Source: Streptomyces griseus (lineage in GTDB: Bacteria > Actinomycetota > Actinomycetes > Streptomycetales > Streptomycetaceae). From it: a DNA stretch of 64,000 nt. The notes under the pieces were generated by a model that saw nothing but the letters and a program-made list of their open reading frames with translations, ran no database searches and was not told where the DNA came from. The position numbers were made by a program, and so were the translations under genes. Positions 1-64,000 of this stretch are shown one piece after another; the stretch's first letter is position 1; the number at the start of each line of letters is the position of its first letter. The stretch is from contig NZ_UAVD01000004.1 of NCBI RefSeq assembly GCF_900460065.1, forward strand, positions 1 to 64,000, given 5' to 3'.

Positions 1-1846
1 CGCCCGGGTCGTTGACGTCTGAGAGGCTGCCGAGGTTCTCGGACACCGCCTTGTTCACGTCGTCGAGGCTCGGGCTGTTCCCGCCCCCGGGGCCGGGGGT
101 GTTGAGGCCGCCGAGGTCGCCGTGGCTCTCGGTCACCGGGACGTCCTGCTTGAGGTTCAGCAGGTCGTCGAGGCCGCCGAGGTCGCCGAGGTTCCCGCCG
201 CCGCCCGGCCCGTTGATGCCGCCGAGGCTCTCCTCCATCCGCTTGGCCTGCTCCTCGGCCTCCCGCTCGGCCTCCTCCTGTTCGCGGCGCTGCTCCTCGC
301 GCAGCTCGTCCGCGTACCGGCGGTCCTCGTCGCGCTGGTTGTTCTGCTCCTCGCGCAGTTCGTCCTGGAGCCTCTTGTCCTCTTCACGCTGGAGGCGCTG
401 CTCCTCGCGCAGTTCGTCCTGGAGCTTCTTGTCCTCCTCGCGCTGGAGGCGCTGCTCCTCCCGCAACTCCTCCTGGAGCCTCTTGTCCTCCTCGCGCTGG
501 AGGCGCTGCTCCTCCCGCAGTTCGTCCTGGTACCTGCGGTTCTCCTCGTTCTCCTCGTTGATCTTCTCCTTCTCCTCCTCCAGCTTCTCCTTCTCGTACT
601 CCTCACCCGCCGTGCTGGTCGACTTGGGCTCGGGCACGTTCTCGGTGAAGTCGTCGGAGAGCGAGAGGAACTGGTTGTTCAGCTTCGACTGGACCTCCCG
701 GGCCGGGGTGACGAGCATCTCGTCCACGGCCCTGCTCCAGATGTCGACCGCCTTGTCGCCGACCTTCGCCCAGTTCGCGATGTCGTTGAGGTCCCCGTAG
801 TCCGGGTGCACCTGGCTGAAGCCGGGCTGCGGCTTGTGGGTGACCGTCGTGTTGTACCGGGTGGTGTACGACTGGATGTCCGTCTTGGCCACGTTGTTGG
901 CGTCCACCCACTGGGCGAGGTCGTCGAGGACGTAGCGCAGCACCCGGTGGGGGTCGTAGTAGTCGGACCGGGCCCAGGCCAGCCACTTGTCCAGGAGGGT
1001 CCTCGCGGCCTCCTCCAGGGCGGTGCGGCCCAGGGAGAGCGCGCGGGAGTACACGGTGGCGCCGGTGCCGTTGCGGTCGCCGGTGCCCGCCGTGTTGTCG
1101 AACGTCTCCACGTAGGTGTCGTAGTTCTCGCGGACTTTCCTGATGAGGCTGATGAAGACCTCGGCCGCTTCGCCCTTCCAGCTGGCGTCGTCCCGGCCGA
1201 AACGGTCCTCCCACTCCTTGAGCAGCGGTGCCTGGTCCTTGAAGAACTTGGCCGCGTAGTCGAAGGACTCACCGGTCCGGTCGAAGGTGTCGAGGTCGAC
1301 GATGCCCTTGTCACCGGCTCCCTCCCCGCTGAAGCGGCCGTCCCCGCTGTTTCCCCGCAGCAGGGCGAGGAGCGCCGCCCGCGGCCCGTTCATGTATCGG
1401 GCCAGCGGGATGGTGCTCATCTTGTCCTTGTTGTAGTCCGTGAACTCGTTGCCCTCACGGACGCTCACGTCCTCGACGTTCTCGGCGTCGGTGCCGGCGA
1501 AGATGATCTCGTCACCGGACTTCACGCGCCCCTCGAAGACGATCCGGGCCTGCTTGATGGAACTCTTCTTCCCGCTGTCGAAGAACCAGATGTCGTAGTC
1601 CTGGCCCTTGTTCTGCAGGAAGCCGGAGTCCTTGACGAGCAGGCCGAGGCTGCGCTCCTTGATGTCCATCCGGAAGAGCTTGCCGCCGTGGTCGGAGCGG
1701 AGCGTGTCGAAGATGGTGGCGCGATCGGGCACGGGGTAGCCGGTGAGGTGCTTGACGAGTTCCGCCCAGTTGTCGGCGGACGCCGCGTCCGTCTTCCGGT
1801 ACTTGTCGACGTTGCCCTTGGATTCATCGTCGTACTGGTCGGCCAC
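1..1846 (-). CDS. AAWKG-family-like type VII secretion-associated coiled-coil protein (partial)
   Basis: This is a long reading frame that starts at GTG 1846, with AGAGGGG about 7 nt upstream, and runs off the left edge, so the C-terminus is missing. About 615 codons are visible. The N-terminal 400 or so residues are a mixed soluble region. It contains the motif DDASWKGEAAEVF, which resembles the A-A-W-K-G signature of a family found beside Streptomyces WXG100 genes. Next comes a strongly charged coiled coil made of 18-residue repeats of the type REEQRLQREEDKRLQ, and then a Gly/Pro/Leu/Asp-rich tail with GGLNGPGGGGNLGDLGG-like sequence. There is no signal peptide. It is the last visible gene of a leftward run with the two WXG100 genes, so I infer a large T7SS substrate or effector. 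Family assignment rests on context and one motif. Confidence 0.72.
   Translation of the reverse strand, partial: MADQYDDESKGNVDKYRKTDAASADNWAELVKHLTGYPVPDRATIFDTLRSDHGGKLFRMDIKERSLGLLVKDSGFLQNKGQDYDIWFFDSGKKSSIKQARIVFEGRVKSGDEIIFAGTDAENVEDVSVREGNEFTDYNKDKMSTIPLARYMNGPRAALLALLRGNSGDGRFSGEGAGDKGIVDLDTFDRTGESFDYAAKFFKDQAPLLKEWEDRFGRDDASWKGEAAEVFISLIRKVRENYDTYVETFDNTAGTGDRNGTGATVYSRALSLGRTALEEAARTLLDKWLAWARSDYYDPHRVLRYVLDDLAQWVDANNVAKTDIQSYTTRYNTTVTHKPQPGFSQVHPDYGDLNDIANWAKVGDKAVDIWSRAVDEMLVTPAREVQSKLNNQFLSLSDDFTENVPEPKSTSTAGEEYEKEKLEEEKEKINEENEENRRYQDELREEQRLQREEDKRLQEELREEQRLQREEDKKLQDELREEQRLQREEDKRLQDELREEQNNQRDEDRRYADELREEQRREQEEAEREAEEQAKRMEESLGGINGPGGGGNLGDLGGLDDLLNLKQDVPVTESHGDLGGLNTPGPGGGNSPSLDDVNKAVSENLGSLSDVNDPG
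298..567. repeat. 54-bp tandem repeat encoding an 18-residue coiled-coil unit
   Basis: Five head-to-tail copies begin near 298, 352, 406, 460 and 514. The three central copies are nearly identical, and the outer two are diverged, with RRYADEL- and RRYQDEL-type units replacing KRLQDEL. They lie in frame within the AAWKG-like gene and encode alternating Arg/Glu/Gln/Leu units. Near-identity at DNA level suggests recent duplication and likely length variation between strains. Confidence 0.85.
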
Positions 1847-1899
1847 CGGGCACCCCTCTGGTCATGTGTCGTCCTCGCCGCCGGCGTGCGCGGGTCGCG

Positions 1900-2376
1900 C
1901 TACTTCTCTTCCGTGCCCGTGGACCCGCTGGTGAGCGTGTCGACCTCTTCGAAGGTCTGGAGCAGCGTCTGGGCGTCGATCGCGTCCAGGTTCTTGTTCT
2001 TGGTCTTCTCGGCCTCCTCGATGGTGTCGGTGAGGGCCTCCTTGAGCTCCTTGAAGAGGTCCATCTGGTCACCGAGCAGCTTGTCGAGGGCCGTCGCGGC
2101 TGTGGTGACGCTCTCGATCAGTGTCGGTCCCGAGACCAGCTTCTCGGTGTTCATGAACCCCAGGCGCAGCATCTGCTGGCCCTGGTCGAGGTTGTCCGCC
2201 GTCGTGTAGCCCTTGATGAGCTGGCCGAGGGGCCGGATGTGGGCCTCGCCCTCCTCGCCGCTCCCGTCCTCCCGGTGCTGCTTCGCCTTGACGTAGACCG
2301 GGTGCACCTCGTTGTCCCGGAAGTTCTCCATCTGCTTGAGGTCGAAGTGCTTGACGTCGGCCTTCTCACCGGCCAT
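1900..2376 (-). CDS. small type VII secretion-associated helical protein
   Basis: The 158-residue protein starts MAGEKADVKHFDL. Its ATG at 2376 is preceded by a GGAGGA-type site. It is soluble, acidic and mostly predictable as alpha-helix. It has no tryptophan and hence no WXG motif, and no signal peptide or membrane segment. It sits between the WXG100 pair and the AAWKG-like gene, all in one direction, with a 53-nt gap to the latter. The 177-nt gap upstream (2377-2553) is very G+C rich and holds a modest inverted repeat at 2507-2537 (CCTCCGT...ACGGAGG) that could attenuate transcription between the esx pair and this gene. The role is inferred from position only: a chaperone-like or co-secreted partner of the ESX substrates is plausible. 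Confidence 0.7.
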   Translation of the reverse strand: MAGEKADVKHFDLKQMENFRDNEVHPVYVKAKQHREDGSGEEGEAHIRPLGQLIKGYTTADNLDQGQQMLRLGFMNTEKLVSGPTLIESVTTAATALDKLLGDQMDLFKELKEALTDTIEEAEKTKNKNLDAIDAQTLLQTFEEVDTLTSGSTGTEEK

Positions 2377-2553
2377 GGGGCGTCCTCCTGCGGTCGGAGC
2401 GGGACAGGGTTACGGGAAACGGGGCGGGGCCGCTCCGGTGCCCGTGCGGGCGGGGGCCGCTCCGGGGCGGCGCGGGCGGGGCGGGCGCGCGAAGGCCGGG
2501 GTCCGCCCTCCGTGCCGTACGGACTGACGGACGGAGGTGAACCCCGGCGCGGA

Positions 2554-2862
2554 CTACCGGGCGCGCACACCGCCCCAGTTGTCCGCGCTCCTGCGCTCGT
2601 CGCGGGAGTGGTTGTCGTGGATGCTCTGGACGAGCTCGCCGCTGTCGCCGAGGAGGAGGGCCATGTTCTTGGTGGCCTGGTCCCACTCGGCCTGCACGCC
2701 GCGGTACATCTGCTGGTCGTCACCCTCCCAGGAGGTCACGAGCGGCTTGAGCTCGTCCTCCAGGTTGTTGAGGGTGGTGATGATCTGCTGGGTCTGCTGC
2801 TTCAGTTCCTCGATCGCGTTGCGGACCGTGGAGTACTGGACATCGATGATGCCGTCGGCCAT
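2554..2862 (-). CDS. WXG100 family protein (EsxB/CFP-10-like)
   Basis: The 102-residue helical protein has W45-E-G47 (SWEGDD) in the middle, which is the helix-turn-helix hairpin signature of WXG100 proteins. The size is exactly family-typical. The N-terminal helix is rich in Gln, Ile and Leu, and the tail is polar and Arg-rich (ADNWGGVRAR). The start at ATG 2862 has a GAGAGGAG-type RBS. There is no signal peptide, as expected for a substrate exported by EccC as a folded helical dimer. No Tyr-x3-Asp/Glu export motif of the mycobacterial kind is evident in the tail. It lies 91 nt downstream of the second WXG100 gene, and the two probably form a heterodimer. Confidence 0.9.
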   Translation of the reverse strand: MADGIIDVQYSTVRNAIEELKQQTQQIITTLNNLEDELKPLVTSWEGDDQQMYRGVQAEWDQATKNMALLLGDSGELVQSIHDNHSRDERRSADNWGGVRAR

Positions 2863-2953
2863 GACGTCTCCTCTCGGGTGGCCGGGCTCCGGGGCCCGGG
2901 GGTGCTCGCGGGTTCCGGCCTCCGCGGGAGGGGCCGGCGCCGTCGGGGACGGG

Positions 2954-3289
2954 TCAGCGCAGCGCCTCGAAGACGCCCTGGCTGGTCTTGCTGTTGAGCA
3001 CCTCGGTGAGGTCCTGGTTCTCCTTCGCCAGCCGGTCGGCCGAGGTCACGTTCTCCTGGAGCGCGTCGACCATCTTGCTGATCTGGACGACGACCTTCTG
3101 CGCCTCGCCGTTCCAGCTGCGGAACAGCTTCAGCAGGGCCTGACCCTCGTCTCCGCCGACGCCCGAACGCGCGGCGATCTCGGCGACGTTGTTCTGGATC
3201 TTCTCGACCGCGGCCCGGGCCGACTCCAGGGAGGAGACACCTCCCAAGCCCTTGGCATAGTCCGCCCGCCTCTGGCCACTGTCCGCCAT
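2954..3289 (-). CDS. WXG100 family protein (EsxA/ESAT-6-like)
   Basis: The 111-residue helical protein has W59-N-G61 (RSWNGEAQ) at the hairpin turn. The segment before the turn is longer than usual for the family, and residues 10-20 (YAKGLGGVSS) form a Gly/Ser-rich lead-in. The start at ATG 3289 has a GGGAGCG-type site upstream. It is the first gene of the esx cluster after the 463-nt non-coding stretch that follows eccB. I infer it is the dimer partner of the next WXG100 protein and a secreted ESX substrate. Which of the two is EsxA and which EsxB is not settled by sequence alone. Confidence 0.87.
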   Translation of the reverse strand: MADSGQRRADYAKGLGGVSSLESARAAVEKIQNNVAEIAARSGVGGDEGQALLKLFRSWNGEAQKVVVQISKMVDALQENVTSADRLAKENQDLTEVLNSKTSQGVFEALR

Positions 3290-3752
3290 GTCGCGCTCCC
3301 TTCGTTGCGTCTCGGTGAGCTCGTCGCGTCACTTCTCGTCGCGCCGTTGCCCGCTGAGGCTAAAGAGGAATACCCGCCCGGCGCAACGGATGTAAGCAAG
3401 ATTTGAGCATAGGCGGGCTCGTCAGAATCCTTGCATGCCAACGGAGTTGTTCGCAGGTTTCCACCATATGAACGCACTGCGGCCCCGGGACCTCCGGACC
3501 GGGCGATGCGGACGGAAAACGGGCAGCCAAAGAATCCGAACGGTCATCGGGGCGGCCCGTTTCCGGTGTCTCGCCCACCTTTTCGCGGGATTCCCCGGAA
3601 GGGGCTCGCGGTCAATTTCTGAGCTTTCCCTGAGGTTTCCCTCGGTGCGCGGCCCACACCGAATGGCTCTCCGTCGAGGCCGAGTCATGTGCGAAGTTCC
3701 GCTTCCCCTCCCTTTTCTCTTTCTTCAGCACTGTATGGGCCTTTTGCCTGGA
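3290..3752. promoter_or_regulatory. non-coding leader between eccB and the esx genes
   Basis: This 463-nt stretch has no convincing gene. Base composition is noticeably less GC-rich than its neighbours, and short frames here have no Streptomyces codon bias. Because eccB ends at 3753 and the first WXG100 gene begins at 3289 on the same strand, this is where a separate, stronger promoter for the secreted WXG100 substrates would lie. I could not fix a -10/-35 pair with confidence. Confidence 0.4.
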
Positions 3753-5297
3753 TCATGGCCGGGAGTCGACCGTCCCGGTACCGCCGGGAGCGCCGCACCT
3801 CGGGGCGGTGACCCTGGGCTCCGCGGCGCCGGAGGCGGCGGCCGGATCGAGGTCCGCGCCGGTCGGCAGCGCGGCGAGCAGCGGTGCGGGGACCGAGCCG
3901 ATGTCCCCCTCCCCGTACCCGAGCGCCGTCAGGGCGTCCTTCGCCGGGACCCGGTACTTCACACCGTTGTCCGCGACGAGGTAGGTGGTTCCCGCGTGTG
4001 CGGCGCCGCTCGCGTGCAGGGCCCGGACCAGGGCCCCGCGCCCGGGGCGTACCACGGTGGCGTCCGTCCTGGCGCAGGCGGCGACCAGCGACCGGTCGGC
4101 GCCCGGCGCCGCCGCCGCGGGGGCGAGCCCGGCCAGCGGGACCAGCACCGACCTGATCCGGGCGCCGCCGTCGCCGCCGTCCACCTGGGCGCAGAGCGCG
4201 GTGCCGCGCGGCGCGGACTGCGGAAGGGGCGGCGTACGGGGCAGCTCGGAGGCCGCCGGTCCGGCGGGGGCGGTCTCCTCGGCCCGGTGGGTGCGCAGCG
4301 CGTCCGCCCCGACCGCCCGGGCCTCGGGCGAGCGCCCCCGGTAGGCGTCCTTCTGGGTGGCCGGGTCACCGAGCACCAGGGCGGCCTCCAGGCGGGACAG
4401 CGGCACCAGACCGTCCTTCCGCAGCAGGTGGTACGTGCTGCCGCCGCCGACCACGCCGACCTCGAATAGCTGGCCGATCCGGCTCGGTTCGCCGCCGATC
4501 TCCGGCCCCTCGCCCCCGCGGCCGGGCACCTCCGGCGGCTTGAGGGCCGGGCCGGGGGCGAGGGCGTCGAGGAAGGCCGCCGAGACCGGCATCGCCCGCT
4601 CGGAGCCGTAACCGAGGGCGTTACGGGCGTCGGATTCGGGATCCAGCGGGAGGCGGCTGCCCCGCCAGACCAGGTACTCGGTGCGGTCCGGGCCCCGGAC
4701 GAGGACCCCGCGGTCGGCGCCGACCCCCTGGGACTCCAGCGGCGCCCCGGCCACCACCGTGGTGGCCCCGGGCCGGTCCACACCCGCGGCGGCGACGGCG
4801 CCGGAGGTGCTGGGCAGGGCGCCGTCCGGTCCGGTGACGCACAGGTGCCAGGCCCCGGCGTCGAGCCCGCCCGGGCCCGGCAGGGTGTCCGGGGCGCCGG
4901 GTATGCCGGCCGGGGAGCCCACGGGGACGTCCCGCAGGGAGGCGGTGGAGACGTCCACCGCCTTGAGGTCGGAGCCGCCGATCAGCCGCGCCGAGGCGTA
5001 GTTGCGCACCGGGTGCAGCACGCCGTCGGTGCCGGTCCACAGGTAGCGGGCGCCGGTCTCGCGGTTGACCACCAGGTGCTCGCCCTTGCGCCAGGTGTCG
5101 TTCCCGCCGGGCCGCAGCAACCCGTAGACGGTGGCGCCCGCTCCGATCAGGACGGTGACCAGCAGGCCGAAGACGACGCCCCGGGTGGTGCGGCCCAGCG
5201 GGCTCTCCGGAGCGTCCGGGTCGGCCGTCAGCAGGCCGGAACTGAGCCTGCCCATCATGAAACCGTGGGCCTGGACCTGATCGCGCTTGGACTGCAC
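3753..5297 (-). CDS. eccB: type VII secretion protein EccB
   Basis: The 514-residue membrane-anchored core subunit of the ESX machine starts at GTG 5297 with a GAGGAGAGG RBS 2-8 nt upstream. The N-terminus has the EccB hallmark SKRDQVQAHGFMMGRL, in which a short cytoplasmic region precedes a single transmembrane helix at about residues 39-60. The rest is an extracytoplasmic domain with repeated motifs of the kind Y-L-V-x-x-G-x-x-x (GTEYLV, TTYLVADNGVKY), matching the R-repeat fold of EccB. Cysteines near residues 150, 360, 390 and 500 could form disulfides. It lies 44 nt downstream of eccD in the same operon. The family is known to contact EccC and line the periplasmic vestibule. Confidence 0.93.
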   Translation of the reverse strand: MQSKRDQVQAHGFMMGRLSSGLLTADPDAPESPLGRTTRGVVFGLLVTVLIGAGATVYGLLRPGGNDTWRKGEHLVVNRETGARYLWTGTDGVLHPVRNYASARLIGGSDLKAVDVSTASLRDVPVGSPAGIPGAPDTLPGPGGLDAGAWHLCVTGPDGALPSTSGAVAAAGVDRPGATTVVAGAPLESQGVGADRGVLVRGPDRTEYLVWRGSRLPLDPESDARNALGYGSERAMPVSAAFLDALAPGPALKPPEVPGRGGEGPEIGGEPSRIGQLFEVGVVGGGSTYHLLRKDGLVPLSRLEAALVLGDPATQKDAYRGRSPEARAVGADALRTHRAEETAPAGPAASELPRTPPLPQSAPRGTALCAQVDGGDGGARIRSVLVPLAGLAPAAAAPGADRSLVAACARTDATVVRPGRGALVRALHASGAAHAGTTYLVADNGVKYRVPAKDALTALGYGEGDIGSVPAPLLAALPTGADLDPAAASGAAEPRVTAPRCGAPGGTGTVDSRP

Positions 5298-5341
5298 AGC
5301 CTCTCCTCGACTAGCTTCTGGTGGAACGGCGTACGGGGGGC

Positions 5342-6748
5342 TCAGCCGAACAGGCCGCGCAGCCAGCCGAAGAGGCCCGCCACCCACAGGGTGAGCGGGA
5401 GCAGCGCGACGGCCAGGCCGGTGTGCGCCAACTCCGCCGCCCGGCCCCAGTACGGCAGGACCCGTCGGCCGGGCACGATCCAGGAAGCGGTCACCAGGGC
5501 GGCCGCCGCCGCGAGCAGCACCCCGAAGACCACCACGCGGCCGTCGGCGTCGCTGTCCACCGCCCAGGCCCGGGCGAGCAGCAGCAGCCCCCAGATGCCG
5601 GGCGCCGCCAGCGTGAGGCGCTGGCCGATGTGGACCAGGCCCCGGGAGTGGAGGAGGAGCAGCAGGGTCAGTGCGAGCGCGGTGAGCGTCTCGGGCAGGT
5701 CCGGGGTGTGGGCGAGGACCACCAGGGCGGCGGCGGCGATGACGCCGGTGGCGGCGAAGAGTGCGGTGACCCAGCGCCCGGCGAGTTCGGTGCGCTCGGC
5801 GACCTCGTCGCCCGCGTACGGGTCGATGCCTTCCTGGAGCTGCCCGGCGGAGGACGGCAGCGCGGGCATCCGCATTCCGGCCAGTTTGAAGGCGAAGGGG
5901 GCCACCGCCCCGGCGGCGAGCGCGACGGCCGTCGCCACCAGCGCCACCGCGGCCGCCGCGTCCAGGCCGGTGTAGCCCATCAGCGCCCCGGAGACCGCGG
6001 CGGCCGCGGCGACCACGGCGGTGGCCAGCAGGGCGGGGGCGCCGACCGCGGTGGCGGCGAGCGCGAGGACCGCGCCGCCCGCCGCCGCGGCGCCGGCCGC
6101 GAGCAGCCGCGCCCCGGCGACCCGCGTCGCGTCGGGGCCGGTGAGGTCGCCGCCCGGCAGCACCCAGCCGACCAGGGCGAAGCACGGGGCGACCAGCAGG
6201 GCGAGCGCGGTGGCGGAGAGCCGGTCGCCGACCGCCCGGCTCGCGGAGCCGGCGCCGGCGAGGAGGAGCAGTCCGGCCACTGCGGCGAGGGCCGCCCGGG
6301 TGGTGGCGGAACCGCCCACTCCGGGCTGGAAGACCAGCAGGAGGGCGGCCCCCACGGCCGCCACGGCGGTGCCCACCAGCAGGCCCCGGGCCGCCCCGGG
6401 GTGCCAGGTGTGCAGCTTGCGGCCCACCGTCTCGGCCATTCCGTCGACGAGATCGTCGAGGCGGGCCTCGGGGAGCGCCTCGGTGTGCGGGCGGAGATGG
6501 AGCACGGTTCCGTCGGTGAGTCCGGCGCCGGCCAGGGTGGTCTCCTCGTCGAGCGGGGCGTCGCCGAGCCGCTGGAGCACCCAGCCGGCGTGGTCGAGCC
6601 CGGCCTCCTCGGCCTCCTCACCGACGTACCGCAGGAGGGTGGGGAGCAGATCGGCGACCGGTACGTCGGCGGGCACGGCCAGATCGATGGTGACGCTCGG
6701 CGCACGTACGGTCAGGCGGCACGATTCGGCCACCGCACTGTCGGTCAT
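5342..6748 (-). CDS. eccD: type VII secretion integral membrane protein EccD
   Basis: The 468-residue protein starts MTDSAVAESCRLTV at ATG 6748, with GAGAG about 9 nt upstream; an in-frame extension exists but is not bacterial-like. Residues about 8-90 form the ubiquitin-like (YukD) domain typical of EccD (VTIDLAVPADVPVADLLPTL). From about residue 130 to the end there are roughly eleven hydrophobic helices rich in Ala, Leu and Val, the EccD membrane barrel that forms the ESX pore vestibule. It is the first gene of the leftward transcript and is divergent from eccC across 401 nt, so the core components are probably coordinately regulated from that gap. Confidence 0.94.
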   Translation of the reverse strand: MTDSAVAESCRLTVRAPSVTIDLAVPADVPVADLLPTLLRYVGEEAEEAGLDHAGWVLQRLGDAPLDEETTLAGAGLTDGTVLHLRPHTEALPEARLDDLVDGMAETVGRKLHTWHPGAARGLLVGTAVAAVGAALLLVFQPGVGGSATTRAALAAVAGLLLLAGAGSASRAVGDRLSATALALLVAPCFALVGWVLPGGDLTGPDATRVAGARLLAAGAAAAGGAVLALAATAVGAPALLATAVVAAAAAVSGALMGYTGLDAAAAVALVATAVALAAGAVAPFAFKLAGMRMPALPSSAGQLQEGIDPYAGDEVAERTELAGRWVTALFAATGVIAAAALVVLAHTPDLPETLTALALTLLLLLHSRGLVHIGQRLTLAAPGIWGLLLLARAWAVDSDADGRVVVFGVLLAAAAALVTASWIVPGRRVLPYWGRAAELAHTGLAVALLPLTLWVAGLFGWLRGLFG

Positions 6749-7149
6749 CAGCAGAACTCTCGTCTTCCGTGCAGGCTTTGACAGAGGACTTCCCCGCGAG
6801 AGGGAATGTGCGAACAGTACGGAAAGTCCGCGTGGCTGTGAACCGGGGGGCCGGGCAGGGAATTTGTGCCCGTACACCGGGCGACCGCCCCTCCCGCGTG
6901 GACAGGCCGCGTTCCGTGAATGCAGACTACTGCCTGCGGCCACCGGTCGCGCCGCGGACCGGACTCCGAATCCGGTAGGTGGTCGACCATCACGGAAGTC
7001 GGCCGTTCCGCGCCGTCCCGCTCGAAACATTCACCCGGCGTTCATCGGGGCGCGTTCCGCCCGGAAAATCCGCCTGGTGCGGTCTTTCTCCCGTCGGGTA
7101 CGCCGGTATTCGGCGGGCCGGAAAGTCAGTGAACCGGAGGTTCTGTTCC
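6749..7149. promoter_or_regulatory. divergent promoter region of eccD and eccC
   Basis: This 401-nt gap separates two outward-facing T7SS genes and must hold promoters for both. No convincing gene is present. GGAGG at 7136-7140 is the RBS of eccC. A TTGACA-like hexamer occurs on the + strand at about 6777-6782, but no good -10 partner is found, so exact promoters are not assigned. Confidence 0.5.
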
Positions 7150-10100
7150 TTGAGTGTCGTGCTGTTTCGCCGCCCGGCCCGCAGGCGCGGGCCGGAGATG
7201 CCCGACGGGCAATTGACCCTCCAGGAGCCGCCCGTCCTCGCCGAGACGGTGCCCGACACCTCGGCGGTGTGGACCTATCTGCCGATGGCTCTGATGTCGG
7301 TGTCGATGATGCTGATGTTCCTGCGCCCCGGCGGCGGGAACGGCGTCTTCATGTATCTGGCGATGGGTGTCATGGCGCTCTCGGCCGGCGCCATGCTGCT
7401 GGGCCAGCTGATGCGCCGCTCCAGCGAGCGCAAACAGCGGCTGAAGGGCGAACGCCGTGACTACCTGCGCTATCTGGCGCAGACCCGCAAGCGGGTGCGG
7501 GCCACCATCGCGGAGCAGCAGCGGGCGCTCGCCTGGCGGCACCCGGAACCGGCCTCGCTGCGCTCGCTGGCCCGCACCTCCCGGCTGTGGGAGCGCCGCC
7601 CGGCGGACGAGGACTTCGGCGAGGTCCGGATCGCGGTCGGTGAACAGCAGTTGGCTCTGACCCTGAACCCCGTCTCCACCCGCCCGGTGGAGGACCTCGA
7701 ACCCCTCTGCGCGCACGCCCTGCGCCGCTTCATCCGCGCCTACTCCACCGTCCCGGAACAGCCCCTGGGCCTCTACCTGCGCTCCTCGGCCCGGATCCTG
7801 CTGCGTCCGGAGGAGGCCGCGGCCGAGGGGGCCGCCGGCGGGCAGGCGGCCGATCCGGGCGGGGGCGACGACGGCGACGCCGTACGTTCCCTGGTCCGTG
7901 CCGTACTGGGGCAGCTCGCGGTCTTCCACGCGCCCGAGGAACTCTGGCTCGCCCTGTGCGTCGGTGACGAACGGCGCCCCGACTGGGAGTGGGTCAAGTG
8001 GCTGCCGCACGTGCTGGATCCGCATGAGGAGGACGGCGCGGGACAGGCCCGCCGGATCACCGCCGACCTCAGCGAGCTGGACGACCTGCTCGGCGCCGAG
8101 TTCGCCGAGCGCCCCGGCTTCGACCCGGACGCCCGCCCCGGCCGTGACGAGCCGTACACGGTCGTCCTGCTGGACGGCGTCACCGTCCCGGAGGGCCACC
8201 GCTGGGAGGGGCACGGCTACCGCAACGCCCTGATCCTCGACGTCTCCGGGGCGCTGCGCTGGCGGCCCGGCCGCAACACCCTGCGGCTGACCGTCGGGCC
8301 CGGCCGGGTGAGCCTGGTGCGCACCGACCGCAGCCGCAAGGAGCGGTCGGTGCCGCTGGGCGTTCCCGACCGGCTCGGCCCGTTCGGGGCGGAGTCGCTG
8401 GCCCGGCTCCTCACCCCGCGCCGGATGAGCCTCGGCGCCGACGTCGCGCAGCCGCTGGACACCGACGTCGAGCTGACCACCCTGCTCGGCATACCGGACC
8501 TGCACCGGCACGAACCGCGGACCCTGTTCGCCAAGCACACGGGCTCCGGCCGGCTGCGGGTGCCGGTCGCGGTCGGCGTGGACGGCCGCCCGGTCGAGCT
8601 CGACATCAAGGAGTCCGCGCAGGGCGGCATGGGCCCGCACGGCATGCTCATCGGCGCCACCGGCTCCGGCAAGAGCGAACTGCTGCGCACCCTCGTCCTC
8701 GGCCTCGCCCTGACCAACTCCTCCGAGACGCTCAACTTCGTGCTGGTCGACTTCAAGGGCGGCGCCACCTTCCTCGGTCTGGAGGAACTCCCGCACACCT
8801 CCGCCGTCATCACCAACCTCGCCGACGAGGTCGCCCTGGTGGAGCGCATGCAGGACGCCCTGCACGGCGAGCTGATCCGCCGTCAGGAGCTGCTCCGCTC
8901 GGCGGGGAACTACACCTCGGCCCTGGAGTACGAGCGGGCCCGGGCCGCCGGGGCGGAGCTGGCCCCGCTGCCCAGCCTGTTCGTGGTGGTCGACGAGTTC
9001 AGCGAACTGCTTTCCACGCACCGGGAGTTCATGGAGCTGTTCGTGATGATCGGCCGTCTCGGCCGCTCGCTGGGCGTGCACCTGCTGCTCGCCTCGCAGC
9101 GCCTGGACGAGGGGCGCATGCACCAGTTGGAGAGCCATCTCTCGTACCGCATCGGGCTGCGCACCTTCTCCGCGATGGAGAGCCGCGGCGTGCTCGGCGT
9201 CCCGGACGCCTACGAGCTGCCCGCCGCGCCGGGAAGCGGCTACCTGAAGTCGGGGGTGGAGGCCCTGACCCGGTTCCGTGCCGCGTACTCCTCGGGGACG
9301 TACCGGCGTCGGACGGGCGCGGTGGTACAGGCCAGGGTCGCGAGCCAGGTGGTGCCGTGGACGAGCGGCTGGGTGGTGCCCCGCACCCTGGAGACCCCGC
9401 CGGAGCCGGAGACCGGGGCCGAGGAGGGGGCCGAGGACGAGGAGGCGCTGCTCGACGTGGCGCTCGACCGGCTGCGCGGCTCCGGGCCGGCCGCCCACCA
9501 GGTGTGGCTGCCGCCGTTGGACGAGCCGTCCCCGCTGGACACCCTGCTGCCCGGCATCGCACCGGTCGAGGGCCGCGGCCTGACCGCCGCCGGATGGCCG
9601 GGCGCCGGCCGGCTGCGGGTCCCGGTCGGCCTCGTGGACAAACCCTTCGAGCAGCGCCGTGACCCGCTGGTCGTGGACCTTTCCGGGGCGGGCGGCCACG
9701 TCGCCGTGGCGGGCGGTTCGCAGAGCGGCAAGTCGACGCTTGCCCGCACCCTCATCGCCGCCCTCGCGCTCACCCACACCCCGGCCGAAGTCCAGTTCTA
9801 CTGCCTGGACTTCGGCGGTGGCGGGCTCTCCCAGCTCGCCGCGCTCCCCCACGTCGGCGGGGTCGCGGCACGGCTCGATCCGGAGCGGGTGCACCGGGCG
9901 GTGGCCGAGGTGATGGCGCTCCTGGCCCGGCGCGAGCAGTTCTTCGTGGACCACACCCTGGACTCCATGCAGTCCTACCGGCGTCGCCGGGCCGCCGGGG
10001 AGTTCCCCGACGAACCGTTCGGTGACGTCTTCATGGTGGTCGACGGCTGGTCCACGGTCCGCCAGGACTACGACGACCTGATCCCGAAGTTCAACGAACT

Positions 10101-11184
10101 CGCCGCCCGCGGTCTCAACTACGGGATCCACCTGATCATCACCACCACCCGCTGGGTGGAACTGTCCGCACAGGTGCGCGACCAGGCCGGCACCCGTCTG
10201 GAGCTGCGGATGGGCGACCCCATGGACTCCGAGATCGACACCCGCAAGGCCCGTTCGGTACCGCGCTCCGGCGGCCGGGGCATCACCGCCGACAGCAAGA
10301 TGCACTTCCTCGCGGGCCTTCCCCGCCTGGACGGCAGCGGCTCCCTGGAGGACCTCGGCGACGGCGTGGCCCATCTGGTCGCGGAGATCGCGCGGCACTG
10401 GCCGGGCCCCGAAGCCCCCCGGGTCCGGATGCTGCCGCACCGGCTCCCGCTCGCCGACCTCCCCGCGCCCGAGGCCACGGAGGGCGGCGGCATGCGCCTC
10501 GCGCTCGGCCTCGACCAGGACGCCCTCGAACCGGTCTGGCACGACTTCAGCCGCACCCCGCACCTGATCGCGGTCGGCGACACCGAGAGCGGCAAGACCA
10601 ACCTGTTGCGCCTGGTCACCCGGGGCATCACCACCCGGTACGCTCCCGAGGAGGCGAAGATCATCGCGGTGGACTACCGCCGCACCCTGGTCGACGCGAT
10701 CCCCGAGGAGTACCGCATCGGGCACGTGATCTCCCTCGACAACCTCAACGAGACCATCGAGGGCGCGGCCCGCGCGATGAAGACCCGGGTGCCGGGCGCG
10801 GACATCGCGCCGGCCCGGATGCGCCGGTGCGACTGGTGGACGGGACCGCGCCTGTTCATCCTGGTCGACGACTACGACATGGTCTCCTCGAACTCCTTCC
10901 AGAGCCCCTTCGAGCCGATCTTCGAGCATCTGACGCTCGGCTACGAGATGGGGCTGCACCTGGTCGTCGCCCGCAGCGCCATGGGGGCGGGGCGCGGTCT
11001 CAGCGACGGGCTCGTCCGCCGCCTCGACGAGGCCAACAACCCGGCGGTGCTGCTCTCCTGCCCGCCCACGGAGGGCCGCCTCTTCGGCAACGCGAAGCCG
11101 CTCAACCTTCCGCCGGGCCGGGCCCTGCACATCGCCCGACGCAAGCCGCGGCTGATGCAGACGGCGCTGGTGGAGGAGGGCTGA
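7150..11184 (+). CDS. eccC: type VII secretion ATPase EccC (fused EccCa/EccCb)
   Basis: This 1344-residue coupling ATPase of the ESX system recognises WXG100 substrates and energises export. The start is TTG 7150, chosen because CGGAGG ends 9 nt upstream and the N-terminus then reads SVVLFRRPARRRGPEMP, typical of the family. Two membrane helices lie at about residues 38-58 and 67-87. Three FtsK/SpoIIIE ATPase domains follow, with Walker A motifs GATGSGKSE (about 502), GGSQSGKST (about 855) and GDTESGKTN (about 1143). Domain 1 has VVVDEFSELL, so the catalytic acidic pair is kept; domain 2 has VVDGW and domain 3 VDDYD. All three domains are on one chain, as in single-polypeptide EccC. It converges on the mycosin operon, with a hairpin at 11246-11269 between them. 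Confidence 0.95.
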   Translation: MSVVLFRRPARRRGPEMPDGQLTLQEPPVLAETVPDTSAVWTYLPMALMSVSMMLMFLRPGGGNGVFMYLAMGVMALSAGAMLLGQLMRRSSERKQRLKGERRDYLRYLAQTRKRVRATIAEQQRALAWRHPEPASLRSLARTSRLWERRPADEDFGEVRIAVGEQQLALTLNPVSTRPVEDLEPLCAHALRRFIRAYSTVPEQPLGLYLRSSARILLRPEEAAAEGAAGGQAADPGGGDDGDAVRSLVRAVLGQLAVFHAPEELWLALCVGDERRPDWEWVKWLPHVLDPHEEDGAGQARRITADLSELDDLLGAEFAERPGFDPDARPGRDEPYTVVLLDGVTVPEGHRWEGHGYRNALILDVSGALRWRPGRNTLRLTVGPGRVSLVRTDRSRKERSVPLGVPDRLGPFGAESLARLLTPRRMSLGADVAQPLDTDVELTTLLGIPDLHRHEPRTLFAKHTGSGRLRVPVAVGVDGRPVELDIKESAQGGMGPHGMLIGATGSGKSELLRTLVLGLALTNSSETLNFVLVDFKGGATFLGLEELPHTSAVITNLADEVALVERMQDALHGELIRRQELLRSAGNYTSALEYERARAAGAELAPLPSLFVVVDEFSELLSTHREFMELFVMIGRLGRSLGVHLLLASQRLDEGRMHQLESHLSYRIGLRTFSAMESRGVLGVPDAYELPAAPGSGYLKSGVEALTRFRAAYSSGTYRRRTGAVVQARVASQVVPWTSGWVVPRTLETPPEPETGAEEGAEDEEALLDVALDRLRGSGPAAHQVWLPPLDEPSPLDTLLPGIAPVEGRGLTAAGWPGAGRLRVPVGLVDKPFEQRRDPLVVDLSGAGGHVAVAGGSQSGKSTLARTLIAALALTHTPAEVQFYCLDFGGGGLSQLAALPHVGGVAARLDPERVHRAVAEVMALLARREQFFVDHTLDSMQSYRRRRAAGEFPDEPFGDVFMVVDGWSTVRQDYDDLIPKFNELAARGLNYGIHLIITTTRWVELSAQVRDQAGTRLELRMGDPMDSEIDTRKARSVPRSGGRGITADSKMHFLAGLPRLDGSGSLEDLGDGVAHLVAEIARHWPGPEAPRVRMLPHRLPLADLPAPEATEGGGMRLALGLDQDALEPVWHDFSRTPHLIAVGDTESGKTNLLRLVTRGITTRYAPEEAKIIAVDYRRTLVDAIPEEYRIGHVISLDNLNETIEGAARAMKTRVPGADIAPARMRRCDWWTGPRLFILVDDYDMVSSNSFQSPFEPIFEHLTLGYEMGLHLVVARSAMGAGRGLSDGLVRRLDEANNPAVLLSCPPTEGRLFGNAKPLNLPPGRALHIARRKPRLMQTALVEEG

Positions 11185-11245
11185 GCGGACGGACGGGGGT
11201 TTCCTGGAGGGCCGCGCCTGCGGGGGTTTGCGCGTGCGGACGGGG

Positions 11246-11269
11246 GTCGCCCTCCCGGGGAAGGGCGAC
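11246..11269. terminator. bidirectional hairpin between eccC and the mycosin gene
   Basis: GTCGCCCT at 11246-11253 pairs with AGGGCGAC at 11262-11269 across an 8-nt loop, with extra G-C pairing outside. It lies in the 91-nt gap between two converging stop codons. Confidence 0.55.
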
Positions 11270-11275
11270 TCCCGT

Positions 11276-12520
11276 TCAGCGCCTGCCCGGGGGGCCCGCG
11301 TCCGCCGGGCGCCAGCCCCGGGCACGGGCCCGGGAGAAACCGAAACCGGCCCAGAGGACGGCGAGGACGCCCGCCGATCCGAGGAGGACGACAAGCGTGG
11401 CCCGGCCGGTGGCGCGGTCGGTGCCGGAGGTGTCGCGCGCGGCCACGGGCGCGGCGGCACGCTGCGCGGCCGGAGGCCCCGCGTCGCCGAGGACCGTGGT
11501 GACGGCGGCGTAGGCGTCCAGCTGGGGGATGTCGGCCGGGTAGGCGGTGGCGGTCAGCCGGCGGGTCACCGCCTCGGCGGAGTCGTCGGGGTGCGTGGCG
11601 CGGACGACCGCGGCGGCCCCGGCGGCGTACGCGGTGGCCACCGCGACGCCCGCCCCCAGGTAGTGCCCGGTCCCGCGCGGCCCGCCGGAGACCACTCCGG
11701 CGCCGGGAGCGGCCAGGTCGACGGTGCCGGTGGGCAGGGAGCCGTCCGGGCGGGTTCCGGCGGGCAGCATGTCGGCGACCGAGACGACGCCCGGTTCACC
11801 GGCCGGCCAGTAGGTGCGGGAGGGGATCTCGTCGGCGGAGCCCCGCGACGGCGGGTCGGGGGTGGCCGCGGCGACGACCACGGCGCCCGCCCGGCCGGCC
11901 TCGGCGACCGCCCGGGTCAGCGCCTTGTCCCGGCGCGGCAGGGCGACGGCGACCGCGATCACGTCGGCCCGGGCCTCGGCCGCCTCGCGCACCGCCGCCG
12001 TGACCAGGGCCGGGTCCGGCTGCCCGCGCCGGTCCGTGCCGCGCAGGGCCAGGATCTTCGCGCGGGGGGCGACGCCGACCAGCTTCGGGGTGCCGCCCCC
12101 CGTCCCGGCGATCAGCCCGGCCAGGAACGTGCCGTGTCCGACGCAGTCGTCGGCGGCGGCGCCCTCGGCGGTGACCCGGCCGTCGAGCCCGGCGGCCTCG
12201 GGGTCGACCCCGGTGGAGATCAGCGCGACGGTGACGCCCGCCCCGGTGGAGTGCCCGTGCAGCCGGTCCAGGTCGAGGCGCTGACGCGACCAGTCCTGCT
12301 TCTTCGCCTTCTCCCCGGAGGCGGGGGTGCAGGCCGCCTCGTCGGCCCGCGGGTCGAGCGCGGCGGGCATCCCGGGCAGTTCCTGGCCCTTCTTCCCGTC
12401 GGCCGCGGGAAGGGCTGTCGGGGTACGGGCGGGGGACGTCGCCGGGGCGGGGGCGGCCACGGGCAGCAGCAGGGCGACCGCGAGCCCCGCACCGTACAGC
12501 AGGCGGACGGGCGGCCTCAT
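11276..12520 (-). CDS. mycosin-like subtilase (MycP family) with a degenerate active site
   Basis: The 414-residue protein has an N-terminal signal peptide (LLYGAGLAVALLLPVAAPAPA), an S8 peptidase fold over about residues 80-350, and a C-terminal transmembrane helix (TLVVLLGSAGVLAVLW) followed by a short basic tail. This is the mycosin layout. The active site is changed: the position of the catalytic Asp in D-T-G reads ISTG (Ser), the His motif is intact (VGHGTFLAG), the oxyanion Asn region reads VVAAATPDP without Asn, and the Ser motif G-T-S-x-A-A-P reads GVAVATA, with Ala at the nucleophile position. It is therefore probably proteolytically inactive. ATG 12520 overlaps the upstream stop by 4 nt, so translation is coupled to the beta-helix/AAA gene. 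Mycosins are known to stabilise the ESX complex independently of proteolysis, so a structural role is likely. Confidence 0.88.
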   Translation of the reverse strand: MRPPVRLLYGAGLAVALLLPVAAPAPATSPARTPTALPAADGKKGQELPGMPAALDPRADEAACTPASGEKAKKQDWSRQRLDLDRLHGHSTGAGVTVALISTGVDPEAAGLDGRVTAEGAAADDCVGHGTFLAGLIAGTGGGTPKLVGVAPRAKILALRGTDRRGQPDPALVTAAVREAAEARADVIAVAVALPRRDKALTRAVAEAGRAGAVVVAAATPDPPSRGSADEIPSRTYWPAGEPGVVSVADMLPAGTRPDGSLPTGTVDLAAPGAGVVSGGPRGTGHYLGAGVAVATAYAAGAAAVVRATHPDDSAEAVTRRLTATAYPADIPQLDAYAAVTTVLGDAGPPAAQRAAAPVAARDTSGTDRATGRATLVVLLGSAGVLAVLWAGFGFSRARARGWRPADAGPPGRR

Positions 12521-15500
12521 CGGGGCGCCGCCTCGGATGCCCCGGCCGCCACGTCCGCCGGGAGGAGGACGCGCAGGTCCTCCAGGGTGGGTGCGGCCAG
12601 CGAACTGAGCCGCCCCGCCTGGCGGGTGACCATCGACTCGACGACCTGGCGGGCCAGCCGGGCGTTGCCGAAGGAGCGGTCGCGGGGCACCGCGTCGAAG
12701 TGCTCCTTGAGCAGGGGCCCGGTGCCGGGCCCGCACTCGTACCCCATGGCCGCGGCCTGGGCGCGCACGATGGTGACCAGTTCCTCGGAGGAGTAGTCGG
12801 CGAAGGAGATCCGGCGCGGGAAGCGGGAGGAGAGCCCCGGGTTGGAGGCGAGGAAGCGCTCCATCTCGTCGGTGTAGCCCGCGACGATGACGACGACCTC
12901 GTCGCGGTGGTCCTCCATCAGTTTCAGCAGGGTGTCCACCGCCTCCTGGCCGAAGTCGGCGCCGCCGCCGCGCGGGGTGAGGGTGTACGCCTCGTCGATG
13001 AACAGCACACCGCCGCGGGCCTTCTCGAAGACCTCGCGGGTCAGCTGGGCGGTGTGCCCGATGTAGCGGCCGACGAGATCGGCGCGGGCCGCCTCGACCA
13101 ACTGGCCGCGCGCCAGCACGCCGAGCTGGGTCAGCACCTCCCCGTAGAGGCGGGCCACGGTGGTCTTGCCGGTGCCGGGCGGACCGGTGAAGACCAGGTG
13201 GTTGCTGAGGGTGGGGACGGGCAGCCCGGCGGCGGCCCGGTGCCGGGCGGTGGTGATGAGGTTGACCAGATCGGCGACCTCGCGCTTCACTCCGGCCAGG
13301 CCGATCATGTCGCCGAGGCGGGTGAGCGGGTCGTCGGCCGGTGCGGCGGTCCCGGCGGCCGACGCGGCGGTGGCGGAGACGTCGTCGGGCAGCAGGAGCC
13401 GCAGGTCGCGCTCACCGACCTGCGCCTGCGCGGAGAGCCGGACCGCCTGCCGGTCCACCATCTCCTCGAACACGCCGCGTGCGGCCCGGCCGTTGCCGAA
13501 CCCGGCGTCCCGGTCCATCGCGCCGAAGTGGGCCGCGAGGGCCTGCGCGGTGCCCTCACCCAGCTCGTACTGGTGCTGGGCGCACATACTCTCCATGATC
13601 GCGACCAGGTCGCTCACCGAGTAGTTCTCGAACTCGACGGTCCGTGAGAAGCGGGACGCCAGGCCCGGGTTGGAGCCGAGGAAGGAGTCCATCTCGCGGG
13701 AGTAGCCGGCCGCGACCACCACCACGTCGTCGCGGTGGTCCTCCATGAGCTTCAGCAGGGTGTCCACCGCCTCCCGGCCGAAGTCGGCGCCGCCGTTGCC
13801 GCTGTCCGAGGTGAGGGTGTACGCCTCGTCGATGAACAGCACTCCTCCCAGCGCTCGTTGGAAGGTCTCGGAGGTCTTGATGGCGGTGCCGCCGACGACC
13901 TGGGCCACCAGGTCGGCGCGCGAGACCTCGACCAGGTGTCCGCTGCGCAGCGAACCCAGCTCGGCGAGGATCGCCCCGTAGAGGCGGGCCACGGTGGTCT
14001 TGCCGGTGCCGGGCGGACCGGCGAACACCAGGTGTCTGCTCATGGGCGGCGCGGGCATGCCGAGTTGTTCGCGGCGCTGGGCGAGCCGGGTGAGGTTGAC
14101 CAGGGTGCCCACCTGCTGCTTGACGTTCTCCAGGCCGATCAGCGCGTTGAGGGCGCCGAGCGGGCCGTCCGCACGGTCCGGCGGGGGCGCGTCGGCCGCG
14201 CCGGAGCCCGCCGGGTCGGTGTTCTCGGCGCTGCCGCTGCCCCACGCGTCCCGCTTGCCGTTGCCGACGCTGTTCAGCCCCTCCACGGCGAGCCGTTCGC
14301 CGGGGGCGGTCTGCACCAAGCCGCCGCCCTCGTTCTCCCGGGCGGCGCAGTTGACGAGCGAGACGGGGGCGGTGGACTCGACCCGGAAGCCGTCCTGGGC
14401 GCCGCTGTTGGCCTCGCAGCCGCTGAGCGAGGCGAGCGCGCCCTCGCGCAGCAGGAAGCCGTGGCCCTTGGGGGCGTGCACCGAGGTGCGGTTGGCGGTC
14501 AGTTCGCCCCCGGCGTCGACGACCACGCCTTCCTCGCCGCTCGTCTCGACACGGAAGTCGCGGACGGTGACGTTGCCGCCGTCCTCGACGACCAGGCCGC
14601 TGGTGGCCGTGTCGGAGACCCCGCCACCGGCCAGGTACAGGGTGGAGCCGGAGGCCACCCGTACACCGGCGCCCTTCGGCCGGACGATCTCGCAGTCCTC
14701 GACACGGCCCCGGGCGTCCCGGGTGGCCGCGATGCCGTCGCCGGCGGGCTCGACCAGGCGGGCCCGGCGCAGCAGCGGATTGGCGCCGCCCAGCAGGGCG
14801 ACGGCGGGCGAGGAGCCGATCACCTCCAGGCGGTCCAGCTCGGGCGCCGCGTCCTCCTCCAGGAGCAGGCCGGCCCCCTCGCAGTCGCGGACGGTCAGCC
14901 CGGTCAGCGCCGGGGAGGACGCCCCGGCGACGCGCAGCGCCGCGCCCTGTGCGCCGTCGACCCAGCAGTCCTCGAAGGTGCCGCGCGCCCGGTCGGTGAC
15001 AACGACGCCGTGGCCGCGCACGCGTGAGACACGGCAGCGGCGCACCACGGGGTCGGTGCCCTGCGCCAGGGCGATGCCGTTGCCGGAGGCGCCGGTGACG
15101 CGGACGTCCTCCAGCGTGGTGCGGCCCGTGCTGCTCAGGTGCACGCCGGTGCTGGTGTCGTGCACCACGGTCCGGACGACCGACACGGCGGAGTCGCCCT
15201 CCAGGGCGATGGAGGGCTTGTCGGTGGAGGAGACGTCGCAGTCCTCGACGGTCCCGCGGGCCTCGCCGTTGGCGAGCAGTCCGTTGCCTCGGGCACCCCG
15301 TACCGTGCAGTCGCGGATGCGTGCCTCGCCCTGCTCGGCGAGGACGAAGCCGCTGGTCCCGAGGTGTTCGAGCGTGCAGGACTCGACGGTGGTGGGGGTG
15401 GTGGAGGTGACCACGATCCCCGCGCCCTGCGGGTTGCTCACCCGGCAGTCCCGCAGCGCGAGGGAGCCGGTCCCGCCGGCGAGCATCGCCGTCCAGGCGG

Positions 15501-15825
15501 CCCCGACGATCTCGCACCCGTCGAACGCGGCCTGTCCGCGCCGCACGTCGACGGCGGGCAGTTCGGGGTCGCCGCCGCGCAGGGTCAGCTCGGAGAGCAT
15601 GACCGCGTCGGCGCGCAGCGCGATGACGCTGCCGGTGCGCGGCCGGATCTCCACCGTGCCCCGCCCGTCGGCGGCGGTGAGCGTGACCCGGGTGTGGATC
15701 ACCAGGTTCTCCGCGTACGTCCCGGGCCGGACGCTGATGAGCGCACCGGTACGAGCGGCGGCGAGCGCCTCGCCGATGGTGGAAAAGCGGTCCTCGGGGC
15801 CGACCGTCAGTACCTGGCGCGACAC
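12517..15825 (-). CDS. right-handed beta-helix protein fused to two CbxX/EccA-like AAA+ modules
   Basis: The 1102-residue protein starts at GTG 15825 behind a strong AGGAGG site. Residues about 1-520 form a right-handed parallel beta-helix: many short units ending in patterns like V-x-D-C-x-V and G-x-G-V/I-x-V. After a linker rich in Asp, Pro and Gly come two AAA+ ATPase modules of the CbxX/EccA type. Each has GPPGTGKTTVARLYG (about residues 597 and 875), a Walker B LFIDEAYTL and a downstream NPGL(A/S)SRF segment. The two modules are clearly duplicates of one another. No signal peptide or membrane helix is seen, so the protein should be cytosolic. EccA proteins act as chaperones of ESX substrates, and by position this protein may do the same. 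The beta-helix would be the substrate-binding or scaffold part, which is an inference. Confidence 0.88.
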   Translation of the reverse strand: MSRQVLTVGPEDRFSTIGEALAAARTGALISVRPGTYAENLVIHTRVTLTAADGRGTVEIRPRTGSVIALRADAVMLSELTLRGGDPELPAVDVRRGQAAFDGCEIVGAAWTAMLAGGTGSLALRDCRVSNPQGAGIVVTSTTPTTVESCTLEHLGTSGFVLAEQGEARIRDCTVRGARGNGLLANGEARGTVEDCDVSSTDKPSIALEGDSAVSVVRTVVHDTSTGVHLSSTGRTTLEDVRVTGASGNGIALAQGTDPVVRRCRVSRVRGHGVVVTDRARGTFEDCWVDGAQGAALRVAGASSPALTGLTVRDCEGAGLLLEEDAAPELDRLEVIGSSPAVALLGGANPLLRRARLVEPAGDGIAATRDARGRVEDCEIVRPKGAGVRVASGSTLYLAGGGVSDTATSGLVVEDGGNVTVRDFRVETSGEEGVVVDAGGELTANRTSVHAPKGHGFLLREGALASLSGCEANSGAQDGFRVESTAPVSLVNCAARENEGGGLVQTAPGERLAVEGLNSVGNGKRDAWGSGSAENTDPAGSGAADAPPPDRADGPLGALNALIGLENVKQQVGTLVNLTRLAQRREQLGMPAPPMSRHLVFAGPPGTGKTTVARLYGAILAELGSLRSGHLVEVSRADLVAQVVGGTAIKTSETFQRALGGVLFIDEAYTLTSDSGNGGADFGREAVDTLLKLMEDHRDDVVVVAAGYSREMDSFLGSNPGLASRFSRTVEFENYSVSDLVAIMESMCAQHQYELGEGTAQALAAHFGAMDRDAGFGNGRAARGVFEEMVDRQAVRLSAQAQVGERDLRLLLPDDVSATAASAAGTAAPADDPLTRLGDMIGLAGVKREVADLVNLITTARHRAAAGLPVPTLSNHLVFTGPPGTGKTTVARLYGEVLTQLGVLARGQLVEAARADLVGRYIGHTAQLTREVFEKARGGVLFIDEAYTLTPRGGGADFGQEAVDTLLKLMEDHRDEVVVIVAGYTDEMERFLASNPGLSSRFPRRISFADYSSEELVTIVRAQAAAMGYECGPGTGPLLKEHFDAVPRDRSFGNARLARQVVESMVTRQAGRLSSLAAPTLEDLRVLLPADVAAGASEAAPR

Positions 15826-15968
15826 GCACCAACCTCCTTGCTACGGAGGCGCCCTCGACGGGCGCCCCTTCTCGCCGGGGACGCGTGTCGGCGTTCCGGC
15901 GGTGCCATCATTCCGCGCCCGGGCGCACGCGGCGCGGGAAACGGGCTCCCGGCTCCCGGGCGTTCAGG

Positions 15969-17243
15969 TCAGACGCTCCACTTCTGGTTGTCGAGCCCCG
16001 TGCAGGTCCACAGGATGAGATAGGTCTCCGGGCCCCTGTTCCGGCTGTGGTTCGGGATGTCGACACACTTGCCGACGGCGGTGTTGACCAGGTCGTGAGC
16101 GCCGTTGAGGGCGAACTTCTGGGCGTCGGCCCCGTTGCACCAGGCGATCTGGATGCGCGCGCCGTCGTTGAAGTTCGCGTTGGCGACGTCCAGGCACTTG
16201 TCCCTGACCCGGATCGTGCCGTCGGAGGCGAAGCGCCACTTCTGGGCGTCCGCGCCGTTGCAGTCCCACATGAACAACGGCTGGCCGTCGTTGAAGTTGT
16301 GACCGGGCACGTCGATGCAGCGGCCGGAGAGGTGGCTGCGGAAGGAGACGGGCCCGCTGAGGGTCACGGCGGGCGCGGCCTCGGCGGGCCGCTTCTTCGC
16401 CCCGTCGGCCTTCTTCGGCCGCGCTTCGGGACTGTCGGCTTTCCCGGGCGGGTTCGCGGAGGCCTTCGCGGGGGTGTCGTCCGGCTGTGACGCGTCCCCG
16501 CCCGTTCCCGGGGCAGCGGCGGGAGCGGGGGCCTGCCGCACGGGCTCGGCGGGCTTCCGCGGCTTGCCCTCGTCGCCCGTGCGGTCACCCGGGGGGCTGG
16601 TCTCGGGAGCGGTGACGGCGAACTCGCCAGGAGCCTCCTGCCCGGTGCCGTCGAGCACGGTCCCGGCCGCCGCCGTGTTCGTCCGCCCGGGCCCGTCGTC
16701 GTCGTTCCCGGCCAGGACGAGGAAGGGCACGGACACGAGCAGCGCGCCCGCGACCGCCGCCCCGGCGAGCACCGCCGCGCCCGGCCGGCCCACGGGCCCG
16801 GTCCGCGGCTGCGGCCGGTCGATGGCGGTGGCGGTCATGGTCCGTACGAGGGCGGGGAGCCGGCTCTGCGCGGCGGCGGAGGCGCCGGGGTCGGGGGCGG
16901 ACGCCGAGTCGGCCCCGGCGGCTTCGGGCCGGGCCTCGGGGGCCGAGGTCTCCGGACGGGTGGCCGGGGTCTCCGGACGGGTGGCCGGGGGCTCGGTCGG
17001 GACCTCGGGGTCCTTCCGCTCTCCGGCCGTCTCGTGCTCCGCCGCCTTCGGAACGGGTTCCGCGGCCCCGCCGGGCACAGCGGCGGCCGCGACGGAGGCG
17101 CCGGGCTCGGCGGGGGAGGCGGAGCCGGCCGTTCCCGCGCTCGTGGCCGCCACCTCGCCCCCGGTGCCCTGGGTGCTCTCGCGGCCGGACTCCGTACGGG
17201 CATCCGGGGAGACGGGGTCCTGCTGGGACGAACGGTGCGTCAC
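15969..17243 (-). CDS. membrane-anchored protein with extracellular ricin-type (beta-trefoil) lectin domain
   Basis: The 424-residue protein starts at GTG 17243 with GGGAGG upstream and overlaps the preceding gene by 4 nt. A long Ala/Pro/Glu-rich cytoplasmic region (about 1-155) is followed by one transmembrane helix (AAVLAGAAVAGALLVSVPFL), a Pro/Lys-rich stalk, and a C-terminal ricin B beta-trefoil over about residues 295-424. The trefoil keeps the QKW/QKF signature in all three lobes (GADAQKWRF, GADAQKFAL, LDNQKWSV), and each lobe carries C-(I/L/V)-D-(V/I). The N-in/C-out topology suits binding cell-wall or foreign glycans at the surface. The 143-nt space to the beta-helix/AAA gene (15826-15968) shows only that gene's RBS. 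The anchor is homologous to that of the B-lectin gene at 18258. Confidence 0.88.
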   Translation of the reverse strand: MTHRSSQQDPVSPDARTESGRESTQGTGGEVAATSAGTAGSASPAEPGASVAAAAVPGGAAEPVPKAAEHETAGERKDPEVPTEPPATRPETPATRPETSAPEARPEAAGADSASAPDPGASAAAQSRLPALVRTMTATAIDRPQPRTGPVGRPGAAVLAGAAVAGALLVSVPFLVLAGNDDDGPGRTNTAAAGTVLDGTGQEAPGEFAVTAPETSPPGDRTGDEGKPRKPAEPVRQAPAPAAAPGTGGDASQPDDTPAKASANPPGKADSPEARPKKADGAKKRPAEAAPAVTLSGPVSFRSHLSGRCIDVPGHNFNDGQPLFMWDCNGADAQKWRFASDGTIRVRDKCLDVANANFNDGARIQIAWCNGADAQKFALNGAHDLVNTAVGKCVDIPNHSRNRGPETYLILWTCTGLDNQKWSV

Positions 17244-17971
17244 GGGGTGGTCCTCCCTGTGGTGTGGGGCCCGGGTTCGCTCGGGCCGGGGTCGCCCGTC
17301 CCGCTCACGGGTCCGAGAAGACGGTCGGCGGGGACGAGCAGCGGAGCCGCGGCCCCGGGGTTGACCATCAGCAGGGCGTCGACGGCCCGCGCGGACCTGG
17401 CCAACTCCCTGGCCGGAAAGCTGTCATGGTGAAGTGCCGAGGACATGAATGCGTGGGTGGGCGAGGTGAACAACAGCATCACCGGCGCCCCGTCCCGCCC
17501 GGCGGCCGAGAGCGGCGCGCCGTCCGGCCCCCGCACGACGGTGACCTCCGCGTCCGCGAGGGCCTCCAGCGCCGCTTCCGCCGATCCGTACCCGGTGGCG
17601 GCCCGCTGGGCCGCCGCGTCCACCGGATCGGTGGGCTCCGGCCACCCGAGAACCCGAGCCGAGGGCCGGTACGCCGGGTTGGCGCGGTACTCCCCGACGC
17701 ACCCGTCCTCGTCCGACCGCCACTCCCCCAGCACGGCCCACTCCGGCGGCGTCCGCTCCCCGGCCCATTCCGGGTCGACGATCCCGACCCAGTGCCCCGG
17801 AGCACGCCGGGCGGCGTCCTTCACGGCATCGGGCACCAGGGAGGCATCGACCGTCTCGGTGCCGCCGCCGACGTCGGGTGCCCCGGGGGCGTCGGGTGCT
17901 CCGGAGGCACCGGAAACGCCGGACGGAACGCCCTGCCCGCCCACTTGCCGATCTCCGGGACGTATCTCCAC
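17240..17971 (-). CDS. type VII secretion system-associated protein
   Basis: The 243-residue soluble protein starts at GTG 17971. The first 40 residues are a low-complexity Gly/Ala/Pro/Ser stretch and may be translated from a later start. The conserved part contains GHWVGIVDPEW, PPEWAVLGEWRSD and LGWPEPTDPVDAA, which I recognise from a family annotated in Streptomyces as type VII secretion system-associated. No signal peptide, membrane segment or catalytic motif is evident. It is the first gene of the leftward operon that continues with the ricin-lectin, beta-helix/AAA and mycosin-like genes, with a GTGA overlap to the next gene. Function is unknown. Co-transcription supports a cytosolic accessory role. 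Confidence 0.78.
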   Translation of the reverse strand: MEIRPGDRQVGGQGVPSGVSGASGAPDAPGAPDVGGGTETVDASLVPDAVKDAARRAPGHWVGIVDPEWAGERTPPEWAVLGEWRSDEDGCVGEYRANPAYRPSARVLGWPEPTDPVDAAAQRAATGYGSAEAALEALADAEVTVVRGPDGAPLSAAGRDGAPVMLLFTSPTHAFMSSALHHDSFPARELARSARAVDALLMVNPGAAAPLLVPADRLLGPVSGTGDPGPSEPGPHTTGRTTP

Positions 17972-18257
17972 CTGAACTCTTGGCTCCGTACGCGTTCGTG
18001 AGCGCCGAACGGCACACGCTCGCCGCCGACAGTGACCGGATCGGGGAGCCTTCAGGATGTCACAGGAGCACCGCCCACGGGGCTCCGAGCAGGGCCCGTA
18101 TCACCCTCCTCACGTGCCCGTTTGCTGCCCGAACGGAGAACTTTCCGGGACCAGTGAGGCGTGGGAGGACAAAGCACCGGAGGGAGTTCGGGACGGGACA
18201 CCGCCGCCGCCGTCGCGACGGGCTACGTTGGGCGCGCCACCGAGGAGGAGTCACCGC
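17972..18257. promoter_or_regulatory. divergent promoter region between the two lectin operons
   Basis: This 286-nt gap lies between outward-facing genes that encode related membrane lectins. It carries GAGGAGGAG at 18242-18250 as RBS for the rightward gene. No -10/-35 pair is assigned with confidence. Confidence 0.45.
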
Positions 18258-19238
18258 ATGTCCCCCGAGCACCCCGCCCCCGGCGCCGGCACCGCGGCGG
18301 CCACCGCCCGCCCGGAGGAGTCCGGAGCCCAGCCCCCGCCGTCCGCCGCACCGGGGCCACAGCCCCCTGCCCCGACCGCCGAGCCGGAGTCGGCGACAGC
18401 TCCGGACGGGGAGAGGGCCACCACCGCGGCCGAGTCCCGGGCCGCGGCCGAGCCGGCCGGGACACCGGAGGCTCCGGACGCCGGCGCGGAGAGCCGCGCA
18501 GTGGCAGCGGCCATCGGCACGGCGCCGGAGACCCGGACCATCACCGCCGCCGACAAGGGGCGCCCCCGCACACCGGTCCTGGCAGGGGCCGCGTTCGTCG
18601 GCGCCGCCCTGGTGGCGATACCCGTGCTGCTGATGGGCAGCGCGAACGACGAGGAGCCCCGTACCCCCGCGACGACGGCGGTCGCCGGGAGCGCCGACAC
18701 GGTCCTCAACCCCGAGTCGGCCCCGGCGGCCCTGGACGACTACGTGGCGGTGAAGCCCAGCCCGTCCCCGACGAAGCCGAAGAGGACCGCCCCGCCGAAG
18801 GCCGCGCCCGTCCCGCCGGCACCCGCAGCCCCCACCCCGGCGCCCCGGACGAGCGCCCCCGCCGAGAAGCCCAAGGCGTCACCGAAACCGAAGCCCAAGG
18901 CGGCGCCGAAGCCGGACTGGGGCACCCAGACGGTCTCCGCGACCAGTTCCATCGGGGTCGGCCAGTCCTGGGCCACCAACCGCATCCGCATGACGATGCA
19001 GCAGGACGGCAACCTCGTCGTCTACAACGAGCAGAACAAGCCGGTCTGGGCCGCCATGACCTTCGGCGAGAACCACCGGGCGATCTTCCAGCCCGACGGC
19101 AACCTGGTGGTCCACAACGGCGACGACCGGGCGATCTGGGCCTCCAAGACCCATGACTTCGGCGGCGCCCGGATGGTCCTGAGGCCCGACGGCAAGGTGG
19201 TGATCGTGCACAACGACAGGGTGGTCTGGTCGACCTGA
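18258..19238 (+). CDS. membrane-anchored protein with extracellular B-lectin (mannose-binding bulb-type) domain
   Basis: The 326-residue protein starts MSPEHPAPGAG at ATG 18258 behind GAGGAGGAG. An earlier in-frame ATG lacks an RBS. A Pro/Ala/Glu-rich cytoplasmic region of about 110 residues precedes a single transmembrane helix (PVLAGAAFVGAALVAIPVLL). A Pro/Lys-rich stalk (KPSPSPTKPKRTAPPK) leads to a C-terminal B-lectin of about 100 residues. The B-lectin mannose motif Q-x-D-x-N-x-V-x-Y is complete in MQQDGNLVVY, is nearly complete in FQPDGNLVVH and is degenerate in the third sheet. The anchor plus the following residues (DTVLNPESAP) match the ricin-lectin protein encoded divergently (GTVLDGTGQEAP), so the two are paralogues with swapped heads. 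Confidence 0.87.
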   Translation: MSPEHPAPGAGTAAATARPEESGAQPPPSAAPGPQPPAPTAEPESATAPDGERATTAAESRAAAEPAGTPEAPDAGAESRAVAAAIGTAPETRTITAADKGRPRTPVLAGAAFVGAALVAIPVLLMGSANDEEPRTPATTAVAGSADTVLNPESAPAALDDYVAVKPSPSPTKPKRTAPPKAAPVPPAPAAPTPAPRTSAPAEKPKASPKPKPKAAPKPDWGTQTVSATSSIGVGQSWATNRIRMTMQQDGNLVVYNEQNKPVWAAMTFGENHRAIFQPDGNLVVHNGDDRAIWASKTHDFGGARMVLRPDGKVVIVHNDRVVWST

Positions 19239-19614
19239 CCCGTACGGCGTACGCCCGGCCCGGCGTCCTCCCGGCCCGGCGTCCGACACGGCGGAGTCCC
19301 CGCGGCGCAAGAGGACACGCACGCGTACGCGCACCAACACGCACGGGGCACCTGAATCGGAGTGGCTCTCCCCGCTCGCGTTCCGCCGCGCCGGGGTCCC
19401 GCGACCGCGGCAGCGACGCGGCCCGGGGCGGTGTATGCCCTGGTCGGCGTAACGAGGGCGGTGGCCACGCCCACGGATCCACTCGTGCGCTGTCTGCCGA
19501 ACAGGGCACTTCCGGCATATTCCCGTGTCTTATCTGACTTTTACGACGATTCGTGGCATCCCTTAGGCGATCAGGTGATCAGTACGACAATCATCTCGCC
19601 TTGAAGGAGTCTTC
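19239..19614. other. intergenic region upstream of the secreted protein/sortase pair
   Basis: This 376-nt stretch has no supportable gene. A 13-bp direct repeat (CGGCCCGGCGTCC) occurs twice near 19256-19285. The last 110 nt are less GC-rich and end in AAGGAG at 19602-19607, the RBS for the next gene, so a promoter probably lies there. Confidence 0.45.
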
Positions 19615-20247
19615 ATGCGCATCTCCCGTTCCGTCCGCCCCCGCCACGTCCGCACGGGCGCCAAGGTGGCCGTCGCGGTCGCGGTGGCCGGCGCCACCCT
19701 GGCCGGAGCACCCGCCGCCTACGCCCTCCCCGGCGACAGCGGTGACATCGACATCCGCTCGGTCAGCTGGCACTCGCGCGGCGACCGCGACGGGGTCGAG
19801 GTCTGCAAGTTCGTACTGGCGGCGAGCAACTTCGAGTCGTTCCCGTCGGTCCCGTGGACGATCACCGAGCAGCCCCCGACCGTGCCGCCGGGCACCACCC
19901 TGATGGACCGGCTTCCGCTCATCAACGGCAGTGCGCGCAGCGAGCAGTACCTGCTCCCGGAGGGCACGTACCAGCTGGTGTGGGTCGTCCCGGCGGGCCC
20001 GAAGCAGAAGAGCTTCAAGGTCGAGTGCCCCGACCGCGGTCACGGCGGCGGCAAGCCGCACAAGCCGCAGCGGCCCATCGGCGGGGTCCCCGCGGGCGGC
20101 GGCGGCGTCCCGGACATGGAGCCCGTCAGCTCCGAGAGCGACTCCAACGTCGGGGCCGCCGCCGCACTGGCTGCCGGGGCCGCGGGAGCCGCGGGACTGG
20201 TCATGATGCGCCGGTCCGCACGTCGCCGTGCCCGTGGCGAGGCGTAA
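19615..20247 (+). CDS. secreted protein with C-terminal membrane tail, paired with a sortase
   Basis: The 210-residue protein has a clear Sec signal peptide (basic RISRSVRPRHVRTGAK, then an Ala/Val-rich core ending near AAYALPG). The mature part has two cysteines (VCKF, VECPD) that may form a disulfide, and a Gly/Pro/Lys-rich spacer. The C-terminus is a hydrophobic Ala/Gly helix followed by a positively charged tail (RRSARRRARGEA). That is the layout of a cell-wall sorting signal, but no LPxTG-like pentapeptide precedes the helix; the local sequence is MEPVSSESDSN. Start ATG 19615 follows AAGGAG. It overlaps the sortase gene by 20 nt, implying coupled expression. The function of the mature domain is not recognised. 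Confidence 0.85.
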   Translation: MRISRSVRPRHVRTGAKVAVAVAVAGATLAGAPAAYALPGDSGDIDIRSVSWHSRGDRDGVEVCKFVLAASNFESFPSVPWTITEQPPTVPPGTTLMDRLPLINGSARSEQYLLPEGTYQLVWVVPAGPKQKSFKVECPDRGHGGGKPHKPQRPIGGVPAGGGGVPDMEPVSSESDSNVGAAAALAAGAAGAAGLVMMRRSARRRARGEA

Positions 20248-20944
20248 CGCCCGCTGCCGACGGCGACGACGAGGGCCCACGCGCGCATGCCGTCTCACGA
20301 TGACGCTGTGCGTGACGTTCTCCCTGGTGGCCGGCATCGTCTGGGTGTCCTCGGACTCCGAGGACACCCGGTCGGCCACCGCCGCCCGCGGCAACGACGC
20401 CGCGGGCGGCGGGCGGGAGCCGTTCCGACGGGCACCGCACGAACCGGAGAAGCACGTGCCTGCCTCACACGCCCCTCTGGTGCCCTCCCGCCCCCTGAAG
20501 GTCGCCATTCCCGCCATCTTCATCGAGGCGGCGGTCACCGGACTCGGCCTCGACGCGAAGGGCCGGCTCGAAGCCCCGCCACTGAGCAAGCCCAAGCTCA
20601 CGGGGTGGTACGAGCAGGGGGCGTCGCCCGGTGAGAACGGAACGGCACTGCTCGTCGGCCACCGGGACACCAGGACCGGCCCGGCCATCTTCCTCAACCT
20701 CAACGCACTGCGCCGGGGCGACAAGGTCAACGTGGCGCGTGCGGACCGCAAGACCGCGGTGTTCACGGTGGACGCCGTGAAGACGTACACGAAGGACAAG
20801 TTCCCCGACGACAAGGTCTACGGGGAGACCGGGCGACCCGAACTCCGGCTGCTGACCTGCGGCGGGCGTTTCGACGAGAAGGCGGGCTACTCGGCGAACG
20901 TGGTCGTCTTCGCGCACCTCACATCACTCAGGAAAGCGGCCTGA
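20228..20944 (+). CDS. class F sortase
   Basis: The protein is 238 residues if translated from GTG 20228. The N-terminus is very basic and is followed by one membrane helix (CVTFSLVAGIVWV), so a start a few codons later is possible. The sortase fold spans about residues 85-235. The catalytic His lies in ALLVGHRDT and the catalytic Cys in RLLTCGG. At the position where a sortase Arg is expected near the C-terminus, the sequence reads SANVVVFAHL, with no Arg. Class F enzymes of actinomycetes act as housekeeping or dedicated transpeptidases that anchor secreted proteins to peptidoglycan. The overlapping upstream gene is the obvious candidate partner. A strong hairpin follows at 20960. Confidence 0.87.
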   Translation: MPVARRNARCRRRRRGPTRACRLTMTLCVTFSLVAGIVWVSSDSEDTRSATAARGNDAAGGGREPFRRAPHEPEKHVPASHAPLVPSRPLKVAIPAIFIEAAVTGLGLDAKGRLEAPPLSKPKLTGWYEQGASPGENGTALLVGHRDTRTGPAIFLNLNALRRGDKVNVARADRKTAVFTVDAVKTYTKDKFPDDKVYGETGRPELRLLTCGGRFDEKAGYSANVVVFAHLTSLRKAA

Positions 20945-20959
20945 CCGGCACGGTGACAC

Positions 20960-20989
20960 GGCCGGTACCTCGGGGACAAGGTACCGGCC
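20960..20989 (+). terminator. intrinsic-type terminator after the sortase gene
   Basis: GGCCGGTACC at 20960-20969 pairs perfectly with GGTACCGGCC at 20980-20989 across a 10-nt loop. Outer GTGAC/GTCAC arms extend the pairing. It lies 15 nt after the stop codon. Confidence 0.7.
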
Positions 20990-21080
20990 CGCCGTCACGC
21001 CCGGAGCAGAGGCCGGACGCCGCCGCGAGTCCGGCGCTCCCCCTGCGGTTGTCGAACGAAACCGACACCGACCGGCACGC

Positions 21081-22394
21081 CTACGCGGGCAGGGCGGGGA
21101 AGACCAGCACCGAGCCGTCCCTGTTCCGGGCGATCTCGATCGTCACGTCCGTGGCGCGGCCGTTGACCGTCACGTTTTCACCCAGCCGGTTGATCCGGTG
21201 TGCCGCGCGCATCAGGCGATCGACTTCACCGGGTGTGAAGACGGGCCGCAATCCGTTCGGGCGAGCCAACTCGAGCGCCGACAGGCGCAGCAGAACCTCG
21301 GCGATGCCCGACTCCAGTTCGTCGAGGCGCTGCTGGTCCCGCTTGAGTTCACGCGTGAAGCTCTCGAACAGATTCCCAGGGTTGTTCTGTGCATGCTCGA
21401 CCGCTTGCAGAACGACGACCCGCCGCTTCAACGCAACCGCCAGCGAGGCGAGTTCGAGGTGGGCACGGAATTCCCCACCCTGGTCGTCGATGCCGGGGAA
21501 CGACTTGGTCAGTGTGCCGAGCTCGACGGCCTCGCCATCGGGCAGCGCATCAAGTGTGTTCTGCCACCGGGTGAGGCGGCGGCCGGCCTTGCCCAGCGCC
21601 GTGTCGATGGCATAGACCGCCGAGTCCAGCCCCAGCGAGACACCGAGCTTGCCCCGGTCGAGCAGGATCGCGGTGGCCTTTTCGATGGCGCCTCGGCAGC
21701 CGTCGAGGGCACTGTGCTCGTCTTCGAGCTTCTCCTCGTGCAGTCGCTCCAGCAGTTCCGTGATGTGTTCGATGGCCTGCTGACGCTGCTGGTCGGCGTG
21801 CGCACTCACCCCCACCGCCACGGCCATGAGTACGAGCGGCGCGGCCACGGTGAGCGCCGCACCGCCGACGGCCGTGACGCCGGCCGTCGCACCGGCTCCA
21901 CCGGCTGCGCCCGCTGCCGCCGCCTTACTGACCGGCACGTACGTCGCCTGGGCGACGATGCGGCCCATGGGATCCACGAGCGGACCACGGACGCCACCGG
22001 CCACCGCCTTCGACGCCATCTGGCGGACCATGCCCTGACCGACCTGGGCTGCGACCTTCGCCGGAATCACGACGCGATACAGGTTCTCGCCCGCGGCGGT
22101 CGCCGTGGCCGCAGCGGAGGAGTTCCGTGCTGTCTGCGCGACGAGCTGCGACAGATGCTGTGCCAAGGGACTCACAGCGTCGAGCGGGATGCCTCGGCTG
22201 CGGTCGAGCTCGTCGGGAAGCGGATGCACCTCCAGAGTGGCGATCGGCTCGTCGGCCAGGGCGGCCAGCACACCGCGCAACTCACCCAGGCGCTCGGCTG
22301 TCATCGGCCGGTCCCCGACCACGGCGGGCACCCGGACGTCACCGGTCGCGAGCGTCCACACCGGAACAGCTGCCGCCTTGCGGTAGTCAATCAT
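21081..22394 (-). CDS. hypothetical protein with central hydrophobic segment and coiled-coil
   Basis: The 437-residue protein starts MIDYRKAAAVPVWTLA at ATG 22394, with GGGGAGA upstream. I do not recognise the family. Residues about 1-110 are a mixed domain. About 155-200 is a strongly hydrophobic Ala/Gly/Val stretch (AAAAGAAGGAGATAGV, then LTVAAPLVLMAVAVGV), long enough for a membrane hairpin. From about 200 to 390 the protein is charged and helical, with heptad-like spacing (LLERLHEEKLEDEHS; ELKRDQQRLDELES). The last 45 residues look like a small beta domain. There is no signal peptide, so an inner-membrane-associated cytoplasmic protein is likely. It stands alone between the sortase pair and the accessory STAND locus. 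A pore-forming or effector role would be speculation. Confidence 0.75.
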   Translation of the reverse strand: MIDYRKAAAVPVWTLATGDVRVPAVVGDRPMTAERLGELRGVLAALADEPIATLEVHPLPDELDRSRGIPLDAVSPLAQHLSQLVAQTARNSSAAATATAAGENLYRVVIPAKVAAQVGQGMVRQMASKAVAGGVRGPLVDPMGRIVAQATYVPVSKAAAAGAAGGAGATAGVTAVGGAALTVAAPLVLMAVAVGVSAHADQQRQQAIEHITELLERLHEEKLEDEHSALDGCRGAIEKATAILLDRGKLGVSLGLDSAVYAIDTALGKAGRRLTRWQNTLDALPDGEAVELGTLTKSFPGIDDQGGEFRAHLELASLAVALKRRVVVLQAVEHAQNNPGNLFESFTRELKRDQQRLDELESGIAEVLLRLSALELARPNGLRPVFTPGEVDRLMRAAHRINRLGENVTVNGRATDVTIEIARNRDGSVLVFPALPA

Positions 22395-22995
22395 CGTCTC
22401 CCCTTGCGTTCCCTCAACAGCCTACGACTGGCATATGGTTGAGATGGTCGACTCCCGTCCCCGCGGATCACGTCGCCCGGCCGGCACTGGCCACGCCTCG
22501 GGCCAGGTCACTGCCTGGACGGCTTCACCGCACCCTCGCAGTCCCCGCCACACCGTCACCGCGTCCGGACCCAGGAGTCGCAGGGAGATCCTCGCCCGGT
22601 CCGACGCGGGGGCGTCAGAGAGTGCCGGAGTCCTCGCCCGGCATGTAACGGCAAGCCATGCCCGCCGGCAGCTCCCGGGGCTTCTTCCCCTCTCGAAGGC
22701 CGTATGGTCTGCGCGGACGTGGCTGTCCAGGAAGTCGGAGCACAGGTAGCAGACGTATGCAAACGGGGAGGACTCCGCGACTTTGAGCCTTCAGCAGAGC
22801 CCTGGCACCTCGCCGGTGAGGCTTTTCTCCACCCCCGTACGGTTCGCGGCGCACCAGTACCCGCGTGGCGCTTCCCGGCCGGGAACAAGGCCCAGGTACG
22901 GCAGTCGAGACCCGGCCCTCGCCCTACCGGCTGCAGGATCTCGTACGTGCCGTGAGACCGGGCGCGGCCCAGGTCCGGGGACGGGAACTCGGCAA
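22395..22995. other. intergenic region with no supported gene
   Basis: In this 601-nt stretch no frame has sustained codon bias, a good RBS and a recognisable product. GC content is lower than in flanking genes. One short frame on the minus strand around 22650-22790 reads FAYVCYLCSDFLDSHV and lacks a start. It may be a remnant of a deleted gene, consistent with the accessory character of this area. Confidence 0.5.
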
Positions 22996-25900
22996 CTACT
23001 CGATCTCCAGCTCCTCGGTGACCTTCTCCCACACCGCCTCCGTGCCTGGGTGTCCGTGCCGGCGGACAAGATCGGCGAAGCCGGTGAGCGTCAGGGCCTC
23101 GTGAAGGGGCACGGCGTACAGGCGGCGCCGGTCCGTGTGGTCGGCTTGGACAGCGATCCCGACAAGCCGGCCGTGGCAGAAGACGGCGGAGCCGGAGGCC
23201 CCCGCCCAGCGCTGGTCACCGCCGTGTCCGCCAGCCGCGGCCAGCCCGACGGCGCAGTCCAGCACCCAGCCGGCCGACGACATCGCCAACGGTGAGAGAT
23301 CGCCGTGGTAGTCCTCGACCCGCACCTGGTCGCCGAGCCGGTCGGTGAAGTAGGCCCCCGTGAACGGGATGCGCGCGCTCCCGCTCGGCCGTCCCCAGCG
23401 AACCGGTGCCTCACCAGTCTTTGGAGCGGGCTCGTCCAGCCACAGCAGCGCCACGTCGAGCGCGTCCTCAGGCGGGACACCGTGCTGGGGATCGGGCCAG
23501 CAGACCTGAGCCGGCTGTCGTACGACGTCTCCGAACCGAGGATGACCCACCCGGGTACTCACCAGTCCGGTCCACCGGCCGCCCTTCCGGACGAGATGCA
23601 GGGCCGTGAGCACGAGCTGAGGTCCGATCAGGTAGCCGGTGCCGAACCCGCCGTCGTCGCTACCGACGCATACCAGCCGCCGCGGATCCATCACCGGGCT
23701 CTCGCGGACCCGGCCGGACGGCATGGCCCCGGCTTCGAGCGCGCGCCGGGTGGCGGCCAGGTAGTCACGGGTGGCGGCGGTGTCGGGGTGGTCCGGGCCG
23801 AGGACCCGCAGCCGCTCGGCGAGGACGTTGTCCAGCATTCCGACCGCTTCCTCGACGCGGCCGGCCCGCCGGTGCGAAACGGCGAGGTTGTGGCGGGTGG
23901 TGAGGGTGTCGGGGTGTTCGGGGCCGAGGACGCGCAGGCGCTCGGCGAGAACCTGCTCCTGGAGATCGACGGCTTCCACGACGCGGCCCCCCTGCTCGTA
24001 GGCGGTGGCGAGGTTGCTGCGCGTGGTGAGACTGCCGGGGTGCCGGGGCCCGAGGACACGTTCGCGGTCGGACAACACGCGCTGCAACAGTTCGATTGCC
24101 GTGTCGGTGCGGCCCGCCCGCAGATACAGGTTGGCGAGGTTGTTACCGGCGTTGAGTGTGCCCGGGTGGTCCGGTCCGAGGACGCGTTCGCTGTCGGTGA
24201 GTACCTGTTCCTGGAGTCGGATGGCCGCCGTGGTGCGACCGGCCCGCCCCAGGGCGTGCGCGAGGCTGCTGCCGATGACGACGAGGTCGGGGTGGCCGGT
24301 GCCGAGGACGCGTTCGCGGTCGGTGAGGACGCGCTGGAGCAGTTCGACGGCGGCGGCGGCGCGGCCCGCCCGCAGATAGGACAGTGCGAGGTTGTGACGG
24401 GAGGCGAGGACGTCCGGGTGTTCGGGCCCCAGAACGCGTTCGCGGTCGGCGACGACCTGCTCCTGGAGGCTGATGGCCTCGTCGGTACGGCCGGCCTCCC
24501 GGTAGGCGCCGGCCAGGACGTCGCGCGTGGTGAGGGTGTCGGGGTGGTCCGGTCCCAGGACGCGTTCGCGGTCGGCGAGGACCTGTTCCTGGAGGCTGAT
24601 GGCCTCGTCGGTGCGGCCGGCCTCCCGGTAGGAGGCAGCAAGGTTGTGGCGGGTGGTGAGGGTGTCGGGGTGCTCGGTACCGAGGACGCGCTCGCTGTCG
24701 GTGAGGACCTGCCGCTCGATGGTGATGGCCTCGGTGACACGCCCCGTCTGCCGGTAGGAGGTGGCCAGGTTGTGACGGGTGTCGAGGGTGTTGGGGTGGT
24801 CGGTGCCGAGGACGCGTGCGCGGTCGGCGAGAACCTGTTCCTCGATGGTGATGGCCTCCCTGATGCGTCCCGCCTGCCGGTAGGAGGCGGCGAGGTTGTG
24901 ACGGGTGTCGAGGGTCTGGGGGTGGTCCGGCCCGAGGACGCGTTCGCTCTCAGCGAGGACCTCCTCCTCAATGGCGATGGCCTCGCCGGTGCGTCCCGCC
25001 TGTTGGTGGGAGATCGCAAGGTTGTGGCGGGTGGCCAGGGCGTCGGGGTGCCGGGGCCCGAGGATGCGGTGCGCGTTGTCGGCCATGTGCTGCCAGTAGG
25101 CGGTGGCGGCGTTGGCCATTCCGGCGTCGTACAGGCTCCGGCCGGCGCGGTAGAGCACCGGGTGCCGCTCGGGGTGGTGCCAGAGGTGGTCGCCGGTGAG
25201 GCCGGCAAGGATCTCGGTGTTGGCGCGCAGGGCGGCGGCCAGGTCGGGGTGGGGCTGGTCCACCTCCGGCCAAAGGCTGAGGAGGCCGCCCGCGGCGGCG
25301 TAGGCGAGGTGGGCCAGCTCGGTGCTGGGAATCTCCTCACGGACGGCGCGAGCAGTGAGCGCGTGGATACGGACGGCGCGGGGCCCGGCACCCGGATCGG
25401 AGGTGACCAGCGCGTACCGGTGGAGGACCCGTAGTGCGGAACGGGCCCAGGCCGGGCTGGTCGTCGGTTCGTGCGGAGATTTCCGTGAGGAGAGGTGAGC
25501 GAGGACGGGCTCGCTGGCCCACAGCGGGTGGGGGTGGCCGGCGGGGTCGAGGAGGGAGATCAGCCGCAGGACGGGAAGGACGAGCCCGGTGGGGTCCGCG
25601 GCCCGGGCGGCGTCGAGGGAGAGGAGCAGCGCGGTGGTGATGGCCAGGCCGTAGCCCTCGGCGTCGGAGGTGGCGGGCAGTGCCTCTTCGAGCCGGGTGT
25701 GCCGGTCGGCGAACAGTTCCAGGTACGCGGAGCAGGACAGATCCTCGTTGACGAGGTGCGCGGCCGCCAGCCCGAGGGCGAGCGGGAGGCGGCCGAGCGC
25801 CTCGGCGAGGGCGGGGACCTGATCGTCCAGGAGGTGCGTCATGCCCTCGCCGGTCAGACGCTCCCGCACATAGGCGTCGGCCTCTTCAGCGGAGTAGACG

Positions 25901-27123
25901 TCGATAGGGACGCGTGCGCGGTCGCCCCCGGTCAGGCGCGAGTCGAGCAGCCGGGTGGTGGCGAGGACCCTGCCGGTGCCGGTGCGGCTGAGGGGCCACC
26001 AGGGGTTGATGCCGGCCGGGTCGGTGACGTCGTCCAGCACGACGAGCCAGCGGCGCCGGGTGGTGGCCAGCCACTCCAGCAAAGCCCTGGCGTCCGCCTC
26101 CGGGTCCAGGCCGGTCACGTCCGGGAGCCGCAGGCGTACGGCGGCGCGGGCGTACTGGGTGATCACCTGCTGGACCTCGGTCGCCGCGGCCCAGACGACA
26201 AGGTCGGTCCCCCGCTGCAGGGCGTCGCCGGCGACGGCGGCGGCGAGCTGAGTCTTACCGACCCCGCCACCGCCGGACAGGATCCGCGTCGGTTTCGGGG
26301 ATGCCTCCTGCGAGAGGACAACCGGCCCGGCTCCCGAACGGGCCTGTTCGATCTGCTTCCGCAGACCCGCGCGCGGCTGAAACGCCGAGGCGAGCGTCGG
26401 CACCGGACCGATCTCGATCTGTTCCCGCTCACCGCCAGCAGTGAGCCTCTCCAGTTCGGTGGTGGTGCCGGGATGTCCGTGGAGGGTGACGAGGCCGGCA
26501 AACTCGCGGTCGGCGAGGGCCTTGTGCACGGGTACGGCGTGCAGACGCCGCCATGCCATGGCGCGGTTGTCCTCGACGACCACACCGATCAGCCGGTCGT
26601 CGAGGAAGATCGCCGAGCCGGAGGCACCAGCCCAGGGGCGTTTCCGCCCGTCGCCGGGGGCGGGCCAGACCTCGCTGTCCAGCACCCAGCCAGTCGTCGA
26701 AGTCGACACGGCGGACAACGTGCCGTTCAGCGCCTCGCAGTGGGCCTCGCTGCCCGAGTCGGCGGCGAAGGCCGGGAAACCGGCCCCAGTGAACGGAACG
26801 CGGTCCACCCCGTCCGGCTGCCCCCAGCGGACCGGTCCGTCCCCGGTGTCCGGCACGGGCACGTCCAGCGTCAACAGGGCTACGTCCAGGGCGCCTTCGG
26901 GTGGGTTTCCCAGCCGGGGGTCGGGCCAGCGCACCTCCGCCCGACGTCGCACGACGTCCCCGAACGCGGGATGACCGACATGAGCTCTCACCCCCTGCGC
27001 CCATCGGCGGCCGGGGTGCACCACGTGCAACGCGGTGAGGACGAGCCCGGGGCCGATCAGATACCCGGTGCCGGAGTCCTTCGGATCCTCGGTGCTAACC
27101 CACACCAGTCTCCTCGGTTCCAC
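22996..27123 (-). CDS. STAND/NLR-like protein: trypsin-like protease, NB-ARC NTPase, TPR array, second trypsin-like protease
   Basis: The 1375-residue protein starts at GTG 27123, 1 nt after the Trypco2 stop. Residues 1-235 are a trypsin-like protease with His33 (TALH), Asp80 (LDVALL) and Ser168 (GASGS). About 270-660 is an NB-ARC-type STAND module with Walker A GGGGVGKT (near 284) and Walker B WLVVLDDV (near 359). About 680-1125 holds ten to eleven 42-residue TPRs of the RVLGPDHPDTLTTRHNLA type. About 1144-1375 is a second trypsin-like domain clearly homologous to the first, with its own His (TALH), Asp (LDVALL) and Ser (GASGS). There is no signal peptide, so it should be cytosolic. Trypsin-STAND-TPR proteins with Trypco partners are predicted biological-conflict systems in multicellular bacteria. 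The trigger would be sensed by the TPRs and the protease released as effector. The second, C-terminal protease copy is unusual. Confidence 0.9.
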   Translation of the reverse strand: MEPRRLVWVSTEDPKDSGTGYLIGPGLVLTALHVVHPGRRWAQGVRAHVGHPAFGDVVRRRAEVRWPDPRLGNPPEGALDVALLTLDVPVPDTGDGPVRWGQPDGVDRVPFTGAGFPAFAADSGSEAHCEALNGTLSAVSTSTTGWVLDSEVWPAPGDGRKRPWAGASGSAIFLDDRLIGVVVEDNRAMAWRRLHAVPVHKALADREFAGLVTLHGHPGTTTELERLTAGGEREQIEIGPVPTLASAFQPRAGLRKQIEQARSGAGPVVLSQEASPKPTRILSGGGGVGKTQLAAAVAGDALQRGTDLVVWAAATEVQQVITQYARAAVRLRLPDVTGLDPEADARALLEWLATTRRRWLVVLDDVTDPAGINPWWPLSRTGTGRVLATTRLLDSRLTGGDRARVPIDVYSAEEADAYVRERLTGEGMTHLLDDQVPALAEALGRLPLALGLAAAHLVNEDLSCSAYLELFADRHTRLEEALPATSDAEGYGLAITTALLLSLDAARAADPTGLVLPVLRLISLLDPAGHPHPLWASEPVLAHLSSRKSPHEPTTSPAWARSALRVLHRYALVTSDPGAGPRAVRIHALTARAVREEIPSTELAHLAYAAAGGLLSLWPEVDQPHPDLAAALRANTEILAGLTGDHLWHHPERHPVLYRAGRSLYDAGMANAATAYWQHMADNAHRILGPRHPDALATRHNLAISHQQAGRTGEAIAIEEEVLAESERVLGPDHPQTLDTRHNLAASYRQAGRIREAITIEEQVLADRARVLGTDHPNTLDTRHNLATSYRQTGRVTEAITIERQVLTDSERVLGTEHPDTLTTRHNLAASYREAGRTDEAISLQEQVLADRERVLGPDHPDTLTTRDVLAGAYREAGRTDEAISLQEQVVADRERVLGPEHPDVLASRHNLALSYLRAGRAAAAVELLQRVLTDRERVLGTGHPDLVVIGSSLAHALGRAGRTTAAIRLQEQVLTDSERVLGPDHPGTLNAGNNLANLYLRAGRTDTAIELLQRVLSDRERVLGPRHPGSLTTRSNLATAYEQGGRVVEAVDLQEQVLAERLRVLGPEHPDTLTTRHNLAVSHRRAGRVEEAVGMLDNVLAERLRVLGPDHPDTAATRDYLAATRRALEAGAMPSGRVRESPVMDPRRLVCVGSDDGGFGTGYLIGPQLVLTALHLVRKGGRWTGLVSTRVGHPRFGDVVRQPAQVCWPDPQHGVPPEDALDVALLWLDEPAPKTGEAPVRWGRPSGSARIPFTGAYFTDRLGDQVRVEDYHGDLSPLAMSSAGWVLDCAVGLAAAGGHGGDQRWAGASGSAVFCHGRLVGIAVQADHTDRRRLYAVPLHEALTLTGFADLVRRHGHPGTEAVWEKVTEELEIE
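23760..25100. repeat. 126-bp tandem repeats encoding 42-residue TPR units
   Basis: About ten copies have an exact 126-bp period; the GAGGACGCG-type anchor recurs at 24052, 24178 and 24304 and onward to about 25060. They encode kinesin-light-chain-type TPRs. Neighbouring copies (for example those near 24430-24680) are almost identical at DNA level, so expansion and contraction by recombination are likely. Confidence 0.88.
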
Positions 27124-27124
27124 C

Positions 27125-27559
27125 TCACCGCTCCCACGGCCGGACCCCGGCGTCGTCCCTCTCCGGCGGTTCGCGATCCGGCATCTCCTCGGCCAGAATG
27201 TCCGCGGCACCGCTCTGTGTCTCCGCGTCCAGAGCCTCGAACCCGCCTGCGTTGCGCCGGATCTTGGCCCGGTCCCCGCCCAATGCCTCGTCCAACACCT
27301 GAAGTCGGAGGGTGAGCGTCTGGCGCAGGGTGTCGCCCCGGGTGCCGCCCGCCTCCAGCCCTGCCTTGGCGCCCCAACCGCCCACCTCCACCTGGACCTT
27401 GCCCGCGCCGTCCCGGCGGAACTCCACCTCAAGGGTCAGCTCGGCCTGCTCCACCTCGAAGCGGAACTGCTCCTGCCAGCCGTCGTCCTGGGCGGCGTAC
27501 AGCTCCTGACGCAACTCCCGCAACGCCTCCCGCAGAGTGATCCCGTTGTCGCCGCCCAT
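27125..27559 (-). CDS. Trypco2 (trypsin-co-occurring domain 2) family protein
   Basis: The 144-residue protein starts MGGDNGITLREALRELR at ATG 27559 behind GAGGGGAG. The first 95 residues match the Trypco2 pattern: an amphipathic N-terminal helix (LREALRELRQELYAAQ), then strands FRFEVEQAELTLEVEF and VQVEVGGWGAKAG, and a final strand LRQTLTLRLQV. The remaining 45 residues are an acidic, probably disordered tail. The family is defined by its repeated co-occurrence with trypsin-like proteases in predicted conflict systems. Here the stop codon lies 1 nt before the start of the protease-STAND gene, so the two are translationally coupled. A role as adaptor, sensor or inhibitor of the protease is inferred; no catalytic motif is present. 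Confidence 0.85.
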   Translation of the reverse strand: MGGDNGITLREALRELRQELYAAQDDGWQEQFRFEVEQAELTLEVEFRRDGAGKVQVEVGGWGAKAGLEAGGTRGDTLRQTLTLRLQVLDEALGGDRAKIRRNAGGFEALDAETQSGAADILAEEMPDREPPERDDAGVRPWER

Positions 27560-27703
27560 GACGTACTCCCCTCGGATACCGAACGCGAGCTTCGGACGCC
27601 TGGCTCCGGCGCCCCGGGACAAGTCTCGCGCAAGGGGGCGGGGGTGCGCAGAGGTTCGGGGCGAGATCCTCGGACCTGTCGGTTCCGGGGCCGTCAGGCG
27701 GGT

Positions 27704-27879
27704 CTAGGTGTGTTGCCCGGTGAGGTCGGGGACGCGGCTGGCGGGTGGTTTGCCTGCGGGTGCGGTGTGTCCGCGGTGGTGATTGCAGGTGTGCAGCCAC
27801 CGCGGGAACGCTTCGCGGTGTTCGGCTTCTGAGTGGTAGGGCTTGGCACAGGCCCATTCGTCGGGCAGGGTCCGGTGAA
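27704..27879 (-). mobile_element. IS481-type transposase remnant (C-terminal end only)
   Basis: Reading leftward from about 27874, the frame encodes RTLPDEWACAKPYHSEAEH, then REAFPRWLHTCNHHRGHT and KPPASRVPDLTGQ, followed by a stop at 27704. This is the characteristic end of IS481-family DDE transposases (catalytic core missing). No start, no upstream DD residues and no terminal inverted repeats are seen, so it cannot transpose. It is joined directly to the serine recombinase remnant. Confidence 0.82.
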
Positions 27880-28292
27880 ACGGTTCTCGTCGGCGGGGTC
27901 GTCGAGGTTCCAGGCACCGTCGTGCCCGTACGTGACGAGCATCTTCATTCTCGTCCCGCATCTTGTAGCCGGTGTTCAGGCCGTCGACGACGTTGCGGCC
28001 GAGCCGGTCCACCGCTGCCGCGACCAGGCCGTCGTACGGTCCCCTCTCGTCACCGGAGCCACGGGCCAAGACTGGGACGGGTCACGGGATCCGTGGCGCC
28101 GGAGACCTCCCAGGCGTCCGCCCAGCCGATGATGTGGGCCCCGACGGAGGCGGCGGCAGTGAGCACGTTCTCTCGCCGGCGCTCAGGTGAAGACGTCGCC
28201 GGCTTCACGCGCGACAGCCGCCGCACTCCGAGCAGGCACTTGCCGCTTCCGTCGTAGGGTCGTTCGATCGCGTTGAGGTCCGTACCGCGCAT
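27875..28292 (-). pseudogene. serine recombinase (resolvase/integrase) N-terminal remnant, frameshifted
   Basis: Three consecutive frames carry pieces of one serine recombinase. The first is 28292 to about 28050 (LLGVRRLSRVKPATSSPERR, then GWADAWEVSGATDP). Next is about 28069 to 27947 (RGPYDGLVAAAVDRLGRN, the conserved D-R-L-x-R core, then LNTGYKMRDE). Last is about 27948 to 27875 (LVTYGHDGAWNLDDPADEN). Two frameshifts plus loss of the whole C-terminal zinc-ribbon/DNA-binding part make it non-functional. It ends abruptly in IS481 sequence. It marks a former integrative element next to the STAND cassette. Confidence 0.82.
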
Positions 28293-28361
28293 TTCATCTC
28301 TCCGTTCGAGCGCGCATCGTACGGAGAATCGGCGGCCACGCCCCCGGCTGAACGATCTTGG

Positions 28362-28784
28362 TCAGCTGAGGAAGCTCAGACGAACCTGACGGTCCGGATT
28401 GTCGCGATTCGTATCCACCAGGCAGACCGACTGCCAGGTGCCCAGCTCCAGCCTGCCGCCGATCACCGGCAGCGTGGCGTGGGGCGGGACCAGGGCGGGG
28501 AGCACATGGTCGCGGCCGTGGCCCGGGCTGCCGTGGCGGTGCTGCCAGCGATCGTCGGCGGGGAGCAGGTGGTGGAGCGCGGCCAGCAGGTCGTCGTCGC
28601 TGCCCGCGCCGGTCTCCAGTACGGCGACGCCGGCCGTGGCGTGGGGGACGAACACGTTGAGCAGGCCGTCGCGACCGGGCGCGGTGCGGGTGAGGAACTC
28701 TTCGCAGGCGCGCGTCAGGTCGGTGACGCTCTCGGACGTACCGGTGGTGAGATTCAGGACCGTGGTGGTGAAGGAATCGGACAT
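28362..28784 (-). CDS. yjbQ: YjbQ/UPF0047 family protein (secondary thiamine-phosphate synthase-like)
   Basis: The 140-residue single-domain protein has family motifs FVPHATAGVAVLE, HRHGSPGHGRDHVLPAL and LELGTWQSVCLVD. The conserved His residues (H68-A-T and the H-R-x-G-x-x-x-G-H cluster) are intact, and the length is normal. Members of this family have been reported to have weak thiamine-phosphate synthase activity, but the physiological role is unsettled. ATG 28784 is preceded by a GGAGGC-type site. It is transcribed divergently from the ssu leader peptide, with only 92 nt between starts, so the two promoters overlap closely. Confidence 0.88.
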   Translation of the reverse strand: MSDSFTTTVLNLTTGTSESVTDLTRACEEFLTRTAPGRDGLLNVFVPHATAGVAVLETGAGSDDDLLAALHHLLPADDRWQHRHGSPGHGRDHVLPALVPPHATLPVIGGRLELGTWQSVCLVDTNRDNPDRQVRLSFLS

Positions 28785-28839
28785 GCCTCCATCTTCGCCC
28801 CACCGGCGTGAGATGACGCGTCCACGCTCCGAGACACCA

Positions 28840-28869
28840 TTGACCGTGTCCCGACCGGATGGCTACGTT
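28840..28869 (+). promoter_or_regulatory. putative promoter of the ssu leader/operon
   Basis: TTGACC at 28840-28845 and TACGTT at 28864-28869 are separated by 18 nt. The spacing predicts transcription starting at about 28876-28877, which coincides with the ATG of the leader peptide. Confidence 0.5.
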
Positions 28870-28876
28870 CAGCGCC

Positions 28877-28960
28877 ATGTTCCGATCAGCTCTGCTCACT
28901 TCGCGCGGTCACATCGACCTGCTGCGAGTGGCTTCCGCCGCGTGTCGTCGCGGCTGCTGA
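28877..28960 (+). CDS. cysteine-containing leader peptide upstream of ssuCBAD
   Basis: The 27-residue peptide begins MFRSALLTSRGHIDLLRV and ends ACRRGC before TGA. It matches the actinobacterial leader-peptide pattern LLT-x-R-x-H-I-D-L-x-R-V placed upstream of sulfur-assimilation and sulfonate operons, with Cys codons (TGT, TGC) just before the stop. No Shine-Dalgarno precedes ATG 28877, and the likely promoter puts the transcript start at or one base before the ATG, so it is probably translated as a leaderless mRNA. Polycysteine leaderless ORFs of this type are known cysteine-responsive attenuators in mycobacteria. Here only two Cys codons are present. The expected role is to sense Cys-tRNA and control read-through into ssuC, 351 nt downstream. 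Confidence 0.8.
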   Translation: MFRSALLTSRGHIDLLRVASAACRRGC

Positions 28961-29311
28961 CGTTCTCCCGGCGACTCCCGGAGCGTTTCCCACCGCACGG
29001 CCGTGCCTGCGGTACTCCGCTGTCCGCCCTTCCGTAGCCTCGCCTGTCGCGTAGGCGCAGCCCCCGTCTCCGGCTCCTTGGCTTCTCGTGTCGCCCGAGC
29101 GGGCCGTGGTCACTCGTGCCTTCCGACGCTCCGTCGGGCAACTCCCGGCCGGTCATCGCCCGTGAGCGGCAGTCGGTACGGGGCCCCGTCGGCCTGCCCG
29201 CGACTGCCTCCTTCGCCCCTCGCGTCCACGTCTCTTCCCCGTTCCTCCTCCTCTCCTCGCTCTCCTCGCGCCTCGCCCCCCCCCATCCGTGCGCCCTCCC
29301 GTGGAGCCCTC
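28961..29311 (+). promoter_or_regulatory. ssu 5' leader with C-rich, G-poor tract (possible Rho-dependent attenuator)
   Basis: This 351-nt untranslated stretch lies between the leader peptide and ssuC. Within 29201-29290 I count about 52 C and 12 G in 90 nt, in long pyrimidine runs, which is a typical Rho-loading bias and unlike the surrounding sequence. A short palindrome GCACGGCCGTGC occurs near 28996-29007. No perfect terminator hairpin with U-run is seen. The Rho link is inference. Confidence 0.45.
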
Positions 29312-30202
29312 ATGACCGTCAGCCACGCACCACCGCCACCCGGCCCGTCCGTCGCCCCGGAGAAACCGTCCGCGGTGACCCGTACGCCACCCGATCTGGA
29401 GGCGGTCTCTCCGGCGTCCGTCCGGCGGTCCCGGCTGCGGGCCGCACCGCGGTGGGTGCGGCGGGCGGTGGGTCCGACGCTGTTGCTCGCGTTGTGGCAG
29501 GTGCTCAGCGCCACGGGGGTACTGCACGCCGATGTGCTCGCCTCGCCCGGGACCATCGCCCGCGCCGGGGCCGACCTCGTGGCGGACGGGACACTGCCGG
29601 CCGCGATGGGCGTCTCGCTCCAGCGGGTGGTGGTGGGGCTCCTGCTCGGCGGGGTCGTCGGGACCGCACTCGCGCTCGTTTCGGGGCTCTCACGGCTCGG
29701 GGAGGACCTGGTCGACGCGACCGTGCAGATGCTGCGCACGGTGCCCTGGGTGGGGCTGATCCCGCTGTTCATCATCTGGCTCGGGATCGGCGAGGCGCCG
29801 AAGGTGGCGCTCATCGCGCTCGGGGTGGCCTTTCACCTCTACCTCAACGTCTATGCGGGAATCCGCGGTGTCGACGCCCAACTCATCGAAGCCGGTGAGT
29901 CGTTGGGACTCGGGCGATGGGGGCTGGTCCGGCATGTGGTGCTGCCGGGCGCACTGCCCGGGGCCATGACCGGGCTGCGGTACTCGCTGGCGACGGCCTG
30001 GCTCGCGCTCGTCTTCGGTGAGTCGATCAACGCCGACGCCGGGATCGGTTTCCTGATGAACCAGGCCCGCGAGTTCTTCCGGACCGACGTGATCGTCGTC
30101 TGTCTCGTCGTGTACGCGTTCCTCGGCCTCACCGCCGACGTCATCGTCCGGATCCTCGAAAGGCTGCTGCTGCAATGGCGACCGACCTTCACCGGCCAGT
30201 GA
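29312..30202 (+). CDS. ssuC: aliphatic sulfonate ABC transporter permease SsuC
   Basis: The 296-residue inner-membrane permease of the BPD-transport family has six hydrophobic helices. The conserved EAA loop is present as EAGESLGLGRWGLVRHVVLPGALP (residues split here only for description: EAGESLG, then HVVLPGALPG). The first 65 residues are a Pro/Ser-rich cytoplasmic extension. ATG 29312 has GGAG 6 nt upstream, whereas longer in-frame extensions run through the C-rich leader and are not credible. It overlaps ssuB by 28 nt. The ATPase, binding protein and monooxygenase genes downstream support sulfonate rather than taurine or nitrate transport. Confidence 0.92.
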   Translation: MTVSHAPPPPGPSVAPEKPSAVTRTPPDLEAVSPASVRRSRLRAAPRWVRRAVGPTLLLALWQVLSATGVLHADVLASPGTIARAGADLVADGTLPAAMGVSLQRVVVGLLLGGVVGTALALVSGLSRLGEDLVDATVQMLRTVPWVGLIPLFIIWLGIGEAPKVALIALGVAFHLYLNVYAGIRGVDAQLIEAGESLGLGRWGLVRHVVLPGALPGAMTGLRYSLATAWLALVFGESINADAGIGFLMNQAREFFRTDVIVVCLVVYAFLGLTADVIVRILERLLLQWRPTFTGQ

Positions 30203-31095
30203 AAGACGACCTTGCCCCCGCCCCGCCCGCCGCGCTGTCGGCCGGCGCTCCGGAGGCCGCCGTACGGGTCGAAGGGCTCACCCGGTCCTTCGACGGGCGA
30301 CCGGTCGTCGACGGCCTCGATCTCACCCTGAGGGCAGGCGAGTTCACCGCCCTGCTCGGGCGTAGCGGATGCGGCAAGTCGACGCTGCTGCGCGTGCTCG
30401 CCGGGCTGGACCGGGAGATCTCGGGCACCGTACTGGTGCCGCGCCGGCGCGCGGTCGCGTTCCAGGCCCCGCGGCTGATGCCGTGGAAGCGCATCTGGCG
30501 CAACATACTGCTCGGCCTGCCGGGCAAGCCCGAACGCGGACTCGCCGAGCGGGCGTTGGCGGAGGTCGGGCTGGCGGAGCGGGCCGGGGCGTGGCCCAGG
30601 ACGCTGTCCGGCGGCGAGGCGCAGCGCGCATCGCTGGCCAGGGCCCTGGTGCGGGAGCCCGATCTGCTGCTGCTCGACGAGCCCTTCGGGGCGTTGGACG
30701 CTTTGACCCGGATCAGGGCCCAGCAGCTCGTCGCGGAGCTCTGGCAGCGGCGCGGCTGCGCCGTACTGCTGGTCACCCATGACGTGGACGAGGCCCTGCT
30801 GCTGGCCGACCGGGCGCTGGTGATGCGGGACGGGCGGATCGCGTACGACACGCCTGTCGCGCTGGACCGGCCCCGCGGGGTCGGCTCGGCCGGGTTCACC
30901 GACCTGCGCTCCCGCCTGCTGACCGAACTGGGCGTCGGGGACGAGGGCGGTGGCGAAAGGGAGGGCCGCGCCCTCGGTGGGGCGGACACGGTCGCCGGTG
31001 CGCAGCCTTCCGTGGCCGCCGCCCCGCTCGGCCCCGGACCGACGAAGACGACCGCCACGTCCCCCGTACACCCTCGTCATGGAGAGGTCTCATGA
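30175..31095 (+). CDS. ssuB: aliphatic sulfonate ABC transporter ATP-binding protein SsuB
   Basis: The 306-residue cytoplasmic ATPase has Walker A LGRSGCGKST (about 61-70), Q-loop FQAPRLMPW, signature LSGGEAQR, Walker B LLLLDEPFGALD and H-loop LVTHDVDEA. The core aligns to SsuB/TauB length. The final 55 residues (Gly/Ala/Pro-rich) are an extra low-complexity tail. ATG 30175 lies inside the end of ssuC, and its stop overlaps the start of ssuA by 4 nt (ATGA), so the subunits are translationally coupled. It powers sulfonate uptake with SsuC and the SsuA lipoprotein. Confidence 0.93.
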   Translation: MATDLHRPVKDDLAPAPPAALSAGAPEAAVRVEGLTRSFDGRPVVDGLDLTLRAGEFTALLGRSGCGKSTLLRVLAGLDREISGTVLVPRRRAVAFQAPRLMPWKRIWRNILLGLPGKPERGLAERALAEVGLAERAGAWPRTLSGGEAQRASLARALVREPDLLLLDEPFGALDALTRIRAQQLVAELWQRRGCAVLLVTHDVDEALLLADRALVMRDGRIAYDTPVALDRPRGVGSAGFTDLRSRLLTELGVGDEGGGEREGRALGGADTVAGAQPSVAAAPLGPGPTKTTATSPVHPRHGEVS

Positions 31096-32120
31096 AACGC
31101 CGCGCTCTGCCCGCACTGCTCCTCCCCCTCGCCCTGCTCCTGACCGCGTGCGGCGGCCCCTCCTCGGCGAACTCGGGCGGCAACACCGACGGATCGGGCA
31201 GCCTCACACTCAACGTCGGTGACCAGAAGGGGGGTTACGAGGCGATCCTGCGGGCCTCCGGAGAGCTCGACGACCTCGGCTACCGCGTCACGTGGTCCAC
31301 CTTCACCTCGGGACCACCCCTGTTGGAGGCCGTGAGCGCCGGCGCGGTGGACATCGGAGGCGTCGGCAACACGCCGCCCGTCTTCGCCGCGGGGGCCGAC
31401 TCGAACATCACCGTCGTCGGCGCCACGCACGGCTCCTCGGCCGGCGAGGTCATCGTGGTGCCCGAGGACTCTCCCCTGAAGACACCCGCCCAGCTCAAGG
31501 GCGCCTCCATCGCCGTGGCGCAGGGCAGTTCGGCCCACTTCCAGCTGGTCGCCTCGCTCAGGAAGGCCGGCCTCGGGATCGAGGACGTGAAGCTGAACTA
31601 CCTCCAGCCCGCCGACGCGCTCGCCGCGTTCAGCCGGGGCAAGGTCGACGCCTGGGCGATCTGGGACCCGTACACCTCACAGGTCCTGCGCACGACGGAC
31701 GCCCGGGTGCTCACCACCGGCGAAGGCGTCGTCAACGGCCTCGGCTTCCAGGTCGCCTCGCCCGTGTCGCTCGGGGACCGGAAGAAGTCGCGGGCCATCG
31801 GCGACCTGCTCGTCCGGCTGGAGCGGGCCCAGAAGTGGGTCTTCGAGCACCCGGAGGAGTGGGCGAAGGTCTGGGCGAAGGAGACCGGTCTCCCCTACGA
31901 GGTGGCGCTGGACGCCGTGAAGCTCAGTTACGGCACCCGCGTCCCGGTCGCGATCGACGCCGCGGCCATCGCCTCCGAGCAGGAGATCGCCGACACCTTC
32001 GCCGAACTGAAGCTGATTCCCCGGCGGTTCGACTTCGAGGACTACGTCGACACCCGGTTCAACCGTGACCTCCCCCCGTCCTCCACCGCACCACGCTCCT
32101 ACGGAAAGGCCTCATCGTGA
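31092..32120 (+). CDS. ssuA: sulfonate ABC transporter substrate-binding lipoprotein SsuA
   Basis: The 342-residue protein has a lipoprotein signal peptide (KRRALPALLLPLALLLTAC) with the lipidation Cys at residue 20, followed by a Ser/Gly linker. The mature domain has the NMT1/SsuA fold: LNVGDQKGGYEAILRASG at the start of lobe 1, the DIGGVGNTPPVFAAGA substrate-region motif, and AWAIWDPYTS in the hinge/lobe 2 region. It delivers aliphatic sulfonates to SsuBC. GGAGAGG precedes the start. It overlaps both neighbours by 4 nt (ATGA with ssuB, GTGA with ssuD), indicating tight coupling. Confidence 0.93.
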   Translation: MKRRALPALLLPLALLLTACGGPSSANSGGNTDGSGSLTLNVGDQKGGYEAILRASGELDDLGYRVTWSTFTSGPPLLEAVSAGAVDIGGVGNTPPVFAAGADSNITVVGATHGSSAGEVIVVPEDSPLKTPAQLKGASIAVAQGSSAHFQLVASLRKAGLGIEDVKLNYLQPADALAAFSRGKVDAWAIWDPYTSQVLRTTDARVLTTGEGVVNGLGFQVASPVSLGDRKKSRAIGDLLVRLERAQKWVFEHPEEWAKVWAKETGLPYEVALDAVKLSYGTRVPVAIDAAAIASEQEIADTFAELKLIPRRFDFEDYVDTRFNRDLPPSSTAPRSYGKASS

Positions 32121-33328
32121 ACGTCCATCTGCACTGGTTCCTGCCCACCGGGGGCGACGGCCGGACGCTCGTCGACCGGCACGCCTACACCGACGGCGGC
32201 ATCACGCGCGACCGGATCACCCCGGTGAGCGGGGTGCGGGCTCCGGACATCGAGTACCTGATCCAGATCGCCAAGGCGGCGGAGCAGTTGGGCTTCGAGG
32301 CCGTGCTGACGCCCACGGGCACCTGGTGCGAGGACGCCTGGCTGACCACGGTGGCGCTCGCCCAGCACACCGAGCGGCTGAAGTTCCTCGTGGCGTTCCG
32401 GCCCGGGGTCATCTCCCCGGTGCTCGCCGCTCAGATGGCGTCCACGTATCAGCGGATCACCCGTGGACGGCTGCTGCTCAACGTGGTGACCGGGGGCGAT
32501 TCCACGGAGCAGCGACGGTTCGGGGACCATCTGGACCACGACCGGCGCTATGCGCGGACCGCGGAGTTCCTGTCGGTGGTGCGGGGCGTCTGGAGCGGGC
32601 AGCCGTACGACTTCGACGGTGAGCACTACCAGGTGGAGGGCGGGCTGACCGCGCTGCCGCCGGACCCGCTGCCGGAGATCTTCTTCGGCGGGTCCTCGGC
32701 CGCCGCGGGGCCGGTGGCCGCGGCTCATACGGATGTCTATCTGACCTGGGGCGAGCCGCCGGCCGCCGTGAAGGAGAAGATCGACTGGATTCGCGGTCTG
32801 GCGGAGGAGCAGGGCCGCACGGTCCGGTTCGGCATCCGGCTGCACACCATTTCGCGGGACTCCTCGGCCGAGGCGTGGGCGACCGCGAACCGGTTGCTGG
32901 GCGACCTCGACGCGGACACGATCGCGGCGGCGCAGCAGGCGCTGGGGCGCAGCGAGTCGGTCGGGCAGCAGCGGATGCTGGCGCTGCACGGCGGTTCGCG
33001 GGACGAGCTGGAGATCGCGCCGAACCTCTGGGCGGGCGTCGGCCTGGTGCGCGGCGGGGCCGGGACCGCGCTGGTGGGCAGCCATGCGGAGGTCGCGGAC
33101 CGGATCGAGGAGTACCACGCACTGGGGGTGGAGCACTTCGTGCTCTCCGGGTATCCGCATCTGGAGGAGGCGTACTGGTTCGGTGAGGGGGTCACCCCCG
33201 AGCTGGCCCGGCGCGGACTGCTGTCGACCGTCCCGGCGTCCCCGTCGCTGAGTGCGGCGCGAGGCCGGGAGAACCGTCCCGCCTCTGCTCCCGGGGGTGC
33301 GCCGCTGCTGGTGGCCGGCGGCCGCTGA
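32117..33328 (+). CDS. ssuD: FMNH2-dependent alkanesulfonate monooxygenase SsuD
   Basis: This 403-residue TIM-barrel flavin monooxygenase of the bacterial luciferase-like family begins MNVHLHWFLPTGGDGR at GTG 32117. Conserved segments include TPTGTWCEDAWLT, RPGVISPVLAAQMASTYQR, GRLLLNVVTGGD and GFGIRLH-like VRFGIRLHTISRD. It releases sulfite from alkanesulfonates using FMNH2 and O2, and the product feeds cysteine synthesis, which matches the cysteine-type leader peptide upstream. No flavin reductase (ssuE) gene is in this operon, so reduced flavin must come from elsewhere. The last 35 residues are a low-complexity extension. A perfect hairpin follows 13 nt after the stop. Confidence 0.94.
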   Translation: MNVHLHWFLPTGGDGRTLVDRHAYTDGGITRDRITPVSGVRAPDIEYLIQIAKAAEQLGFEAVLTPTGTWCEDAWLTTVALAQHTERLKFLVAFRPGVISPVLAAQMASTYQRITRGRLLLNVVTGGDSTEQRRFGDHLDHDRRYARTAEFLSVVRGVWSGQPYDFDGEHYQVEGGLTALPPDPLPEIFFGGSSAAAGPVAAAHTDVYLTWGEPPAAVKEKIDWIRGLAEEQGRTVRFGIRLHTISRDSSAEAWATANRLLGDLDADTIAAAQQALGRSESVGQQRMLALHGGSRDELEIAPNLWAGVGLVRGGAGTALVGSHAEVADRIEEYHALGVEHFVLSGYPHLEEAYWFGEGVTPELARRGLLSTVPASPSLSAARGRENRPASAPGGAPLLVAGGR

Positions 33329-33341
33329 CCCGGCGGTGGCG

Positions 33342-33380
33342 CTCGTCGGGGGTCCGGGAAGATCCCGGACCCCCGACGAG
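33342..33380 (+). terminator. perfect 18-bp hairpin terminator after ssuD
   Basis: CTCGTCGGGGGTCCGGGA at 33342-33359 pairs without mismatch to 33363-33380 across a 3-nt loop (AGA). It ends only 11 nt before the GTG start of the next gene on the same strand. Confidence 0.82.
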
Positions 33381-33391
33381 TTAGTAGAAGC

Positions 33392-34558
33392 GTGAACATT
33401 TCTGGGGTGCGTGAGCTGGACGTGGTCGTGATCGGCGCGGGTCAGGCGGGGCTGTCCGCCGCCCACCACCTGCGCCGCGTCGGGCTGGAGCCGGACGTCG
33501 GCTTCGTCGTGCTGGACCACGCGCCCCGGCCGGGCGGCGCGTGGCAGTTCCGCTGGCCCTCGCTGACCTACGGCAAGGTTCACGGGATGCACGCGCTGCC
33601 GGGCATGGAGCTGACCGGAGCCGACCCCGACCGGCCCTCGTCGGAGGTGATCGGCGCGTACTTCGCCGCGTACGAGGAGCACTTCGACCTGCGGGTCCAC
33701 CGCCCGGTGGAGGTGAGCGCCGTACGGGAGGGAAGCGGCGGGCGGCTGCTCGTGGAGACGTCCGAGGGGACGTACGCCCCGCGGGCCGTGATCAACGCGA
33801 CCGGTACCTGGGACCGGCCGTTCTGGCCGCGCTACCCGGGCCAGGAGACTTTCCGCGGACGGCAGTTGCACACGGCGGACTACCCGGGGCCCGAGGAGTT
33901 CGCGGGGCAGCGCGTCATCGTCGTCGGGGGCGGGGCCTCCGGTACGCAGCATCTGATGGAGATCGCCGAGCACGCGGCCGACACCTTCTGGGTGACCCGG
34001 AGCGAGCCGGTCTTCCGGGAGGGACCGTTCACCGAGGAGTGGGGACGGGCGGCCGTGGCGATGGTGGAGGAGCGGGTGCGCAGGGGACTGCCGCCGCGGA
34101 GCGTGGTCAGCGTGACCGGGCTGCCGATGACCGACGCGGTGCGGCGGGCCCGGGAGCGGGGGGTGCTGGACCGGCTGCCGATGTTCGACCGGATCACGCC
34201 GGACGGGGTGGCCTGGGACGACGGTCGGGTCGTCGAGGCCGAGGTGATCCTGTGGGCCACCGGGTTCCGGCCCGCCGTGGACCATCTGGCACCGCTGAAG
34301 CTGCGCGAGCCGGGTGGCGGCATCCGGGCCGAGGACACCCGTGCCGTACGCGACGGGCGCGTCCATCTCGTCGGGTACGGACCGTCCGCCAGCACCATCG
34401 GCGCGAACCGTGCGGGCCGGGCGGCGGTCCGGTCGGTCATGCGGCTGCTGAGGGAGACAGGCGGCGGCACGGGCGCGGAGACCGGCACGGAGACCGGCGG
34501 CGGGCGGCCGGGCCGGGAGGCCGGAGCGGCGGTCGCCGCCCCGGTCTCCGGGGGGTGA
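33392..34558 (+). CDS. FAD/NAD(P)-dependent flavoprotein monooxygenase-like oxidoreductase
   Basis: The 388-residue protein has two dinucleotide-binding motifs: VVIGAGQAGLSAAHHL (FAD, residues about 10-26) and VIVVGGGASGTQHL (NADPH, about 170-184). It also has the ATG-like ILWATGFRPA. This is the CzcO/YpdA-like class of flavin-containing monooxygenases or thioredoxin-reductase-like oxidoreductases. There is no redox-active Cys pair. The last 40 residues are a Gly/Thr/Glu low-complexity tail. The start GTG 33392 has only a weak RBS (TAGAAG) squeezed between the ssu terminator hairpin and the start codon. Substrate unknown. Proximity to the ssu operon suggests but does not prove a sulfur-related role. 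Confidence 0.85.
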   Translation: MNISGVRELDVVVIGAGQAGLSAAHHLRRVGLEPDVGFVVLDHAPRPGGAWQFRWPSLTYGKVHGMHALPGMELTGADPDRPSSEVIGAYFAAYEEHFDLRVHRPVEVSAVREGSGGRLLVETSEGTYAPRAVINATGTWDRPFWPRYPGQETFRGRQLHTADYPGPEEFAGQRVIVVGGGASGTQHLMEIAEHAADTFWVTRSEPVFREGPFTEEWGRAAVAMVEERVRRGLPPRSVVSVTGLPMTDAVRRARERGVLDRLPMFDRITPDGVAWDDGRVVEAEVILWATGFRPAVDHLAPLKLREPGGGIRAEDTRAVRDGRVHLVGYGPSASTIGANRAGRAAVRSVMRLLRETGGGTGAETGTETGGGRPGREAGAAVAAPVSGG

Positions 34559-34580
34559 GCCGTCCGCGGGAGGCCTGGCG

Positions 34581-35441
34581 TCAGCCCGTGGCGGCGGAGG
34601 CGCGGGTGCGGTTGAACTCCTCGACGTTCTCCTGTTGTTCGTCGTAGCTGTCGGTGAACCGGGTGTCGCCGGGACCGACCGTGACGAAGTACAGCCAGGG
34701 CCCGGGCGTGGGGCTGACGGCCGCGCGCAACGCCTCCTCCCCGGGGTTGCCGATGGGGGTCGGGGGCAGCCCCTTGATCCGGTAGCTGTTGTACGGGCTG
34801 TCCAGTTGGGTGTCGGCAGTCGTCGTGTCCAGGGTGGAGCGCTTGAGGGCGTAGTTGATGGTGGAGTCCATCTGCAAGGGCATGTCCTTCAGCAACCGGT
34901 TGTAGACGACCCGGGCCACCTTGCCCATGTCGGACGCGGTGTCGGCCTCGGCCTGGACGATGCTGGCGATCGTGATCGTGTCGTAGACGGAGACGTTGTT
35001 GCGCTGGGCTCCCGCCGTGACGTGGTCCGCGCCGAAGTGCTTGCGGGCGGTGTCCGCCATGTACCGCAGCAGGCCCGCCGGTTCGGTCGCGGCGTCGAGC
35101 GGATAGGTGGCCGGGAAGAGGTACCCCTCGGGGTTGCCCTCGGCCTGGGCCGGCAGTGCCAGGTCCACCGTCGTCGCGACTTTCCCCGTGCTGCCGGGCT
35201 TCAGGCCGAGCGCCTGGTCGACGGCCTCGTACACCTGCGAGGCGCGTCGGCCCTCGGGGATCATCAGGGTGCTTCGCGGACGCTCCTCCTCCCGCCCGCC
35301 CTCGTCCGATCCGGTCAGGGACAGCGGGATCAGGACGGCGGCCGACGCGACGAGCAGGGCGCCGACGGCCAGGACGACCTTTCCGCGGCGGGTCGGGCGG
35401 AGTCTGCGACGGGGTCGGGCGTCCGGGGACTCGTTCACCAT
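34581..35441 (-). CDS. mltG: MltG-like endolytic transglycosylase
   Basis: The 286-residue protein has a short basic cytoplasmic N-terminus (RPRRRLRPTRRGK), one transmembrane helix (VVLAVGALLVASAAVLIPLSL), then a periplasm-facing YceG/MltG domain. Conserved elements are IPEGRRASQVYEAV, PEGYLFPATYPL, ITIASIVQAEA (carrying the conserved Glu), RVVYNRLLKDMPLQMDSTI and SPYNSYRIKGLPPTPIGNPG. It is shorter than the main chromosomal MltG of streptomycetes and lacks the long N-terminal extension, so it may be a second copy. The family cleaves nascent peptidoglycan to end glycan chains. It converges on the flavoprotein gene with a 22-nt gap. Confidence 0.85.
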   Translation of the reverse strand: MVNESPDARPRRRLRPTRRGKVVLAVGALLVASAAVLIPLSLTGSDEGGREEERPRSTLMIPEGRRASQVYEAVDQALGLKPGSTGKVATTVDLALPAQAEGNPEGYLFPATYPLDAATEPAGLLRYMADTARKHFGADHVTAGAQRNNVSVYDTITIASIVQAEADTASDMGKVARVVYNRLLKDMPLQMDSTINYALKRSTLDTTTADTQLDSPYNSYRIKGLPPTPIGNPGEEALRAAVSPTPGPWLYFVTVGPGDTRFTDSYDEQQENVEEFNRTRASAATG

Positions 35442-35711
35442 GCGGGCACGTTAACCCGGGGCGCGGGCCACGGCCGGTAGCTCGGCCACGGCGTCGGCCC
35501 CGGCGACACGAACGCCGTACCGGGCGGACCAGAACGCACGACGCACAGAACACACGAACAGGGGCTCGGGTGTTCGCTGGAACGTGTGATCGTCAGGGGA
35601 TTCATTGCTGTTCACCCGTCCGGGGCGTGATGATTGCAGAGCGCAGTCAACGGGCTGCAGACCGCTACTGCGCAGTCCCACAGATGCACCACGTACAAGG
35701 AGAAAGACCAG

Positions 35712-35771
35712 ATGAACTTCCTGACCAACCTGCTTGCCGGCGTCGTCCACTTCGTGGGTTGGCTCGTCTGA
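35712..35771 (+). CDS. 19-residue hydrophobic micropeptide
   Basis: ATG 35712 opens a 19-codon frame (MNFLTNLLAGVVHFVGWLV) ending in TGA. AAGGAG lies at an ideal distance upstream, and a 15-bp stem terminator begins 14 nt after the stop, so this looks like a complete monocistronic unit. The peptide is almost entirely hydrophobic, with two Asn, one Thr, one His and one Trp, and could form a membrane-embedded or amphipathic helix. The preceding 270 nt (35442-35711) contain no other gene and presumably its promoter. Function unknown. Possibilities include a membrane-active signalling peptide, a type I toxin or a small subunit of a membrane complex. Confidence 0.6.
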   Translation: MNFLTNLLAGVVHFVGWLV

Positions 35772-35785
35772 CCATCGCTCCACCC

Positions 35786-35823
35786 GGCGCCGTCGCTCCC
35801 CGTCCCACGGGAGCGGCGGCGCC
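35786..35823. terminator. 15-bp stem hairpin after the micropeptide
   Basis: GGCGCCGTCGCTCCC at 35786-35800 pairs with GGGAGCGGCGGCGCC at 35809-35823 with one G-U wobble and an 8-nt loop. It separates the rightward micropeptide from the leftward gene ending at 35848 and may serve both. Confidence 0.7.
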
Positions 35824-35847
35824 GCCGCTCGTGCTGGGCCCGCCGGC

Positions 35848-36459
35848 TCAGCCGTTCGGCGCGGCCGGACCGGTGAAGGCCGGCAGGGCGGCGAACCCGG
35901 GGTCCACCGTCACCGCCGCCGCGAGGATGTCGAGCGTCCGGCGGACCCGGGTGAGCGGATGGTCCGGGAACTCCGCGTCCCACCGGTCGTGGTCCGCCGC
36001 GTGGAAGGGCAGCCCGCCCTGGACCTCGGGGGCGTAGGGGTGCGGCCGGAAGTAGTGATCGGGGCCGAGCTTGGCCATCACCACGGCTTCCCGCATGCCC
36101 GTCATGCCGCGCTCCGCGGCCTGGATCTTCACCACGGTGCTGCACCCGGCGCGCGGCACGGTGAAGCTGCCGATGAACGCCTGCCCGCTGGGCTGCCCCG
36201 GCAGTGGCAGCTTGAGTATCTGGCGCAGGGCCGGAAGCTCGCCCAGTCGCTTCACCGACGCCTCGACGAGCCCGCCGCCCGCTCGGGCGGTGAAGTGGGT
36301 CAGGCCGTGGCGCAGGGCGGGGCCGTCGTCCAGTGCGGCGGGCAGATCGGGCGGCAGGTCGAAGAAGTGCAGCGACAGCACATCACCGTGATCGTTCAGC
36401 CAGGTGTCGGTGTCCACGGTCCGGTAGCCGGGGAGTTCCACCCCGAGGAGAGCTCTCAT
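35848..36459 (-). CDS. hypothetical protein
   Basis: The 203-residue soluble protein starts MRALLGVELPGYRTVDTDTW at ATG 36459, with GAGGAG-like sequence upstream. I do not recognise a named domain. The opening 130 residues look like an alpha/beta domain (VLSLHFFDLPPDLPA, GLTHFTARAGGGLVE, FIGSFTVPRAGCSTVVKIQ), followed by a segment HPYAPEVQGGLPFHAADHD. There is no signal peptide or membrane helix. Codon use is normal for the window. It lies 40 nt downstream of the ABC exporter gene on the same strand and could be co-transcribed with it. Confidence 0.75.
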   Translation of the reverse strand: MRALLGVELPGYRTVDTDTWLNDHGDVLSLHFFDLPPDLPAALDDGPALRHGLTHFTARAGGGLVEASVKRLGELPALRQILKLPLPGQPSGQAFIGSFTVPRAGCSTVVKIQAAERGMTGMREAVVMAKLGPDHYFRPHPYAPEVQGGLPFHAADHDRWDAEFPDHPLTRVRRTLDILAAAVTVDPGFAALPAFTGPAAPNG

Positions 36460-36498
36460 GCGCGGCGATCATGCCGTACGCGCATCACGTCGGTGGCG

Positions 36499-38310
36499 TC
36501 AGGGGGCGGGGACCGGGGCCGGATGGGAGTCGCGGCGGATCAGGGCGGCGTAGCGGCCGTCGCGGTCGAGCAGTTCCTCGTGCGTGCCCCGCTCGGCGGC
36601 CCGGCCGTCCTCCAGGACGACGATCTGGTCCGCGTCGCGGACGGTGGAGAGGCGGTGCGCGATGGTGAGCGTGGTCCGTCCGGCGGACAGGGCGTCGATC
36701 GCTTGCTGCACGGCCTGTTCCGTACGGGTGTCGAGCGCGCTGGTCGCCTCGTCGAGGATCAGCACCGGCGGGTCGCGCAGGATGGTGCGGGCGATGGCGA
36801 GGCGCTGCTTCTCACCGCCCGAGAAGCGGTAGCCGCGCTCGCCGACCAGGGTGTCGTAACCGTCGGGCAGGGAGGCGATGTGTTCGTGGATCTGTGCGGC
36901 GCGGGCCGCGGCCTCGATCTCCTCCTCGGTGGCGTCCGGCTTGGCGAAGCGCAGGTTCTCGGCGACCGAGGCGTGGAAGAGGTAGGTCTCCTGGGAGACG
37001 ACGCCGACCGCCCGGGCGAGGGTGTCGAAGTCCAGGTCGCGGACGTCGATCCCGTCGATGGTGACCCGGCCGCCGGTGACGTCGTACAGCCGGGGCACGA
37101 GGTAGCTCAGGGTGGACTTGCCGGAACCGGTGGATCCGACGACCGCGAGGCTGCTGCCGGCGGGAACGGTGACGTCGATGCCGGTGAGCGTCGGGCCGTT
37201 CTTCTCGTCGTAACGGAAGTCGACGTCCTCGAAGGCGATCTCGCCGCGGATCTTCTCCAGGCGGACCGGCTTCTCCGGTTCGGTGATGTCCACCGTGAGG
37301 TCGAGGTATTCGAAGATGCGCTGGAAGAGGGCGAGGGAGGTCTGCATCTGCACACCGGTGGAGAGCAGGCTGACCGCAGGTCGGAACAGCCCCTGTTGAA
37401 GCGTGACGAAGGCGACCAGCGTGCCGATGGAGACGGCGGCCGCTCCGGACGCGAAGGTGAGCCCGGCCGCCCAGTAGATGACGGCGGGCATGGCGGCCAT
37501 CACGATGCCGATGGTCGACATCCGCCAGCGGCCCGCCATGCTGGAGCGCACTTCGAGGTCGACCAGGCGCTCGGACTCCTCGGCGAAGCCCCGGGTGAGG
37601 GAGTCGCTGCGGCCCATCGTGCGGCCGAGGAGGATCCCGCTGACCGAGAGGGACTCGGTGACCGTGGCGGCCATCGCGGCCATCTGCTTCTGACGCTGGG
37701 TGGTGATCCTCTTCCGCTCGCGGCCGACGCGGCGGCTGATCGCGACGAAGACCGGCAGCAGGAGCAGCGAGACGACGGTGAGCCGCCAGTCGAGGGCGAG
37801 CATGGCGACGACGGTCGCGATGACGGCCGTGAGGTTGGAGACCAGCGAGGTCGCGGTGGAGGTGACCGTCGCCTGCATACCGCCGATGTCGTTGGCGATG
37901 CGGGACTGGACCTCGCCCGTGCGGGTGCGGGTGAAGAAGGCGAGCGGCATCCGCTGGAGCTGGGTGTAGACGGCGGTGCGCAGGTCGTGCATGACGCGCT
38001 GGCCGACGGTGGTCGAGATCAGCGTCTGGAGCACACCGAAGACGCTGGTCATCACTGCGGTGAGGATCATGCCGAGCGCCAGCAGGGTCAGCAGGCCCGT
38101 GCGCCCCTGCGGGATCGCGGTGTCCAGGATCTCGCGCAGCAGGAACGGGGAGGCGACCGACACCAGGGAGGACGCGCCGACCAGCAGGCCGACGACGGCC
38201 AGTCGGCCGCGGTAGGGGTGGAAGAGGCGGAGGATACGGCGCACCTCGGCCGGCGGCCGGTCGGCAGCGGCGTCGGGTGGGGGCGTCCACGTGGGCTCGT
38301 CGGGTTTCAT
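36499..38310 (-). CDS. ABC exporter, fused membrane and ATPase domains (MDR type)
   Basis: The 603-residue half-transporter has six transmembrane helices over about residues 40-330 (for example LAVVGLLVGASSLVSVASPFLL), then an ATPase domain with Walker A VGSTGSGKSTL, Q-loop VSQETYLF, signature FSGGEKQR, Walker B LILDEATSALD and H-loop TIAHRLS. All catalytic residues are present, so it can work as a homodimer. ATG 38310 is preceded by AGGAGCC. It is transcribed divergently from a MarR regulator whose likely operator overlaps this gene's promoter, so it is probably a regulated drug or lipid exporter. Confidence 0.92.
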   Translation of the reverse strand: MKPDEPTWTPPPDAAADRPPAEVRRILRLFHPYRGRLAVVGLLVGASSLVSVASPFLLREILDTAIPQGRTGLLTLLALGMILTAVMTSVFGVLQTLISTTVGQRVMHDLRTAVYTQLQRMPLAFFTRTRTGEVQSRIANDIGGMQATVTSTATSLVSNLTAVIATVVAMLALDWRLTVVSLLLLPVFVAISRRVGRERKRITTQRQKQMAAMAATVTESLSVSGILLGRTMGRSDSLTRGFAEESERLVDLEVRSSMAGRWRMSTIGIVMAAMPAVIYWAAGLTFASGAAAVSIGTLVAFVTLQQGLFRPAVSLLSTGVQMQTSLALFQRIFEYLDLTVDITEPEKPVRLEKIRGEIAFEDVDFRYDEKNGPTLTGIDVTVPAGSSLAVVGSTGSGKSTLSYLVPRLYDVTGGRVTIDGIDVRDLDFDTLARAVGVVSQETYLFHASVAENLRFAKPDATEEEIEAAARAAQIHEHIASLPDGYDTLVGERGYRFSGGEKQRLAIARTILRDPPVLILDEATSALDTRTEQAVQQAIDALSAGRTTLTIAHRLSTVRDADQIVVLEDGRAAERGTHEELLDRDGRYAALIRRDSHPAPVPAP

Positions 38311-38368
38311 GGGCTCCTTCGTCGGGCGTGGGGCGAGGGCCGGGCAGACCCGACCCTCGCATATGCAG

Positions 38369-38400
38369 AGCTTAGCTCATTGTTACCTATACTCACAATG
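38369..38400. promoter_or_regulatory. divergent promoter with MarR-type operator
   Basis: The palindrome CATTGT...ACAATG at 38378-38400 has an 11-nt centre. On the minus strand, TTGTGA (38398-38393) and TAAGCT (38374-38369) are 18 nt apart, a good promoter for the ABC exporter. On the plus strand, TATACT (38388-38393) could be the -10 of the MarR gene. A second small palindrome, GAGCTTAGCTC, lies at 38369-38379. Repressor binding would block both promoters. Confidence 0.65.
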
Positions 38401-38425
38401 AACCAGGTCCTGATATTGTTCCCGC

Positions 38426-38914
38426 ATGGACGCCCCCGACTCCCCCGGTCCGCCCGGCTCCCCCGACTCCCCCGGGTCCCCGGACACCGACGGCATGCTC
38501 GCCGAGCAGTTGCTGCGGCTGACCCGCCGGCTGCACCGCATCCAGAGCCGCCAGTTGGAGCCGATCGACATCACCCCGGCGCAGTTCCGGCTGCTGCGGA
38601 CGGTCGCGAGCTACGACGCGGCCCCCCGGATGGCGGATCTCGCCCGGCGTCTGGACGTCGTTCCGCGCGCCGTGACGACACTGGTCGACGCCCTGGAGGC
38701 GAGCGGCCGGGTCCGCCGCGCACCCGATCCCGACAGCCGCCGGGTGGTCCGTGTCGAGATCACGGACGAGGGCCGCGCCACGCTGCGGTCCCTGCGCAGC
38801 GCGCGCCGGGCCGCCGCAGAGGAGATCCTGACCCCATTGACCGCCGATCAGCGCGAGGTGCTCGGCGGGCTGCTGTCCGCTCTGGTCGACGGCCTGCCGG
38901 AACGCCACTGCTGA
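38426..38914 (+). CDS. MarR-family transcriptional regulator
   Basis: The 162-residue protein has a Pro/Ser/Asp-rich N-terminal tail of about 25 residues and then the MarR winged helix-turn-helix: ITPAQFRLLRTVASYDAAPRM, LARRLDVVPRAVTTLVDALE (recognition helix) and the wing RRAPDPDSRRVVRVEITDEG. The C-terminal helices form the dimer interface. It is divergent from the ABC exporter, with an operator-like palindrome 26 nt upstream of its own ATG, so autoregulation and control of the exporter are expected. The following FAD/Fe-S gene starts 33 nt after its stop and may be in the same transcript. Confidence 0.9.
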   Translation: MDAPDSPGPPGSPDSPGSPDTDGMLAEQLLRLTRRLHRIQSRQLEPIDITPAQFRLLRTVASYDAAPRMADLARRLDVVPRAVTTLVDALEASGRVRRAPDPDSRRVVRVEITDEGRATLRSLRSARRAAAEEILTPLTADQREVLGGLLSALVDGLPERHC

Positions 38915-38947
38915 ACACCGCGCCGAACCGCCGAGGAGATGGCCGAC

Positions 38948-41890
38948 ATGCCGCTGCTGGAGCCCGACCCGGAAGCCCTGCGCCCCGGAACGGCACGGGA
39001 ACCCGCCCCCGACCGGGTCACCGACCGCAGCGCGGGCGGCACCCCGGAGCCGCTGCGGAGTGAGCTGACCGCCCTGCTCGGCGCCGACAAGGTGCTCTGG
39101 AAGATCTCCGACCTGGTGCGGTACGCCTCCGACGCCAGCCCCTACCGGTTCCTCCCCCGGGTCGTGCTGGTCCCCGAGGACCTCGACGACGTCTCCGCGA
39201 TCCTGTCGTACGCCCACGGCAAGGGCCGTGAGGTGGTCTTCCGGGCCGCCGGCACCAGCCTCAACGGCCAGGCGCAGGGCGAGGACATCCTCGTCGACGT
39301 ACGCCGCCACTGGACCGGCGTCGAGGTGCTCGACGAGGGGGCGCGGGCGCGGATCGGGCCGGGGACGACGGTGATGCGTGCCAACATCACCCTCGCCCGG
39401 TACGGCAGGCTGCTGGGCCCCGATCCGGCCAGCGCCATCGCCTGCACCGTCGGCGGGGTCGTCGCCAACAACGCCTCCGGCATGACCGCGGGCACCACCC
39501 GCAACTCCTACCGGACCCTCGCCTCGCTCACCTTCGTGCTGCCGAGCGGCACCGTCGTCGACACCGCCGCCCCGGCCGCCGACGAGGAGCTGGCCCGCGC
39601 CGAGCCCGGGCTGTGCGCGGGGCTGCTGGAGCTGAAGGCGGAGATCGAGGCGGACGAGGAGCTGACCGCACGAATCCGCGCCAAGTACACGATCAAGAAC
39701 ACCAACGGATACCGCCTGGACGCCTTCCTCGACGGGGCGACGCCGGTGGAGATCCTGCGGGGTCTGATGGTCGGCTCCGAGGGCACGTTCGGTTTCATCT
39801 CCGAGGTCGTCTTCGACACCCTGCCGCTGGACCGGCGGATCTCCAGCGCCCTGCTGTTCTTCCCCTCCCTGACCGCCGCCGCGGCAGCCGTGCCCCGCTT
39901 CAACGAGGCGGGGGCCATCGCCGTGGAGCTGATGGACGGCAACACCCTGCGCGCCTCGGTCAGCGTGCCGGGCGTGCCGGCCGACTGGGCGGCGCTGCCC
40001 CGGACCACGACCGCGCTGCTCGTGGAGTTCCGGGCGGCCGACGAGGCGGGCCAGGAGGCGTTCGAGCGGGCGGCCGACGCCGTCGTCGCCGGTCTGGACC
40101 TGGTGGTTCCGGCCGTGTCGGTGACCAACGCCTTCACCCGGGACGCCGGGACGATCGCCGGGTACTGGAAGGCCCGCAAGGCGTTCGTCACGGCGGTCGG
40201 CGGGTCCCGGCCGTCCGGCACCACCCTGATCACGGAGGACTTCGCCGTGCCGCCCGCCCGGCTGGCGGATGCCTGCGAGGCGCTGCTGGAGCTCCAGCAG
40301 CGCCATGGTTTCGACGCCGCCGTGGCAGGCCACGCCGCCCACGGCAACCTGCATTTCCTGCTGGCGTTCGACGCGGCGAAGCCGGCCGACGTCGAGCGGT
40401 ACGACGCCTTCATGCAGGAGTTCTGCGCGCTGGTGGTGGACCGTTTCGACGGGTCGCTCAAGGCGGAGCACGCCACCGGACGCAATATCGCGCCGTTCCT
40501 GGAGCGGGAGTGGGGACCGCGCGCCACCGCGTTGATGTGGCGGACGAAGCAGCTCATCGACCCCGCCGGGGTGCTCGCTCCCCGTATCGTCCTGGACCGG
40601 GATCCGCAGGCCCATCTGCGAGGTCTGAAGACCATTCCGAAGGTGGAGGCGGTCGCCGACCCGTGCATCGAGTGCGGCTTCTGCGAACCGACCTGCCCCA
40701 GCGAGGATCTGACGACCACGCCGCGCCAGCGGATCGTGCTGCGCCGGGAGATGATGCGCCAGGCGGACGGCGCACCGGTCGAGACCGGTCTGCTGGACGC
40801 CTACGGGTACGACGCCGTGGACACCTGCGCCGGGGACTCCACCTGCAAGCTCGCCTGTCCGGTCGGCATCGACACCGGGGCGATGATGAAGGGATTCCGG
40901 CACCGCAGGCACACCCCGCGCGAGGAGCGGATCGCCGCGCTGACCGCGAAGAACTTCCGGCTGGTGGAGGCCTCGGCGCGGCTGGCCGTGGCGGTGGCCG
41001 ACGCGGTCGGCGACCGGGTGGGCGACCGCCCGCTCGGGGCCCTGACGCGGCTCGCCCGCAAGGCCGTCCGACCCGATCTCGTGCCGGAGTTGCTGCCCCG
41101 GACCCCGGGGGCGGCCCGACGGCTGCCGCCCACGGACCGGGTCGGGGCGAGCGCCGTCTACTACCCGGCCTGCGTCAACCGCATCTTCGCCGGGCCGGAC
41201 GGCGTCGCCGGCCTCCCCCTGGCCGAGGCGGTCGTCGCCGTGTCGGCGCGGGCCGGAAAGCCCGTCTGGATCCCCGAGGACGTCGCGGGCACGTGCTGCG
41301 CGACGATCTGGCACTCCAAGGGGTACGACGCGGGCAACAGGGTCATGGCGAACCGCATCGTCGAGGCGGCCTGGGGCTGGACGGCGGGCGGGACACTGCC
41401 GCTGGTCGTGGACGCGTCCTCGTGCACGCTCGGCATCGCCGAGGAGGTGGTGCCCTACCTCAGCGCGGACAACCGGGCACTGCACCGTGAACTGACCGTC
41501 GTGGACTCGCTGGTGTGGGCGGCGGAGGAACTGCTCCCGGAGCTGACGGTGTTCCGCACCACCGGGTCGGCCGTCGTGCATCCGACGTGTTCGATGGAAC
41601 ACCTGGGCGACGTGGGGCAGTTGCGTGCGGTGGCCGAGGCGTGCGCGGACGAGGTGGTGGTACCGGACGACGCGGGGTGCTGCGCCTTCGCGGGCGACCG
41701 GGGGATGCTGCACAAGGAGTTGACCGACTCGGCGACGGCCAAGGAGGCGGCCGAGGTCGGTCTCCGCGCCTACGACGCCCATCTGTCGGCGAACCGGATG
41801 TGCGAGATCGGCATGGAACGGGCCACCGGGCGTCCCTACCGCTCGGCGCTGATCGAGCTGGAGCACGCCACCCGGCCGACCCTCCCGTGA
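38948..41890 (+). CDS. D-lactate dehydrogenase-like FAD and Fe-S oxidoreductase
   Basis: The protein is about 980 residues. ATG 38948 is preferred because GAGGAG ends 10 nt upstream; the ATG at 38939 abuts the RBS. N-terminal PCMH-type FAD-binding domain has FRAAGTSLNGQAQGEDILVD and CTVGGVVANNASGM. An FAD-oxidase C-terminal domain (to about 550) has HAAHGNLHFLL. A ferredoxin-like domain has two clusters: CIECGFCEPTCP (from about 573) and CAGDSTCKLACPVGI (about 628). C-terminal GlpC-like CCG segments include YYPACVNR, DVAGTCCATIWHSKG and DDAGCCAFAGDRGM. This fused architecture is that of Dld-type quinone-linked D-2-hydroxyacid dehydrogenases. It probably oxidises D-lactate at the membrane and passes electrons to the quinone pool. 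Confidence 0.9.
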   Translation: MPLLEPDPEALRPGTAREPAPDRVTDRSAGGTPEPLRSELTALLGADKVLWKISDLVRYASDASPYRFLPRVVLVPEDLDDVSAILSYAHGKGREVVFRAAGTSLNGQAQGEDILVDVRRHWTGVEVLDEGARARIGPGTTVMRANITLARYGRLLGPDPASAIACTVGGVVANNASGMTAGTTRNSYRTLASLTFVLPSGTVVDTAAPAADEELARAEPGLCAGLLELKAEIEADEELTARIRAKYTIKNTNGYRLDAFLDGATPVEILRGLMVGSEGTFGFISEVVFDTLPLDRRISSALLFFPSLTAAAAAVPRFNEAGAIAVELMDGNTLRASVSVPGVPADWAALPRTTTALLVEFRAADEAGQEAFERAADAVVAGLDLVVPAVSVTNAFTRDAGTIAGYWKARKAFVTAVGGSRPSGTTLITEDFAVPPARLADACEALLELQQRHGFDAAVAGHAAHGNLHFLLAFDAAKPADVERYDAFMQEFCALVVDRFDGSLKAEHATGRNIAPFLEREWGPRATALMWRTKQLIDPAGVLAPRIVLDRDPQAHLRGLKTIPKVEAVADPCIECGFCEPTCPSEDLTTTPRQRIVLRREMMRQADGAPVETGLLDAYGYDAVDTCAGDSTCKLACPVGIDTGAMMKGFRHRRHTPREERIAALTAKNFRLVEASARLAVAVADAVGDRVGDRPLGALTRLARKAVRPDLVPELLPRTPGAARRLPPTDRVGASAVYYPACVNRIFAGPDGVAGLPLAEAVVAVSARAGKPVWIPEDVAGTCCATIWHSKGYDAGNRVMANRIVEAAWGWTAGGTLPLVVDASSCTLGIAEEVVPYLSADNRALHRELTVVDSLVWAAEELLPELTVFRTTGSAVVHPTCSMEHLGDVGQLRAVAEACADEVVVPDDAGCCAFAGDRGMLHKELTDSATAKEAAEVGLRAYDAHLSANRMCEIGMERATGRPYRSALIELEHATRPTLP

Positions 41891-41897
41891 GCCCGTG

Positions 41898-41925
41898 ACG
41901 TCGGGCGGGAACACCCCGTCCGACG
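41898..41925 (+). terminator. hairpin after the D-lactate dehydrogenase-like gene
   Basis: ACGTCGGGCGGG at 41898-41909 pairs with CCCGTCCGACGT ending at 41925, with one mismatch, 8 nt after the stop codon. Confidence 0.55.
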
Positions 41926-42152
41926 TGCACATCTGAGCGTTTCCGGGCCCCGATTGGTTACACCAGTCGGGGCTTCGGCGTGCCGTGAAGAAAGTCCATG
42001 GTTTGAGGACGAGAGTCCAAATACTTCTCTTGCGCACCATCAGCCTCACCCCCCAGGGTCCTTACCGAGACCCGGTCCCCGCGCTCGTCATCCGTACGGG
42101 GACCGGACGCGCTCGCGCACCGTCTGAACCCCCAACCCCACCTGGAGGCTCG

Positions 42153-43637
42153 ATGAACGACGACGCTCGGCCCGCACCGGAACCGCAGGACATGCCCCCG
42201 CACAGCGGCGCGGCCGACGAGCCGGCGCGGCAGGATCCCAGCCGCCGTTCGGTGCTGTGGACCACGGCGGGTGTGGCCGGCGCCGGAATCGGCCTCGGCG
42301 CTCTGGGGACGGGAAACGCGTCGGCGGCCGAGTCGACCGCACCGCAGGCCCTCTCCGCCGCGGAAGCGGCCGCCGCCGCTCCGGCCCGGCAGGGCCGCAC
42401 CATGGCGGGCGTCCGCTTCGAGGGACGCTCCACGATCCGGGTCGGCATCGTGGGCCTCGGCAACCGCGGCGGCAGCATGATCGACCTGTTCCTCGCCGTG
42501 CCGGGTGTCCAGGTGAAGGCGGTCTGCGACCCGGTCCGGGACAAGGCGGAGAGGGCCGCGGCCAAGGTGACGGCCGCCGGTCAGCCCGCACCCACCGTCT
42601 ATGCCAAGGGCGAGGACGACTACGAGAACCTCTGCAAGCGCGGGGACCTCGACTTCGTCTACGTGGCGACGCCCTGGGAGCTGCACTTCCCGATGGCGAA
42701 GACGGCGATGCTGAACGGGAAGCACGTCGGCGTGGAGTGCCCGATCGCCATGCGGCTGGACGAGCTGTGGCAGTTGGTGGACCTCTCCGAGCGGACCCGA
42801 CGGCACTGCATGCAGTTGGAGAACTGTTGTTACGGCAGGAACGAGATGCGGGTGCTGCGCATGGCGCACGCGGGTCTCTTCGGCGATCTGCTGCACGGGG
42901 CGGGCGCCTACAACCACGATCTGCGCGAGCTGATGTTCGACCCCGACTACTACGAGGGGCCCTGGCGCCGGCTGTGGCACACCCGGCTGCGCGGTGACCT
43001 CTACCCCAACCACGGGTTCGGGCCGGTCGCCAACTACATGGACGTCAACCGGGGCGACCGGGCGTCAAGCATCTCGAGCATCGGCACCCCGGCCCTGTCG
43101 CTCGCCGAGTACCGGAAGGAGCGCATGCCGGCCGGCGACCCCAGCTGGAAGGAGTCCTACATCGGGGCCGACCGGACGATCAGCCTCGTCCAGACGGCCA
43201 AGGGCCGGGTGATCCGGCTGGAGCACGATGTGTCGTCCCCGCACCCGTACTCCCGTATCAACAGCCTCGGCGGTACGCGGGGCGTGTTCGAGGACTACCC
43301 GGAGCGCATCTACCTGGAGCCCACGAACACCAACCACCAGTGGGACGACTTCAAGAAGTACGCCGAGTGGGACCACTGGCTCTGGAAGGAGCACGCGAAC
43401 CCGCCGGGCGGGCACGGCGGCATGGACTACATGATGGTCTTCCGGTTGATGCAGTGCATGCGGCTCGGCCTGGTCCCGGACTTCGACGTGTACGACGCGG
43501 CGACCTGGACCGCCCCCGTGCCGCTGAGCCACCTCTCCATCAAGGCCAAGGGCGCTCCGCTGCCGATCCCGGACTTCACCCGGGGCGAGTGGAAGAAGAC
43601 CCGGTCCGGCGTGGACTCGGAGAAGCCCGCGGAGTGA
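42153..43637 (+). CDS. Tat-exported Gfo/Idh/MocA family protein, GH109-like
   Basis: The 494-residue protein starts at ATG 42153 behind GGAGG. A twin-arginine signal ([16 protein letters not shown] ... NASAAES) lies at about residues 30-65. A Rossmann fold follows with [17 protein letters not shown] for NAD binding. Motifs typical of family GH109, NAD-dependent alpha-N-acetylgalactosaminidase, are present: [37 protein letters not shown], and [14 protein letters not shown] with the conserved His. A folded protein with bound NAD fits Tat export. It may remove alpha-GalNAc from glycoconjugates outside the cell; substrate is inferred from family only. A short upstream in-frame extension lacks an RBS. 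A GC hairpin follows. Confidence 0.86.
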
Positions 43638-43643
43638 TGTCCC

Positions 43644-43673
43644 CGGGGTCCCGGGGCTGGGCCCGGGACCCCG
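43644..43673 (+). terminator. GC-rich hairpin after the GH109-like gene
   Basis: GGGGTCCCGGG pairs with CCCGGGACCCC across a 6-8-nt loop, starting 7 nt after the stop codon. Confidence 0.68.
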
Positions 43674-43719
43674 CAGGGCGGCGGAGAGGGCCGGAAAACC
43701 GGTTGCCCCGGACCGGGAC

Positions 43720-43749
43720 GAACAGGGAACCTTGCACGTCAACCTGTTC
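43720..43749. promoter_or_regulatory. 7-bp inverted repeat, possible operator of the ABC exporter pair
   Basis: GAACAGG at 43720-43726 and CCTGTTC at 43743-43749 are perfect inverted repeats 16 nt apart, 45 nt upstream of the first exporter gene. A TTGCAC hexamer lies inside at 43732-43737. No regulator gene is adjacent. Confidence 0.4.
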
Positions 43750-43793
43750 TTAGGGGTCCTTCCGGATCTCCGTTTCACAAGCCCTGGGACGTC

Positions 43794-45641
43794 ATGCAGA
43801 TTCGCGACCTTCCGTATTCGGATCCCGGCGACCCCGATGTCCGTTCAGGCCCTCGTTTCCTCTACTGGCTCGGGCGCAACCAGCTCGGGGGGCAGGTGAA
43901 GGCCCTCTGCTGGGGGCTGCTGCACCAACTGGGCATCGCCGGTATGCCGGTCGGCGTGGGTCTCGCCGTCCAGGCCGTCATCGACCGCTCGGGAAGCCGG
44001 CTGGCCCTGGCGGGCGGTCTCATCGCGATCCTCGGCATCGTGCTGGCCCTCGGCGACACCATGCTCCACCGCACCGCCGTGACCAACTGGATCACCGCCG
44101 CGGCCCGGGTCCAGCAGCTGCTCGCCCGCAAGACCGCGGAGCTGGGATCGGCGCTGACGCGACGGGTCGCGGCCGGTGAGGTCGTCGCCGTCTCGACCGG
44201 CGACGTGGAGAAGATCGGCTGGTTCGTCGAGGCGCTCTCCCGTTTCGCGGCCGCCGCCATCGCCCTCGTGGGGGTCTGCGTATGGCTGGCCTTCTACCTC
44301 CCGTCCCTCGGTCTGATGGTGGCGCTCGCCATGCCGGTGCTCGCCCTGGCCGTGCTGCCGTTGCTGCCGCGCGCCACCCGGCGCGCCGACGAGCAGCGCG
44401 AGAAGGCGGGCAAGGCCACCGAGTTGGCCTCGGACACGGTCGCCGGTCTGCGCGTGCTGCGCGGAATCGGCGGCGAGGAGCTGTTCCTCGGCCGTTACCG
44501 CCGCGCCTCCCAGGAGGTGCGCGGGGCAGCCGTGCGCTCGGCGCGGATGTGGGCACTGATCTCGGCGGTGCAGGTGCTGCTGCCGGGAGTCCTGCTGATC
44601 TCCCTGGTCTGGTACGGGGCGACGCTGGCCCGGGACGGCCGTATCGAGGTCGGACAGCTGGTCACCGTCTACAGCGCGGTCACCCTGATGCTGTTCCCGC
44701 TGCGGCACTTCGAGGAGATCGCGATGGCGTACTCGTTCTCGCGGCCGTCCGCCCAGCGTGCGGTGCGCGTGCTGTCGCTGCGCCGCAGCACCCGGGAGGC
44801 CACCGTCGAGGGGTCGGCGCCCTCCGGCGACCTGTACGACCCGGCGACCGGGCTGATGGCCCCCCGGGGGCAGTTCACGGCCGTCGTCTGCGGCGACCCG
44901 GACCAGGCGGGCCGGCTGGCCGAACGGCTCGGCGGGCACGCCGAGACCGGCGAGGAGAGCGAGGACGGGGAGGCTCCGGCCACGCCCCCGTCGGTCCTGC
45001 TCGGCGGGGTCGCGCTCGACGAGCTCCCGCTGGACGCCGCACGGGCCGCGGTGCTGGTCCAGGACAAGGACCCGGTGCTGCTGTCCGGCACGCTGCGGGA
45101 GCTGCTGGACATCCCGTCCTCGGGGCTGGTCACCGCCGAGGCGGCGTTGGAGGCGGCCCAGTGCGGTGACGTGCTGAGCGCCCTGGCGCAGGCCTCTCCC
45201 GACAACGGCGGGGACCCGATGCGGACCCGGATCACCGAGCGCGGCCGGTCCCTGTCCGGCGGCCAGCGCCAGCGCCTGGCGCTGGCGCGGTCGCTGGTCA
45301 CGGACCCGGAGGCGCTGGTACTGGACGAGCCGACCTCCGCGGTCGACTCGCACACCGAGGCGCGGGTCGCCGCCGGGATCGCGAAGCTGCGCCGGGGCCG
45401 TACGACGGTGGCGTTCGCCTCGTCCCCGCTGCTGCTCGACGCCGCCGACCGGGTGGTGCTGGTCCACGAGGGCACGGTGGTCGCCGTGGGAGCCCACCGC
45501 GACCTGCTGCGCACCGAACCCCGCTACCGGGCGGTCGTCACCCGGGAGACCGACGAGGAGGCGGCCGCCGCGGGCGCGCCGTACGCCGTCGGTGAAGTCC
45601 CCGCCATGAACAGCATCCAGGAAATCGAGGAGAGGGCATGA
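43794..45641 (+). CDS. heterodimeric ABC exporter subunit with degenerate Walker A
   Basis: The 615-residue protein has an N-terminal six-helix exporter domain (about 35-330) and a C-terminal ATPase domain. The Walker A position reads VVCGDPDQAGRLAERL, lacking the G-K-S/T of a P-loop, and the domain before it is poorly conserved. The signature LSGGQRQRLALARSL, Walker B ALVLDEPTSAVD and downstream D-loop are intact. The H-loop position reads VAFASSP, without His. It therefore supplies the signature, but not the P-loop, of an active site. ATG 43794 follows GGGA. The stop overlaps the partner gene by 4 nt. The cargo is unknown. Confidence 0.9.
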   Translation: MQIRDLPYSDPGDPDVRSGPRFLYWLGRNQLGGQVKALCWGLLHQLGIAGMPVGVGLAVQAVIDRSGSRLALAGGLIAILGIVLALGDTMLHRTAVTNWITAAARVQQLLARKTAELGSALTRRVAAGEVVAVSTGDVEKIGWFVEALSRFAAAAIALVGVCVWLAFYLPSLGLMVALAMPVLALAVLPLLPRATRRADEQREKAGKATELASDTVAGLRVLRGIGGEELFLGRYRRASQEVRGAAVRSARMWALISAVQVLLPGVLLISLVWYGATLARDGRIEVGQLVTVYSAVTLMLFPLRHFEEIAMAYSFSRPSAQRAVRVLSLRRSTREATVEGSAPSGDLYDPATGLMAPRGQFTAVVCGDPDQAGRLAERLGGHAETGEESEDGEAPATPPSVLLGGVALDELPLDAARAAVLVQDKDPVLLSGTLRELLDIPSSGLVTAEAALEAAQCGDVLSALAQASPDNGGDPMRTRITERGRSLSGGQRQRLALARSLVTDPEALVLDEPTSAVDSHTEARVAAGIAKLRRGRTTVAFASSPLLLDAADRVVLVHEGTVVAVGAHRDLLRTEPRYRAVVTRETDEEAAAAGAPYAVGEVPAMNSIQEIEERA

Positions 45642-47419
45642 TCGGCGTCGCACCCCCGGCGTACGACCCCGCGGCCCCGGAGTCGGCGACGACGCTGCCC
45701 GTGGGCACGCCGACGACCGTACGGGGTTACGTACGGAGCCTGCTGCGCCGGCACCGCAGGGCGTTCACCGTCCTGGTCACGGTCAACGCGGTGGCGGTGA
45801 TCGCCTCGATCACCGGACCGTATCTGCTGGGCGGGCTGGTGGAGGACCTGTCCGCCGGCGTCACCGACCTGCATCTGGAGCGTACGGCCGCGATCTTCGC
45901 GGTCGCGCTGGTCATCCAGACGGTGTTCACGCGGTCCATGCGGCTGCGCGGGGCGATGCTGGGCGAGGAGATGCTCGCGGACCTGCGCGAGGACTTCCTC
46001 GTACGGTCCGTGGGGCTGCCGCCCGGGGTCCTGGAGCGGGCCGGGACGGGCGATCTGCTGTCCCGGATCACCACGGACATCGACCGGCTGGCGAACGCGA
46101 TGCGTGAGGCCGTGCCGCAGTTGGCGATCGGCGTCGTGTGGACCTCCCTGCTGATCGGCGCGATGACGGTGACCGCTCCCCCGCTGGCGCTGGCCGTGGT
46201 GATCGCGCTGCCGGTGCTGATCGTGGGCTGCCGCTGGTACTTCCGCCGGGCGCCCTCGGCGTACCGCTCGGAGGCCGCCGGTTACGCGGCCGTCGCCGCG
46301 ATGCTCGCGGAGACGGTGGACGCCGGGCGGACCGTGGAGGCGCACCGCCTCGGCGACCGGCGGGTGGCGCTGTCGGACCGGCGGATCACGGAGTGGACGG
46401 CCTGGGAGCGGTACACGCTGTTCCTGCGCTCGGTGCTGTTCCCGGTCATCAACGCGACGTTCGTGACGGTCCTCGGCGCGGTGCTGCTGCTCGGCGGCTG
46501 GTTCGTGCTGGAGGGCTGGATCACGGTCGGGCAGCTGACGACGGGGGCGCTGCTGTCGCAGATGCTGGTCGACCCGATCAACCTGATCCTGCGCTGGTAC
46601 GACGAGCTCCAGGTGGCCCAGGTGTCGCTGGCCCGGCTGGTCGGCGTCCGGGAGATCGAGCCGGACGCGGGCGACGCCGGGGTCGGTCCGGACGGCCGGG
46701 ACGTACGGGCGGACGACGTCCGGTTCGGGTACCGGGAGGGCGTCGACGTGCTGCACGAGGTGTCGCTCGACGTGGCTCCGGGCACCCGGATCGCCCTGGT
46801 GGGCCCCTCGGGCGCGGGCAAGTCCACGCTGGGCCGGCTGCTGGCGGGGATCTACGCGCCGCGCACCGGTGAGGTGACGCTCGGCGGGGCGGAGCTGTCG
46901 CGGATGACGGCGGAGCGGGTCCGCGAGCACGTGGCCCTGGTCAACCAGGAGCACCACGTCTTCGTCGGCTCGCTCCGGGACAATCTCCTGCTGGCCCGCG
47001 ACGGGGCGAAGGACGCGGAGCTGTGGGCGTCGCTGGCCGCGGTCGACGCGGACGGCTGGGCGAAGGCCCTGGAGAAGGGGCTGGACACCGAGGTCGGCTC
47101 GGGCGGGTTCGCGCTGACCCCGGCGCAGGCCCAGCAGATCGCGCTGGCCCGGCTCGTGCTGGCCGATCCGCACACGCTGGTGCTGGACGAGGCGACCTCG
47201 CTGCTGGACCCGCGGGCCGCCCGTCACCTGGAGCGTTCACTGGCCCGGGTGCTGGAGGGCCGCACGGTGGTGGCGATCGCGCACCGGCTGCACACCGCGC
47301 ACGACGCGGATGTGATCGCGGTCGTGGAGGACGGCAGGATCAGCGAGCTGGGCAGCCACGACGAGCTGGTGGCGGCGGACGGCGCGTACGCGTCGCTGTG
47401 GCGGTCCTGGCACGGGTGA
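45638..47419 (+). CDS. heterodimeric ABC exporter subunit with intact Walker A
   Basis: The 593-residue partner of the previous gene is coupled by an ATGA overlap. Six membrane helices (about 40-330) precede an ATPase domain with intact Walker A VGPSGAGKSTLG, Q-loop LVNQEHHVF, Walker B TLVLDEATSLLD and H-loop VAIAHRLH. Its signature is degenerate (ALTPAQAQQIALARLV instead of LSGGQ). Together with its partner, this gives one complete composite ATP site (P-loop here, signature there) and one dead site. This asymmetric arrangement is known in heterodimeric ABC exporters. Confidence 0.91.
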   Translation: MIGVAPPAYDPAAPESATTLPVGTPTTVRGYVRSLLRRHRRAFTVLVTVNAVAVIASITGPYLLGGLVEDLSAGVTDLHLERTAAIFAVALVIQTVFTRSMRLRGAMLGEEMLADLREDFLVRSVGLPPGVLERAGTGDLLSRITTDIDRLANAMREAVPQLAIGVVWTSLLIGAMTVTAPPLALAVVIALPVLIVGCRWYFRRAPSAYRSEAAGYAAVAAMLAETVDAGRTVEAHRLGDRRVALSDRRITEWTAWERYTLFLRSVLFPVINATFVTVLGAVLLLGGWFVLEGWITVGQLTTGALLSQMLVDPINLILRWYDELQVAQVSLARLVGVREIEPDAGDAGVGPDGRDVRADDVRFGYREGVDVLHEVSLDVAPGTRIALVGPSGAGKSTLGRLLAGIYAPRTGEVTLGGAELSRMTAERVREHVALVNQEHHVFVGSLRDNLLLARDGAKDAELWASLAAVDADGWAKALEKGLDTEVGSGGFALTPAQAQQIALARLVLADPHTLVLDEATSLLDPRAARHLERSLARVLEGRTVVAIAHRLHTAHDADVIAVVEDGRISELGSHDELVAADGAYASLWRSWHG

Positions 47420-47429
47420 GCCGTCCGGC

Positions 47430-47457
47430 GGACGGTCCGGTGATCACCGGGCCGTCC
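47430..47457. terminator. bidirectional terminator between convergent genes
   Basis: GGACGGTCCGGTGA at 47430-47443 pairs with TCACCGGGCCGTCC at 47444-47457 with one wobble and essentially no extra loop. The stop codon of the leftward gene lies inside the hairpin. Confidence 0.68.
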
Positions 47458-49012
47458 GTGTGCGGTCGGGCTGGAGGAGCTGGTCGACGGGGGCGTGGTC
47501 GTCGGTGAGGATCCGGGCGTCCCCGGTCCAGTCGGCGAGGTCGTCGCCGGTGGTGATCCTCCAGCCGACGTCCCGGGCGTCCAGGGCCTTCTGGATCGCG
47601 GGGGCGTCGAGCGGCCGGTCGGAGGCGACCACCACGAGGTTGCCGCCCACGGTGGACGCCGTGGGGTCCAGCCCGATGTCCGCGGGCTTGCCGAGGAGGG
47701 CGACGTGCTCGAAGGTCGCGGCGAGGGTGGCGACCTCGGCGCGGGCGAAGGCCAGCGCGCCGTGGTCGATGAGGTTGGCGACGTACAGCCCGTCCTCGTC
47801 GAGCGCCCGGCGGACGTCCTCCAGCGCCTGTGACGTCGTGAGGTGCCACGGGACGCTGACGCCCCCGAAGGCGTCGCCCACGACCAGGTCGTGGCCGCCC
47901 TCCTCCAGCCCGCGCAGGCCCAGTCGGCCGTCCTCCACCCGTACGTCGATGCCGGTGGCGGCCGACGGTCCCAGGCCGAACCGGTCGCGGTCGATGCGCA
48001 CGACTCCGCCGTCGATCTCGGAGACGGTGCTGCGGGTCCCGGGGCGCACGGCCGCGAGGTATCGGGGGAGGGTGAGGCCGCCGCCCCCGATGTGGTGGGC
48101 GGTCAGCGGCTCGCCGCCGGGGAAGGACGTGTCGACCACCGACGCGATGGCGCGCACGTACGCGAACTTCAGATGGGTCGGGTCCTCGACGTCGACGTAG
48201 GAGTGGCTCAGTCCGTCGAGGACGAGGGTGCGTCCGCCGTCCCGGTCGGGGTCCGTGACGACCTGGGCGCAGTGGTACCGGGTCTCCGCGTCACACCCTC
48301 CGGGGGCGAACCCGGTGGCCAGGGAGCCCGCGACGACGGTGGCGAGCGCGACGGCCGCGGCACGCCGCCAACGCCGCGCCCGCCATCCGACGAGGGCGGC
48401 CCCGAGGACCAGCAGCGTGCCGAGTCCGATCAGGATGGAGCTGACGGGCAGTCGTGAGACCAGGACGAATCCGGTGAGCACGGTGCCGACGATGGCGCCG
48501 AAGGTGCCCACGCCCGACAGCCGCCCGACGACGGTCCCGGTCTCGGTGAGGCTGGTGAGCCGCAGCTTCGTCACGAACGGGGTCACCGCGGAGAGCAGGG
48601 CGCCGGGCACCAGCAGGGTCGCGGAGGCGACCAGCAGGAGCAGCGCGGGGGACCACTCGGCGGTGGTACGGAGCAGCAGCGGGGTGAGTGCGACGACCAC
48701 GCCCGAGACGCCGAGCGCCGGGGCGATGAGCCGGAGCGGGTCGACCTGGTCGGCGACGCGCCCGCCCAGCCAGGAGCCCAGCGCGATGGCGGTGAGGGCG
48801 ACGCCGATCACCATCGTGCTGGTTTCCAGGGTGAGGCCGAGGTACGGGGCCAGCAGTCGCAGGGCCACGATCTCGACCACCAGGACCGCGGCCGACGATC
48901 CGAACACGAGGACCGCGGCGGCGCGTGGGCCCAGCCCGGTGCCGTCGTCGCGGGGCGGATCACCGGCTGCGGGAGAGTCGTCGGTCGCGGGCGAGGAGGG
49001 CGAGGTCGTCAC
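47444..49012 (-). CDS. membrane-fused spermidine synthase-like protein
   Basis: The 522-residue protein starts at GTG 49012, with GAGG 8 nt upstream. Residues about 30-225 contain some six to seven hydrophobic helices of the fused MFS/spermidine synthase type (SAAVLVVEIVALRLLAPYLG, the hallmark opening). Residues about 260-500 form a Rossmann-fold methyltransferase-like domain resembling spermidine synthase, with HHIGGGGLTLPRYLAA (SAM-type loop), VSEIDGGVVRIDR and DVRVEDGRLGLR. The polyamine-synthase Asp in the gatekeeper loop reads LVVGDAFGGVSVPWHL, so the D remains. Substrate unknown; many such fused proteins are not true spermidine synthases. It converges on the ABC exporter operon. Confidence 0.86.
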   Translation of the reverse strand: MTTSPSSPATDDSPAAGDPPRDDGTGLGPRAAAVLVFGSSAAVLVVEIVALRLLAPYLGLTLETSTMVIGVALTAIALGSWLGGRVADQVDPLRLIAPALGVSGVVVALTPLLLRTTAEWSPALLLLVASATLLVPGALLSAVTPFVTKLRLTSLTETGTVVGRLSGVGTFGAIVGTVLTGFVLVSRLPVSSILIGLGTLLVLGAALVGWRARRWRRAAAVALATVVAGSLATGFAPGGCDAETRYHCAQVVTDPDRDGGRTLVLDGLSHSYVDVEDPTHLKFAYVRAIASVVDTSFPGGEPLTAHHIGGGGLTLPRYLAAVRPGTRSTVSEIDGGVVRIDRDRFGLGPSAATGIDVRVEDGRLGLRGLEEGGHDLVVGDAFGGVSVPWHLTTSQALEDVRRALDEDGLYVANLIDHGALAFARAEVATLAATFEHVALLGKPADIGLDPTASTVGGNLVVVASDRPLDAPAIQKALDARDVGWRITTGDDLADWTGDARILTDDHAPVDQLLQPDRTRTAR

Positions 49013-49472
49013 CGCTGCATCCTCGCACGGGGCGGGCGGCCGAACTCCCGTCGCTGCAAGGGGTGGAGGGATCGGGGCGGGACCCGGACGCGGCGCCCTG
49101 TCCGGCTCCTGACCGATGCGCGCCGCACGGCGATTCGCTTCTGATCGGATCGTTCCTTGTCGCTTCATCCAGGTCGTCCACCAGCGTGGGGAAGCGGCCG
49201 GTGCGCAAGGCCGCGCGGATCTCGGCGGAGCCGGAGGGCCACCGTCCGGCGCCGGGGCGAAGCCGGTGACGCCGGCGCTTTCGGCCATCGTCGACGGCGT
49301 GCGCGCTATCCCGCTCCACCGCCTCCGTCCGGGGCCGCCGCGTCGGGCAGACCCCGTTTCCACCCCGTCAGGAGGCGGATGGCTGCACGTCCGGTGAGGA
49401 TGAGGGGTGAATCCCCCGGTATACGGGGCAGGCGAGCGCAGAACCACGCAAGCCCGAGAAGGGACGCAGACC
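49013..49472. other. 460-nt divergent intergenic region
   Basis: This region separates the spermidine synthase-like gene and the NDH-2 gene. It must contain promoters for both. A weak minus-strand frame around 49140-49319 (RFPTLVDDLDEATRND) has patchy codon bias and no clear RBS, so I do not call it a gene. AAGGGA at about 49459-49464 may be the RBS for the rightward gene. Confidence 0.45.
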
Positions 49473-50834
49473 GTGGCACCACCCAGGATTCTCGTCGTCG
49501 GCGCCGGCTTCGCAGGCGTCGAGTGCGTACGCCGCCTGGAGCGCAGGCTCGCTCCGGGAGAGGCCCAGATCACGCTCGTCACACCGTTCTCCTACCAGCT
49601 CTATCTGCCGCTGCTCCCCCAGGTGGCCTCCGGGGTGCTCACACCGCAGTCCGTCGCGGTGTCGCTGCGCCGCAGCCGCCGCCACCGGACACGGATCGTG
49701 CCGGGCGGGGCGATCGGCGTGGACACGCGGGCGAAGGTCTGTGTGATCCGGAAGATCACGGACGAGATCGTGAACGAGCCGTACGACTACATCGTGCTGG
49801 CGGCGGGCAGCGTCACCCGGACCTTCGACATCCCGGGGCTGCTGGACAACGCCCGCGGGATGAAGACGCTGGCCGAGGCCGCGTACGTCCGGGACCACGT
49901 CATCGCCCAGCTGGATCTGGCGGACGCCAGTCATGACGAGGCCGAGCGGGCCTCGCGGCTCCAGTTCGTGGTGGTCGGCGGCGGTTACGCGGGCACCGAG
50001 ACGGCCGCCTGCCTCCAGCGCCTCACCACGAGCGCGGTGCGGCACTATCCGCGGCTGGACGCACGGCTGATCAAGTGGCACCTGATCGACATCGCGCCCA
50101 AGCTGATGCCGGAGTTGGGCGACAAGCTGGGGCAGGCCGCCCTGGAGGTGCTCCGCAAGCGGAACATCGAGGTGTCGCTCGGGGTCTCCATCGCCAAGGC
50201 GGGGCCGGAGGAGGTCACGTTCACCGACGGCCGGGTGCTGCCCTGCCGGACGCTGATCTGGACCGCCGGGGTGGCCGCGAGCCCGCTGATCGCCACGCTC
50301 GGCGCGGAGACCGTGCGCGGTCGGCTCGCAGTAACCCCGCAGCTCAGCCTGCCGGGCGCGGACGGGGTGTTCTCGCTCGGGGACGCGGCCGCGGTGCCCG
50401 ATCTGGCCAAGGGCGACGGGGCGGTCTGCCCGCCCACCGCGCAGCACGCGATGCGCCAGGGCAGGGTGCTGGCGGACAACCTGATCGCCTCGCTGCGCCA
50501 TCAGCCGCTCCGGGACTACGTGCACAAGGACCTGGGGCTCGTCGTGGACCTCGGCGGGAAGGACGCCGTGTCCAAGCCGCTGGGCATCGAGCTGCGCGGG
50601 CTGCCGGCGCAGGCGGTGGCGCGCGGCTACCACTGGTCGGCACTGCGGACGAACGTCGCCAAGACCCGGGTGGCGACGAACTGGATGCTGAACGCGGTCG
50701 CCGGCGACGACTTCGTACGGACCGGGTTCCAGTCCCGCAAGCCGGCGACCCTGCGGGACTTCGAGTACACGGACGCCTATCTGACGCCGGAGCAGATCAA
50801 GGAGCACACGGCGTCGGCGGTCATCAAGCACTGA
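49473..50834 (+). CDS. ndh: type II NADH dehydrogenase (NDH-2)-like FAD oxidoreductase
   Basis: The 453-residue protein starts at GTG 49473, chosen because the FAD-binding motif ILVVGAGFAGVECVRRL then begins at residue 5 and AAGGGA lies upstream. A longer GTG at 49407 adds an unlikely leader. Family motifs are VTPFSYQLYLPLLPQVASG, the NADH-binding VVVGGGYAGTETAACL, TLIWTAGVAASPL and FSLGDAAAVPD, with AQHAMRQG near the FAD. The C-terminal segment (residues about 370-430) has amphipathic stretches for membrane association. It transfers electrons from NADH to quinone without proton pumping. A perfect hairpin separates it from the converging ligase gene. Confidence 0.88.
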   Translation: MAPPRILVVGAGFAGVECVRRLERRLAPGEAQITLVTPFSYQLYLPLLPQVASGVLTPQSVAVSLRRSRRHRTRIVPGGAIGVDTRAKVCVIRKITDEIVNEPYDYIVLAAGSVTRTFDIPGLLDNARGMKTLAEAAYVRDHVIAQLDLADASHDEAERASRLQFVVVGGGYAGTETAACLQRLTTSAVRHYPRLDARLIKWHLIDIAPKLMPELGDKLGQAALEVLRKRNIEVSLGVSIAKAGPEEVTFTDGRVLPCRTLIWTAGVAASPLIATLGAETVRGRLAVTPQLSLPGADGVFSLGDAAAVPDLAKGDGAVCPPTAQHAMRQGRVLADNLIASLRHQPLRDYVHKDLGLVVDLGGKDAVSKPLGIELRGLPAQAVARGYHWSALRTNVAKTRVATNWMLNAVAGDDFVRTGFQSRKPATLRDFEYTDAYLTPEQIKEHTASAVIKH

Positions 50835-50849
50835 GCGCCCGGTCTCCCG

Positions 50850-50884
50850 GTGAGCGCGCCCCGGACCGCCCGGGGCGCGCTCAC
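50850..50884. terminator. bidirectional terminator between ndh and the ligase gene
   Basis: GTGAGCGCGCCCCGG at 50850-50864 pairs perfectly with CCGGGGCGCGCTCAC at 50870-50884 across a 5-nt loop. The ligase stop codon lies in the right arm. Confidence 0.75.
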
Positions 50885-52416
50885 CGCTGCCGGGACAGGA
50901 CCGTCTCCACGGTGTCCGCCTCCCGGGCGGTCTTGTCCTCCCGGTAGCGCAGGACGCGGGCGAACCGGAGGGTGACCCCGGCCGGGTAGCGGGTGGAGCG
51001 CTGGAGTCCGTCGTAGGCGATCTCCACGACGAGTTCCGGGCGTACGGTGACGACGTGGCCGTCGTCGTCGGTCGCCAGCTCCCGCAGCCGCGCAGTCTGC
51101 CAGTCCAGCAGGGCGTCCGTGAGCCCCTTGAAGGTCTTGCCGAGCATCGCGAACGTGCCGTCGGGCCGGCGGGCGCCGAGGTGCAGGTTGGAGAGTTTGC
51201 CGGTGCGCCGGCCGCTGCCCCGCTCGACGGCCAGCACCACCAGGTCCAGGGTGTGCACGGGCTTCACCTTCAGCCAGGACGCGCCCCGGCGGCCCGCGCT
51301 GTAGGCGGCGGCCAGGTCCTTCACGACGACTCCCTCGTGACCGCGCTCCAGGGTGGCGGCGAGGAACGCGTCGGCCGCCGCGCGGGCCTCGGGGGCGTCC
51401 GGATCGGCGACGACGGTGCGGCGGACCCGCAGGTCGTCGGGGAGCAGCCGGGCCAGGGCCGCGTGCCGGTCGGCGAAGGGCCGGTCGAGGAGATCCTCAC
51501 CGTCGACGCGGAGGGCGTCGAAGAAGACGGGGACGACCGGCACGTGCGCCGCGGCCCCGGCCACGTCGCGCCGTGAGCCCACCCGGGAGGCGGTCTCCTG
51601 GAACGGCCGGGGCCTGCCGTCCTCCCCGAGGGCGATCAGCTCGCCGTCGAGGACGAAGCGGCGGGCGTGGAGCGCGGCGACGGCGGAGACCAGTTCGGGC
51701 AGCCGGTCGGTGATGTCGTCGAGGGTCCGGGTGTAGGCGCGGATCCGTTCGCCGTCCCGGTGGACCTGCACCCGGATCCCGTCGAGCTTCTCCTCGACCG
51801 CGCAGGGGCCCAGCTTGTCGAGGGCCTCGCCCACCGAGGCGGCGCTGCGCGCGAGCATCGGCTGGACGGGCCGCCCGACGGTGAGGCGGAAGTCGGCCAG
51901 GGCTCCGGGGCCGTCGGCGAGGAGGACCGTGGCGACGTCCTGGAGGGACCCGGCGAGCATCACGGCGCGCCGGACGTCGGCGGGCGGTGCTCCGGCGGCG
52001 TGGGCCAGGGCGTCGGCGGCGACGGCGTCCAGGGCCCCCTGGCGTACCTCACCGGTGAGCAGGGCCCGCAGGAAGCGCTGCTCGTCGGCGGTGGCGGCGG
52101 CGAACAGGGTGCGCAGGCGTTCGCGGCGCCGGGCCTGGGAGCCGGGGCCGGAGGTGGCGGCCAGCGCGGTCAGCTCGGCGTCGACGCCGGTGACGGTGAG
52201 CGTGGGGTCACAGGCCGGTTCCACGGGCTCCCCCAGGCTCCGCCACCCCACCCCGATGCGGCCCTGGGGCAGCCGTCCGGCGAGGTAGGGGATGACGACG
52301 GGGACGTCCTCGGGTCCGGCGTTCCGGAAGAGGCCGGCGAGGAGCGCCGTCTTGCGGGACCGGGCGGAGGTGGCGGCGACCTCCAGGGACACCTGGGCGA
52401 GCTCGGCGAGCAGCAT
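50881..52416 (-). CDS. ATP-dependent DNA ligase (LigB-like)
   Basis: The 511-residue protein starts MLLAELAQVSLEVAATSARS at ATG 52416. An N-terminal helical DNA-binding domain (about 1-180) precedes the nucleotidyltransferase core. Its motif I is EEKLDGIRVQVH (Lys is the AMP attachment site), motif III FVLDGELIALG, motif IV HEGVVVKDL and motif V ASWLKVKPVHTLDLV. The OB-fold domain with FARVLRYREDK closes the protein. The size and domain order match the actinobacterial LigB/archaeal-type replicative ligase rather than LigC or LigD, which lack the N-terminal domain or carry extra ones. It is an accessory repair ligase alongside the essential NAD-dependent LigA. Confidence 0.92.
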   Translation of the reverse strand: MLLAELAQVSLEVAATSARSRKTALLAGLFRNAGPEDVPVVIPYLAGRLPQGRIGVGWRSLGEPVEPACDPTLTVTGVDAELTALAATSGPGSQARRRERLRTLFAAATADEQRFLRALLTGEVRQGALDAVAADALAHAAGAPPADVRRAVMLAGSLQDVATVLLADGPGALADFRLTVGRPVQPMLARSAASVGEALDKLGPCAVEEKLDGIRVQVHRDGERIRAYTRTLDDITDRLPELVSAVAALHARRFVLDGELIALGEDGRPRPFQETASRVGSRRDVAGAAAHVPVVPVFFDALRVDGEDLLDRPFADRHAALARLLPDDLRVRRTVVADPDAPEARAAADAFLAATLERGHEGVVVKDLAAAYSAGRRGASWLKVKPVHTLDLVVLAVERGSGRRTGKLSNLHLGARRPDGTFAMLGKTFKGLTDALLDWQTARLRELATDDDGHVVTVRPELVVEIAYDGLQRSTRYPAGVTLRFARVLRYREDKTAREADTVETVLSRQR

Positions 52417-52443
52417 GCTGCCATCGTGCTACGGGGTGGGGCG

Positions 52444-52467
52444 CGCCGCCCGCCCGCGCGGGCGGCG
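52444..52467 (-). terminator. hairpin after the DUF457-like membrane gene
   Basis: CGCCGCCCGC at 52444-52453 pairs perfectly with GCGGGCGGCG at 52458-52467 across a 4-nt loop, just after the stop at 52473 and before the ligase start. Confidence 0.6.
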
Positions 52468-52472
52468 ATCGG

Positions 52473-53264
52473 TCATATGAAGTTGAGGGCGGCGGCGGCG
52501 CCCACTCCCCCGAGGACCATGAAGGCAGGCATCAGCACCTTGTTCTCCACCCAGCTGCCGGCCCGGAACCGCATGAACTTGGGAGGGCCGAGCGGGTACC
52601 AGCGCTTGCCGGCGATCGGCAGCGGCCACAGGATCGGGCAGCCCGAGACCGTCAGGGCGTCCCCGATGTCGTGGACCAGGGCTCCGAGCACGATGGGCAG
52701 GCCGAGCCACATGTACTCCTGGCCGGGGGCGTCGAAAAGCCAGCCCGCGCCGTTGCCCGGCTGGTCCAGGACGCCGGCGAGGATCCAGGCGCTGGTGGCG
52801 CCGAGCAGCCAGACCAGGATGTCGCTGGAGACCCGGGCGGCCCGCCAGAGCAGGCCCTCGACGGCGAGCACCAGATGGACGAAGAGGATCGCGAGGACCG
52901 CCCAGCGCCCGCCGGTGACCGCGGCGAACGAGCAGCCGGCACCCATCAGGACGGCGAAGAACCAGGTGTGGGTGAGGGTGCGGTGGCCGCCGGTGCGGCG
53001 GGGGTCGGCCTTGCTCTTGGTGGCCTTGTACACGGCGTACGAGAGCTTGTCGGCTATCTCGCAGAGCCCCTTGGAGAGGGGTCCGAAGGCACGCGAGATG
53101 GTCGCGGACTTGTGGTCGAGGTCGGGGGCGAGCGCGGCTCCCGCGCAGATCAGCGCCCCGACGACGAGGACGGGCCAGGGCATCGTGTGGCCCGTGGCGG
53201 CGGCAGCCGCGCCCACCCCCAGCCAGGCCGCCGCCCCTGACAGAGAGTGTGCCGGTCCCATCAT
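52473..53264 (-). CDS. membrane-bound metal-dependent hydrolase-like protein (YdjM/DUF457 type)
   Basis: The 263-residue integral membrane protein starts MMGPAHSLSGAAAWLG at ATG 53264, with GGGAAAAG upstream. It has about six hydrophobic helices. Conserved His/Asp motifs occur at GPAHSLSG, APDLDHKSAT, GGHRTLTHTW and ALVHDIGDALTVSG; the pattern D-x-D-H and H-R-x-x-T-H is characteristic of the YdjM-like family of predicted metal-dependent membrane hydrolases. In Escherichia coli YdjM is LexA-regulated, but no LexA box was identified here. The substrate is unknown. It is divergent from the DUF3516 helicase and precedes the ligase gene, though a hairpin separates them. Confidence 0.85.
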   Translation of the reverse strand: MMGPAHSLSGAAAWLGVGAAAAATGHTMPWPVLVVGALICAGAALAPDLDHKSATISRAFGPLSKGLCEIADKLSYAVYKATKSKADPRRTGGHRTLTHTWFFAVLMGAGCSFAAVTGGRWAVLAILFVHLVLAVEGLLWRAARVSSDILVWLLGATSAWILAGVLDQPGNGAGWLFDAPGQEYMWLGLPIVLGALVHDIGDALTVSGCPILWPLPIAGKRWYPLGPPKFMRFRAGSWVENKVLMPAFMVLGGVGAAAALNFI

Positions 53265-53402
53265 GGTCTTTTCCCGCCCCCAGCGCTTCGGACGCCCATC
53301 ACCGGTACGGCGCGGGCAGGTTGAGACCGCAGCGTATCGCCCGTGATCTTCGTACCGTCCGCCGGTTCCCTCATCCGGGCCGAAGACAGGCAAGATGGGG
53401 GC

Positions 53403-55916
53403 GTGACCCTCATCGACCAGCTGCCCAAGACACCCGACCCGGACGCCCTCTTCGAGGCCTTCTCGTCATGGACCGAGACCCAGGGCATCACCCTCTATCC
53501 GGCTCAGGAGGAGGCGCTGATCGAGGTGGTCTCCGGGGCGAACGTGATCCTTTCCACCCCGACCGGCTCCGGAAAGAGCCTGGTGGCGGCAGCCGCGCAC
53601 TTCACGGCGCTGGCGCAGGACAAGGTCACCTTCTACACGGCGCCGATCAAGGCGCTGGTGTCGGAGAAGTTCTTCGACCTGTGCAAGCTCTTCGGCACCG
53701 AGAACGTCGGCATGCTCACCGGCGACGCCTCGGTCAACGCGGACGCCCCGGTGATCTGCTGCACGGCCGAGGTGCTGGCCTCCATCGCGCTGCGCGACGG
53801 CAAGTACGCCGACATCGGCCAGGTCGTGATGGACGAGTTCCACTTCTACGCGGAGCCGGACCGCGGCTGGGCGTGGCAGATCCCGCTGCTGGAGCTGCCG
53901 CAGGCCCAGTTCGTGCTGATGTCGGCCACGCTCGGCGACGTCTCGATGTTCGAGAAGGACCTGACCCGGCGCACCGGGCGGCCCACCTCCGTGGTGCGCT
54001 CCGCGACCCGTCCGGTGCCGCTCAGCTACGAGTACCGCTTCACGCCGATCACCGAGACGCTGACCGAGCTGCTGGACACCCGGCAGTCCCCGGTCTACAT
54101 CGTGCACTTCACGCAGGCGGCGGCCGTCGAGCGGGCGCAGTCGCTGATGAGCATCAACATGTGCACGAAGGAGGAGAAGGAGAAGATCGCCGACATGATC
54201 GGCGGCTTCCGCTTCACCACCAAGTTCGGCCAGAACCTCTCCCGCTATGTGCGCCACGGCATCGGGGTGCACCACGCGGGGATGCTGCCGAAGTACCGCC
54301 GTCTGGTGGAGAAGCTGGCCCAGGCGGGTCTGCTGAAGGTGATCTGCGGGACGGACACGCTCGGTGTCGGCGTCAACGTGCCGATCCGTACGGTGCTGTT
54401 CACGGCGCTCACCAAGTACGACGGCACCCGGGTGAGGACCTTGCGGGCGCGGGAGTTCCACCAGATCGCGGGCCGGGCAGGGCGGGCCGGGTTCGACACG
54501 GCGGGCTTCGTGGTGGCGCAGGCCCCCGAGCACGTCATCGAGAACGAGAAGGCCGTCAAGAAGGCGGGCGACGACCCGAAGAAGAAGCGCAAGGTGGTCC
54601 GCAAGAAGGCCCCGGAGGGCTTCGTCGCCTGGTCGGAGACGACCTTCGACAAGCTGATCACCTCGGATCCCGAACCGCTGAACTCGCGCTTCAAGGTCAC
54701 GCACACCATGCTGCTCGCGGTCATCGCCCGGCCCGGCAACGCGTTCGAGGCGATGCGGCATCTGCTGGAGGACAACCACGAGCCGCGCCGGGCGCAGCTG
54801 CGCCACATCCGGCGGGCCATCGCCATCTACCGCTCGCTGCTGGACGGTGGGGTGGTGGAGCGGTTGGAGACGCCGGACGCCGAGGGGCGGATCGTGCGTC
54901 TGACCGTCGACCTCCAGCAGGACTTCGCGCTGAACCAGCCGCTGTCGACGTTCGCGCTGGCCGCGTTCGACCTGCTGGACGCCGACTCGCCCTCGTACGC
55001 GCTGGACATGGTCTCGGTCGTCGAGTCGACGCTGGACGATCCCCGGCAGATCCTGGCCGCCCAGCAGAACAAGGCGCGCGGCGAGGCCGTGGGGCAGATG
55101 AAGGCGGACGGGGTCGAGTACGAGGAGCGGATGGAGCGGCTCCAGGAGGTCACGTACCCGAAGCCGCTGAGCGAGCTGCTGTGGCACGCCTACGACGTGT
55201 ACCGCACGAGTCACCCGTGGGTGAACGACCATCCGGTGTCGCCGAAGTCGGTGATCCGGGACATGTACGAACGCGCCATGACCTTCACGGAGTTCACCTC
55301 GCACTACGAGCTGGCCCGGACCGAGGGCATCGTGCTGCGGTATCTGGCGAGCGCGTACAAGGCGCTGGAGCACACGATCCCGGACGACGTGAAGTCGGAG
55401 GATCTCCAGGACCTGATCTCCTGGCTGGGCGAGATGGTGCGCCAGGTGGACTCCAGTCTGCTGGACGAGTGGGAACAGCTGGCCAACCCGGAGGTGGAGA
55501 CCGCCGAGCAGGCCCAGGAGAAGGCGGACGAGGTCAAGCCGGTCACGGCGAACGCCCGCGCCTTCCGGGTGCTGGTGCGCAACGCGATGTTCCGCCGGGT
55601 GGAGCTGGCCGCGCTGGACCGCGTACGGGACCTGGGCGAGCTGGACGGTGACTCCGGGTGGGACGAGGACGCGTGGGGCGAGGCCCTGGACGCGTACTGG
55701 GACGCGCACGAGGAGATCGGGACCGGTCCGGACGCGCGGGGCCCGAAGCTGCTGAAGATCGAGGAGGACCCGGCGCACGGACTGTGGCGGGTCTGGCAGG
55801 CGTTCGCCGATCCGGCGGGCGATCACGACTGGGGCATCAAGGCCGAGGTGGATCTCGCGGCGTCCGACGAGGAGGGCCGGGCGGTCGTCCGGGTCACCGA
55901 GGTCGGCCAGCTGTGA
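53403..55916 (+). CDS. DEAD/DEAH-box helicase with DUF3516 domain
   Basis: The 837-residue superfamily 2 helicase starts at GTG 53403. The RBS is weak, and an earlier frame extension lies in the promoter region. Motif I is STPTGSGKSL, Ia APIKALVSEKF, motif II MDEFHFY, motif III LMSATLGD, motif V GTDTLGVGVNVPI and motif VI HQIAGRAGRAGF. The first 450 residues are the helicase core, with a Lys-rich insertion (KKKRKVVRKKAP), and the rest is the actinobacterial DUF3516 region. It resembles Ski2/Mtr4-like RNA helicases. A role in RNA processing or ribosome-related quality control is probable but unproven. Confidence 0.91.
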   Translation: MTLIDQLPKTPDPDALFEAFSSWTETQGITLYPAQEEALIEVVSGANVILSTPTGSGKSLVAAAAHFTALAQDKVTFYTAPIKALVSEKFFDLCKLFGTENVGMLTGDASVNADAPVICCTAEVLASIALRDGKYADIGQVVMDEFHFYAEPDRGWAWQIPLLELPQAQFVLMSATLGDVSMFEKDLTRRTGRPTSVVRSATRPVPLSYEYRFTPITETLTELLDTRQSPVYIVHFTQAAAVERAQSLMSINMCTKEEKEKIADMIGGFRFTTKFGQNLSRYVRHGIGVHHAGMLPKYRRLVEKLAQAGLLKVICGTDTLGVGVNVPIRTVLFTALTKYDGTRVRTLRAREFHQIAGRAGRAGFDTAGFVVAQAPEHVIENEKAVKKAGDDPKKKRKVVRKKAPEGFVAWSETTFDKLITSDPEPLNSRFKVTHTMLLAVIARPGNAFEAMRHLLEDNHEPRRAQLRHIRRAIAIYRSLLDGGVVERLETPDAEGRIVRLTVDLQQDFALNQPLSTFALAAFDLLDADSPSYALDMVSVVESTLDDPRQILAAQQNKARGEAVGQMKADGVEYEERMERLQEVTYPKPLSELLWHAYDVYRTSHPWVNDHPVSPKSVIRDMYERAMTFTEFTSHYELARTEGIVLRYLASAYKALEHTIPDDVKSEDLQDLISWLGEMVRQVDSSLLDEWEQLANPEVETAEQAQEKADEVKPVTANARAFRVLVRNAMFRRVELAALDRVRDLGELDGDSGWDEDAWGEALDAYWDAHEEIGTGPDARGPKLLKIEEDPAHGLWRVWQAFADPAGDHDWGIKAEVDLAASDEEGRAVVRVTEVGQL

Positions 55917-55950
55917 TCCGGACCCTGACGCGCAACGGGAGAGGTACGGC

Positions 55951-56823
55951 ATGACGAATCCGGCCGAGCGCTTGGTCGATCTTCTCGACCTGGAGCGGAT
56001 CGAGGTCGACATCTTCCGCGGCCGCAGTCCCGAGGAGTCCCTGCAACGGGTCTTCGGCGGGCAGGTCGCGGGCCAGGCACTGGTGGCGGCGGGCCGGACC
56101 ACCGACGGGGACCGGCCGGTGCACTCGCTGCACGCCTACTTCCTGCGTCCGGGCCGCCCCGGGGTGCCGATCGTGTACCAGGTGGAGCGGGTGCGGGACG
56201 GCCGGTCGTTCACCACCCGCCGGGTGACGGCGGTCCAGCAGGGCCGGACGATCTTCAACCTGACGGCGTCGTTCCACCGCCCCGAGGAGGCGGGCTTCGA
56301 GCACCAGCTGCCGCCGGCCCGGATCGTCCCGGACCCGGAGGAGCTGCCGACGGTGGCCGAGGAGGTGCGCGAGCACCTGGGCGTGCTGCCGGAGGCGCTG
56401 GAGCGGATGGCCCGCCGCCAGCCCTTCGACATCCGTTACGTCGACCGGCTGCGCTGGACGAAGGACGAGGTCAGGGACGCCGATCCGCGCAGCGCGGTGT
56501 GGATGCGGGCGGTGGGCCCGCTGGGCGACGACCCGCTGGTGCACACCTGCGCGCTGACGTACGCGAGCGATATGACGCTGCTGGACGCGGTGCGCATTCC
56601 GGTGGAACCGCTCTGGGGCCCGCGCGGCTTCGACATGGCGTCCCTGGACCACGCCATGTGGTTCCACCGGCCGTTCCGGGCGGACGAGTGGTTCCTGTAC
56701 GACCAGGAGTCGCCGATCGCGACGGGCGGGCGGGGCCTGGCGCGGGGCCGGATCTACGACCGTTCGGGGCAGCTGCTGGTGTCGGTGGTGCAGGAGGGGC
56801 TGTTCCGGCGGCTGGAGGGATAG
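55951..56823 (+). CDS. tesB: acyl-CoA thioesterase II (TesB-like)
   Basis: The 290-residue double-hotdog enzyme starts MTNPAERLVDLLDLERIEVD at ATG 55951, behind GAGAGG. Motifs are the N-terminal RVFGGQVAGQALVAA, the SLHAYFLRPG/RDGRSFTTRRV segment, and in the second hotdog YASDMTLLDAVRI (Asp of the catalytic set) and SLDHAMWFHRPFRADEW. Length is family-typical. It hydrolyses medium- and long-chain acyl-CoAs. It starts 34 nt after the helicase stop, so read-through is possible. Confidence 0.92.
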   Translation: MTNPAERLVDLLDLERIEVDIFRGRSPEESLQRVFGGQVAGQALVAAGRTTDGDRPVHSLHAYFLRPGRPGVPIVYQVERVRDGRSFTTRRVTAVQQGRTIFNLTASFHRPEEAGFEHQLPPARIVPDPEELPTVAEEVREHLGVLPEALERMARRQPFDIRYVDRLRWTKDEVRDADPRSAVWMRAVGPLGDDPLVHTCALTYASDMTLLDAVRIPVEPLWGPRGFDMASLDHAMWFHRPFRADEWFLYDQESPIATGGRGLARGRIYDRSGQLLVSVVQEGLFRRLEG

Positions 56824-56830
56824 CGCTGCC

Positions 56831-56917
56831 CGGAGGGGTGGCACCGCTCGGAGGGGGGCGCGCTCGGAGGGGTGGCACCGCTCGGAGGGGGCGCGCTCGG
56901 AGGGGTGGCCCCGCCGC
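56831..56917. repeat. 33-34-bp GC-rich tandem repeat between tesB and the DUF6011 gene
   Basis: Two full copies and one partial copy of a unit starting CGGAGGGGTGGCACCGCT occur head to tail. Each unit itself contains two CTCGGAGGGG half-repeats, giving five CGGAGGGG blocks in about 87 nt. It fills the gap between converging stop codons. Confidence 0.75.
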
Positions 56918-57205
56918 TCACGTGCCCGGCAGCGGGTCCTGGTCGACCTCGTGGCGACGGGTGCGGATGTCCGGCGGCGCCGGGTGCAGCTTGGCGTCGC
57001 AGGAGGGGCCGAGGCCGGCCCGCCGCGAGTCGCTCCCGGTGAGGGGCCGGCCGCAGAGGCGGCAGCGGACGAGGCGGCGGCCCCGGTGCTGCTCGCCGTC
57101 GGCGGCCGGGTCCTGGGCGGCGGCGCCGGCGGCTCCGGGCAGTGGTTCGGGAAGGGCGTCGGGAGTCTCCACACGCCGATCCTGCCAGTACGGCGCGGCG
57201 GTCAC
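56918..57205 (-). CDS. DUF6011 domain protein (small zinc-ribbon-like)
   Basis: The protein is 95 residues from GTG 57205, but this start has no good RBS. A GTG at 57172 with AGGA upstream (VETPDALPEP) is a credible alternative. The recognisable core is RCRLCGRPLTGSDSRRAG followed by LGPSCDAKL, a C-x2-C ... G-x-x-C pattern of DUF6011, likely binding one zinc. The remaining sequence is charged and probably disordered. Function unknown. Other members occur widely in Streptomyces, sometimes near mobile elements. Confidence 0.75.
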   Translation of the reverse strand: MTAAPYWQDRRVETPDALPEPLPGAAGAAAQDPAADGEQHRGRRLVRCRLCGRPLTGSDSRRAGLGPSCDAKLHPAPPDIRTRRHEVDQDPLPGT

Positions 57206-57399
57206 CCGCGAGGGCCGGTGCGACTCGGGGGGGGGAAGGCCGTCCTTGGGCGGGCGGTGCCGCCCGGCCGGCGGAGCAGCTCGCGGGTGTGCCGCCCGGT
57301 TTGCCGAACGGGTCCGGGGCCGCGTTACTGGAGGGAGCCCCCGGGCCGCCGGCCGGGCAGGGCTCCGTGCGTCGGGGCCGGGAGCCGCGGAGGTACCGG

Positions 57400-58371
57400 A
57401 TGGACCTGATCCACATCCGCGCGGTGAGCCCGCCGGACCTGACCGACGAGGTCGTTCGCCTGCTCTCGGACGATCCGTGCGTGCTCAACCTCATCGTGCG
57501 GCGCGACGCCGCGCGCCGTCCCGACGGCGACGCCATCGCCTGCGACGTGCTGACGGGGGCGGCCAACGACGTGCTGCACCGGCTGCGCGCCGTCCGGCTG
57601 GACCGGCGTGGGTCCCTGGTCATCGAGCCGGTCGACATGGCCTTCCCCGGCGCCGCGGCCGAAGAGGGGCAGCGCGAGCTGGGGCGGCTGAGCCGGGCCC
57701 CGGTCTGGGAGCAGGTCGAGGCGCGCATCAGGTCCGGCGGGCGCTACCCTCCGAGCTTCTTCCTCTATCTGGTGGTCGCCGGGCTGATCGGTTCGGTCGG
57801 CATCGTCACCAACTCGCAGATCCTGATCGTGGCGGCGATGGTCGTCGGACCGGAGTACGGCGCCATCGTCAGCGTGGCGCTGGGGATCGACCGGGGACAT
57901 CGGGCCATGGTGCGCGGCGGGCTGGCCGCCCTGGGCTCCGGTTTCCTCGTGACCATCGTCGTCACCTTCCTCTTCGCGCTCCTCATCCGCGGTTTCGGGT
58001 TGCAGTCGGAGGCCTTCGACCGGGGTCTGCGTCCCGTCTCCAACCTCATCAACACGCCGAACTTCTTCTCGGTCGCCGTCGCGACCCTGGCCGGGATCGT
58101 CGGGATCGTGTCGCTGACCGAAGCCCGGAGCAGCGCTCTGCTCGGCGTGTTCATCTCCGTGACGACGATCCCGGCCGCGGCGGACATCGCCGTCTCCACG
58201 GCGTTCACCAGCTGGTCCGACGTGTGGGGCTCGGCCGTCCAGCTCGTGGTGAACATCCTGGTGCTGATCGCGGTGGGCACGGCCGCGCTCAAGGCCCAGC
58301 GGGCGATCTGGCGGCGGGTCGGTCTCCGGCGTGACCGCGACCGTGCCCGCGGGCTCGCCGAAGAGGCCTGA
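57400..58371 (+). CDS. DUF389 family membrane protein
   Basis: The 323-residue protein starts MDLIHIRAVSPPDLTDEV at ATG 57400, 7 nt after GGAGG. A cytoplasmic N-terminal domain of about 110 residues (VLNLIVRRDAA; DVLTGAANDVLHRL) precedes some six hydrophobic helices with the DUF389 signature NSQILIVAAMVVGPEYGAI. The end is an Arg-rich cytoplasmic tail. The family is widespread and of unknown function. It is followed 23 nt later by the DUF2252 gene on the same strand. Together with the DUF2252 gene it may form a two-gene operon. The 194-nt stretch upstream (57206-57399) must hold the promoter. Confidence 0.87.
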   Translation: MDLIHIRAVSPPDLTDEVVRLLSDDPCVLNLIVRRDAARRPDGDAIACDVLTGAANDVLHRLRAVRLDRRGSLVIEPVDMAFPGAAAEEGQRELGRLSRAPVWEQVEARIRSGGRYPPSFFLYLVVAGLIGSVGIVTNSQILIVAAMVVGPEYGAIVSVALGIDRGHRAMVRGGLAALGSGFLVTIVVTFLFALLIRGFGLQSEAFDRGLRPVSNLINTPNFFSVAVATLAGIVGIVSLTEARSSALLGVFISVTTIPAAADIAVSTAFTSWSDVWGSAVQLVVNILVLIAVGTAALKAQRAIWRRVGLRRDRDRARGLAEEA

Positions 58372-58394
58372 CGCACTCCGGAAGGGAGCACCTC

Positions 58395-59852
58395 ATGGAA
58401 CGGGAAGCCACGGCGCCGCTGCGCGCCGCACCTCACGCGACACCTGCCGAACGGGCGGCGCTCGGCCGGGCCGCCCGGCGGGACGCTCCCCGGTCGAGCC
58501 ATGCGGAGTTCGCTCCGTCGCCCCGGCGCCCCGACCCGCCGGCCGTCCTCGAAGCGCAGTCCGCGGACCGGGTTCCCGAGCTGGTCCCGATCCGGTACGC
58601 CCGGATGACCGAGTCCCCGTTCCGCTTCTACCGGGGCGCGGCGGCCCTGATGGCCGCCGATCTGGCGGGCACTCCGGTCTCGGGGATCCGGGCGCAGTTG
58701 TGCGGTGACGCGCATCTGCTGAACTTCCGGCTGCTGGCCTCGCCCGAGCGGAACCTCCTCTTCGACATCAACGACTTCGACGAGACGCTGCCGGGTCCCT
58801 GGGAGTGGGACGTCAAACGGCTGGCGGCGAGTCTCGTGATCGCGGGGCGTGCGAACAGCTTCACGGACCGGGAGCGGGCCGGGATCGTACGGGCCGCTGT
58901 CCGCTCGTACCGGGAGGCGATGGCCCGGTTCGCCGGGATGCGCAATCTGGAGGTGTGGTACGCGCGGACCGACGCCGAGCGGCTGCGGACGGTGGCCGCG
59001 GAGCAGTTGGGCGGGCGGGGACGCAGGAACGTCGACCGGGCGCTGGGCAAGGCCCGCTCCCGGGACAGTCGGCAGGCCGTCGGCAAGCTCGCCGAGGTGG
59101 TCGACGGACGGCTGCGGATCGTCGCGGACCCGCCCGTGGTCGTCCCGCTCACCGATCTGATGCCCGGGGTGGAGCGGGAGACGCTCCACCGGGATTTCCG
59201 GGCCATGGTGGCGGGTTACGCCCGCAGCCTGGCCTCCGACCGGCGCAGTCTGCTGGAGGACTTCGCGTTGGTGGACGTGGCCCGGAAGGTCGTCGGCGTG
59301 GGCAGTGTCGGCACCCGGTGCTGGATCATCCTGCTGCTCGGCCGGGACGGCGGGGATCCGCTCCTCCTCCAGGCCAAGGAGGCGGGCCCCTCGGTGCTGG
59401 CCGAGCACACCGGGGCGGGCCGGGGCGGCAATCAGGGCGAGCGGGTGGTCACGGGGCAGCGGCTGATGCAGGCCTCCAGCGACATCTTCCTGGGCTGGGA
59501 GCGGGCCGACGGCGTCGACGGCCGGCGCCGGGACTTCTATGTGCGCCAGTTGCGCGACTGGAAGGGCATCGCGGAGCCGGAGTCGATGGTGCCGAAGGGG
59601 ATGCGCGCGTTCGGCGAGGTGTGCGGCGCCACGTTGGCCCGCGCGCACGCCAGGTCCGGGGACCGGATCGCCATCGCCGGCTATCTGGGGCGGGGGGACG
59701 TCTTCGACCGTGCGATCGCGGCGTTCGCGGAGTCGTACGCGGACCGCAACGAGCTCGACCACCGGGCGCTGGTAGAGGCGGTGGCCTCGGGGCGGCTGCC
59801 CGCGGGCGTCCCCGGCGATGGCGCGAACGGTTCTCCGGGGCCGGGCGGCTGA
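58395..59852 (+). CDS. DUF2252 family protein
   Basis: The 485-residue protein starts MEREATAPLRAAPHATPAER at ATG 58395 behind GAAGGGAG. Conserved motifs are SPFRFYRGAAALMA, QLCGDAHLLNFRL, NDFDETLPGPWEWDVKRLAAS, LLQAKEA and VVTGQRLMQASSD. The G-D-x-H-x-x-N and the D-x-D pattern resemble aminoglycoside-phosphotransferase-like kinase catalytic loops, so kinase-like chemistry is possible but not shown. There is no signal peptide. It sits directly downstream of the DUF389 gene. The 378-nt gap that follows contains no convincing gene. Confidence 0.86.
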   Translation: MEREATAPLRAAPHATPAERAALGRAARRDAPRSSHAEFAPSPRRPDPPAVLEAQSADRVPELVPIRYARMTESPFRFYRGAAALMAADLAGTPVSGIRAQLCGDAHLLNFRLLASPERNLLFDINDFDETLPGPWEWDVKRLAASLVIAGRANSFTDRERAGIVRAAVRSYREAMARFAGMRNLEVWYARTDAERLRTVAAEQLGGRGRRNVDRALGKARSRDSRQAVGKLAEVVDGRLRIVADPPVVVPLTDLMPGVERETLHRDFRAMVAGYARSLASDRRSLLEDFALVDVARKVVGVGSVGTRCWIILLLGRDGGDPLLLQAKEAGPSVLAEHTGAGRGGNQGERVVTGQRLMQASSDIFLGWERADGVDGRRRDFYVRQLRDWKGIAEPESMVPKGMRAFGEVCGATLARAHARSGDRIAIAGYLGRGDVFDRAIAAFAESYADRNELDHRALVEAVASGRLPAGVPGDGANGSPGPGG

Positions 59853-60230
59853 CCTTCCGCACCGCGGGCGGGTCCCCGCGGTCGCGTTCGGTTCCCGGAC
59901 CTGGTCTCGGAGCTCCGGCCGCTCACGTACGCGGAGCCGCCGAGGGCGACGGGGGTCGAGGAGTCGCCGTCGTGGTGGCCCGCACCGCTGCTCGGTTCGC
60001 GGATCCCCCGGGTCGGCCTGGCCGTCCCCCGGTTGCCGGGCGGGGGCGCCGCCGGAGACCGGGTGACCTCACGCGCGCCCGGTGCGGTGCGGCGCATCCG
60101 GGTAGGGGATGGACGGCACCGCGGGGGGTGGCGTCGCCGGGGTGGAGCACCCGTGCACCCTGGAGGCGAGAGCCTCGCCCGCGGGCCGTACGGTTCCTCC
60201 GACCCCTGCCCTGTGAAAGGACCCCCGCGC
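59853..60230. other. intergenic region upstream of the GNAT gene
   Basis: I see no supported gene in this 378-nt, GC-rich stretch; frames lack RBS and family similarity. AAAGGA at about 60216-60221 is the RBS for the next gene. Confidence 0.5.
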
Positions 60231-60755
60231 ATGACCGAGATCGTCCACGTGTCCGCCCCCGAACTGGTCACGTACGCCGACGACCTGGCCGGCCTGCTGG
60301 CCGAGACCGTCGACGAGGGGTCCTCGGTGGGCTTCCTCGCCCCGTTGGACCGCCAGACGGCCGCCGCCTGGTGGCGTGAGCGGGCCGCCGACGTGGAGGC
60401 GGGCCGGATCGGCATCTGGATCGCCCGCGAGGGCGGGCGGGTCTCGGGGACGATCGCCCTGGTCCGTGCCCCGCTGCCGAACGCCCGGCACCGCGCCGAG
60501 GTCGCCAAGCTGATGGTCCGCCCCTCCGCGCGCGGCCAGGGGCTCGGCGGGGCGCTGCTGGCCGCGGTCGAGGCGTACGCGGCGACCGAGGGCATCACCC
60601 TGCTGATCCTGGACACCGAGAGCGGCAGCCTGGCCGAGCAGGTCTACCGCAAGGCGGGCTGGACGAAGGTCGGGAGCGTACCGGGATACGCGGCGGATCC
60701 GGCGGGCAGCCTCAAGCCGACCACTTTCTACTACAAGGAGCTCGTCGCTCCGTGA
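60231..60755 (+). CDS. GNAT family N-acetyltransferase
   Basis: The 174-residue protein starts MTEIVHVSAPELVTYADDLA at ATG 60231. The acetyl-CoA-binding motif A is LMVRPSARGQGLGGALLAAVE, with R/Q-x-x-G-x-G/A intact (positions about 85-105). Motif B follows as ILDTESGSLAEQVYRKAGW. The size is typical. An earlier in-frame extension lacks an RBS. Substrate cannot be deduced; small-molecule detoxification is common in such single-domain enzymes. It is followed by the glutathione peroxidase gene 50 nt downstream on the same strand. Confidence 0.88.
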   Translation: MTEIVHVSAPELVTYADDLAGLLAETVDEGSSVGFLAPLDRQTAAAWWRERAADVEAGRIGIWIAREGGRVSGTIALVRAPLPNARHRAEVAKLMVRPSARGQGLGGALLAAVEAYAATEGITLLILDTESGSLAEQVYRKAGWTKVGSVPGYAADPAGSLKPTTFYYKELVAP

Positions 60756-60805
60756 GCGGCGGGCGGCACCATGGGCACCACCACGCAATGATCAGGGAGA
60801 GTTTC

Positions 60806-61294
60806 ATGACGCTGCACGACATTCCGCTGCGCACCCTCGCGGGCGAGCCGACCACGCTGGGCGCGTACAGCGGCCGGGCCGTCCTCTTGGTGAACGTGGC
60901 CTCCAAGTGCGGGCTCACCCCGCAGTACGAGGGCCTGGAGCGGTTGCAGCAGAACTACGGGGACCGGGGCCTGACCGTGCTCGGCGTCCCGTGCAACCAG
61001 TTCGCCGGCCAGGAGCCGGGCAGCGCGGAGGAGATCCAGACCTTCTGCTCGACGACGTACGGGGTCACCTTCCCGCTGCTGGAGAAGATCGACGTGAACG
61101 GCGCGGACCGGCACCCGCTGTACGCGGAGCTGACGAAGCTGGCGGACGCGGACGGGGAGGCCGGGGACGTCCAGTGGAACTTCGAGAAGTTCCTCATCTC
61201 GCCGGCCGGTGAGCCCGTCGCCCGGCTCCGGCCGCGCGCCGAGCCCGAGGCCACGGAGGTCGTGGCGGCGATCGAGGCGCAGTTGCCCCGCTGA
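60806..61294 (+). CDS. glutathione peroxidase-family thiol peroxidase
   Basis: The 162-residue thioredoxin-fold enzyme starts at ATG 60806 behind GGGAGA. A further ATG at 60788 lacks good spacing. The peroxidatic Cys lies in VNVASKCGLTPQYEGL, and the family Gln and Trp are in GVPCNQFAGQEPG and WNFEKFLI. No selenocysteine TGA is used; the site is TGC, i.e. Cys. Actinomycetes lack glutathione, so the reductant is probably thioredoxin or a mycothiol-linked system. It reduces peroxides in the cytosol. A perfect terminator hairpin follows. Confidence 0.92.
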   Translation: MTLHDIPLRTLAGEPTTLGAYSGRAVLLVNVASKCGLTPQYEGLERLQQNYGDRGLTVLGVPCNQFAGQEPGSAEEIQTFCSTTYGVTFPLLEKIDVNGADRHPLYAELTKLADADGEAGDVQWNFEKFLISPAGEPVARLRPRAEPEATEVVAAIEAQLPR

Positions 61295-61305
61295 GCGGGC
61301 CGGAA

Positions 61306-61339
61306 GGGGCGGTCCGGGAGCCGTGTCCCGGACCGCCCC
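61306..61339. terminator. bidirectional terminator between gpx-like and acyl-CoA dehydrogenase genes
   Basis: GGGGCGGTCCGGGA at 61306-61319 pairs perfectly with TCCCGGACCGCCCC at 61326-61339 across a 6-nt loop, between converging genes. Confidence 0.75.
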
Positions 61340-61348
61340 CTCGCGCCG

Positions 61349-62575
61349 TCAGCGGATCGGCATGTCCGAGAGCGTGCGGGCGATCACCAGGCGCTGGATC
61401 TCGCTGGTGCCCTCGAAGATGGTGTAGATGGCCGCGTCGCGGTGCATGCGCTCGACCGGGTACTCACGGGTGAAACCGTTGCCGCCGAGGATCTGGATGG
61501 CCTGGGCGGTGACGTCCCGGGCGGTCTCGCTCGCGTACAGCTTCGACATGGAGCCCTCGGCCGAGGTGAACGGCTTTCCGGTGGTGGCCATCCAGGAGGC
61601 CCGCCAGACCAGCAGCCGGGCGGCGTCGATCCGGGTGCGCATGTCGGCGAGCTGGAAGGCGATGCCCTGGTTGTCGATGATCGGGCGGCCGAACTGGCTG
61701 CGGGTCTTCGCGTAGTCGAGGGCGACCTCGTAGGCGGCGCGGGCGGTGCCCACGGCCATCGCGCCGACGGCCGGGCGGGAGGCCTCGAAGGTGGCCATCG
61801 CCGCGTTCTTGACGCGCTCGCCGCCGGACTTGGCCCGCTCCCGGGCGCGGGCGAGGCGCTCGTCGAGCTTCTCCTTGCCGCCGAGCAGGCAGTGTCCGGG
61901 GACGCGGACGTCCTCCAGGACCACCTCGGCCGTGTGCGAGGCGCGGATGCCGTGCTTCTTGAACTTCTGGCCCTGGGAGAGGCCGGGGGTGTTCGGCGGC
62001 ACGATGAAGGAGGCGTGGCCCTTGGATCCGATGTCGGGGTCGACGACGGCGACGACGACGTGGACGCCCGCTATACCGCCGTTGGTCGCCCAGGTCTTGG
62101 TGCCGTTGAGGACCCACTCGTCCTTGGCCTCGTCGTAGACGGCGCGGGTCCGCATGGAGGCGACGTCGGATCCGGCGTCGGGCTCGGAGGAGCAGAAGGC
62201 GGCGACTTTCACGTCGTCGGCGTCGCCGTACATCTGCGGGATCCAGGTGCCGATCTGCTCCTCGGTGCCGTTGGCGAGGACGCCGACGGCCGCCAGGCCC
62301 GTACCGACGATCGACAGGGCGATGCCGGCGTCGCCCCAGAAGAGCTCCTCCATGGCCACCGGGATGCCGAGCCCCGTAGGGTCGAAGAACTGCTGGGCGT
62401 AGAAGTCCAGGGAGTAGATGCCGATCTTGGCCGCTTCCTGGATGACGGGCCAGGGCGTTTCCTCACGCTCGTCCCACTCCGCGGCGGCGGGGCGGATGAC
62501 ATCCGCCGCGAAGCCGTGGAGCCACTCCTTGACCTGCTTCTGGTCGTCGTTGAGCTCAAGCGTGAACTCGGCCAT
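61349..62575 (-). CDS. acyl-CoA dehydrogenase
   Basis: The 408-residue protein starts MAEFTLELNDDQKQVKEWL at ATG 62575 behind GGAGGGG. A longer frame upstream runs through the operator. The N-terminal helical domain is followed by the FAD-binding middle domain (AFCSSEPDAGSDVASM, WVLNGTKTWATNGG) and C-terminal helices ending in IQILGGNGFTREYPVERM and IFEGTSEIQRLVIARTL, where the Glu of IFEGT is the catalytic base position. It catalyses the first step of beta-oxidation; chain-length preference is not clear. It is divergent from a TetR regulator with a long palindrome between them, so it is likely repressed by that regulator and induced by an acyl-CoA or fatty acid. Confidence 0.92.
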   Translation of the reverse strand: MAEFTLELNDDQKQVKEWLHGFAADVIRPAAAEWDEREETPWPVIQEAAKIGIYSLDFYAQQFFDPTGLGIPVAMEELFWGDAGIALSIVGTGLAAVGVLANGTEEQIGTWIPQMYGDADDVKVAAFCSSEPDAGSDVASMRTRAVYDEAKDEWVLNGTKTWATNGGIAGVHVVVAVVDPDIGSKGHASFIVPPNTPGLSQGQKFKKHGIRASHTAEVVLEDVRVPGHCLLGGKEKLDERLARARERAKSGGERVKNAAMATFEASRPAVGAMAVGTARAAYEVALDYAKTRSQFGRPIIDNQGIAFQLADMRTRIDAARLLVWRASWMATTGKPFTSAEGSMSKLYASETARDVTAQAIQILGGNGFTREYPVERMHRDAAIYTIFEGTSEIQRLVIARTLSDMPIR

Positions 62576-62610
62576 GTTCCCCTCCAGGCACTGCGGCGAA
62601 AACCAAGTGT

Positions 62611-62645
62611 TACTTGCGGTAACCACAGTCTGTTACCGACAAGTA
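62611..62645. promoter_or_regulatory. long interrupted palindrome, probable TetR operator
   Basis: GGTAAC at 62618-62623 and GTTACC at 62632-62637 form a perfect 6-bp inverted repeat around 8 nt. Outer TACTTG (62611-62616) and CAAGTA (62640-62645) extend the symmetry to about 35 bp. It lies 36 nt upstream of the acyl-CoA dehydrogenase start and 118 nt upstream of the TetR start. Confidence 0.65.
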
Positions 62646-62762
62646 GGTACTGTCAACCGCCATGGAGCCGATCAGGCGCCCACCCTGCGGAGTGTTACGT
62701 TGCGCGGGCGTGCAGAGGCGATGCGACGGCATCGCGTGGCCAGGGGTGGGAGAAGAGACGAC

Positions 62763-63419
62763 ATGGAGACCGCACGAAGCGCCGAGCGGCAGCGGACCGC
62801 GGCCGAGAGCCGTCGCCGCGAGTTGCTGGAAGCGGCGGACCGGGTGGTGCTCCGGGACGGACCGCAGGCCTCGATGAACGCCATCGCCGCCGAGGCCGGG
62901 ATCACCAAACCCATCCTCTACCGCCACTTCGGGGACAAGGGCGGCCTCTACCGCGCCCTCGCCAAGCGCCACACCGACGCGCTGCTGATCGCCCTGCGTG
63001 CCGCCCTGGACGCGCCCGCCGACCGGCGCGAGCGGGTCGAGTCGACGCTCGACACCTATCTCGCCGCGATCGAGGCCCGCCCCCAGGTCTACCGCTTCCT
63101 GATGCACCCGTCCGACAACGCCGACGCCGCCCCCTCCCCCGAGCAGGGCTTCGACGTCGGCCGCCACTCCGCCCCGCTGCTGCGCCGCCTCGGCGAGGAG
63201 CTGGGCCAGGTGATCGCCGAGCGCGTCGACCTGGGACCGGACAGCGAGCAGATGGCCCGCATCTGGGGGCACGGGATCGTCGGCATGATGCACGCGGCGG
63301 GCGACTGGTGGCTCGGCGACCGGCCCTGCTCCCGCGAACGGCTGGTGAGCAGCCTCGCCGATCTGCTGTGGGGCAGGCTCGCGGAGGCAGGCGACCGCCA
63401 GGGCGGCCCAGGGTTCTGA
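62763..63419 (+). CDS. TetR-family transcriptional regulator
   Basis: The 218-residue protein starts at ATG 62763 with GGGAGAAGAG upstream. N-terminal TetR helix-turn-helix: RRRELLEAADRVVLRDGPQ, then AIAAEAGITKPILYRHFGDKGGLYRAL, where the recognition helix is well conserved. The C-terminal ligand-binding domain is helical (about residues 70-200), with GLQ-free hydrophobic pocket residues that do not identify the ligand. It faces the acyl-CoA dehydrogenase gene across a palindrome and is expected to repress it and itself in response to an acyl-CoA-type ligand. Confidence 0.9.
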   Translation: METARSAERQRTAAESRRRELLEAADRVVLRDGPQASMNAIAAEAGITKPILYRHFGDKGGLYRALAKRHTDALLIALRAALDAPADRRERVESTLDTYLAAIEARPQVYRFLMHPSDNADAAPSPEQGFDVGRHSAPLLRRLGEELGQVIAERVDLGPDSEQMARIWGHGIVGMMHAAGDWWLGDRPCSRERLVSSLADLLWGRLAEAGDRQGGPGF

Positions 63420-63439
63420 ACCCCCTCCGCCCCGGCCGC

Positions 63440-63985
63440 TCAGCCCTCGCGCGCCCAGGGAGCGCGGCGCGCCGCGCGCAGCGCCCGGGTGCGCCGCAGC
63501 CCGGTCAGCCGATCGGTGTAGACCGTGCCCTCCAGGTGATCGCACTCGTGCTGGAGGCACCGGGCGAACCAGCCCGTCCCGGCGATCCGGACCGGCTCAC
63601 CGGTCATCGTGAGGCCCTCGACGACCGCGTGGTCGAAGCGATCCGTGCCCGCTTCCAGGCCGGGAAGTGACAGACAGCCCTCCGGTCCGCGTACGGTGAG
63701 TCCGTCCGCCTCGACCAGTTCGGGATTGACCACGTGTCCCAGATGGCGGACATCGTCGTCGTCCGGGCAGTCGTAGACGAACACCTTGAGCGGGACGCCG
63801 ATCTGGTTGGCGGCGAGCCCGACACCCTGTGCGGCGTACATCGTGGCGAACATGTCCTCGACCAGCTTCGCGAGCGGCGGGCCGAAGTCCGTGACGTCCT
63901 CGCAGGGCCGGTGGAGCAACGGGTCGCCGAGCAGACTCATCTCACGGACGAGTCCGGAACTGCCGGGGATCGGGCGGTTTCGCAT
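63440..63985 (-). CDS. def: peptide deformylase
   Basis: The 181-residue metalloenzyme removes the N-formyl group from nascent proteins. All three motifs are present: GVGLAANQIGVP (motif 1), EGCLSLPG (motif 2, Cys ligand) and CLQHECDHLEG (motif 3, two His ligands and catalytic Glu). Length is typical of type I enzymes, with a short Arg-rich C-terminal tail. ATG 63985 has no strong RBS in the 15 nt left before the window edge, so a GTG a few codons later (VREMSLLGDP) remains possible. It converges on the TetR gene with a 20-nt gap. Streptomycetes carry several such genes; whether this is the housekeeping copy cannot be said. Confidence 0.93.
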   Translation of the reverse strand: MRNRPIPGSSGLVREMSLLGDPLLHRPCEDVTDFGPPLAKLVEDMFATMYAAQGVGLAANQIGVPLKVFVYDCPDDDDVRHLGHVVNPELVEADGLTVRGPEGCLSLPGLEAGTDRFDHAVVEGLTMTGEPVRIAGTGWFARCLQHECDHLEGTVYTDRLTGLRRTRALRAARRAPWAREG

Positions 63986-64000
63986 GGCGGCAAGCGTACG

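What the first reader, a model, noticed from the sequence alone, without database searches (positions are those of the whole stretch)
15969..19238. Two membrane lectins with the same anchor but different sugar-binding heads face each other at the T7SS locus
The ricin-type protein (minus) and the B-lectin protein (plus) share a Pro/Ala/Glu cytoplasmic region, a very similar transmembrane helix (VLAGAA-x-x-GA-LV-x-P) and matching post-membrane residues. Their C-terminal heads are unrelated lectins. This is domain swapping on a common anchor, arranged divergently. They may display or recognise glycans to direct T7SS toward neighbouring cells or its own wall.
Basis: partly seen in the sequence, partly recalled or inferred. 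Interest (0 to 1): 0.65.

Follow-up and report, generated by a model that had tools for sequence, protein, structure and literature searches.

The report
Swappable membrane lectins beside toxin-secretion machine
A Streptomyces protein-secretion gene cluster carries two membrane proteins built on the same anchor but ending in different sugar-binding heads, and the same anchor recurs in related bacteria with several other kinds of head, usually next to this type of secretion system or to a very large predicted toxin gene.

Summary
A ricin-head protein (15969-17243, minus) and a B-lectin-head protein (18258-19238, plus) share a Pro/Ala-rich tail, one transmembrane helix and a post-membrane TVL...[FY] box; their heads are unrelated. 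The anchors are homologous (0 of 5000 TM-aware shuffles reach the score; hhalign 97.3%) and are each other's best non-self match in the genome. They flank a T7SS-associated gene (NF033532) in a second T7SS locus. An anchor profile finds 44 places in 24 of 101 Streptomyces genomes: 24 ricin, 16 B-lectin, 2 ChW, 2 golvesin-like heads. Of these, 30 lie within 10 kb of T7SS core genes, 9 beside or one gene from a giant ORF and/or NF033532, and 5 by neither. NF033532 overlaps the lectin start by 4 nt in 26 of 32 rows. Within 40 kb of an EccC: 18 of 22 anchored places against 2 of 121 unanchored ricin matches. Best reading: an envelope accessory of an accessory T7SS whose clusters often carry giant predicted toxins, a tethered glycan binder with exchangeable heads. 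Strong head conservation favours a conserved ligand, perhaps the producer's own wall. No binding or function was tested.

The parts
15969..17243 (-). Ricin-head membrane lectin, 424 aa (GTG start at 17243)
16779..17243 (-). N-terminal Pro/Ala-rich tail of the ricin protein (residues 1-155), predicted cytoplasmic
   Evidence: composition (P 0.15, A 0.21, E 0.09); topology inferred from the positive-inside count over relatives
16707..16778 (-). Transmembrane helix of the shared anchor, ricin protein (residues 156-179)
16584..16706 (-). Post-membrane TVL...GEF box of the shared anchor, ricin protein (residues 180-220)
   Evidence: alignment; alone not significant for this pair
15972..16346 (-). 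Ricin-type beta-trefoil head (residues 300-424)
   Evidence: PF00652 95 bits
17240..17971 (-). NF033532 'type VII secretion system-associated protein'; its stop overlaps the lectin start by 4 nt (GTGA)
18258..19238 (+). B-lectin-head membrane lectin, 326 aa
18258..18575 (+). N-terminal Pro/Ala-rich tail of the B-lectin protein (residues 1-106), predicted cytoplasmic
   Evidence: P 0.19, A 0.28, E 0.10
18576..18638 (+). Transmembrane helix of the shared anchor, B-lectin protein (residues 107-127)
18639..18773 (+). Post-membrane TVL...DDYVA box of the shared anchor, B-lectin protein
18909..19235 (+). B-lectin (MMBL) head; 1 of 3 QxDxNxVxY sites canonical (QQDGNLVVY)
12517..15825 (-). EccA-type AAA ATPase with N-terminal beta-helix, 143 bp downstream of the ricin lectin gene
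11276..12736 (-). Mycosin-like subtilase (MycP), below the TIGR03921 cut-off
6979..11184 (+). EccC (both halves over NCBIfam cut-offs)
5342..7030 (-). EccD
3753..5297 (-). EccB (start approximate)
   Evidence: PF05108 E 1.4e-100
2554..2862 (-). WXG100 protein
1900..2376 (-). NF033533 'type VII secretion system-associated protein'

Best explanation
These are two members of a modular family of single-pass membrane lectins that work as envelope accessories of an accessory T7SS (second ESX system), one that in several relatives sits in a cluster with a giant predicted polymorphic toxin. The disordered tail and helix are predicted to hold the protein N-in/C-out in the membrane, and a low-complexity linker (about 45-80 residues beyond the box) carries the head into the wall. 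The head binds a wall or surface glycan. I think the most likely role is docking: tying the secretion apparatus, or the exported giant protein, to the producer's own wall polymers. The head was exchanged in evolution (ricin, B-lectin, ChW, golvesin-like) as the ligand differed between lineages or sites. Shown by computation: shared anchor, unrelated heads, recurrence, T7SS and giant-ORF linkage, conserved 4-nt overlap with NF033532. Inferred: topology, co-translation, glycan binding, docking. Not shown: the ligand, cis against trans, and that the giant protein is the T7SS substrate.
For: Anchor homology. Family with four head types on one anchor: 44 places in 24 of 101 genomes (heads). Linkage: 30 of 44 within 10 kb of EccA/MycP/EccC, 9 of 44 beside or one gene from a giant ORF and/or NF033532. 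Control: within 40 kb of an EccC over cut-off, 18 of 22 anchored against 2 of 121 unanchored ricin matches. Operon evidence: NTGA overlap of NF033532 and the lectin start in frame in 26 of 32 rows, 25 after removing one duplicate genome; it persists with a golvesin-like head (L156) and after a 7010-codon ORF (L074/G045). Topology: N side more positive in 61 of 64 distinct relatives. Heads conserved (median identity ricin 85%, B-lectin 91%) more than NF033532 (71%) or MycP (78%) over 21 loci, as expected for a conserved ligand.
Against: Five of 44 anchored proteins have no T7SS match and no giant frame in the fetched stretch (L108, L109, L143, L144, L149), so the anchor is not used only with this system; only the window's proteins were used as queries, so diverged T7SS genes could be missed. 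Of the weaker relatives mapped, L112, L169, L170 and L172 also showed no T7SS match. The window B-lectin has degenerate sugar sites (1 of 3 canonical), and 7 of 29 anchored B-lectin rows have none, one of them truncated, so sugar binding may be weak or changed. Either lectin can be absent: G052 and G100 lack the anchored B-lectin, and G032 (a draft of 560 contigs) shows no anchored ricin protein. In the window's own genome the giant frame is on another contig (C21), so its link to the window is inferred from relatives. The places are not independent: 12 of the 22 are six orthologous pairs. Cis docking has no direct evidence.
Confidence: 0.45

Rival explanations
1. Trans adhesins: the heads bind glycans of neighbouring cells, so that the giant T7SS-linked toxin is delivered on contact. 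Head exchange is target-range diversification, in the manner of umbrella-particle lectins.
For: Some giant ORFs beside these lectins carry toxin-type domains: TcdA/TcdB-type glycosyltransferase in L113 and EndoU in L114, both beside weak-anchor relatives, and a Scabin-like C-terminus in G005. [quoted passage not shown] Umbrella lectins bind variable surface polymers (PMC13274773, abstract and one section).
Against: Within the clade the heads are better conserved than MycP or NF033532 of the same loci, unlike hypervariable target recognition. The proteins are predicted to be membrane-tethered, not secreted.
Confidence: 0.22
2. Self-protection or immunity: the NF033532 plus lectin cassette guards the producer against its own giant toxin (NF033532 inside, lectin masking a surface receptor).
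For: In some genomes the cassette lies directly after a giant ORF (G045, G075), and NF033532 occurs in tandem copies in G045 and G029, as immunity genes often do (recalled).
Against: In at least 12 genomes the cassette lies beside EccA rather than next to a giant ORF. NF033532 is one conserved family although the toxin domains found differ. It is named T7SS-associated, not immunity.
Confidence: 0.12
3. Sensor: the lectin head senses wall or neighbour glycans and its long cytoplasmic tail signals to the T7SS through NF033532.
For: A tail of 106-155 residues at the predicted inner face; conserved gene coupling to NF033532.
Against: The tail is low-complexity and no signalling domain was found in the proteins scanned.
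Confidence: 0.08
4. Ordinary cell-surface lectins whose closeness to the T7SS is accidental hitch-hiking, with a common low-complexity membrane anchor.
For: Five of 44 have neither neighbour; L065 is a truncated B-lectin copy with no T7SS match in its 20-kb locus.
Against: 18 of 22 anchored against 2 of 121 unanchored near EccC; conserved 4-nt overlap; linkage also at divergent loci with EccC identity near 70%.
Confidence: 0.08

Closest known systems
Umbrella-toxin UmbA lectins of Streptomyces (PMC11062931, PMC13274773)
   Same: A conserved base joined to exchangeable lectin heads, linked to a large polymorphic toxin, in the same genus.
   Different: UmbA uses a trypsin-like base in a secreted particle. 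Here the base is a predicted transmembrane anchor encoded in an accessory T7SS locus, no trypsin-like domain was found in either protein, and the heads are conserved within a clade. Not a member.
RicinB and bulb-lectin domains inside polymorphic toxins (PMC3482391)
   Same: The same lectin folds in toxin systems.
   Different: Here the lectin is a separate membrane protein, not part of the toxin chain.
Giant multi-toxin proteins of actinobacteria (PMC3482391)
   Same: Giant ORFs next to or in the same cluster as these lectins in relatives; one (G005) has a Scabin-like C-terminus and a weak LF-like match.
   Different: They are the neighbours, not the lectins. The passages of that paper that I saw do not mention anchored lectins beside them.
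Second ESX copies without eccE in Streptomyces (PMC8401907)
   Same: A second T7SS locus with EccB, EccC, EccD and no EccE found among the proteins scanned here.
   Different: No 'ricin' in that paper's text; accessory membrane lectins were not seen in the passages read.
MMBL/B_lectin and CBM13/ricin-B lectin families
   Same: Fold families of the heads.
   Different: Predicted membrane-anchored, and the window B-lectin has degenerate mannose motifs.

Membership tests
T7SS (ESX) locus | EccC ATPase over curated cut-off | tested here: met
   TIGR03924 907 bits, TIGR03925 825 bits
T7SS (ESX) locus | EccB, EccD and WXG100 present | tested here: met
   PF05108 E 1.4e-100; TIGR03920 and PF19053; PF06013
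T7SS (ESX) locus | Mycosin | tested here: inconclusive
   TIGR03921 163.7 bits against cut-off 278.75; subtilase domain present
T7SS (ESX) locus | EccE | tested here: inconclusive
   Not found among the window proteins scanned; the contig begins inside the locus
Ricin-B / CBM13 lectin | Beta-trefoil profile over cut-off | tested here: met
   PF00652 95 bits against 29
Ricin-B / CBM13 lectin | Sugar binding | not testable with these tools
   Needs a binding assay
B_lectin / MMBL | Profile over Pfam cut-off | tested here: not met
   30.2 against 32.4 bits; anchored relatives L110 and L152 reach 39.0 and 44.2 bits; phmmer matches to MMBL structures down to E 3.3e-19
B_lectin / MMBL | QxDxNxVxY mannose sites | tested here: inconclusive
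   1 of 3 canonical in the window protein; 3 of 3 in L110 and L152; the motif itself is recalled
Umbrella UmbA lectins | Trypsin-like N-terminal domain | tested here: not met
   No such domain in either protein
Shared anchor family (this work) | GRPxxP-LAGAA-TM-TVL profile | tested here: met
   E 2.0e-30 and 5.2e-28, but both window sequences are in the profile; independent pairwise evidence

The most novel reading that the evidence does not exclude
A previously undescribed family of T7SS accessory proteins: one membrane anchor, translationally coupled to NF033532, that presents interchangeable wall- or glycan-binding heads and positions or targets giant polymorphic toxins exported by accessory T7SSs. 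It would be a membrane-bound counterpart of the swappable lectins of umbrella particles.
Probability: 0.35. Interest if true: 0.78.

Novelty: new variant of a known kind. Interest (0 to 1): 0.6.

Why it matters
How T7SS substrates cross or leave the thick Gram-positive wall, and how actinobacterial giant toxins reach their targets, is to my knowledge largely open. A conserved, apparently operon-encoded membrane lectin with exchangeable heads gives a concrete, testable envelope component for both questions. It also links accessory Streptomyces T7SSs, giant polymorphic toxins and glycan recognition in one genetic neighbourhood.

Tried and rejected
Chance similarity of two Ala-rich helices: rejected by TM-aware shuffles and whole-genome reciprocal matches. 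I did not run hhalign against unrelated helices as a negative control. Post-membrane similarity taken from this pair alone: not significant (317 of 5000).

AlphaFold of the B-lectin head (single sequence) gave pLDDT 51.6 and of NF033532 (10 rows) 54.9; both are too poor to build on. Foldseek for NF033532 gave only marginal hits to TTHA0547 (E 3e-3), not used as evidence. My impression that NF033532 resembles SseB is recalled and untested.

Anchor search outside the genus: of 61 family genomes, 51 were from other genera; 4 of these 51 (4 genera) have weaker relatives (E 1e-11 to 1e-6), with ricin- or golvesin-like heads by eye. Of the five weak places whose neighbourhoods I mapped, two lie beside T7SS genes (L171, L173) and three showed no T7SS match (L169, L170, L172); L165 was not mapped. 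Of the three weak relatives, G019 and G023 lie beside ORFs of 2959 and 3049 aa and 27 and 37 kb from an EccC, and G012 by neither.

Papers: searches found no description of T7SS-linked membrane lectins in the listings of the library held; subscription papers are missing. PMC12691689 was looked at by passages and gave nothing on lectins.
Full report
What is there. The window is the start of contig C40 of a Streptomyces genome (genus from relatives). It holds a T7SS locus: WXG100, EccB, EccD, EccC, a mycosin-like protease, an EccA-type ATPase with a beta-helix, and two NCBIfam 'T7SS-associated' proteins, NF033532 and NF033533. It is a second system: the genome has another EccC over cut-off on contig C57. 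Second ESX copies lacking eccE are reported in Streptomyces (PMC8401907, passages).

The pair. The ricin-head gene (15969-17243, minus) and the B-lectin-head gene (18258-19238, plus) are divergent, with NF033532 (17240-17971, minus) between them. NF033532 overlaps the ricin start by 4 nt (GTGA), and EccA follows 143 bp downstream. The anchors are homologous: score 106 against 45.6 +/- 9.3 in 5000 TM-aware shuffles with none reaching it, hhalign 97.3%, reciprocal best non-self match in the genome. The heads are unrelated by sequence. The post-membrane box alone is weak for this pair (317 of 5000 shuffles reach it).

A family. A 12-row anchor profile (A1; rows were chosen because they show the motif, and both window sequences are in it) was searched in 101 Streptomyces genomes (the window's own plus 100 drawn evenly): 44 places in 24 genomes at E <= 1e-8. 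I classified the heads by Pfam for 19 of the 44 and by the printed sequence for the other 25, most of them orthologues of the window pair: 24 ricin-type, 16 B-lectin, 2 ChW, 2 golvesin-like. Some Pfam matches are below the cut-off: the window B-lectin and L107 (30.2 and 30.5 against 32.4) and the L154 ricin head (28.3 against 29). The golvesin label rests on one Pfam match below cut-off (L112, E 1.6e-4) in a weaker relative outside the 44; the other golvesin-like heads gave no Pfam match (L113, L114, L144, L156) and were grouped by eye. Three weaker relatives (E 1.3e-8 to 2.2e-5; G012, G019, G023) also have golvesin-like heads.

Context. By mapping the window's proteins onto fetched stretches (tblastn), 30 of 44 places lie within 10 kb of EccA, MycP or EccC. 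Nine more lie beside or one gene from a giant ORF and/or NF033532 (G045 C9, G053 two, G014 C297, G068 ricin, G091, G069, G079, G075); G069 has NF033532 but no long frame was seen in its 20-kb stretch. Five have neither (L108 and L143 ChW, L109 B-lectin, L144 golvesin-like, L149 ricin; no frame over 1100 codons in these stretches). The divergent pair around NF033532 is present in 12 of 101 genomes. Among the 14 named loci, 11 show the pair with EccA/EccC, two are cut by contig ends (L055, L060), and one (L065) is a truncated B-lectin with no T7SS match. G052 and G100 have only the ricin member at the T7SS; G032 shows only the B-lectin member.

Control. In the first 61 genomes, 15 of 22 anchored places (E below 1e-15) lie within 12 kb and 18 of 22 within 40 kb of an EccC over cut-off. 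For the unanchored ricin matches the numbers are 2 of 121 at 12 and 40 kb, and 3 of 121 at 100 kb. One search lists 132 ricin matches; the 11 with the anchor were left out of the 121. The anchored places are not independent (12 of 22 are six orthologous pairs). The two unanchored exceptions, L073 and L079, are themselves ricin proteins with a hydrophobic helix unlike the anchor.

Operon evidence. In one search, 32 rows had an NF033532 match. In 26 (25 after removing the L062/L066 duplicate; the window's own overlap read from its coordinates) its stop overlaps the start of an anchored lectin by 4 nt (ATGA/GTGA) in frame. Of the other six, two are contig ends (L055, L060), one has no lectin downstream (L107), two have a roughly 1000-1160-aa gene in between (L154, L155), and one (L067) the script did not resolve. 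The overlap holds with ricin heads and with a golvesin-like head (L156).

Giant ORFs. In relatives the same clusters contain open frames of 9460 (G005), 8826 (G052), 7010 (G045), 7021 (G091) and at least 10,434 codons (G068). In G068 a B-lectin sits by EccA, and 64 kb away a ricin lectin follows a frame of at least 3133 codons; the stretch between was fetched only in part. Pfam finds TcdA/TcdB-type glycosyltransferase and EndoU domains in two giants beside weak-anchor relatives, and a Scabin-like C-terminus plus a weak LF-like match in the G005 giant. Two other giants gave no Pfam match (L072; a 3133-aa part in L151). Giant multi-toxin actinobacterial proteins were described in 2012 (PMC3482391, passages). 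The window's genome has a 5668-codon frame related to the G005 giant on contig C21; that it adjoins C40 is inference.

Mechanism. Predicted N-in/C-out topology (N side more positive in 61 of 64 distinct relatives), a low-complexity linker and carbohydrate-type heads point to a tethered glycan binder in the wall zone of an accessory T7SS. Over 21 orthologous loci the heads (median 85% and 91% identity to the window) are better conserved than MycP (78%), NF033532 (71%) or the anchors (70% and 76%), but below EccC and EccA (93% and 94%) (best tblastn segments). This argues for a conserved ligand and, to me, for docking to the producer's own wall over hypervariable target recognition. The sugar sites argue for caution: the canonical mannose motif is present once in the window B-lectin, 0 times in 7 of 29 anchored B-lectin rows (one truncated), and 3 times in L110 and L152.

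Known or new. Swappable lectins with a polymorphic toxin are known from umbrella particles (PMC11062931 passages; PMC13274773 abstract and one section), but on a different, secreted base. I found no description of T7SS-linked membrane lectins with a shared anchor in the searches. I rate it a new variant of a known kind.

Noticed in passing
G005, G052, G045, G091, G068 (loci L118-L120, L123-L124, L126-L127 and L074, L153/L174, L167-L168): Open frames of about 7,000 to over 10,000 codons in accessory T7SS clusters, on the side of the NF033533 and g1 genes away from EccD.
   Followed up: partly
L108 9315-10766 and L143 9398-10771: Anchored ChW-head proteins in a shared non-T7SS neighbourhood of two genomes; the anchor family seems to have a second use without a T7SS.
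   Followed up: partly
L154 6169-9252, L155 5987-9469, L111 10751-13867: A roughly 1000-1160-aa protein lies between NF033532 or the giant ORF and the anchored lectin at these loci; the L154 copy has no Pfam match.
   Followed up: partly
window 12517-15825: EccA-type ATPase carries a large N-terminal right-handed beta-helix domain, unlike the usual EccA N-terminus (recalled).
   Followed up: no
window 19615-20944: Small protein with a signal-like start and C-terminal hydrophobic stretch followed by a sortase gene, next to the B-lectin; neither had a match at the relatives' loci mapped.
   Followed up: no
L118 8178-12772: In G005 a YbaB-like protein, a 122-aa protein and a WXG100_2-domain protein (1239 aa) precede the giant ORF.
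   Followed up: partly
L155 9536-10789: Anchored ricin-type head also matches the CDtoxinA/C lectin-like profile (PF03498, 33.6 bits).
   Followed up: no
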